DNA from: a virus
IMG/VR virus record: IMGVR_UViG_3300025071_000031
Span: 1-29,598 of that record
DNA: 29,598 nucleotides
Reading direction: 5' to 3' (one strand)
In this document: piece by piece, positions 1 through 29,598 of the stretch
Position numbering within the stretch: position 1 is the stretch's first letter
Layout: every line of letters starts with the position of its first letter
Notes under the pieces: generated by a model
What the model was told of the DNA's origin: nothing
Database searches by the model: none
What the model saw: only the letters and a program-made list of their open reading frames with translations
Position numbers and translations under genes: made by a program

Positions 1-907
1 TGTAAGTTGCTACGATGAAACCTGCTTCAATACCGGGAACACCCTTCACACCGGAGTATGTAGGGGTGATTCTCTTAGAGTCCATGAATCGCTGTTGGGA
101 TTGCAACAGTTGTTGAGTGCGCATAAGCGTATCATATCCTGTTAGCATAACCTTTGGATTACCACCGCGAGTCCAAATCTGTTGGAATAGACCATCAAGT
201 TGGTTTAGTGAAAGGTTTCGGTTAACGGATGTTCCGCTACCGTCGCCACCAATGTCACATTCTGCGCTGTGGAAAGCCTTGTCACCATTACGAGTAATTG
301 AATACATGTCGTGGTCAGCAAGAGTATCAACTGAACCGGACGCGATAGTGAGTTTAGAAGGGTCACTTGTCACTCGGTCAAGAGATTCAAAGTCGTTTCC
401 GGCGGCAGTAGTAACATCTTGAAGCATCATTTTGTTAACATGCTCAGCGTGGTGCTTACCCATCTCTTCTTTCAAGACTTGACGAACATCGCCCATTCCG
501 TCATCCTTGTCGGATAGGAACATGCTTACTTCGGACAAGTCAAAAGTGTGCGCGATGGTCTTAGGCTTAGCCGCGACATGTAGGAACTCCGGTCGTGAGG
601 TGTCCGGTAGCGTAGCGTTCTCAGCAAGACCGCCACCCTTCTCAAAGGATGCGCGTTCTGTGAGAATACGCCATCCGCTTCTTTCCCACGGTTTCTTCGG
701 TAGGATTGAAAACGCGTTAAACTCTTGGTTCAACTGTGACCAAACCTTGCGTCCGTAAACTGCTTGGTATGTTCCGGCGGTGGTTGACATCATCGGGCTG
801 TCTGCCTTCAAAATGTCTCCGCTTGAATAGGTATATCCTGTTTGTGCCGCGCCACCGTAGTAGTAGCGTTCCATGTCTTGAACTGTTCTTACATAATTTC
901 GTGCCAT
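1..907 (-). CDS. Major capsid protein, HK97 fold (3' part missing at window edge)
   Basis: This is my own translation of the minus strand from the ATG at 907; the frame stays open for 302 codons to the window edge, so the C-terminus is missing. The product begins MARNYVRTVQDMERYYYGG. It has the look of an HK97-type capsid protein: an early YQAVYGRKVW / NAFSILPKKPW segment, a GWRILTERASFEKGGG stretch typical of the N-arm to E-loop region, a P-domain helix (KEEMGKHHAEHVNKMM) and a later GGNPKVMLTGYDTL strand-helix. It would build the icosahedral shell. It lies 5 nt after the protease stop, with GGGAGTGA as ribosome site, in the standard portal-protease-capsid order. Whether it carries a cleaved N-terminal delta domain is not obvious, because the fold-like region starts early. 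The family call rests on pattern and context, not on a search. Confidence 0.88.
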   Translation of the reverse strand, partial: MARNYVRTVQDMERYYYGGAAQTGYTYSSGDILKADSPMMSTTAGTYQAVYGRKVWSQLNQEFNAFSILPKKPWERSGWRILTERASFEKGGGLAENATLPDTSRPEFLHVAAKPKTIAHTFDLSEVSMFLSDKDDGMGDVRQVLKEEMGKHHAEHVNKMMLQDVTTAAGNDFESLDRVTSDPSKLTIASGSVDTLADHDMYSITRNGDKAFHSAECDIGGDGSGTSVNRNLSLNQLDGLFQQIWTRGGNPKVMLTGYDTLMRTQQLLQSQQRFMDSKRITPTYSGVKGVPGIEAGFIVATY

Positions 908-912
908 ATATT

Positions 913-1785
913 TCACTCCCCCTTCAATGCTTTGTCAGCAAGTCGGTGAACATCGTCCCACGACATATTTGCCATCTCCGTAGTATCGGGAACAGAAATG
1001 GAGGTTGATGAAACGCTCTTTGTGAGTGTTTCTCCTCCGGTGTGTGCAACATTACTGATGCGTTGGTCAAGTGCAACAACAGCCTTTTGAAGTTCAAGAA
1101 GAGGTCGGCGGGAATCAAAGTTAGCCTTTGCCTTTTCGTTCTTCGCGATGGTCTGTTCTGCTGAAAGTCGGTCTGCAAAGTAGTTACCAAGAGAGCCTTT
1201 GAATTGTTGTTCAGTTGCCGCGGCCTTGTAAACTTCGTAAGCCGATTCAATATCGGATTGAGAAACATTGCCCGCGTTGAGGTAGTCTTGTTTAATGACA
1301 TTGGTGTTTCCTTTTCCGCCTTGTCCAAAGTCCATCTTTGGTCGCTTTGAGGATTCGCCTTCACCTGCGCCTTCAAGAGAACCTTGTCCGCGGTGGTCGT
1401 AGCCGGATTGCCCCGGTCCATATCCTTTGTTCACACTATCAAAATGAGCGCGAGCGTCAGCAATGTCATGTCCTTGACTCTTTGCTGTTGACTCAAGCCA
1501 TTGCAGATAGTCAGTTGTTATCATATCTTCTGCTTTTGCTGTCATGTCATCACCATACATCATATCCTCGTCTTCGTCGTCGTCGTCTTCGTCGTCGTCA
1601 AGTCCGGGGAGTTTAGGTTCTTTCTTCTCCTTCTTAGGAGGGAAAGGTGCGTCGTCTCCGCCATCGTCGCCCATCGGGAAACCTTTGTCGGAGTCTTCGT
1701 CTTTCTTTTTATCATCTTCTTCGTCGTCCAATTTCTTGGAGAGTCTTTCTAATACGGTTTGTAGTTCGCTCATTGGGTCAGTCAT
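913..1785 (-). CDS. Nested in-frame scaffold protein (internal start in protease gene)
   Basis: Codon 176 of the protease gene is an ATG preceded by AGGTGAT with three bases between (AGGTGAT-ACT-ATG). This matches the ribosome sites at the independent genes starting at 8725, 12876 and 22999, and is much better than the site in front of the full-length protease. It falls exactly at the border between the protease fold and the acidic tail. Translation from here would give a 290-aa acidic helical protein beginning MTDPMSELQTVLERL. Phage lambda C/Nu3 shows the same arrangement, where the scaffold is the in-frame C-terminal part of the protease gene. The site is directly visible; its use is inferred. 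Confidence 0.55.
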   Translation of the reverse strand: MTDPMSELQTVLERLSKKLDDEEDDKKKDEDSDKGFPMGDDGGDDAPFPPKKEKKEPKLPGLDDDEDDDDEDEDMMYGDDMTAKAEDMITTDYLQWLESTAKSQGHDIADARAHFDSVNKGYGPGQSGYDHRGQGSLEGAGEGESSKRPKMDFGQGGKGNTNVIKQDYLNAGNVSQSDIESAYEVYKAAATEQQFKGSLGNYFADRLSAEQTIAKNEKAKANFDSRRPLLELQKAVVALDQRISNVAHTGGETLTKSVSSTSISVPDTTEMANMSWDDVHRLADKALKGE

Positions 1786-2310
1786 AGTATCACCTGTGTC
1801 TTCCTTGAGAATACGAAACTGTGCTTCGGGGTTAATACCCTTCTCACAAATCGTGACCTCATGGAGTTCCATACGACGGATTTCACGGTAGTCACCGCGA
1901 GTCGCGTCGCTTTTGTTGACGCGCTCAAAGGCTTGACCGCCTATTGAGAACGACCGTAGGTTGCCCTTACGGATTTCGGATGCAACTTCGCGGGCCTTTT
2001 CAATGTCTCCGCGTAGTTGAATGACAACAAACATGCCGGTATCATCCACTTCGGATTTCCATACGCGACCGTTACTATCAGTGTAAGAAGGGATTACCGT
2101 TCCTACTTGAATGTTAGAGTGTGCAAGTTGCACATTGCGGAATGCTTCTGCTTTCATAAATCCGCCAAATGCGTCTTTCAATGCTCCGCGTGTGATAAGG
2201 TCGCCTTGCTTGTCAACCATCTCAACAGATGCATACCCTGCAACAACCAAATCATCTCCGAACCCCTTGAGGACAAGGGGAGTGGATTGAGCAGGTGCAA
2301 GAATTGCCAT
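913..2310 (-). CDS. Prohead protease fused to acidic scaffold-like domain
   Basis: Predicted 465 aa. Residues 1-170 match the HK97/S78 prohead maturation protease family: VAGYASVEMVDKQGDLI opens the fold, His64 lies in QLAHSNIQVG, Ser120/Ser122 in LRSFSIGG, and the acidic third position is near Glu148-Glu151 in MELHEVTI. The enzyme would cleave capsid and scaffold proteins in the prohead. Residues 176-465 are a long tail unlike the protease: a very acidic low-complexity stretch (about residues 195-255), then helical segments ending in MSWDDVHRLADKALKGE. That composition fits a scaffold (delta-like) domain. I chose the ATG at 2310; the frame extends one codon upstream to a TTG, and no convincing ribosome site is visible for either. 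A strong internal start at 1785 could make the tail alone. The capsid gene follows 5 nt later. Confidence 0.85.
   Translation of the reverse strand: MAILAPAQSTPLVLKGFGDDLVVAGYASVEMVDKQGDLITRGALKDAFGGFMKAEAFRNVQLAHSNIQVGTVIPSYTDSNGRVWKSEVDDTGMFVVIQLRGDIEKAREVASEIRKGNLRSFSIGGQAFERVNKSDATRGDYREIRRMELHEVTICEKGINPEAQFRILKEDTGDTMTDPMSELQTVLERLSKKLDDEEDDKKKDEDSDKGFPMGDDGGDDAPFPPKKEKKEPKLPGLDDDEDDDDEDEDMMYGDDMTAKAEDMITTDYLQWLESTAKSQGHDIADARAHFDSVNKGYGPGQSGYDHRGQGSLEGAGEGESSKRPKMDFGQGGKGNTNVIKQDYLNAGNVSQSDIESAYEVYKAAATEQQFKGSLGNYFADRLSAEQTIAKNEKAKANFDSRRPLLELQKAVVALDQRISNVAHTGGETLTKSVSSTSISVPDTTEMANMSWDDVHRLADKALKGE
1568..1599. repeat. Trinucleotide run encoding Asp/Glu tract
   Basis: Runs of TCG/TCT-type triplets on the plus strand (GAC/GAA/GAT on the coding strand) encode the Asp/Glu tract of the scaffold-like domain. 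The plus-strand Ser-rich frame here is only the shadow of this tract. Such a tract can expand or contract by slippage. Confidence 0.6.
1789..1795 (-). promoter_or_regulatory. Internal Shine-Dalgarno site for nested scaffold
   Basis: AGGTGAT on the minus strand, three bases before the in-frame ATG at 1785, inside the protease gene. It is complementary to the AUCACCU of the 16S rRNA 3' end and matches the sites used by neighbouring genes. Confidence 0.55.
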
Positions 2311-2337
2311 CAAAAATCGTCATGTTCTATTCGTATA

Positions 2338-5300
2338 TTAAACGCGCGGTTTAGTTATAGTGATGTTCCCGCGATTGTCCGTGGTGGCTTCTTCGCCTTC
2401 AGTGGTGCGAATACGCGTTGGTTTTTTGTTTGTTTCCGCGGGCTTTTCTTTGTATTCGCGAGAGGCAGGGTCAAAGTCCGGCAATGTGTCATCATTCATG
2501 TTGGTAGTTGGCCCTCGCGGGGACTCAACATCCGCATCTCCGTAATCAAGACCAAGACCTTGAACACCTGTGCTTGTAATTTTTTCTTTACTCAAGCGTT
2601 CAAGACTACGCTCAAGAACTTGGAGTCCGCGTTTGATAATCTCCTCTTCTTCGGATAATATCTGTTTGCGCTTCTTTGTGTGTCCCGCGGGAACTTCGGG
2701 TTCAACTTCTTTCTCCTCTTCGCGCTTGAGCAACACTGTCGCGATTGGTTGCCAATACGGGCGAACATCTTCGGCTAATTTGAACAGGTAATCATCGTCC
2801 CCCCACATACTCTTCTCGGCTTCAATCATCCACCCCTGCTCTTCTCTATTGATTTTGTAAATCACTTCATCGTGAAGTGACGGGAATATGATATGAAGTC
2901 GCCCTTTCTTGAGTCGCGCTTTATGAGGCACTTTTGAATCGTTCGTCATAATTGATAGCGACTCAACGCTATCTGCGGCTTGAGGGTGAGAGTCACGGTC
3001 AATACGCGCGGAACGGATTGTAAACACAGGGTATTCGGATTGATTGCATGAAACGCCTGTGCAGAATACACTTACATATTCTCCCTTGTCAAATCCTCTT
3101 GGTCCTTTCGCGCTTCCAATATCCATGTAATGTTGTCCTTCATACTCAACGGAGCGCGCACCATAGTGTTCGGGGTGCATAATTGGACCAACACCAATGC
3201 GATAAGTCGCACCTTTGCGGTCAAGAATGATTACATCAACTCTCTTCTCCTTACTCAAAAGAACCCACTTAGGGTGTCGTATCTCCCCTCTCATGTAAGT
3301 TGTTGATGCGTCGCGCAACAAAATATCACTTGGGGATTCGTCGCGCAAAAGTGAAACTGCTTCTGCTAAACCTGTATCGTCTGCGCGTTTGGTGTTGTAG
3401 GGTTCGGGCATTTTGATATGCACCGAAGATTCAAAGTGTGCGCGTAAATGCCTCACTCGGTCTTTAGCGGGCATATTATGTGTTTTCTCATCTGCCGCCT
3501 CAAGCAAGTCAATGAAATACAACATGTCATCGCCGATGACAGCGTGAACAACGAAGTCTTTGTCGTTCACTTTACCCATCTCTTCTTGCATGTCGCTACT
3601 CAACTCAACCAATTTCATGTCCGCGTTGTATGCTTTAGTTTTCTTACCCTTCTTTTGAAGAATAATTGGTTCGCCTTTGGGTATGTGCGAGGCTATCCAA
3701 TCACCGCTGAATCCGCGTAAGTGTTTCAAATCACTAAGGTCAAAGATTCTATGCATTGATTTAATCGGTGTAGGTCGTCCATCATCTTTGATAATCAAAG
3801 TGTCATCTGTTACTCTATCCGCACACATTTGAAAATACTCGTTAGAACTGTTTGCCCCCGCGTCTAATGCGGCTTGACCCGATTGCATAGTGGTATTCAC
3901 ACCATCACCTGCTCGCTCTTGCTCTTGACTGACTTGTAACGGTTGCGTTTCATGAGGTTGATAAATTGTGTCATCATAATTATTCAGCCCTTCGTGCGCG
4001 TCTTTCAGCAAATCGGGGGAGACATACCCAACACTTGAAGGTGGTGCTTGGTGAAAGTGTGGTCTTTGAGGGTTGTCAAGCATCATCTGTGTTGGGTGTT
4101 GGTCGCGAATGGTGAACTGCGGATTGATGATTGTCCCCATTTGGTCTTTACTTGCTAAACAATCAGCGATTGCAGGGAGGGGTGCGCGTGAAGGATGACG
4201 ACCGCCAACCTCCACTTGAGTCAGTTCAGCAGGTGCGGCCTTGCTTTCACCTTTGATTTCAGTTGGTTTGGCTAAGTCCTCAAACACTTCGGCTAAACGC
4301 TTTGGTAATTTCTTAAACTTTCTTTGACCAAACGGCATAAAAGCGAATTGGTTGCGAAGATTTACACAATAAGGTGTGCCTTGCGTTTGTGATTTAATGT
4401 CTTTCAGCACAGCGTCAAGAGCCTTAATTTCAGTCTTTTGAGAGATATTTGCATTCTTTTTCATACCAACCTCGTATTGATGAACTCCCTCTCCACCACT
4501 CATCAACGGTGTGAATATCTTCTCACCGTCTTCGTTAAGCGAGGTGTGCATAGCGTCATGATTATGGTCGCCCATTCTGTTATCCACCATTTTATGCTCA
4601 ACAGGTTCACCACTTTCATTACCATGAGGTATGTATCGCGCGTATAATCTATTCATCAACTCTTCATTGCTGTTTTTGTCCTTACTAACGGCTTGCACTC
4701 TCTCCAATACCGCTTGCGCGATTTTGTATTCCTTTGTCAATTCGGGGTCTTGATTCCCAATCTTACCGTTGATAAACGCTTCAAAGACATGACCTCCTGT
4801 TGGTTTCTCACCTTTGGATTCTAACGGCGCGAAATGTTCGCGAGCATTAGGTAAGTCATCTGTTCCTATTTTGAATGTCATGCGCGGAACTGTATATTCA
4901 ACAATCTTTTTAATCGCGTCTTCGTCAACATAATCGCTTACTTTGATAGTTATAGGACCGCCCTCATCTCCCAATCCGCTAAGATGACCATGTTCAAGAA
5001 ACTCTCTCCTCTCTTCGGGACTTTTGTTTCTCATGAAGCGTTCGCTGATGTTGTAAGCAACTGTGAGATTTGCATGTGTTTGGTTGTTTTCGCGCGCTGT
5101 CCCTGTCTTAAATGCGCTCGGTCGTATGTTCTCAATAAGTGGTTTGAATATGGTTTGATAGGCCAACTTTGTCGCGTTGTGCGTTTGTGTTGCGTGTTCC
5201 GTCTCATAATGCTGTTGCTCATGAGGAGTAGGAGTTGGATTGTGACCTATCGTTTTGTGCGAATAAGCCATTTGTTCGTGTAAACGCGAGGTGAGAATGT

Positions 5301-8300
5301 CAGCAATGTCCTCTTTACCGGCTTTCATCGCTTCACTTATCTGTTCTCTTAAGTTCCTACACGCGTAATCGTAATGTTGTTGTGGAGAAGGGCCGGTTTT
5401 GAAACTTTTAATCTCCTCATCGTCGTTGATGTATCGCCCATCAAGTTGCCCTTGACGCGCATCATAAAGAATCTCTTGTTGTAGTTTGGGCGACAATTTG
5501 GCAAATGGTGTTCCTTTCGCGTCAACATACCTAAGTTGAATGAACTCGCTTAATTCTCCGAACCCCGCGAGAGATTTGTCAGTCAACGGTTTCAATCTCA
5601 TTATACCACCTTTTGCGGTGTGAGCATCCATGCTTTTTTGGTATTGGTCGCTATCATAAACACCTATGCCGTAGTCTTCATACGGTTCATTCCCCAACAG
5701 TTCTGCCGCCATATCCGCATCGGGTCGCCCTAACACATCCTTATGGTCTTTAGATGTGAGAATTGATTTAGGGTTAGCCAATCTTTGTTTCCACTCTTCA
5801 TGGTGTTTCTCATCATGGACGGATGGATGGTGATGCGCGTTAGCGAAGAGAAGATTCTTTCTCGCTAACATTTCAAGCGTGTGTTGAACTGTCATATTGG
5901 TATTGTATGTGTGATGATAGGGTGTGCGCTTTTTGGTCGCATTTTCCAATTCTGTTAACATACCTTGACTATGAAATGTTCTCCCATCATTTTTCTTTTT
6001 AATCGCATTAAGCCTATGCGCTCTATCTCGCGACATAGGATGGTAACTGTAATTGTTGTCGGTTCGTCCTGTCTTTACTTCTGCCGATAGAATACCACCC
6101 ATAGGGAAGTCGGTGTTGTAAGGCAATAACGCGCCGAGAAAGTTCAAACCCGGAGCCGCGGGATAGAGAGTAGGAGAACCTTTGAGTGAGTGTTCCCACT
6201 CATCCTGTGATTCGTCTTCATCCAATATCTCTTCATCTTTATCTCCTTCGGCAAGGAATCTCAACTTCATCGCTTCGCGAGTTGATTGAGTTTGAGATTT
6301 ACCGTCGGGTCGGCTTGGGTATGCTTCAAGTTCAACGCGTTCACCGTTAGCCAACTTCTCTTCTGCCTGTTTGATAGCGTCTTGAGTTTCGCGATTTTCA
6401 TTCATCCATCGTCTCAAAGACTTGTTGTGTTCAATCCTTTCACCGCGGCTCATGTCATCCGTGTATTGCCAACTTTGAGTAAGAGGCTTGTTACCTTTCC
6501 AATTACCCCTCTTATCGGGAATGCCGCGAGTAGGGAATATCTTTGGGTCAACTTGTTTAGCGAAGTCGGTGAATAACACACCGGGCAAACCTTCGTGCAA
6601 CGCTTCTGCTATTTCATAAAACTCGCGCGAAAGAGAACCCATGCCGTTATTCAACCCATGAACCATTTCATCAAGACATGTGGCTTCATATTCCGGCTCT
6701 TGTGAAGGGTCAAAGTTGTGGTCTGTTAGTTTGTGAGTGTGATTGTAATGCTCAAGCATTCCGAAGTTCTCGGCTGTTGAGATTTGATGATTAACGCTCG
6801 CGACGATGTAATGTTGAGCGTCTTCTGCTTCTTCGGCTGTGATGATACCTAACTTCACCGCGTTGTCAAAGTCGGGTATCTTGGGGAGTTTACCTTTGTG
6901 TTTGATTTTCATTACATCGCGAACTTGCTGTGCCTTTGTTGCCCCAATAGCCTCTTCAACCATCTCGTCGTATCTGTCTTGGTCAATATCAATACCTTGA
7001 TTTTTCCAAGCAGAATCAACACTTTCGGGGTCTTTGATGAAGTTTGCGCGCCTTGCTTCAATGCTGTTTGGCCCTGCAACTCTCTCCCAACCATCCTCAC
7101 CAAAGTTCAGTTTCTTGAATGGGTCTTGAAACCCCTCCATTTTCATGTCGCTCGGTCGCCCCGCAACTGTCCCCGCATGAGAACTGCCGGGGAAACCGGA
7201 GTAAAGTTGGTGTAATGCTTTAGAGAAAAGTTTGAGATTGCGCGTCATGAATCCGCGTGGATGTTGCGCGCCCGGACCAAACGCTTCGTCAAGTAATGAG
7301 TCGTCAAAACTTTTAGTGGCGGTGTATGTCTTGTTACCTTTCTCGTCTGTCTTGCTTTGAGAACCGCCACCATTAGCGACCCACTCCATCACTTTTATTT
7401 GGTCGTCGTAATCAAGCATGGTTATCCCAAGCATGACAGGTAGTAAGCCCATCTCGCGATGACGGTTTTGCTTCACCATATGGCTTATGTCCCCGTAAAC
7501 GCATTGACCTGTATCTTGGTCATATAGGTCGCTTTCAAACAACTGCTCATGCGGAATGCCCTTCATCTCATACATTTTATGATGAAAGAACTCGCGCTCT
7601 CCCGGCGTTTCGGCTTGAGGAAAATGCTCTTTGTGATTCGTGCAATATCGCTTATACGCGGCCTCTCTCATCTTTTCATGTGTGACTCCCTCATCGCCCC
7701 ACGGACCGAGCATGAGGTTGCTCTTCGCAGACTTAGGCATGTGCTTTTCAGCCTCTAACATCTTCTCATCCAATTTACCTCTCCTACGATGATATAGGTC
7801 TTGAATCAAATTGAACGCTAATGGGGTGTTGGAGTGGAGATTCGCGTTAGCGGTTGGTCGGTTGAAGAAACCAAGTTTGGCGAGGTGATGCGCTTTATGC
7901 TTAGAAGGAACACCTTGCATCCTATCTTCGCTACTGTTCCCCCTCCAACGGAACATACGCTGATAGCATTTCTTCTTCACAGCAGGGTCTTCGCTTGATA
8001 GTTGACCATAAAGAACATCTTTCATTTTACGAGGGTGGCGAATACCCATTCCTGTTTGCGCACCGGCATGCCCTTCACGAAACATGCGTCGCCATGCCCT
8101 ATCGGACACGGTTCTGCGCTCACCATACGCGTCTTCATTTGCGGTAGCCGCGCCAATATCACCGTCTTGAGCAGTTCTTTCAATCTCAACCGCTTTACGC
8201 AAGTAGTCCTCTATCAAAGGGATGTATGGGGGAGACGCGTAACCGTAGTTCTCTAAATTAGTGTTGCTGAATAGAACATCAGCCGCTTCGTTCAAAGCGT

Positions 8301-8379
8301 CTCCTTTGTGAATGTATCTCGCTTGAATGTATTCATCCATCACGCGTTGGTGATAACGAAGTGCATTCTCTTTAGACAC
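2338..8379 (-). CDS. Giant virion-type protein with degenerate DNA-ligase-like C-terminal domain
   Basis: About 2013 aa, with no recognisable domain over most of its length. It is hydrophilic, rich in His, Gln, Asn and charged residues, with no membrane segments or signal peptide. The N-terminus carries KGDALNEAADVLF, which is repeated in the protein encoded at 14988-16763. At roughly residues 1550-1800 I see an ATP-dependent DNA ligase-like pattern: a motif I-like strand (EPIILQKKGKKTKAYN), a motif III-like DFVVHAVIGDDMLYFIDLL, a motif IV-V-like stretch (SDILLRDASTTYMRGE followed by HPKWVLLSKEKRVDVIILD), and an OB-fold-like DKGEYVSVFCTGVSC...FTIRSARIDRD. The KxDG lysine-aspartate pair and the motif IV EG are not conserved, so it is probably not an active ligase. 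A charged helix and disordered tail follow. The frame runs to a GTG at 8391, but GAGGTGGT sits 7 nt before the GTG at 8379, which I take as the start. It may be a virion-internal or injected protein, which I infer from size and context only. Confidence 0.85.
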   Translation of the reverse strand: MSKENALRYHQRVMDEYIQARYIHKGDALNEAADVLFSNTNLENYGYASPPYIPLIEDYLRKAVEIERTAQDGDIGAATANEDAYGERRTVSDRAWRRMFREGHAGAQTGMGIRHPRKMKDVLYGQLSSEDPAVKKKCYQRMFRWRGNSSEDRMQGVPSKHKAHHLAKLGFFNRPTANANLHSNTPLAFNLIQDLYHRRRGKLDEKMLEAEKHMPKSAKSNLMLGPWGDEGVTHEKMREAAYKRYCTNHKEHFPQAETPGEREFFHHKMYEMKGIPHEQLFESDLYDQDTGQCVYGDISHMVKQNRHREMGLLPVMLGITMLDYDDQIKVMEWVANGGGSQSKTDEKGNKTYTATKSFDDSLLDEAFGPGAQHPRGFMTRNLKLFSKALHQLYSGFPGSSHAGTVAGRPSDMKMEGFQDPFKKLNFGEDGWERVAGPNSIEARRANFIKDPESVDSAWKNQGIDIDQDRYDEMVEEAIGATKAQQVRDVMKIKHKGKLPKIPDFDNAVKLGIITAEEAEDAQHYIVASVNHQISTAENFGMLEHYNHTHKLTDHNFDPSQEPEYEATCLDEMVHGLNNGMGSLSREFYEIAEALHEGLPGVLFTDFAKQVDPKIFPTRGIPDKRGNWKGNKPLTQSWQYTDDMSRGERIEHNKSLRRWMNENRETQDAIKQAEEKLANGERVELEAYPSRPDGKSQTQSTREAMKLRFLAEGDKDEEILDEDESQDEWEHSLKGSPTLYPAAPGLNFLGALLPYNTDFPMGGILSAEVKTGRTDNNYSYHPMSRDRAHRLNAIKKKNDGRTFHSQGMLTELENATKKRTPYHHTYNTNMTVQHTLEMLARKNLLFANAHHHPSVHDEKHHEEWKQRLANPKSILTSKDHKDVLGRPDADMAAELLGNEPYEDYGIGVYDSDQYQKSMDAHTAKGGIMRLKPLTDKSLAGFGELSEFIQLRYVDAKGTPFAKLSPKLQQEILYDARQGQLDGRYINDDEEIKSFKTGPSPQQHYDYACRNLREQISEAMKAGKEDIADILTSRLHEQMAYSHKTIGHNPTPTPHEQQHYETEHATQTHNATKLAYQTIFKPLIENIRPSAFKTGTARENNQTHANLTVAYNISERFMRNKSPEERREFLEHGHLSGLGDEGGPITIKVSDYVDEDAIKKIVEYTVPRMTFKIGTDDLPNAREHFAPLESKGEKPTGGHVFEAFINGKIGNQDPELTKEYKIAQAVLERVQAVSKDKNSNEELMNRLYARYIPHGNESGEPVEHKMVDNRMGDHNHDAMHTSLNEDGEKIFTPLMSGGEGVHQYEVGMKKNANISQKTEIKALDAVLKDIKSQTQGTPYCVNLRNQFAFMPFGQRKFKKLPKRLAEVFEDLAKPTEIKGESKAAPAELTQVEVGGRHPSRAPLPAIADCLASKDQMGTIINPQFTIRDQHPTQMMLDNPQRPHFHQAPPSSVGYVSPDLLKDAHEGLNNYDDTIYQPHETQPLQVSQEQERAGDGVNTTMQSGQAALDAGANSSNEYFQMCADRVTDDTLIIKDDGRPTPIKSMHRIFDLSDLKHLRGFSGDWIASHIPKGEPIILQKKGKKTKAYNADMKLVELSSDMQEEMGKVNDKDFVVHAVIGDDMLYFIDLLEAADEKTHNMPAKDRVRHLRAHFESSVHIKMPEPYNTKRADDTGLAEAVSLLRDESPSDILLRDASTTYMRGEIRHPKWVLLSKEKRVDVIILDRKGATYRIGVGPIMHPEHYGARSVEYEGQHYMDIGSAKGPRGFDKGEYVSVFCTGVSCNQSEYPVFTIRSARIDRDSHPQAADSVESLSIMTNDSKVPHKARLKKGRLHIIFPSLHDEVIYKINREEQGWMIEAEKSMWGDDDYLFKLAEDVRPYWQPIATVLLKREEEKEVEPEVPAGHTKKRKQILSEEEEIIKRGLQVLERSLERLSKEKITSTGVQGLGLDYGDADVESPRGPTTNMNDDTLPDFDPASREYKEKPAETNKKPTRIRTTEGEEATTDNRGNITITKPRV

Positions 8380-8386
8380 ACAATCC

Positions 8387-8394
8387 ACCACCTC
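8387..8394 (-). promoter_or_regulatory. Ribosome site deciding the start of the giant protein
   Basis: GAGGTGGT on the minus strand, overlapping the TGA of the upstream gene and 7 nt before the GTG at 8379. The two earlier in-frame GTGs (8391, 8388) lie inside this site and cannot use it. Confidence 0.6.
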
Positions 8395-8725
8395 AGTAAT
8401 AATCCGTTATGGAGAATGCGCTTGGTGGACTCTTATCGGGGTCGCCACCTGCATTGTTTTCGTGTGCGGGCAACGCGTTGTCGTGAGGATTAGCATTCAT
8501 CAAAGTAACTTCTTCTTTCTTGGGTTCTGTTCGCTTCACATCTTCAACTTCGGCAAGGCGTTGATTGGTGTCAAAGTAGCCTGTCTTAACAGCCTCAACA
8601 CCTGTGACATTTTGAAACAAGTTTCCTACTTTCGTATCAAACTTATCTGCAACTACCTTCGCTTCTTTGAGAAGTGCTTCTAAATCCGGCGCGTTCTGCC
8701 CTGCTTCAACTTTCATTGGCTTCAT
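8393..8725 (-). CDS. Small protein of unknown function, capsid block
   Basis: 110 aa beginning MKPMKVEAGQN; not recognised. Residues 10-50 look helical with heptad-like hydrophobics (LEALLKEAKVVADKF). The rest is charged and probably disordered, ending in SAFSITDYY. The start is secure: GAGGTGATACA-ATG is one of the best ribosome sites in the window. It overlaps nothing, lies 4 nt after the 54-aa gene, and its stop overlaps the ribosome site of the giant gene, so the two are likely translated together. A minor structural or scaffold-associated protein is possible. Confidence 0.8.
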   Translation of the reverse strand: MKPMKVEAGQNAPDLEALLKEAKVVADKFDTKVGNLFQNVTGVEAVKTGYFDTNQRLAEVEDVKRTEPKKEEVTLMNANPHDNALPAHENNAGGDPDKSPPSAFSITDYY

Positions 8726-8729
8726 TGTA

Positions 8730-8894
8730 TCACCTCAAACTCCCACAAGTTGCACAAGCGGGGTGTCCGCACAAGTCATCGCCTTGTGGTTCACCTTGTT
8801 TTGGATTAGGATTACCTGTCGTCGTCATTTCATTTGCATAGCCATTACAGTTTTGCTGTTTAAGAATCATCATTGCCGCGTCTATTGGCTTCAT
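8730..8894 (-). CDS. 54-aa protein with N-terminal docking-like motif and C-terminal CxxHxxCxxC-type knuckle
   Basis: This gene falls below common ORF length cut-offs; I translated it by hand. The product starts MKPIDAAMMILKQQNCNGYA and ends with CGHPACATCGSLR, whose Cys/His spacing could bind one zinc. The first eleven residues resemble the N-terminus of the next gene upstream (KPADAAMLMKAL), so both may dock to the same partner. Its ATG overlaps the upstream TGA (ATGA), a sign of coupled translation. Function unknown. That it is real is supported by the overlap, the motif shared with its neighbour, and perfect packing between genes. Confidence 0.7.
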   Translation of the reverse strand: MKPIDAAMMILKQQNCNGYANEMTTTGNPNPKQGEPQGDDLCGHPACATCGSLR

Positions 8895-9247
8895 TGGTCC
8901 ACTCTCCTACCTTCTGCTTGCGCCGCTACATTAGCCATCGCGTGAATATCGTCCCATGACATATCGTGCCATTCTTCGTTTGTGTCGGGCATAGTCATAC
9001 CATCCATAGATTCGTTGACCCTATTCGCCGCTTTTGAGATTACTTCATCGCGTTCACCGCGGAGAGGGTCGCCCCACACATCTTCGCTTGCGGGTGTTAC
9101 TGCTTTGACGAAACCGGACTTGCGAAGCATAGTATGAGGATTAGAAACTTGCTTTCGCAACATATTCAATTCTGCGTCCATGCTCTCCATTTTACCAATG
9201 AGTGCTTTCATAAGCATTGCCGCGTCAGCGGGCTTACTGTCAGTCAA
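8891..9247 (-). CDS. Small protein sharing the protease C-terminal peptide
   Basis: 118 aa from a TTG start at 9247, supported by AGGTG six to seven bases upstream and by the alignment of its N-terminus (KPADAAMLMKALIGKMESM) with the 54-aa neighbour; the next ATG, ten codons in, would remove that motif. Residues 10-40 look like a coiled coil. The C-terminal part carries MSWDDIHAMANVAAQ, almost the same peptide as the C-terminus of the prohead protease/scaffold (MSWDDVHRLADKAL). A role in the prohead, recruited by the same contact, is a reasonable inference. No known family recognised. Confidence 0.78.
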   Translation of the reverse strand: MTDSKPADAAMLMKALIGKMESMDAELNMLRKQVSNPHTMLRKSGFVKAVTPASEDVWGDPLRGERDEVISKAANRVNESMDGMTMPDTNEEWHDMSWDDIHAMANVAAQAEGRRVDQ

Positions 9248-9250
9248 GTA

Positions 9251-9604
9251 TTACACCTGCCCTTGCTTCTTGAAAACGCCACCGATTCTATCCGGGCCAA
9301 CATAGCCCATAGGTCGCGATTCTCCTTTAGCAATGACACTTTCAATACTGTTGAATTGCATTACAGGAACACCACCCGCGTATCTGTCATTGACACCTTT
9401 AATCTTAACATCAGTTTGAGATTTGTAAATTGCTGTTACATCATCCGCGAGATAATCGCTTGTTGACTGAATGCTTCGCAAAAACTGTTCTGCTGATACA
9501 AGGTCGTTGTTAGAGAGTGCTACTTTGAACTCCGCGACGGCTGTTTCCAACTTGCGCACAATCGGGTCCATCTTACTTAGGAGGTTGCTCATGGATAAGC
9601 CCAT
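9251..9604 (-). CDS. Small protein of unknown function next to portal
   Basis: 117 aa beginning MGLSMSNLLSKMDPIVRKL. A helical N-terminal half (about residues 5-55, with LETAVAEFKVALSNNDLV) is followed by a Gly-containing half ending in GYVGPDRIGGVFKKQGQV. I do not recognise a family. The start is less certain: the ATG at 9604 has only a weak GGCGGT site and a second ATG lies at 9592. It follows the portal stop by 27 nt and precedes the 118-aa gene by 3 nt, so it belongs to the head block; a minor head or connector protein is possible. Confidence 0.75.
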   Translation of the reverse strand: MGLSMSNLLSKMDPIVRKLETAVAEFKVALSNNDLVSAEQFLRSIQSTSDYLADDVTAIYKSQTDVKIKGVNDRYAGGVPVMQFNSIESVIAKGESRPMGYVGPDRIGGVFKKQGQV

Positions 9605-9631
9605 TACCGCCGGACTCTTGAAGGTATCGCC

Positions 9632-11473
9632 TCAAAATCCGCTTTCTTTGTTCTTACTCGTAGGGTCTTTCGCGGCTTCAACAGCGTCAAGTGCTTGTTC
9701 GGTCACAGTCTTCTCCGAACCTCTTTGATTCTTCTTAGATGTTGGCGCGCCACTCAAATGAGTTTCGGAACTGATAGGTGCAGGGCCGTTATCGCGTTGC
9801 CCTGTTCCTTCACCAAGACCGGCCATCGCTCCCTTCTCCATCATCATAATTTGACCGCCGCCGCCTTGAGGCGGAGGTCCGCCTTGAGGTGGTAGCCCCC
9901 CGCCACCTTGAGGCATCATTCCCCCGCCCGGAGGTAAGCCTTGTGGGGGCGGCATAGGCATACCGCCACCCGGCATTGGAGGTGGTTGTTGACCACCCGG
10001 AGGCGGTGCGCCGCCACCCGGAGGTTGTTGTTGCTGTTGTTGTTGAGGGTCGGGCTTTGAGTAAGTGAATCGTATGTCGCTACCTGCACCTTCTGTGAGT
10101 TCTGCTTCAAATCCAAGTTGTATCATACGCTGTGCTATGTTTACTTCTTGCTCATCGCGTCGTAGCCTTGTCACATCATCTTCTTCTTCGTTAGGATAAA
10201 GTGTAAGTTCCCACTCATCAACACCCATCTCTTTGAGAAGGCGCGGGAATAGATTTTTCGCGTAAACTTTCTGTCCGTATTCAACGGCGCGATTAGTGAC
10301 AAGGATTTGCATTCCTTCATTGTTGAGTCCGCCGGATTTACCCGCGTCCATCATAAAGATGCTTGACACCCCATAGAATGCGGCAATGCGAGTCCTTACT
10401 TCATCGCGTATTTGTGAATACTGCATCTCATCAAGGCTATCCATGAAGCGAACAAACTCAACCTTACCACGACCCGATGCTGATTCAATACCAACCTTCG
10501 GAATGTAGTGAGGGTCGCGTTCCATCTTCTCTTCTGCTCCTTTCCAAAACGATGCTGTGGATTGAATGTTGTCTGTTGTAATTGCGAGAATACCGCGAGG
10601 GATTCTGCGCTTTTGATATGCGAGGTAAATGTAATTATCCATCGCGGTGAGAGTTTGTGCCTGTCGCCACATCGTAGCAACAGGGCTTCGGCCATACAGT
10701 TTAGACGGGTTGTATTTGCTTGTGTGGAGTATTTCTCCCTCAATGTAATACTGTGTCTTACCGCTACCCGCAGTATTGATGTAATGAACATCTTGGAGAG
10801 GTAATGAGCAAACATCACACTTGTGATGGTCGCCATTGTGAGGGTATGTTTTGTCTCGGTGAACAGGGCAGATGAGATACCTACCGCCGCGTGAACCGCG
10901 CTTATCGGCAACAATTCTCATGAATGTTGGGTCGCCGCGCATAACTTCTTTAATTCGGAAAAAGGCAATCTCGCCGCTGTCGGGGTCAATGAAATACTCT
11001 TTAATGAGGATGAGGAACGCGTCATCAACAATATCTAAATCCCATTCAACTTCGCGCATAACATCCATGAACGATTGGTCCATGCTGTTTCTTTGGTCTA
11101 ACAGCCAACGCGGGTAAAGTATTTGGTCAACATCGGGAGATTCAAACTCCTTCATTCCACATAAATGACATTCATCAACTGTGTCGTGTTGGTATTCTTC
11201 TTTGCAGTTCGTGCATTTTTTATGAAACTTTTTCTGCCAATAGTGGCCGCGCCTAAACACTTCTTGACAAAGTGTATTGATGGTGGTTCTCAAAACAACA
11301 GACTCTTGAACTGTCGCGTAAAGAGCAGGGATGCTCACACCTTGAACAAGAACAGGTTCTTGAATACCCGCTTTCCAAAGCGGCATGATAGGTTCGGGAG
11401 TGGTTCGTCGTCGGAATGGTTTTGATAGTGTTGACAAGAATCTGCCGACTACACCTTGCTCGTCTTTAGCCAT
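9632..11473 (-). CDS. Portal protein with two zinc-ribbon insertions and Gln/Pro/Gly-rich tail
   Basis: 613 aa. The dodecameric portal forms the DNA-entry vertex. The fold is indicated by the order of segments seen in phage portals: an N-terminal strand-helix (about 40-75), a DAFLILIKEYF wing strand (about 151-161), the EILHTSKYNPSKLYGRSPVATM stretch (about 248-268), which is typical of portals, the stem helix region, and a C-terminal helix (VTNRAVEYGQKVYAKNLFP, 392-410). Two unusual insertions have zinc-binding spacing: C87-x2-C90...C102-x2-C105, and C202-x2-H205...C219-x2-C222. Residues about 476-545 are a long Gln, then Pro/Gly/Met-rich, disordered stretch. The start ATG at 11473 overlaps the upstream TAA (TAATG) and has GAGGTTGAT before it. 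Confidence 0.9.
   Translation of the reverse strand: MAKDEQGVVGRFLSTLSKPFRRRTTPEPIMPLWKAGIQEPVLVQGVSIPALYATVQESVVLRTTINTLCQEVFRRGHYWQKKFHKKCTNCKEEYQHDTVDECHLCGMKEFESPDVDQILYPRWLLDQRNSMDQSFMDVMREVEWDLDIVDDAFLILIKEYFIDPDSGEIAFFRIKEVMRGDPTFMRIVADKRGSRGGRYLICPVHRDKTYPHNGDHHKCDVCSLPLQDVHYINTAGSGKTQYYIEGEILHTSKYNPSKLYGRSPVATMWRQAQTLTAMDNYIYLAYQKRRIPRGILAITTDNIQSTASFWKGAEEKMERDPHYIPKVGIESASGRGKVEFVRFMDSLDEMQYSQIRDEVRTRIAAFYGVSSIFMMDAGKSGGLNNEGMQILVTNRAVEYGQKVYAKNLFPRLLKEMGVDEWELTLYPNEEEDDVTRLRRDEQEVNIAQRMIQLGFEAELTEGAGSDIRFTYSKPDPQQQQQQQPPGGGAPPPGGQQPPPMPGGGMPMPPPQGLPPGGGMMPQGGGGLPPQGGPPPQGGGGQIMMMEKGAMAGLGEGTGQRDNGPAPISSETHLSGAPTSKKNQRGSEKTVTEQALDAVEAAKDPTSKNKESGF
9839..10048. repeat. Low-complexity coding repeat in portal tail
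   Basis: GTT/CTT-type triplets on the plus strand give seven Gln codons, followed by imperfect repeats of Pro-Pro-Gly-Gly-Gly/Met units. The tract keeps the portal frame throughout, so it is part of the gene rather than an insertion that breaks it. Confidence 0.65.
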
Positions 11474-12876
11474 TAAATCAACCTCTCTATACGGTGAATG
11501 TCGTCCACAAGGCGGATGACTTCATTATCCCGTTGTCCCCATGCACGAACTTCATGCTCTTCAACCTTCCACTCTCGGAGTAACTTATCGCGTTCTTCGG
11601 GAACATCCTTCCAATTTTCCCATTTGACGACGCGGTATAGTTCATCTCTTCGGGACTTGACAAGGTTTGTTTTAGAACCCCTCAAGTCAAGCAACTGCAA
11701 TACTGCGCTCGCTTGAGCCTTCTTCATTTGCAAATGCGGTTGAATACCTTTGAGTAACTTTCTCAAGTCATCCGCGCCATAGAATTGAAGGCGATGTTGT
11801 GTGCGCTTACTGTTTTTATGTATTTTCAAATCAGTCTGTAACACACCACAGCCGAGAGCCTTGTGCAAGTTTTCACAGTGGATTTTACCTCGCCCACCCG
11901 TCGCTACAAAACCTGCTCTTGGTTCTAATCTCTTGGTGATTGTAATGTAACCATCCGCGTCAAGAAAGCCCGCGGCGTAAGCCCATACATCTTTGACAAT
12001 AACAAAGTCGTCACGAACAACGCCGTAGTTTGTGCCGATTCTTTCAATATCATATTCAACGCCATGCGTCTTTAGCAACGAAGCCATCTTGTTGATTGTT
12101 AGATTTTTCGGTGAGCCTATTGAGTTGTAAATCTCATTTGATGATAGCGGCCCTCTTTCTGTTAGAACATCGCTTGTGCGCGTAAGCCATATCGCTTCTT
12201 GTTTCTTGATGTTGTCAATTGAATGTAATGTTTGCCGCCATTGCTTCTTAGCATCCTTCCTCATTTGGTTTGCGCCTAACCACATCTCTAATTGGTTCGC
12301 GTCAAAGTCCCCTTCAACTTGAGCCAATTTTGAAATAACATCATTGGCCTGTTCCCACGATGCACAGGCGCGTCTTAAAGCGAACTCGCGAGAAGAACCA
12401 TGTTTCCTCAATGCGAGTAAATCCCTGTCGGAAACACCAAGCCCGCGTATAGAAGACAGGTGTTCGTCAGCCCATGATAACGACTTGAGTGTTGATTCAA
12501 CTTCTTCGCGCTTAGCAACTCGTATCGCTTTGATAGCAAGGTCAATGTCGTCGCGCATGTCTTTTCTTTCACGGCGAGCCATTCTCAAATCCTTCACCAT
12601 AGTTTCAGCGTCTTTACCAAACACTGATTGAAACCAACCGTTTTGCGGCATTGCGCTTTTGAGTTGTTGCGTTGCGGCTTGAACTAACTCTTGCTTCTTC
12701 TTCTCCTCTTCAATCTCGTTCGGTTTTGGGGGTTCAGTTCCACCCGCTAATGCGCCTTGTCCTTGCGCTACGGGTGCATCCCCGTCGCCAATCTTCGCTC
12801 CTTGTATTGAGTTCTTCAATAAAGAATCAAAGACCCTTTCAAACGCTTCATCTTTGAGAATAGAACCCGACCACAT
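11473..12876 (-). CDS. Head-block protein fused to winged helix and single-motif LAGLIDADG domain
   Basis: 467 aa from the ATG at 12876, which has GGTGAT four bases upstream; a GTG at 12885 sits where that site would be lost. Residues 1-230 are charged and helical with no recognised family. Residues about 235-285 look like a winged helix (RGPLSSNEIYNSIGSPKN then INKMASLLKTHGVEYDI). Residues 300-312 are a LAGLIDADG motif (AAGFLDADGYITI) retaining the catalytic-type Asp, followed by about 100 residues with the usual alternating strands and helices. One motif means it would act as a dimer. There are no intein splice signatures and the domain is C-terminal, so this is a fusion, not an intein. It may be a homing endonuclease or only a DNA-binding protein reusing the fold. 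It lies between the Cys-rich genes and the portal. Confidence 0.85.
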   Translation of the reverse strand: MWSGSILKDEAFERVFDSLLKNSIQGAKIGDGDAPVAQGQGALAGGTEPPKPNEIEEEKKKQELVQAATQQLKSAMPQNGWFQSVFGKDAETMVKDLRMARRERKDMRDDIDLAIKAIRVAKREEVESTLKSLSWADEHLSSIRGLGVSDRDLLALRKHGSSREFALRRACASWEQANDVISKLAQVEGDFDANQLEMWLGANQMRKDAKKQWRQTLHSIDNIKKQEAIWLTRTSDVLTERGPLSSNEIYNSIGSPKNLTINKMASLLKTHGVEYDIERIGTNYGVVRDDFVIVKDVWAYAAGFLDADGYITITKRLEPRAGFVATGGRGKIHCENLHKALGCGVLQTDLKIHKNSKRTQHRLQFYGADDLRKLLKGIQPHLQMKKAQASAVLQLLDLRGSKTNLVKSRRDELYRVVKWENWKDVPEERDKLLREWKVEEHEVRAWGQRDNEVIRLVDDIHRIERLI

Positions 12877-12881
12877 GGTAA

Positions 12882-13052
12882 TCACCGTGTTTCGTATCGC
12901 GCGACCATTTTCTTTAGTGAGTTACCGTTCTGTTTATCCAACAGCGCGTAACAAGGACATTTAGGTGCAGACTTAGAACATTCCATTTTGTCTTTCATCA
13001 TGCACACACAAGGGGTTTTCTTAGTTGCGCCGCAACAGCATTTATCTTTCAT
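12882..13052 (-). CDS. 56-aa Cys-rich protein
   Basis: Short gene found by reading the gap between two larger genes. The product starts MKDKCCCGATKKTPCVCMM and has eight cysteines in about 30 residues (CCC, CVC, C, CPC), followed by a basic tail. It could bind one or two zinc ions. Its ATG overlaps the upstream TGA (ATGA) and its TGA lies just before the next gene's ribosome site, so it is packed like its neighbours. It forms a set with the two next upstream genes, both short, basic and Cys-rich at the N-terminus. Function unknown. Confidence 0.72.
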   Translation of the reverse strand: MKDKCCCGATKKTPCVCMMKDKMECSKSAPKCPCYALLDKQNGNSLKKMVARYETR

Positions 13053-13249
13053 TTCTTCTTGCCTCCTTTCTTCTTACCCGTTCCGACTTTACCTTGACAA
13101 ACCTTCACAGCATATCCATTAGCGTAAGCCGACGGGTAAACATCATACTTGCGCTTAGCCGCCGCTTTACCTTTAGGGCATAACTTCTTTTCCAACACCC
13201 CAAACGCGATGTTGTTGCATACGCAATGATTACAGTCACATTCGCTCAA
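13049..13249 (-). CDS. 66-aa basic protein, CDCxxCxC N-terminus, VYPSAYANGYAVKVC motif
   Basis: The start is taken as the TTG at 13249: its TTG overlaps the upstream TGA (TTGA), and GAGGTGG lies five to six bases before it, whereas a GTG three codons earlier lies inside that site. The N-terminus is Cys-rich (SECDCNHCVCNNIAF), then KGKAAAKRK, then VYPSAYANGYAVKVCQGK, a small motif I recall from tailed phages and large algal viruses (DUF5872-like, from memory). It ends in a Lys/Gly tail. The high charge suggests nucleic-acid or virion-core association. It shares N-terminal Cys, an IAF segment and the AAAKRK segment with the gene directly upstream, so the two look like diverged relatives. Confidence 0.78.
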   Translation of the reverse strand: MSECDCNHCVCNNIAFGVLEKKLCPKGKAAAKRKYDVYPSAYANGYAVKVCQGKVGTGKKKGGKKK

Positions 13250-13581
13250 CAGTTCCACCTCTTGAGTGATGCGCCTTTTGGAGTGAGTTTACCGCCTTTA
13301 CTTGTAGCACCTTTCATACCTCCCATCCGCGCGCAAAATGACTTACGACGCTTCGCTGATTTACTACCGGGTTTGAGTGAACTTGGTTTCTTGGTGACAG
13401 GGGGTTTGAGGTTCGCACCTGTTTTGCGTTTAGCGGCGGCACGACCTTTAGCATTCAATCCACCCTTCTTACTGTGCTTGTTTGGATTGTAACCGTGAAA
13501 CGGTTTTGACTTCTTCTTTGCTTTCAGCATCATAAATGCTATCTCGTCGGGTGTGCAACAGTCGCAATAATCTTCGTTCAA
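13246..13581 (-). CDS. 111-aa basic protein with RKSFCARM...RWNC motif
   Basis: TTG start at 13581, overlapping the terminase TGA as TTGA with a GGGGTTGAT site upstream; the next Met is 16 codons in and would remove the Cys-rich start. Sequence landmarks: YCDCCTPDEIAF at the N-terminus, KKGGLNAKGRAAAKRKTG, NLKPPVTKK, then RKSFCARMGGMKG and a terminal RWNC. The last part matches a small domain I know from marine phages and prasinovirus-type genomes (DUF6321-like, from memory), function unknown. It is very basic (Lys/Arg near 30 percent) and probably binds DNA or RNA. It lies directly after TerL. Confidence 0.82.
   Translation of the reverse strand: MNEDYCDCCTPDEIAFMMLKAKKKSKPFHGYNPNKHSKKGGLNAKGRAAAKRKTGANLKPPVTKKPSSLKPGSKSAKRRKSFCARMGGMKGATSKGGKLTPKGASLKRWNC
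13255..13261 (-). promoter_or_regulatory. Ribosome site for TTG-started 66-aa gene
   Basis: GAGGTGG on the minus strand, inside the end of the upstream gene, five to six bases before the TTG at 13249. It decides TTG over the GTG at 13258. Confidence 0.5.
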
Positions 13582-14978
13582 TCAATCAACCCCGCCATCA
13601 TATCATCAATGTCAACTATGCGCTCGCGGAACTCGGTTGTCCCCCAATGCGCTAAGGCAAGCGCGATAGCAAAGTCATCGTGGCGACCGATGCTATCCAA
13701 CTTGCCCTTCTTTGACATGCCGAACATAAGTAGTTCCCGTTCTAACTCGCTCATAAGGGTTCGGGAGTTCTCATCGCCCCACGGCAACCTCAATTGCTCT
13801 TTCTCAAAACGCATAACTAATCCCATAAGAAGAGATTCTCGGCGTTGCCGAGTTGAAATGAATGTCTTAATTGGTAAGTCTGTGTCCGCGCGTAATTCAG
13901 TAGCGAACACACGCTGAAAATTGTTCGCTTCAAGTTCTATTACATCGGGCGCGAACTTCGCGTTGAGTTTTTGAATCTCCATAATCTGTGTTCGGAAATC
14001 CATATTCTTTCTGCGAACTACATGAACCAACTCAAGCAATTCGGGATTGGTTGAAGGACGACGAAGCACCACCATAACAGTGTAGTCAGCCGACCTGTCC
14101 GACGAAATAGCCGGGTCCCATCCGACGAAGTATTGGTCATCGGGGTCGCCATCTGCGCGATTGATAATTCGCAAATCGCTATCTTTCGCGGCTTGAAGAA
14201 CTAACGAAGGGAATAAACTGCTCATGTCATCCATCGGCTCACATAGATATTCGCGAGCAAACGCAATAGCGGGCATGTCATTTCTGCGCGCATCAAGAGA
14301 ATCTAAGTCCCAACGCTCCGGCCAAAGCGCGACACCTTGCGTATTGATAGCAGGGTATGTCTCAACAAGGTAGCCTTCGCGCTGTTCCAACTCCGTGTAA
14401 AGGTCAGTTGGTGTAAACGGCGTTCCAACAATCATCAGTTTAGATGTGTGGTGAAGTGTAGGAACAAGAACCTCATAGAACCAACTCGCGACTCTTTGAA
14501 GTTCGGTATCTGTTGTCCCCCACAGAATATCGTCGCATAGAATGAGGTCGGGGTGAATACCACGAATAGCACCACCAACAGACTTCGCGCTGATGTTTGA
14601 GCCATTACTGAAACCAAAGAATGTCTTTGACCAAGAATCGGCTTTCTTCATGCGCGCCATGAAAGGTATTCCATCTATGAGGTCATTGAGTGTCCTCATG
14701 TGATGTATGGATTGGTGCAGACTGTGACTGATAAGAACCGCTTTGCATTTAGGATTGAACGCGACTTTCCAAAGCAAGTAGCCGAGGAACAGCGTTGATT
14801 TACCGTGGTCACGCGCCGCTTTCACACAGTATCGTCGTTGTGATTCAAGATTATTATACCATTTTTCGTGGTGGTGAGATAACTGAAAACCAAGAATGTC
14901 TTCAAAGAAGAACTTGAAGTCGCGCTTAGCAACTTCGTAGTCAATCTCTTCAACAGTTTCAAGGCTTAAGCCCTCCAT
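13578..14978 (-). CDS. terL: Terminase large subunit (packaging ATPase/nuclease)
   Basis: 466 aa, a usual length for the family. It pumps and cuts viral DNA into proheads at the portal. The ATPase domain shows a Walker A-type AARDHGKST (54-62, Lys60), Walker B LILCDD (145-150), and a coupling motif VGTPF (184-188). The RNase H-like nuclease domain shows GWDPA (Asp288), IELEAN (Glu350) and GRHDDFAIALALA (Asp434/435), the three acidic positions expected for two-metal cleavage. The ATG at 14978 is preceded by AGGTGAT at eight bases. It starts 9 nt after the upstream gene and its stop overlaps the next gene as TTGA. The nearest relatives should be terminases of archaeal and other tailed viruses. 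Confidence 0.95.
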   Translation of the reverse strand: MEGLSLETVEEIDYEVAKRDFKFFFEDILGFQLSHHHEKWYNNLESQRRYCVKAARDHGKSTLFLGYLLWKVAFNPKCKAVLISHSLHQSIHHMRTLNDLIDGIPFMARMKKADSWSKTFFGFSNGSNISAKSVGGAIRGIHPDLILCDDILWGTTDTELQRVASWFYEVLVPTLHHTSKLMIVGTPFTPTDLYTELEQREGYLVETYPAINTQGVALWPERWDLDSLDARRNDMPAIAFAREYLCEPMDDMSSLFPSLVLQAAKDSDLRIINRADGDPDDQYFVGWDPAISSDRSADYTVMVVLRRPSTNPELLELVHVVRRKNMDFRTQIMEIQKLNAKFAPDVIELEANNFQRVFATELRADTDLPIKTFISTRQRRESLLMGLVMRFEKEQLRLPWGDENSRTLMSELERELLMFGMSKKGKLDSIGRHDDFAIALALAHWGTTEFRERIVDIDDMMAGLID

Positions 14979-14987
14979 AGGGCATCA

Positions 14988-16763
14988 TCACCTGTGCTTC
15001 AAAATCATGAGTGCATTCCACGCGCTATCAATAGGGTCTTCGGAAAACTCCATCTGTGTCGGCATCATAGGCTCTTTGGGTTTCTTTTCAGTAAGTGTAG
15101 GTGCAGGTGGCTCATCCGGTGTGGATGGCTCATCCGGTGCAGATGCGCCGGGGTCTTCGCCTCCGCCGCCTGTCAATGTAGGCGCAGGGGATGAAGCGTC
15201 ACCGCCACCAAAGCCGCGTCGGTCAGCGTGTTGTTGAGCCATTCTCCTTTGATATGCGGTCAATCTTCGCTTACCGCCACTCTTTGTAGGAACGGCTCTC
15301 ATCGCCCCTTCTAATCCACCCATGTCGTTTCCGGTGAAGTTTCTCATCGCATCAACAAGCGAGCGAGAAGTTCTTCCTCGCGTTGTGTTTGCCGCGCCGA
15401 ACTCTTTGTTTCCGTCATGGCCTTCTCCCGAAAAGTTCGCGTAAGCGTCTTCTTCGGGTTCGGGCATTGGTGTGTCGGTTTGAGCCGCTTCAACAGCCGC
15501 CGGTTCTGCGCCTCCCGCAACTGCTTCGGAAGGTGTAGGCATAGGTGATGCCTCTTCGGGCATTGCCGTTTCCGGTGAAGTTTCAGTCATTGTAGGTGCA
15601 GGTGAAGTTTCAGTCATTGTAGGTGCAGGTGAAGTTTCTTCTTCTGCCGCGGGTGGAGTTTCAATAGCCCTGTCTTGAGCCTGTTTATCTCCGATTTGTC
15701 TAACCCTGTCGCGGAAACTTCTTTTCGCGTCCGGGTCATTGAGTTTCTCATTGATGCCGCCTTGTGACTCCATCAATTCAGCCAACTTCGCTTGTTGCTC
15801 ATCAGTTCCGGGCAACTTACCTGTTGCCGCATTACCGCCATGCATTGTATTTTTCAAGTTGCGTATCTCGTCTTGATTGTCTCTCAAACTACCTTCATTG
15901 CTGATACGCCCGCGTTTTGCGGCTCGGTTTTCAGCGTATGCCTTTGGAGCGTTTTTGATACCTTGTGCTAATCTTGACATTCTTCCGCGGAATCCTTCTT
16001 TGGCTGAACCGTCTGCTTCGCGACCCATTCTGCCGGAGAAGAAATCTTTTGCCGCGCCAAGAGCCTGTTTGCCTCCTTCTTTTGCCGCGTCATATCCGCG
16101 ACCGGCCATATTCATAGCACCTGCCGCACCTGCCGCCATAGCAGGTCCGGCTGTATCTCGCATGTAGTCGCGAGTAGCACCTGCGGCTTGCTTGCCTCTT
16201 GCCGCACCGCGACTTGCAATATCTGCAACTTTCTCACCTGCGGTGATAGGTTGACCTGCATCCGCGCGGTCTTGTAAGTTTTGAGTTTTGCGTCGTTGTT
16301 TGATTTCAGCGCGATTTGCTCGCCCTTCGCGGCGCATATCGCGACCGCTTGTTTGGCGATAGTTTTGTGATTGGTCCATCATCACGCCGCGCGGAGCATT
16401 GCCTCCAAATTGAGTTGCACCACCTGTTGCCGCAAGCGGTGTCCCCACCTGCTGTGCTTGTTGAGGTTGTTGTGGTTGAGTTGGTTGAGGTTGAGTTGGT
16501 TGAGGTTGTTGTTGAGGTTTCTGCACCATCGCCGCCGCCGGATTCTTGAGAACCATTTCTTTGAGAAGAATGTCGGGATGAGTTTGATTAACGCTTGACA
16601 TAGCCTTTAGAATAGGCGCGTAAGAAGTATCGCTATCATCAAACAGAACATAGTTTGCCTCTTGCAAAGTGTGTCCTTTCTTATACATGTATTCCATCGT
16701 TCCGAGGATTACACCGTCATTCATCATGCTACTATTCCATTCTATTTCGTCCTCTATATCCAT
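14988..16763 (-). CDS. Large disordered assembly-type protein with FSEDP C-terminal peptide
   Basis: 591 aa from the ATG at 16763 (GGAGGTC six bases before; TAATG overlap with the upstream stop). The N-terminal 60 residues look folded and contain KGHTLQEANYVLF, close to a segment at the start of the giant protein. Then come a Gln/Pro tract, an Arg/Ala/Gly-rich basic middle (about 140-350), an acidic Pro/Thr/Glu region with SPAPTMTET repeats, and a C-terminal peptide FSEDPIDSAWNALMILKHR. I do not recognise a family. Its place between TerS and TerL candidates, and the shared peptides, suggest a head-assembly or virion-internal adaptor, by inference. Confidence 0.82.
   Translation of the reverse strand: MDIEDEIEWNSSMMNDGVILGTMEYMYKKGHTLQEANYVLFDDSDTSYAPILKAMSSVNQTHPDILLKEMVLKNPAAAMVQKPQQQPQPTQPQPTQPQQPQQAQQVGTPLAATGGATQFGGNAPRGVMMDQSQNYRQTSGRDMRREGRANRAEIKQRRKTQNLQDRADAGQPITAGEKVADIASRGAARGKQAAGATRDYMRDTAGPAMAAGAAGAMNMAGRGYDAAKEGGKQALGAAKDFFSGRMGREADGSAKEGFRGRMSRLAQGIKNAPKAYAENRAAKRGRISNEGSLRDNQDEIRNLKNTMHGGNAATGKLPGTDEQQAKLAELMESQGGINEKLNDPDAKRSFRDRVRQIGDKQAQDRAIETPPAAEEETSPAPTMTETSPAPTMTETSPETAMPEEASPMPTPSEAVAGGAEPAAVEAAQTDTPMPEPEEDAYANFSGEGHDGNKEFGAANTTRGRTSRSLVDAMRNFTGNDMGGLEGAMRAVPTKSGGKRRLTAYQRRMAQQHADRRGFGGGDASSPAPTLTGGGGEDPGASAPDEPSTPDEPPAPTLTEKKPKEPMMPTQMEFSEDPIDSAWNALMILKHR
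15109..15144. repeat. 18-nt tandem repeat, two copies
   Basis: Two adjacent copies (15109-15126 and 15127-15144) differing by two bases, coding for the repeated DEP-type Ser/Thr-Pro-Asp-Glu-Pro segment near the C-terminus of the 591-aa protein. Confidence 0.7.
15574..15638. repeat. 27-nt tandem repeat, 2.4 copies
   Basis: Two identical 27-nt units (15574-15600, 15601-15627) and an 11-nt partial third. In the coding frame each unit gives SPAPTMTET. Perfect identity points to recent duplication by slippage or recombination. Confidence 0.8.
16476..16505. repeat. 15-nt tandem repeat in Gln/Pro tract
   Basis: Two exact 15-nt copies (16476-16490 and 16491-16505) encode repeated PQPTQ units in the 591-aa protein. 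Confidence 0.7.
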
Positions 16764-18616
16764 TATAAGACCTCCATGCATGACGCTTTGATAATGTTAA
16801 CCACATCGCGTCTTACTTGAAAATGTTTCGCTATCCTATCCCAATCTCCAATACTCATCGCGATTGCGCGAATATCGGCTGATTCAAGGTCAAGTTGTTT
16901 CGCTAATCGCGACATGTCGTTGGGGTTTCTCGGATTGAGATTCTTGTTCGCGACAGACTTCATGATGCTCGCATCCTCCCAAGTGTCATGTCTTTGAACG
17001 CGTTCCATGATTGTCGCGATTGCACCCATTGGGTCATCTTCGGAAAACTTGAATTGGTTGGGGTCAAACTGCGGGGCGAATGCAGGGAATGGTGAGAAGC
17101 CTCCACCTCCACCTCCTGTTGCGCGAAAACCTGTGCTACCTCCTTGTTCTGCGAATGGGTCGTCAGCAGAAGGTGCTTGTGATAGTTGGTCTAATGGTGG
17201 GCCACCACCTGCACCTCCACCTCCACCGTCGGGAGGTGGTAATGCACCGCCGTCGCCACCCGCACCTTCGTCCATGTCAATATGTGCGGGAACTGTGTCA
17301 TAGTAGTGTGAAGTTTCGGAGTCAATCTTGTTATGCATAGAATGCATCTCCGGCGCGACACCCATCTCTTCAAAGTTGATAGGTTCGCCACCTTGCTGAA
17401 CAGCAAAAGTGTTCCATCCATCAACAACGGAAGTAGGGGCGGGAGAAGAACCAAGCGCGCCGTTCACATCAATTTCCATCTCTTGTGCTGTCTTTAGCAT
17501 AGACATGAGGCGAATTGCACCGTCTGTTCTGCCCCTATCCATTCCTTTTATTTTCTTCGCAAATTGACTCTTGTGAGAATGATATAAATTAGAAGAGTCG
17601 GGGTTTGAACCTATCTCTAAATGGTTCGCAATGTCACGAACTAAGTTGTTGAATTGTGTGTTAGAGCCACGCTTACCTCGCCCTAACATTGCTTGAGCGA
17701 TAGGTGCGCGAGCCATCTGTTCTGCTAATCTTTTACCTACCCCTTGAGCCATTAAATCTCGTATAACATTTGTTGGGGGGCGACCTGCCCCTGTGTGTGG
17801 TATCATGAATCGCGGGTGTCGTTGCGCAACAGTCGCGATAATATCGTAAGGTCCAATTTGACCATAGAATGCTTTCTCGCGTCTTGATTGAGAATGATGT
17901 TCGGGGTAGGCGTGGTTGTCGGGGTGAGTTGGGTCTTTCTCGTTTGAATTGTAACGGCGGAGAAGCCCCCGCATCTGCCCGTCTTCCCCCGGTGCGCGTA
18001 TGATGTGTTGAGGTTCAAACACATTTGATTTCAAACCCAACTCACTTTCAATACCCAAGTCTTTGTTAATGTCTTGAAACTCTTTGTGAGAATGAAAAGC
18101 CGCAGACTCCAACGCTCGCCCTGCTGTTGGATGCGGCGCGTTGTTAGCATGGAGGTTGATGATTTGACCTTTATCATTCCTAACCTTTCTCCTTGATGAA
18201 GGAACTCTCCTTGCTTCATGCGCACCATATGTGTTTGTCATGTAAGCGGGATTAAGGTTGCCGTTTTCATCAAAATACTGCTCTAATTTATTCCTATCAT
18301 CGCCATTCTTTCTCTTAATATCATTGAAACGCGCGCCCGATTGGTTGAGAACATCCTTCGCGAACTTCAACGCGCTTTCTTTTGGATAACCTTGCTTCGT
18401 CAACTCGTCTGCATAGAAGCGAGCCGCCGCCTCAACAGGCCAATAACGCATATGGTCGGGAATCTCCGCGTGAGGTTTGTTGGTCTTGTGGTCTATGTGA
18501 AAATGAGACATTTCCTTATGCGGCGAATCCGGTCCGGGGAATGACATACGCACCATTGTGCCATCAGCCAACTGTTTGAAAACGCCCTTACCCTTGAGGA
18601 TAATATCATCAAACAT
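16763..18616 (-). CDS. Large His-rich protein with C-terminal HTH-like segment
   Basis: 617 aa from the ATG at 18616: GAGGTGG seven bases upstream and TGATG overlap with the upstream gene decide this over the further in-frame start at 18664. The N-terminal 400 residues are hydrophilic and His-rich with no family I recognise (MFDDIILKGKGVFKQL opens it). A Gly/Pro-rich linker follows (about 450-520), then FKFSEDDPMGAIATIMERVQ, close to the C-terminal peptide of the next gene. The last 45 residues look like a helix-turn-helix (WDRIAKHFQVRRDVVNIIK). This might bind DNA, perhaps during packaging. It also contains SPAPT, a short motif repeated in the neighbour. Function unknown. Confidence 0.82.
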   Translation of the reverse strand: MFDDIILKGKGVFKQLADGTMVRMSFPGPDSPHKEMSHFHIDHKTNKPHAEIPDHMRYWPVEAAARFYADELTKQGYPKESALKFAKDVLNQSGARFNDIKRKNGDDRNKLEQYFDENGNLNPAYMTNTYGAHEARRVPSSRRKVRNDKGQIINLHANNAPHPTAGRALESAAFHSHKEFQDINKDLGIESELGLKSNVFEPQHIIRAPGEDGQMRGLLRRYNSNEKDPTHPDNHAYPEHHSQSRREKAFYGQIGPYDIIATVAQRHPRFMIPHTGAGRPPTNVIRDLMAQGVGKRLAEQMARAPIAQAMLGRGKRGSNTQFNNLVRDIANHLEIGSNPDSSNLYHSHKSQFAKKIKGMDRGRTDGAIRLMSMLKTAQEMEIDVNGALGSSPAPTSVVDGWNTFAVQQGGEPINFEEMGVAPEMHSMHNKIDSETSHYYDTVPAHIDMDEGAGGDGGALPPPDGGGGGAGGGPPLDQLSQAPSADDPFAEQGGSTGFRATGGGGGGFSPFPAFAPQFDPNQFKFSEDDPMGAIATIMERVQRHDTWEDASIMKSVANKNLNPRNPNDMSRLAKQLDLESADIRAIAMSIGDWDRIAKHFQVRRDVVNIIKASCMEVL

Positions 18617-19881
18617 CACAGTCCACCTCTTCGTGTGTAAAGGCCATAAGCGTGTGCGCCCCACATTGTAGGGTCGTCATCGGGGTCTGTTTCAGTAGCA
18701 CCTGTTGGTGCAGAAGTCATACGCGGTGCGGCGTTTGGTGTAGGCCCATCCGGTGCAGGGTCAAGAGAAGCATCCATCTTTCGCGTCAAATTGCGAAGCA
18801 ATTTTTCTAATTTGGAAACAAGCCTTCGGTATTCAATTTTATCCGAATGGCTCATACGCGGTCTTGAAGCCCTACCTCGGATGTAATCACCCAAAACGCC
18901 CTTCTTGATGAACTCAAGAGACGCGAGGATAGAACTTTCATCCAATGCGGATGCTCCACCTGTCGCTAAATCGTGGTCTTTTGAATGACTTGCACCCATA
19001 GGTGTGTCGGGGAGTCTTGGAGTGTGTGTCTTTTTCGGCCCAAGCAACGCATCGCGGTATTTAGGTGCGCCGCGTATAGCATGGGGCTTTCTTGATTCTG
19101 TGGTTTCAGTAGGAATAGAAGGAGTAACAGGTTGAGTAGGCATCATTTGACGCTGTTCGCCCCTGCGCGCTTCTGCTTCTTTCTGTCTTGGGTCGGAATA
19201 ATTTATCTTTGGTCGCGTTCTTCCTGTAAATTGACTTACATAACGCGGATAAGCCGCATTCATTCTGCTGTAAGCGGGGGATAACATAGACGCTCTTACA
19301 CCCGCCATTGTTCCTGTTACACTACCGGGAGTGCGCGTTGCGCCGGTTTTGAGTTTACGACCTGCTTTCCTTTTTCGCTTATTTTTCACAGTTTCAAGAG
19401 TCTTAGTTCCTCTTTTCTTTCTCCCTTTAGTAGCGCGCTGTCGTGCGCGAACTGTGTCAATAGTAGTTGTTTTTTGAGGTTTATCGGTGTCGTATTTTGG
19501 AGGCTCGTCTTTTTTTTTAATGCTATCAAACGCTACATCCATTGGTTCGCCTGTCATGACACCCATGCCTTGACCGTTAGCGCGTGGATTAGCACCATCA
19601 ATAGCATCAGCCTGTCCGACTTGACCTGCAAGTTCACCGGCTTCTTCGGTAGGTCGCTCTTCATCTTTGGTGTTCTGTTGAGGTATTTTGATTTGTAAAT
19701 GTTGAATGCCTTGTAGGAGACGAGCGCGCTTCTCTTGCTTCTCAGCCTTCTTCGCGTTATGCTTAGCGCGCTCTTCGGAGTCTTCGCGACCAACAATGGA
19801 GTCTTCTTCTAATTCCTCCGCGCTATAACGCGGATTGAAGCGGAGTCCCGCTGTGCTACCTGTTCCGTCCCCCATCGGCAT
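18616..19881 (-). CDS. Basic disordered protein of unknown function
   Basis: 421 aa from the ATG at 19881, which overlaps the upstream TAA (TAATG) and has GGTGG about nine bases before it; an ATG at 19899 lies before that site. The protein begins MPMGDGTGSTAGLRF. A coiled-coil-like charged segment (about 35-60) is followed by EPMDVAFDSIKKK (112-124), a strongly basic stretch (RKKRGTKTLETVKNKRKRK), Pro/Thr-rich linkers, SSILASLEFIKKG (around 310) and a helical segment near the C-terminus. No family recognised. The two short peptides resemble those ending other proteins of this block. An assembly role is an inference from position. Confidence 0.8.
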   Translation of the reverse strand: MPMGDGTGSTAGLRFNPRYSAEELEEDSIVGREDSEERAKHNAKKAEKQEKRARLLQGIQHLQIKIPQQNTKDEERPTEEAGELAGQVGQADAIDGANPRANGQGMGVMTGEPMDVAFDSIKKKDEPPKYDTDKPQKTTTIDTVRARQRATKGRKKRGTKTLETVKNKRKRKAGRKLKTGATRTPGSVTGTMAGVRASMLSPAYSRMNAAYPRYVSQFTGRTRPKINYSDPRQKEAEARRGEQRQMMPTQPVTPSIPTETTESRKPHAIRGAPKYRDALLGPKKTHTPRLPDTPMGASHSKDHDLATGGASALDESSILASLEFIKKGVLGDYIRGRASRPRMSHSDKIEYRRLVSKLEKLLRNLTRKMDASLDPAPDGPTPNAAPRMTSAPTGATETDPDDDPTMWGAHAYGLYTRRGGL

Positions 19882-20306
19882 TACAACACACCACCGCACA
19901 ATGATTCAAAAGACCTTTGGAGGACACTTGGTATATTGTAATAGAACAAACACACATCTTCATTCTGCTGAAACGCTGAACCGTATGAACTGAAAATAAG
20001 GTGAACGGCGGTTAATTGGTGCGCGAGTATGCTCTTAGTCTGTATAAACTTCTCACCATCGTCAACCATCATTATTTTGAATTGAGTTTCCACATCGCGA
20101 AGCACCCCCCTGTGTGTATGATACTCAGCATAGATTTGCGGAGCCATGTTGCTTACCGCGTGATGCCAACGGTCAATAACATGATGAGTGAGTTTGAAAA
20201 ACTTAGGGTATTCTTCTGTGCTTAATGGGCGGCTTATCAAGAGCAGGTCATTGTCTTCAATATCATCACATTGGATGAAGGGGACATAGACCGACTTCTC
20301 ATTCAT
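19881..20306 (-). CDS. 141-aa protein of unknown function
   Basis: I take the ATG at 20306 as start (GGGTGA five bases upstream; 8-nt overlap with the upstream gene) rather than the ATG at 20417, which would bury 112 nt in the preceding gene. The product begins MNEKSVYVPFIQCDDIEDND and looks compactly folded: alternating hydrophobic strands and helices, several His and aromatic residues, no repeats. No family recognised. It lies between the TerS candidate and the large assembly-type proteins. Confidence 0.78.
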   Translation of the reverse strand: MNEKSVYVPFIQCDDIEDNDLLLISRPLSTEEYPKFFKLTHHVIDRWHHAVSNMAPQIYAEYHTHRGVLRDVETQFKIMMVDDGEKFIQTKSILAHQLTAVHLIFSSYGSAFQQNEDVCLFYYNIPSVLQRSFESLCGGVL

Positions 20307-21009
20307 CGGCTTCACCCATGAGTTTAGTGCGCAACCTTCGCCACACTTCGGGTGATTCCTTCGCCAATTCAACTTTGAGAATGTTAATGGTTTGCGCGTT
20401 GATGTTTTCGGTGACATTACCTGCGGCGCGGTCTTGTATCTTCATCATCATGTGAATAGTGTCGCGAACCTCTTTATGAAGCGAAACGATGTTCCTAACA
20501 TATTGAGGGTCGTTCCTGTCAGCATCGTCAAGAAAGAAACCCAACTCCCCGTTAAGGCGATTCAAATTGCTTCTAACCGACTCCATTTCACCGCCCGCTT
20601 GAATAGCAATAATATCTGCCGCACCTTTCTGCACAATAGGTTTGAGATGATGTTTTAGGTGATGATACACTGATGATTCGGCAATATCGCCTCCAATGTC
20701 GTCAGCAATCTCTTGTGTTGTCATAGCCGCGTTGTAATAAGCCATTTCAAGCGATTCCCGCTTAAGAGATGTGCAGAACAAGCATTCGCTGTTACTACCC
20801 ATGTGATATTCACCCATATGGTTGCGAAAGTGGCGGTCAGCCGTTCCTTCGCGCCAATCCTTGTCTTTATCCAATTGCTTAGCGATGACGATGCCATCCT
20901 TCATCAATTGTTCTAAACCGTCGCGCTCATCATCTTGACAAAAACCACAAGATGCGCGGGTAATTCTTTCGCCCACAATCAAGCGCAGGGGGAAACACTT
21001 GAAAATCAT
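20299..21009 (-). CDS. Duplicated zinc/HTH protein, candidate terminase small subunit
   Basis: 236 aa. Two successive modules have matching layout: C21-x2-C24...H60-x3-H64, and C76-x2-C79...H117-x3-H121. Each begins CxFC, continues into a helix with Leu-Glu, and ends in a basic HxxxH helix (RHFRNH; HHLKHH). The second also shows an HTH-like MTTQEIADDIGGDIAESSVY. The C-terminal half (about 140-236) is helical and may oligomerise. Position upstream of TerL and HTH-type DNA binding suggest the small subunit that recognises viral DNA; a zinc-finger regulator is the alternative. The start is uncertain: the ATG at 21009 has no ribosome site, and GTG (20976) or TTG (20982) starts would keep both modules. 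Confidence 0.72.
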   Translation of the reverse strand: MIFKCFPLRLIVGERITRASCGFCQDDERDGLEQLMKDGIVIAKQLDKDKDWREGTADRHFRNHMGEYHMGSNSECLFCTSLKRESLEMAYYNAAMTTQEIADDIGGDIAESSVYHHLKHHLKPIVQKGAADIIAIQAGGEMESVRSNLNRLNGELGFFLDDADRNDPQYVRNIVSLHKEVRDTIHMMMKIQDRAAGNVTENINAQTINILKVELAKESPEVWRRLRTKLMGEADE

Positions 21010-21027
21010 TCCGTTATAGACCCACTC

Positions 21028-21342
21028 ATGCGCTTACCGAAAAAAACGCCGAGAATCGCGGGCGTTCCCCTCAACAAAACAGCCGCAATCAGCCTCGGAA
21101 GAGGCGTTAGGGATTCTTTACTTAACAGAAAGGTGGATGAGGCGGAAAAAGCGCAAAGATTAGAGATATGTCACAGTTGTGAACACTTTAGTGCGCCGCG
21201 TTGCACCCTTTGCGGATGCTACATGAACTTTAAGTCAACTTTAGCGTCAAGCGAATGCCCTGTTGGTAAATGGTCATCCTTGCGAAAACTTGCGATAAAC
21301 CATTCCGGTGAAACTGAAAAGGCCAAACAAAGCGACGAGTAA
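21028..21342 (+). CDS. Small zinc-binding protein, only plus-strand gene
   Basis: 104 aa from the ATG at 21028. The frame opens earlier (TTG at 20935), but that would cover the start of the opposite gene and has no ribosome site. The C-terminal half carries RLEICHSCEHF...RCTLCGCYMNFKS...SECPVGKW: a C-x2-C...C-x2-C-G-C...C-P-x-G-x-W pattern that I know from many small phage proteins of unknown function. The N-terminus is basic. It starts 18 nt from the opposed TerS candidate and its last 69 nt overlap the 3' end of the convergent membrane gene. No Shine-Dalgarno site is visible, so a leaderless transcript is possible. Confidence 0.75.
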   Translation: MRLPKKTPRIAGVPLNKTAAISLGRGVRDSLLNRKVDEAEKAQRLEICHSCEHFSAPRCTLCGCYMNFKSTLASSECPVGKWSSLRKLAINHSGETEKAKQSDE

Positions 21343-21516
21343 ATACGACAGGCTTGTTGAATCCATTGAACCGCTGTTAAACGCGATAATCATAAAACAA
21401 CCAAGTGTTAGGCTGATTAACTGAACCATAATCATGTCAACGATGACAGACTTACGCATATTGCTAAAATCACTTACCGCGCTAATTAAACCGCCCGTCC
21501 AATCTCCACTTTGCAT
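21274..21516 (-). CDS. Small protein with two membrane helices
   Basis: 80 aa from the ATG at 21516, with GGTGGTC upstream; a GTG at 21528 lies within that site. Two hydrophobic segments (about VQLISLTLGCFMIIAF and LSYLLVALFGLFSFTGMV) separated by a short Ser-rich loop make a hairpin membrane protein, ending in YRKFSQG. It is the last gene of the GTPase cluster and starts 2 nt before the stop of the previous gene's end is cleared. Its 3' end overlaps the plus-strand zinc gene tail to tail. A virion-membrane, holin-like or host-membrane anchor role is possible; none can be chosen from sequence. Confidence 0.75.
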   Translation of the reverse strand: MQSGDWTGGLISAVSDFSNMRKSVIVDMIMVQLISLTLGCFMIIAFNSGSMDSTSLSYLLVALFGLFSFTGMVYRKFSQG

Positions 21517-21517
21517 C

Positions 21518-22096
21518 TTAACGACCACCTGTTGCTAATCCGCGCACTAATGAGCCAAGCCCGCCGCCAACATTCTGCATCATGCCGGGGTCAGCCATCG
21601 CCGCATCCAACATTCCTTGCATACTGCCTTGATTTGCCATAGAAACCATCTGTTGAACTTGCATTTGGTTCTGCTGAACCACATTTGAAGAAGTGTTTTG
21701 GATTTGCGTTTTGCTCATAGTAACGCTATCAGCAGTTGGTAATCCTTGAACCCCGCTAAAGTCAAACTTGTAACCGTCTCCGTCTTCAATTAAGCGCGCA
21801 TTTGAAAGCATAGCGTGTGTTGATACTGCAACAACGCTACTTAACAAGTTAATTAGCGGCTGAAAGTTCGCATCATTCGCTAACCATCGCTCAATGAGTG
21901 GATTTGAAGTGATAAGCGCAGAAATTATATCCATTTCGCTTGGTGGGGCTTGATATTGTGGCTGTCCCCACGGAGTCTGCTGTTGCCCCCATTGCTGTTG
22001 CCCCTGCATAGGCACTTGTTGTTGCGCACCGGGTAATCCGAGGTTAATAGCACCTGTTTGCGCGGGTTGTTGGTTGTTACTGAACGGCCACACCAT
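21518..22096 (-). CDS. Gln/Met-rich protein of the GTPase cluster
   Basis: 192 aa with a strong GAGGTGGTATC-ATG start. Residues 1-50 are Gln/Pro-rich and disordered (MVWPFSNNQQPAQTG start). A central, probably folded part follows (about 55-115: DIISALITSNPLIERWLAND and a helix with VVAVSTHAML), then a Gln/Met/Asn-rich segment and a Gly-rich end. The Gln/Met composition is shared with the upstream 297-aa protein and the membrane protein at 23970-24509, which suggests the three form one complex. No known family. Confidence 0.78.
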   Translation of the reverse strand: MVWPFSNNQQPAQTGAINLGLPGAQQQVPMQGQQQWGQQQTPWGQPQYQAPPSEMDIISALITSNPLIERWLANDANFQPLINLLSSVVAVSTHAMLSNARLIEDGDGYKFDFSGVQGLPTADSVTMSKTQIQNTSSNVVQQNQMQVQQMVSMANQGSMQGMLDAAMADPGMMQNVGGGLGSLVRGLATGGR

Positions 22097-22105
22097 GATA
22101 CCACC

Positions 22106-22999
22106 TCACGCGTTCCCCTCATTTGATACTGTCGGTAAAGGCATCGCATTCGCGTTTTGCATCTGTTGTTGCATTTGATTCATAGCGAGTGCCTCGTAAA
22201 GCAACCTGTTGTTCTGCCCTCCTTGAAACTGCCGCATATCAAACACAATGAGCGTTATGTCATTAGCACCTGTCGCCGCGTTCGTCATATGCATGATAGG
22301 AACATTGTCGCGCTCTAACATCTTGAAGAAGGGTTGATAGTTTTGTAGTTGAGGTGGTGTATTGTCCTTTTTCTTGATAGTTTGAATCGGAACTGCTACT
22401 ACCGACACACCTTTCTTGAGTTTAGCCTTTAGCGTTCCACCCTTAGCCTCTTGTTCCGCTTCTTCTTCGCGTTCCCACTTAGCAAGCATATGATACAAAT
22501 GCAAGTGTTCGGGGCAGTAAGTGCCTCGCAACTTGCGCCCGCTTGTGACACCCTCTCGCGCTACAAACGCTTCGGGTTCACCTGTGACCGAATTGTGAAA
22601 ATACAAGTCCCATAGCGATTTTCCTGTCTCTTCATCAACTATTTGGTCGTATATGTTACCTGCTAAGCGAATAAGATTCTCAACATCGCATCCGTCAATA
22701 CAACATCGCATTGTGTTGGTATTATATCGGTATTTTCCGCCAAAAAACCACCTACGAGGTGAAAAAAAGCCTCTCTTTGTTGGTTTTAACAACCTATACG
22801 CCTGTTTAATGTCTTGACGGCGCGCCTTTGTAGGATTAGCATGTCTTGATGGGTAAAAATTGACTTGCGGCACTTCAACAACGCCCGATTGTTGTTGCAT
22901 AGCGGCTTGCGCCGCGGCTTGTTGTTGTATTTGCGCTAAAGGCATGTTTGTTTGCGCCGCGAGCCTCAATAAGTCTGTTTGTGTTTGATTTCCAAGCAT
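22106..22999 (-). CDS. Cys/His protein with Gln-rich arms, GTPase cluster
   Basis: 297 aa; GGTGATTAA-ATG gives a firm start. Gln/Ala-rich N-terminal arm (about 14-38), then a basic stretch (KARRQDIKQAYRLLK) and a Cys/His region: C99, C100, C104 and later C162-x2-H165, with H167 and H170 near, suitable for a zinc site (RCCIDGC ... YCPEHLHLYH). A strand-rich part follows (VSVVAVPIQTI; DITLIVFDMRQF), then a Met/Gln-rich C-terminus. Unrecognised. It begins 4 nt after the GTPase stop, so it is very likely translated with it and could be an effector, but that is inference. Confidence 0.78.
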   Translation of the reverse strand: MLGNQTQTDLLRLAAQTNMPLAQIQQQAAAQAAMQQQSGVVEVPQVNFYPSRHANPTKARRQDIKQAYRLLKPTKRGFFSPRRWFFGGKYRYNTNTMRCCIDGCDVENLIRLAGNIYDQIVDEETGKSLWDLYFHNSVTGEPEAFVAREGVTSGRKLRGTYCPEHLHLYHMLAKWEREEEAEQEAKGGTLKAKLKKGVSVVAVPIQTIKKKDNTPPQLQNYQPFFKMLERDNVPIMHMTNAATGANDITLIVFDMRQFQGGQNNRLLYEALAMNQMQQQMQNANAMPLPTVSNEGNA

Positions 23000-23003
23000 T
23001 TAA

Positions 23004-23726
23004 TCACCATTTTAACATTTCAAGTAATGTTTTTTCAACATTCCACCCTATATTTGTCGCCATCATAGAAACGCGGCAAGGGATGCCCGCTTTTTGTAGT
23101 CTGCGCATCGCAGGTCTATGAACATCAAAGACTTTGTGTTCGCGAAGTCGGTTAGATTGCCATAGCATGTTTGCATTCTCGTCCCACCATTCATCTGCCT
23201 TGTTTGCGATAATCCACACTTGCTTAGGCGCGTATCTTTTACCTTTCAACCTTGTTGAAAGTTTGCGATACTTCCAACGCTTCTCAATCAAAGCATCAAC
23301 AAGAAACTCCAAACCGCCGACAACATCAATGACTTGAGAGCCATTTCCTGTAATCGCGCGAGTATCAGTCATGAATACGACTATTTCCACCTGCCTATCC
23401 ACCATATCATCAATCCATAGCGACCAAAAACGCTGTTGTCCCCCAATGTCGGACGAATGAACAACTCTCTTCTCACCTTGCCATCGGATTCGCTTTCGCG
23501 TTGCGTTTGGTAGCACATGACCGCCTTTTAGCAACCTCTTAGGGTGCATAGTTCGCTCTTCAACCGCGTCCATTTCACCCGGAGTGCGCATAAATTGGTC
23601 AAGCGTGGTCTTACCGACTAAAGTTGGCCCATACACGCCTATTCGTCGCGGTTTGAGAAAATTATACAATTCTTTACCATAAACAACAGCACCCATAAGC
23701 GCGCTACCTGCTAACGCTACCGCCAT
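23004..23726 (-). CDS. Arf/SR-beta-like small GTPase with N-terminal membrane segment
   Basis: 240 aa. The G-domain motifs are in order: P-loop GPTLVGKTT (33-41); a possible switch I Thr in ERTMHP (around 59); G3 DIGGQ (93-97), the Arf/Sar/SR-beta form with the glutamine used for GTP hydrolysis; a Walker B-like strand VEIVVFMTDT; G4 NKAD (175-178); and a G5-like SMMATN (220-225). Residues 3-17 are hydrophobic (VALAGSALMGAVVYG) and directly precede the G domain, as in SR-beta, suggesting a membrane anchor. It would cycle between GTP and GDP states at a membrane. It sits between two small membrane proteins and a Cys/His protein with 1-6 nt spacing. No regulator or effector family is recognisable nearby. 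A host-derived gene is possible. Confidence 0.87.
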   Translation of the reverse strand: MAVALAGSALMGAVVYGKELYNFLKPRRIGVYGPTLVGKTTLDQFMRTPGEMDAVEERTMHPKRLLKGGHVLPNATRKRIRWQGEKRVVHSSDIGGQQRFWSLWIDDMVDRQVEIVVFMTDTRAITGNGSQVIDVVGGLEFLVDALIEKRWKYRKLSTRLKGKRYAPKQVWIIANKADEWWDENANMLWQSNRLREHKVFDVHRPAMRRLQKAGIPCRVSMMATNIGWNVEKTLLEMLKW

Positions 23727-23727
23727 T

Positions 23728-23964
23728 TCACGAAACCCAACCTACAACTTTGTCTTTAGCCCATTCCACCGTATGTTCCCAAACGCTGTAATCAGTTCCG
23801 TATTCAAACCACGAAACGCTTAGCCCTGTGCCTAAAGCGAGAAGAATTGCAAAGAGCAATCCCTTTCCGCGCTCATAATAAGTATCAAGTGTGTTTTGAG
23901 TGTGTAATGCGCGTAATGTTGCTTCTGTCGCATCATCGCTTGGTGTCTTAAACAACCAACCCAT
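23728..23964 (-). CDS. Small single-span membrane protein
   Basis: 78 aa from the ATG at 23964, six bases after GGAGTGA; a GTG at 23973 lies in that site. It begins MGWLFKTPSDDATEATLRAL with a helical charged region, then one clear transmembrane helix (about GLLFAILLALGTGLSVSWF), then an acidic/aromatic outer or inner tail. It lies 1 nt before the GTPase and 5 nt after the coiled-coil membrane protein, so is probably a partner of both. Not recognised. Confidence 0.8.
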   Translation of the reverse strand: MGWLFKTPSDDATEATLRALHTQNTLDTYYERGKGLLFAILLALGTGLSVSWFEYGTDYSVWEHTVEWAKDKVVGWVS

Positions 23965-23969
23965 TGCTT

Positions 23970-24509
23970 TCACTCCTTTTTCTTCTTAGCAAATGTTCCG
24001 TCAGCCTTTCTTGCTTTACCTGTTGCGCCTAAAGCCATTGGTTTCTTCTTATCTGCCGCATGTGTTGGTGCATTGACCGCTTCTTCTGCCGCTTCTTGCA
24101 TCTCTTGTTGCAAAGCCAAGTATTGAACCACTTCGGGGTCTTGCTCAAGTTGGTCAAGTTGGTGAGAAAACATCATCTCTTGCTTTTTCATCTCAATTTC
24201 CATCTGCTTCTGCGCGAATCCCATTTGTTGCTTTTGCATTTGTCGCGACATGGTTTTCTGCATGTTAGCGAGGCTTGCTTTTTGGTCCATTGAGTCTTGA
24301 GCGAGCATTTTCCAAAGAAAATACCCCATACCCTGTAATGTGAATGCGCCCATCGTGTAAGTTAGCGCGTTTGTCCGCACACTGTCGTCAACGAGCCATA
24401 ATTCTGCATCAAATACGCCGATAGCGCACCCGACCAAAATTGACACGAATGATATGAGTCCAAGTATTCTTAATTCGTCTGCGTTTTGTGGATTACCCGC
24501 CGCTTGCAT
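23970..24509 (-). CDS. Two-span membrane protein with Met/Gln coiled coil and basic tail
   Basis: 179 aa from the ATG at 24509, with GAGGGA about five bases before; an ATG at 24542 would lie in the end of the inverted repeat and has no site. Two membrane segments (LGLISFVSILVGCAIGVF, and about YTMGAFTLQGMGYFLWKM) are followed by a long Met/Gln/Lys-rich helix (about 85-145, SLANMQKTMSRQMQKQQMGF then EIEMKKQEMMF), which should form a coiled coil in the cytoplasm or virion interior, and a Lys-rich C-terminus. It is the first gene of the GTPase cluster and is not recognised. Confidence 0.82.
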   Translation of the reverse strand: MQAAGNPQNADELRILGLISFVSILVGCAIGVFDAELWLVDDSVRTNALTYTMGAFTLQGMGYFLWKMLAQDSMDQKASLANMQKTMSRQMQKQQMGFAQKQMEIEMKKQEMMFSHQLDQLEQDPEVVQYLALQQEMQEAAEEAVNAPTHAADKKKPMALGATGKARKADGTFAKKKKE

Positions 24510-24635
24510 AGTGTTCCCTCGGTTATGGGGTGAAGTGTGCATCAAATAAAGGTATTTGATTCACCTTATTCTTGTTTTATCGTTTCTTTATCGTAACAAT
24601 AACAATAATTATTCGTATAAGACAATATCAATAAA
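24510..24635 (-). promoter_or_regulatory. AT-rich intergenic region, probable promoter of GTPase cluster
   Basis: The only sizeable non-coding stretch in the window. It separates the giant zinc-finger gene from the GTPase cluster, both on the minus strand. It contains AT-rich blocks, a 10-bp palindrome AATAATTATT (24604-24613), two copies of TTTATCGT three bases apart (about 24576-24594), and an inverted repeat close to the next gene. No single TATA/BRE match stands out, so the promoter position is not assigned. T-rich minus-strand sequence right after the giant gene's stop could also serve as an archaeal terminator. Confidence 0.45.
24541..24560. promoter_or_regulatory. Perfect inverted repeat, possible operator
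   Basis: ATCAAATA-AAGG-TATTTGAT: an 8-bp perfect stem with a 4-nt loop, 31 nt before the ATG at 24509. It is not followed by a T-run in either direction, so it does not look like an intrinsic terminator. It could be an operator or an mRNA hairpin. Confidence 0.5.
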
Positions 24636-27600
24636 TCAAGAATTGTTCTCATCCGGTTGTGGCGCGTAAGGTGGGGTTACTGCGGGTATTCCGAATCCCC
24701 CTTGCGGTCTGTCGGAGTCAAATCTCGCATTAGGTTGCTCAACCATCGGCGGACCTTGTTGAATAGGTGTCCCTTCGCCACCCGGCGTTGGTGCGCCGAG
24801 GTCAGCAGGTCTATTTTCTTCGGCAAAGTCATAATCGTCTGCGCTCACACCGGCAATTCGTTGTATATCTCCGAAATCGGGCATTGGAGGATTGATTCTC
24901 GTTCCTGTTTCAGTAGCCATGCGCGGTTGTTCAAATCGTGGCGTGTTGTCTGCGAGAGGAGAAGGTTGACTCAATGGATTACTCGCAGTTCCGTATTTAG
25001 GAACATAAGTGTCCTTCTTCAAACCATCAACATGCGCTAAGTCATCCATGTGTTCGCGGACATTGGCGGGTATAGGCGACCAATTAGGGTGTTGTGATGA
25101 AATCAAGGCTGTTGTTGTCGCGTATTCTTCTGCAAAAGTTGGGTCATTGAGAGCATTTTCTAAATCGCTTTTTGTTTTGATTCCGTTGCGCTCGCACATC
25201 GTCTCAAACGCTAAGTTAGGGTAAAAGTGCGTCTTGAACATCTGCGCACCGAACTTCACTAATTGCTTATCGCGTTCTATCACAGGGTTCTTATCATAAT
25301 TTTTGAAGTAATAGTTCACCATGTTCGCAAGACCGTTGTAATTGTCGCCTCCCGACTTACCGGCAAACATTGAAACGGGTTCTGTGCCTTTTTCTTGCAG
25401 TTGAGCAACGCGCGTCTCCTTATATTCATGAGGTGAGATACTCTCGCCGCCGATTCTGTAAATTGTTTTGTTATTCGCGCCTTTGCCCTTTCCACCGTCA
25501 ATTAAGTCTTGCGCGGCTTTCTTAATGATTTTCATTTGCTTAGCGTCGCCACCTTGCTCATTGGGTCTAAATATCTCATTCAACTTCGCAAAAGTCAGCG
25601 GTTCGGATTGAGATAGATGAGGAACGCCGGGTTCTCCTTTTGATGGATAACTGAGAGGTTTTTCACTCTCCGCGTTTGCTTTAACAAAGTGCTTCAATGC
25701 TTTCATCATCAAGTAATTTTCAAACTCTTTGTCAAGATGAGTGTCAATTTTAGATTCTAATTCGCGATGATAAGGCACTTCACCTTCAATGGGTTCGTGA
25801 TACGCGTCATAGTCAATTGAACCGTCTTCAAGGCGAGCAGGTATTGTAGGCATGAGCCACTTCTGCGCTTCATCGCTGAAATCACTCAGCGAATCATGCA
25901 GTTCCATACCTGTAAAGTCCTCTTCTTCTTGTTTCATGCCGGGAACTTCTTTCAGTAATTGTTGATATTCTTGACCTACGGGCAGACTTTTAATGCTGTT
26001 CATAATAGGCGCGGGAACTCCACCCTCTCGCATCTCATCAAGACGCTCCATGAACTGCATTGCGCGTTTGTTGTCGTGTTTGTGTGCTTTTTGCGCGCTT
26101 GGTCCTTGACGCAAGAAGGCAGAAACAATATCCGACTTACCGGCAAACATTACCGGGTCTTCGTCGGGGTGGTCGCGATAAATGTTACCTAATTTTTCAC
26201 CCGGTCCAAACTTGCCGGGTGGACCGCCTTTTTTGGTCGCCATAACTCCCTTCTTGCCTAACAACATCTCTTTCCACTTTTTCTGCATTGATTTTACACT
26301 TGCAGGGTTGCTATTGCGCGCAAACCATCGTTCAATAGCATGCGGTGAAACAGCATGCGCATTGAAACCTTCGTGGTCATCATACATTTTCATCTCCGCG
26401 GCTGTCATCATACGCCCTTTGTGGTAATGAAGTAGTGGATTGTTGAAGGAATGGTTCTTCTTATCAAACAGGTTCTTCACATTGCTATCGCCTCCACTTT
26501 CAATGTTTGAAACTGTTTGAGAAGGTGCTATATTTTGCTCTTTGTGATGTTTATTGACTAAGTTCTGCAATCGCGAGAACATAAAATTAAGTGATTTTCC
26601 ATCGCGGTCGCTCTTAGAAGACCAAGCACTTGACCCTCCCAAAGTGAAGTTTGAATCGTGCTTCAAGTCAATATGAACTCCCTCCATAATCTCATCAATG
26701 TAGTCTTGAGCCTTCTCTTTTGTATCATCATCAGCATCAATTAGTTTATCTTGCATGTTCGCGAGAAGAGATTTCAATACAGTTCTGTGTGTTCCGTTTT
26801 GTAATTCTCTTGCCGCGTTTGAAGGAACATATCTCATAGCCTCGCGCATTGGGTCGCCCTCTTCGTGAACAGCAGTTTGATAACCCATTTCATCATCCCT
26901 TGCTCTTTGCGCGTCTCGGTCTGCTCGTAGTGATTTCAAATGCCCGCGCTTTTGCTCGGCTTCTATTCTCTTCTTTCGCGCATCTTGTAGTTGAGCCGGT
27001 GATAGCACATCGGGGAATGCCCCATTATGCGCGCTATCAAACATCATCTCTAACGGCATCAACGCTTTGTTATTGGGGTCGGGGAATGTCTTTAGCAACG
27101 CTTTCAAGTTCTTATTATCATCTCGTTTGCGACCGGCAGTAAACTGTTGCCCCGTTTCGCGTTCACCATCGCCCTCAACGCCTGTCGCTCCTTCTTGTAA
27201 AGTGCGAATGCCCGTAATGTCTTTGACAGTAGCCGAGAGAGCATCATGAACATATGGTATTCTGCTCATTGCTCGTCCTATCTGCTCAAGAGTAGCATGG
27301 TCGCCGTGGTGGAATGGGTGCTTCAAACGCTCATTGAAGAGAACTTTCATTCGGTCTGTGTCTTGAGGGTCAATCTCTCCGCGCCCTAAGCAATGATTGC
27401 AAAGCCCGTCGGAACAAAAACCACCTTCAACGCTACTGTCTTCGTGTTGACAGTCGGGACACGCGTATGTAGCGTGTTCGTGGTCATCCCAAGCATCATC
27501 TCCGAACTGTTCGCGGTGATGGTCAAATGAAGGTGTGTCGGCAGGTCGTCCGTGTTGAGTAATGTAATGAGCCATCTCTTCATCGTTTTGGTCAAGATGC

Positions 27601-29594
27601 CTCAAATCTTTATTGTGGGTTGCAAAGTAATTCGCGAGTCTTTCAATCGGAACTGCACCATGCCCGCGACAGAAGCCACAATGAGAAGCAGTTCCTAATC
27701 TGTTGTCGTTGTTGCGCTTATCTGCGTTGATTGACATGTCGCTGTGGTTTCTTTTTCGCGCATCCTCTTCACTCATCAAACCACTTTCGTTTGTTTTGGA
27801 TTTGCCCTTAGCAGGTGAACCAAACAATTTACTCATGTATTCTTCTGTTTGTTCGTCTGTTTCAGTTTGCGCGTCATCCTCTTGAGCCTTCTTCCAACCT
27901 TTCTCTTCCATCATTTTGAGGATAGCAGGTATCTCGCTAATGGACTCAATGTGAGGTATAGCGAATACACCGCTGTTCGCGTTGAAAATTGAACCAAAGG
28001 CTCTATCTCCGCCGTGACGCAATGCTTTGCCCGCGGCTGTCGTCCATTGCCTTTCAGCACCGAGTCGCTGTTGTCGCAATACGAACTTATCTCCGTATCT
28101 GTAAGGAACATCTGTTCCTGTTTTATCATATCTGCGTGTCTTGTTTTCTTGCTCATTCAGCCCTTTCGGTCCGGTGACAGGAGGTTTTACTCCCGCGCTG
28201 TAAACTGAACGAGACATTTGCCCGTCGGCTTGAGTGTAATGTTTATCCATCAACATTTCAATTAAATCTTCATTGCCTTTGTTTGTAAAAGCGTCTTTAT
28301 TTGCTCGCTCATGATAAGGAACAATGTCTTCCCACATAGCGACAAGCGCACCGACCGCGTTTTGGTCAACATCCTTGACATTCTCACGCGCTGTCACCAT
28401 TGCTTTTTTGTTCGCTCTTTGGAGTTTATCATTTTCTTTATACGCGTCATGAATCTTACCCAACAACTTTGAACCGTTCTTCAATTTTGATTTTTCGGGT
28501 ATTCTAACATCGCGTCCTAATCTCTTAATCTCATCTTCAATTCTTGCTCGCTCTTTGGGGAATATCGCAGGGTCAAGAGTTTCTAATTCATTCTGCGCGT
28601 CAGTGTATTGAGCAAACAACTTGCTGTTTGTTTCATCTGCGAAGAATGCATTATGCTTCTTACCTAATGCTTCTCTATTCTGTGCGATTATGCCCTTTTG
28701 GTGTTCAAGTTCACTCACTTCGCGTCCGCCACGACTACCCATTATGGCTTCAACCAATCGCATTTTCTCACCGTATTTCAACGGTTGGTCGGGGCGAATG
28801 TTTGTGCCTTTCATCTTGAATCCTTCTTCTTGTAAATCGTTGTATAAATTGAGCGCGCCGGTAATTGATTGACGCTGTGCTGTGAGAATGTTGTCCTCTT
28901 CGTCTCTTGCTCGGAACGCGTTGTAATCGTCGGGGAATAGTTTAGCCATGAGTGTCAGTTGGGCTGTGTTCATTTTAGCCGCACCGACAGGGAGGAGATT
29001 TTGAGCGCGCGTTGACAAACTGAAATGCTTCGCAACATCCTTACCTTTACTTTGCTTGTCAACTATTGCTTCATACAATATGCTTCGTATGCTGTCATCT
29101 TCGTAGTTGTCAAGAGTCTTCCAATCAAGACCCAAGTATTCAGCAACGGACTGTAAATTAGCCGTCTTCGGAGAGCCTTCTCTAAAGAGATATGTCAAGT
29201 CCGGCACTTTGACTTTCATGTAAACGAATGGGCTTTTCCCACCTCGCGCGTTCTTGATTCTTTCATGTGAGTTGTTGTATGCACTCTTTGCATCTTCATT
29301 TACAAAGTGGTCTTTGCTACCAACACAAGCGGCGCAATCTCGTTTATTCTCCACTCTCCCCGTCATCAATTCGTTAGTTTGTTCACGCGTTTTGTTGAGA
29401 TATTTGTCATCAACTTCGCGCGCATCAATTTTATTCTTCAACGCATAGAAAATACTTCGTGCGAAAGGTAACGCGCTCTTGCTACCGCCGGAGGACATTG
29501 CGCGTGACAACTCCTGTTTGAGTTTATCACGCTCTCTCTTTTTCGCCCTCGCGCGGTCATTTGCTTCGTCAGTCCCTTCGGAATACTCACGCAT
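24636..29594 (-). CDS. Giant zinc-finger protein, N-terminus near or beyond window edge
   Basis: At least 1652 aa. The frame stays open past the ATG at 29594 to the window end, so the true start may lie outside. The protein is hydrophilic, highly charged and His/Asn-rich; no membrane segment. Zinc-type sites: C87-x2-C90 (CAACVGSKDHF), CGFCRGHG (around 640), CPDCQHE (around 713), and CSDGLCNHCLGRGEID (around 730). The CxxCxGxG style of the second and last recalls DnaJ zinc fingers, but no J domain is seen. A Pro-rich disordered tail (about 1545-1652) ends it. EPV/DPV-MFAGKS occurs twice. No family recognised. With the other giant protein it gives this virus two very large hydrophilic proteins, possibly carried in the virion. 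Confidence 0.85.
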   Translation of the reverse strand: MREYSEGTDEANDRARAKKRERDKLKQELSRAMSSGGSKSALPFARSIFYALKNKIDAREVDDKYLNKTREQTNELMTGRVENKRDCAACVGSKDHFVNEDAKSAYNNSHERIKNARGGKSPFVYMKVKVPDLTYLFREGSPKTANLQSVAEYLGLDWKTLDNYEDDSIRSILYEAIVDKQSKGKDVAKHFSLSTRAQNLLPVGAAKMNTAQLTLMAKLFPDDYNAFRARDEEDNILTAQRQSITGALNLYNDLQEEGFKMKGTNIRPDQPLKYGEKMRLVEAIMGSRGGREVSELEHQKGIIAQNREALGKKHNAFFADETNSKLFAQYTDAQNELETLDPAIFPKERARIEDEIKRLGRDVRIPEKSKLKNGSKLLGKIHDAYKENDKLQRANKKAMVTARENVKDVDQNAVGALVAMWEDIVPYHERANKDAFTNKGNEDLIEMLMDKHYTQADGQMSRSVYSAGVKPPVTGPKGLNEQENKTRRYDKTGTDVPYRYGDKFVLRQQRLGAERQWTTAAGKALRHGGDRAFGSIFNANSGVFAIPHIESISEIPAILKMMEEKGWKKAQEDDAQTETDEQTEEYMSKLFGSPAKGKSKTNESGLMSEEDARKRNHSDMSINADKRNNDNRLGTASHCGFCRGHGAVPIERLANYFATHNKDLRHLDQNDEEMAHYITQHGRPADTPSFDHHREQFGDDAWDDHEHATYACPDCQHEDSSVEGGFCSDGLCNHCLGRGEIDPQDTDRMKVLFNERLKHPFHHGDHATLEQIGRAMSRIPYVHDALSATVKDITGIRTLQEGATGVEGDGERETGQQFTAGRKRDDNKNLKALLKTFPDPNNKALMPLEMMFDSAHNGAFPDVLSPAQLQDARKKRIEAEQKRGHLKSLRADRDAQRARDDEMGYQTAVHEEGDPMREAMRYVPSNAARELQNGTHRTVLKSLLANMQDKLIDADDDTKEKAQDYIDEIMEGVHIDLKHDSNFTLGGSSAWSSKSDRDGKSLNFMFSRLQNLVNKHHKEQNIAPSQTVSNIESGGDSNVKNLFDKKNHSFNNPLLHYHKGRMMTAAEMKMYDDHEGFNAHAVSPHAIERWFARNSNPASVKSMQKKWKEMLLGKKGVMATKKGGPPGKFGPGEKLGNIYRDHPDEDPVMFAGKSDIVSAFLRQGPSAQKAHKHDNKRAMQFMERLDEMREGGVPAPIMNSIKSLPVGQEYQQLLKEVPGMKQEEEDFTGMELHDSLSDFSDEAQKWLMPTIPARLEDGSIDYDAYHEPIEGEVPYHRELESKIDTHLDKEFENYLMMKALKHFVKANAESEKPLSYPSKGEPGVPHLSQSEPLTFAKLNEIFRPNEQGGDAKQMKIIKKAAQDLIDGGKGKGANNKTIYRIGGESISPHEYKETRVAQLQEKGTEPVSMFAGKSGGDNYNGLANMVNYYFKNYDKNPVIERDKQLVKFGAQMFKTHFYPNLAFETMCERNGIKTKSDLENALNDPTFAEEYATTTALISSQHPNWSPIPANVREHMDDLAHVDGLKKDTYVPKYGTASNPLSQPSPLADNTPRFEQPRMATETGTRINPPMPDFGDIQRIAGVSADDYDFAEENRPADLGAPTPGGEGTPIQQGPPMVEQPNARFDSDRPQGGFGIPAVTPPYAPQPDENNS
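25352..25371. repeat. 20-nt exact direct repeat, copy A
   Basis: Identical to 26132-26151, about 780 nt apart in the same gene and frame. Encodes MFAGKS with flanks. Confidence 0.7.
26132..26151. repeat. 20-nt exact direct repeat, copy B
   Basis: Second copy of the repeat at 25352-25371, again coding for MFAGKS. Surrounding protein sequence shows only weak further likeness (Asp/Glu-Pro-Val before it). Confidence 0.7.
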
Positions 29595-29598
29595 TTGA

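What the first reader, a model, noticed from the sequence alone, without database searches (positions are those of the whole stretch)
2960..3730. Pseudo-ligase domain inside a 2013-aa virion-type protein
Residues about 1550-1800 follow the order of an ATP-dependent DNA ligase nucleotidyltransferase plus OB fold: motif III-like, motif IV-V-like (ILLRDASTTYMRGE...PKWVLLSKEK) and an OB strand ending TIRSARIDRD. The KxDG site reads QKKG, and the motif IV Glu-Gly is SD. The fold may have been kept for DNA binding or nick sensing, at the end of a giant protein placed just before the protease and capsid.
Basis: partly seen in the sequence, partly recalled or inferred. Interest (0 to 1): 0.66.

Follow-up and report, generated by a model that had tools for sequence, protein, structure and literature searches.

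The report
Dead DNA-ligase domain in virion gene
A giant protein from the head-gene block of marine archaeal (magrovirus-like) viruses ends in a DNA-ligase fold that has lost its catalytic residues yet is conserved almost as strictly as the capsid proteins; it was apparently reused as a binding or docking part, and it can be mistaken for a working DNA ligase.

Summary
Residues about 1541-1815 of the 2017-aa ORF (window 2947-3771, minus strand) form a ligase nucleotidyltransferase (NTase) plus OB domain. The AlphaFold model (pLDDT 84) has DNA ligases as all 50 listed PDB matches (best E 1e-14). Its family profile aligns with archaeal ligases far above shuffled controls, and 25 of 28 diverse members hit Pfam DNA_ligase_A_M.

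One detail was wrong: motif I (KxDG) is IPKG at residues 1570-1573, not QKKG. In 137 distinct relatives the nucleophilic Lys is always W/I/F/L/Y, and the motif III Glu and first motif V Lys are never kept. The domain cannot self-adenylate by the known chemistry.

Two things are new. The domain evolves like portal, protease and capsid (85-90% identity), while the preceding 1500 residues mostly sit at 6-35% in the same comparisons. And in 34 related virus records (up to 118 kb, one apparently complete) no other ATP-dependent ligase was found, yet 14 pass Pfam's ligase cut-off; published "DNA ligase" annotations of magroviruses may partly rest on this dead domain.

Function is inferred: a non-catalytic binding or docking module, DNA or protein partner unproven. 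Dead ligase-fold domains are known elsewhere (vaccinia A20, snurportin).

The parts
2338..8391 (-). 2017-aa giant ORF of the head-gene block (GTG start)
   Evidence: lies between portal plus three small genes and S78 protease/MCP
3862..8391 (-). hypervariable N-terminal part, residues 1-1510
   Evidence: window vs L005/L007/L009 mostly 4-35% identical per 60-residue block, while portal is 91-95%, protease 90-97% and MCP 86-87%; no shared family hit
3232..3771 (-). pseudo-ligase NTase domain, residues 1541-1720 (starts PIKSM = ligase PIKPM)
3673..3684 (-). motif I position IPKG, residues 1570-1573; catalytic Lys replaced by Ile1570
   Evidence: profile alignments; never Lys in 137 domains
3646..3657 (-).
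3535..3555 (-). motif III position FVVHAVI, residues 1613-1619; Glu replaced by Val1618
3313..3330 (-). motif IV position SDILLR, residues 1688-1693; Glu-Gly replaced by Ser-Asp, Lys by Arg1693
3253..3279 (-). invariant RHPKW then VLLS, residues 1705-1713; motif V W kept, both Lys lost
2947..3231 (-). OB-fold part, residues 1721-1815, ending in a motif VI-like stretch TIRSARIDRDSHPQAADSVESL
   Evidence: model strands, Foldseek alignment over 356 columns, looser hhalign; less secure than the NTase part
2341..2886 (-). conserved C-terminal tail, residues 1836-2017, with KEKxTxTGxxGLGxD...ESPxGPT...LPDxD

Best explanation
Shown: the C-terminal ~300 residues of the giant head-module protein are a homologue of the ATP-dependent DNA ligase catalytic core (NTase plus OB) that has lost the residues needed for adenylyl transfer across the whole virus family. 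Inferred: the fold was kept as a non-catalytic recognition and docking module. It most likely holds the rapidly changing ~1500-residue N-terminal part to a conserved partner of the head (packaged DNA or DNA ends gripped by the NTase-OB clamp, or a head or portal protein), so that the giant protein is built into or carried by the particle. I cannot decide between a DNA and a protein partner. Likelihoods: fold and inactivity about 0.95; non-catalytic docking or binding role about 0.6; DNA rather than protein as the partner about 0.45.
For: Fold. Inactivity: 137 unique domains, motif I Lys position W106/I11/F10/L6/Y4, motif III Glu position I/V/L/M/T, first motif V Lys position L/V/I/M. Selection: NTase dN/dS 0.026-0.088 where computable against 0.11-0.34 for the N-terminal part. 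Docking-end logic: sharp jump at residue ~1510, with the domain as conserved as portal, protease and MCP while the rest is hypervariable. One copy per genome, fixed place near the C-terminus of an 1800-2577-aa ORF. Precedents for non-catalytic ligase folds: vaccinia A20, Lig4 in end synapsis.
Against: No experiment; virion presence inferred from gene order only. Domain is net acidic (median -10), which tempers DNA binding. A hypervariable part next to a conserved part can have other causes than payload and dock. dS is saturated for several pairs.
Confidence: 0.6

Rival explanations
1. A DNA-end or nick-binding clamp carried in the particle: the pseudo-ligase grips a genome end or nick without sealing it, and protects or positions it during packaging or ejection.
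For: Ligase NTase-OB modules hold DNA; catalytically inactive Lig4 still supports end synapsis (PMC10858965). Motif I Arg, motif IV Lys-to-Arg and the invariant R-H-P-K stretch are kept.
Against: Net acidic domain; motif I Arg is Pro in the window clade; no ligase-type DNA-binding domain (PF04675) recognised upstream.
Confidence: 0.3
2. A pure protein-protein scaffold: the ligase fold only provides a rigid surface that binds portal, protease-scaffold or capsid protein.
For: Evolves at the pace of portal, protease and MCP; vaccinia A20's inactive ligase domain serves inside a protein complex; acidic charge.
Against: Several basic active-site-face positions are invariant, more than a scaffold would seem to need.
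Confidence: 0.3
3. A nucleotide or 5'-end reader like snurportin, a dead guanylyltransferase-fold protein that binds a trimethyl-G cap with two Trp.
For: 21 of 28 members match the snurportin cap-binding profile, best E 1.1e-6; W1565 and W1709 are invariant; snurportin uses W107 and W276 (PMC3278928).
Against: Ligase profile scores better; from my own knowledge a Trp at these two places is common in true ligases, so it need not mean cap binding; a bulky residue sits where the Lys was; no known archaeal cap.
Confidence: 0.08
4. It is still a working nucleotidyltransferase with a shifted nucleophile, for example the Lys one residue before the motif I position (SKWYDG).
For: 77 of 137 domains have that Lys. 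No other ligase was found in the genomes.
Against: That position is S, A, I, H, T and others in the rest, including the window. Motif III Glu and the first motif V Lys are lost everywhere.
Confidence: 0.03

Closest known systems
ATP-dependent DNA ligases of archaea (e.g. Thermococcus sibiricus 4eq5), Pfam PF01068
   Same: Whole NTase order from PIKPM to W of motif V, plus OB; top sequence, profile and fold match
   Different: No catalytic Lys, motif III or IV Glu, or motif V Lys; about 30 residues between motifs III and IIIa missing; no recognised N-terminal DNA-binding domain; part of a 2000-aa protein
Vaccinia virus A20 middle domain (inactive DNA ligase, NTase plus OB; PMC11142717)
   Same: Viral pseudo-ligase of the same two-domain layout, kept for a structural role
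   Different: A20 is a polymerase processivity factor of a eukaryotic poxvirus; this one is in a head-module protein of tailed archaeal viruses; relation not tested
Snurportin-1 m3G-cap-binding domain (PF21974; PMC3278928)
   Same: Dead guanylyltransferase/ligase fold; profile matches 21 of 28 members
   Different: Eukaryotic RNA import factor; cap binding has no evidence here
Druskaviridae head-gene block (HCTV-5, HVTV-1)
   Same: Portal 30-32% identical; similar order of terminase, portal and capsid genes
   Different: The HCTV-5 head-gene region and vir335 have no pseudo-ligase match
Magrovirales 'ATP-dependent DNA ligase' (PMC10768690, PMC12999244, PMC10160649)
   Same: Same virus type by gene content; the dead domain passes Pfam's ligase cut-off in 14 of 34 records
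   Different: Published calls describe a replication enzyme; those genomes were not held here, so identity with this domain is untested

Membership tests
Functional ATP-dependent DNA ligase | NTase fold with motifs in ligase order followed by OB fold | tested here: met
   OB part less secure
Functional ATP-dependent DNA ligase | Motif I KxDG nucleophilic Lys | tested here: not met
   Never Lys in 137 unique domains
Functional ATP-dependent DNA ligase | Motif III and motif IV Glu | tested here: not met
   Motif III always I/V/L/M/T; motif IV position mixed (K45, E25, D24, S11...), S in the window
Functional ATP-dependent DNA ligase | Motif V Lys residues | tested here: not met
   First always hydrophobic; second R/T/S/Q/V
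Functional ATP-dependent DNA ligase | Adenylation and nick-sealing activity | not testable with these tools
   needs purified protein
Catalytically dead ligase-fold (pseudo-ligase) domains, as in vaccinia A20 | Ligase NTase plus OB fold without catalytic residues, kept by selection | tested here: met
Catalytically dead ligase-fold (pseudo-ligase) domains, as in vaccinia A20 | Common descent with A20 | not tested
   A20 known only from the paper
Snurportin-like cap-binding domain | Binding of a capped 5' end by two Trp | not testable with these tools
   Trp at two invariant positions exist, but binding is unknown
Magrovirales (host virus) | Large archaeal tailed virus with PolB, chaperonin, HK97-type head genes, Druskaviridae-like portal | tested here: inconclusive
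   Met in relatives such as G003; window itself is a 29.6-kb fragment, and no classified magrovirus was available for comparison

The most novel reading that the evidence does not exclude
The 'ATP-dependent DNA ligase' reported for most magroviruses is, in many of them, this dead head-module domain. These viruses would then rely on a host ligase, and the pseudo-ligase acts as a conserved genome-end or head anchor that loads a hypervariable ~1500-residue payload into the particle.
Probability: 0.22. Interest if true: 0.78.

Novelty: new variant of a known kind. Interest (0 to 1): 0.56.

Why it matters
Magroviruses infect some of the most abundant surface-ocean archaea and are said to replicate largely without host factors, partly because they are reported to encode a DNA ligase (PMC10768690, PMC10160649). 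In 34 related virus records the only ATP-dependent ligase-like sequence found is this catalytically dead domain inside a head-module protein, so that claim needs re-checking genome by genome. The bipartite design, a strictly conserved pseudo-enzyme module joined to a hypervariable 1500-aa part, also gives a concrete, testable model for a head-associated viral protein.

Tried and rejected
Single-sequence searches of the window protein against Pfam, PHROGs and PDB gave nothing for the domain. A genome-collection scan for cellular or proviral copies found none, so the host is not shown directly. The domain against GenBank phages: none. Pseudo-ligase in the HCTV-5 and vir335 head regions: none. 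A known domain in the N-terminal 1500 residues: nothing shared by members; one SAP hit and one PHROG hit in single members. The N-terminal part was not folded because its alignment is too gappy. A scan for true archaeal-type ligases in viral contigs gave one hit; its patterns were too narrow to be informative. My first idea that GFSG is motif I was dropped after profile alignment. In one search three of the 23 ligases were trimmed at a wrong KLDG; one search repeats the test without them. Literature: no paper found on an inactive ligase in a tailed-virus head protein; the library holds open-licence papers only.

Full report
WHAT WAS CHECKED. The ORF at 2338-8391 (minus strand, 2017 aa from a GTG) lies in a head-gene block. 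In transcription order the block holds the terminase large subunit (13578-14978), a 470-aa gene (11473-12885), the portal (9632-11473), three small genes of 110-118 aa, this giant gene, an S78 prohead protease (913-2313) and an SU10-type major capsid protein (2-916). The window alone gives no meaningful hit for the giant protein in Pfam, PHROGs or PDB. The ligase reading therefore had to be tested through relatives.

RELATIVES. Scans of IMG/VR with the domain found 9, then 178, 309 and 221 matching places. In one search the listed relatives are 35-45% identical to the window apart from a near clade at 77-84%. A genome-collection scan found none in bacterial or archaeal genomes. The portal is 30-32% identical to Druskaviridae (HCTV-5, HVTV-1) and weakly similar to viruses of methanogens. 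The longest relatives' records are 80-118 kb. Of eleven records searched, eight carry a family B DNA polymerase. One record (G003, 107,632 bp) has a 75-bp direct terminal repeat, so it is probably complete; it also carries a Cpn60/TCP-1 chaperonin, an SNF2-type helicase, an S78 protease and an SU10-type MCP. This resembles the published magrovirus make-up (PMC10768690, PMC12999244). A Poseidoniales host is inferred from that, not shown.

THE FOLD. Of 28 diverse family members, 25 match Pfam PF01068 DNA_ligase_A_M (best 5.4e-8). Profiles of the family rank archaeal DNA ligases first in the PDB (E 7.6e-6; 1.1e-6). Profile-profile comparison with 20 archaeal ligases gives score 72.7 and probability 96%; the best of 60 column-shuffled controls scored 25.1 and the reversed profile 28.6. 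A second, smaller alignment drawn from the same set of ligases gives 95%. AlphaFold2 of the window domain (41-row alignment) has mean pLDDT 83.9 and pTM 0.73; all 50 listed PDB matches are DNA ligases or complexes containing them (best 4eq5, E 9.8e-15, TM-score 0.57 by query length, 356 alignment columns). A model of relative L076 gave the same. Many ligase matches have high rmsd, which is what differing NTase and OB orientations would give. The OB part is less secure: the strict profile alignment stops at its start, and only a looser one (which contains three mis-trimmed sequences) runs through to the motif VI region.

THE ACTIVE SITE. The aligned order is PIKSM (ligase PIKPM), IPKG (KYDG), HAV (motif III xGE), FID (motif IIIa), SDILLR (motif IV EGhhhK), TYMRGE-RHPKW (YxxGxR..W), then VLLS (motif V LKIK). 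In 137 unique domains the motif I Lys position is W106, I11, F10, L6, Y4; the motif III Glu position is I, V, L, M or T; the first motif V Lys position is L, V, I or M. No member keeps a complete site. What is kept is also informative: motif I Gly (131) and Arg (130, Pro in the window clade), motif III Asp (129), motif IV Lys replaced by Arg (132), and invariant W1565, D1628, R1705, H1706, K1708 and W1709. So metal and nucleophile positions are gone while part of the basic lining persists. A Lys one residue before the motif I position is present in 77 but is not conserved, which argues against an alternative nucleophile.

SELECTION AND ARCHITECTURE. In close pairs dN/dS for the NTase part is 0.026-0.088 where computable (several dS values are saturated), against 0.11-0.34 for the N-terminal 1510 residues. 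Block by block the window and L005 share 6-34% identity over residues 61-1500 (49% in the first 60), then 85-90% over residues 1561-1740, then 70-78% to the end. In the same comparison the portal is 95%, the protease 97% (its conserved 189 residues) and the MCP 87%. The same contrast holds against L007 and L009. Over a wide set the most conserved stretch of the giant protein is the pseudo-ligase and the tail after it, with the tail signature KEKxTxTGxxGLGxD..ESPxGPT..LPDxD. The module was found once per genome in 13 of 13 records. Where the ORF is complete it is 1799-2577 aa (one outlier of 543 aa, L048), with 188-224 residues after the domain in all listed members. The N-terminal part has no shared family hit.

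NO OTHER LIGASE FOUND. In 34 relatives' records (18, 16), including the probably complete G003, every PF01068 match at E <= 0.1 lies in the giant ORF; the same search found true ligases in control genomes. No NAD-type ligase adenylation domain was found in nine records and no RNA-ligase-family domain in 19. A very divergent ligase could escape, and most records may be fragments. In 14 of the 34 records the dead domain exceeds Pfam's curated cut-off. One survey annotated magroviruses by Pfam hmmsearch at 1e-5, among other databases, and reported DNA ligase in almost all genomes (PMC10160649). The virus profiles count an ATP-dependent ligase among replication genes. I could not inspect those genomes, so it remains a possibility, not a finding, that some of these calls are this domain.

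HOW IT MOST LIKELY WORKS. Shown: ligase fold, universal loss of catalytic residues, strong purifying selection, fixed place in a head-module protein. Inferred: a non-catalytic docking or binding module for a conserved partner, joined to a hypervariable part. The partner could be DNA (ligase NTase-OB modules hold DNA; catalytically inactive Lig4 still supports end synapsis, PMC10858965) or a head protein. The net acidic charge (median -10) tempers the DNA option. A nucleotide-reading role like snurportin is possible because that profile also matches, but the shared features are those any dead ligase-fold protein could show.

COMPARISON WITH THE KNOWN. It is not a functional ligase by the active-site tests. 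As a kind it joins dead ligase-fold domains such as the vaccinia A20 middle domain (PMC11142717) and snurportin (PMC3278928). It differs in family, host domain and context: a giant protein of the head module of tailed archaeal viruses. I found no description of it in the open-licence literature held here, which is not proof that none exists.

Noticed in passing
window 3862-8391 (-): The N-terminal 1500 residues of the giant ORF are hypervariable between viruses whose neighbouring head proteins are about 90% identical or more; the boundary at residue ~1510 is sharp.
   Followed up: partly
window 23004-23726 (-): 240-aa protein with small-GTPase-like motifs GPTLVGKT, DIGGQ and NKAD; only weak hits to Arf (Pfam E 0.13) and Rab-like 5/IFT22 (PDB E 0.24). 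Unusual for a tailed virus if real.
   Followed up: partly
window 11473-12885 (-): 470-aa gene between terminase and portal carries a homing-endonuclease-like C-terminal part (phrog_5046, E 9.2e-11).
   Followed up: no
window 2341-2886 (-); L011, L012, L018, L023, L025, L032, L035: The C-terminal tail carries a strongly conserved KEKxTxTGxxGLGxD..ESPxGPT..LPDxD signature, and in these relatives an extra Cys-rich CWCGAxxGxxCxQG knuckle.
   Followed up: no
G003 11527-30606 (L101-L102): A 6359-aa ORF in the probably complete 107.6-kb relative; nature unknown.
   Followed up: no
window 24636-29597 (-): A second giant ORF (at least 1652 aa) at the window's far end, cut by the contig end; nature unknown.
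   Followed up: no
BFVD entry A0A516LT18 (827 aa, unnamed): Best viral-library fold match to the domain (E 1.5e-24, 18% identity), better than any named ligase; possibly a relative in another virus. Source organism not given.
   Followed up: no
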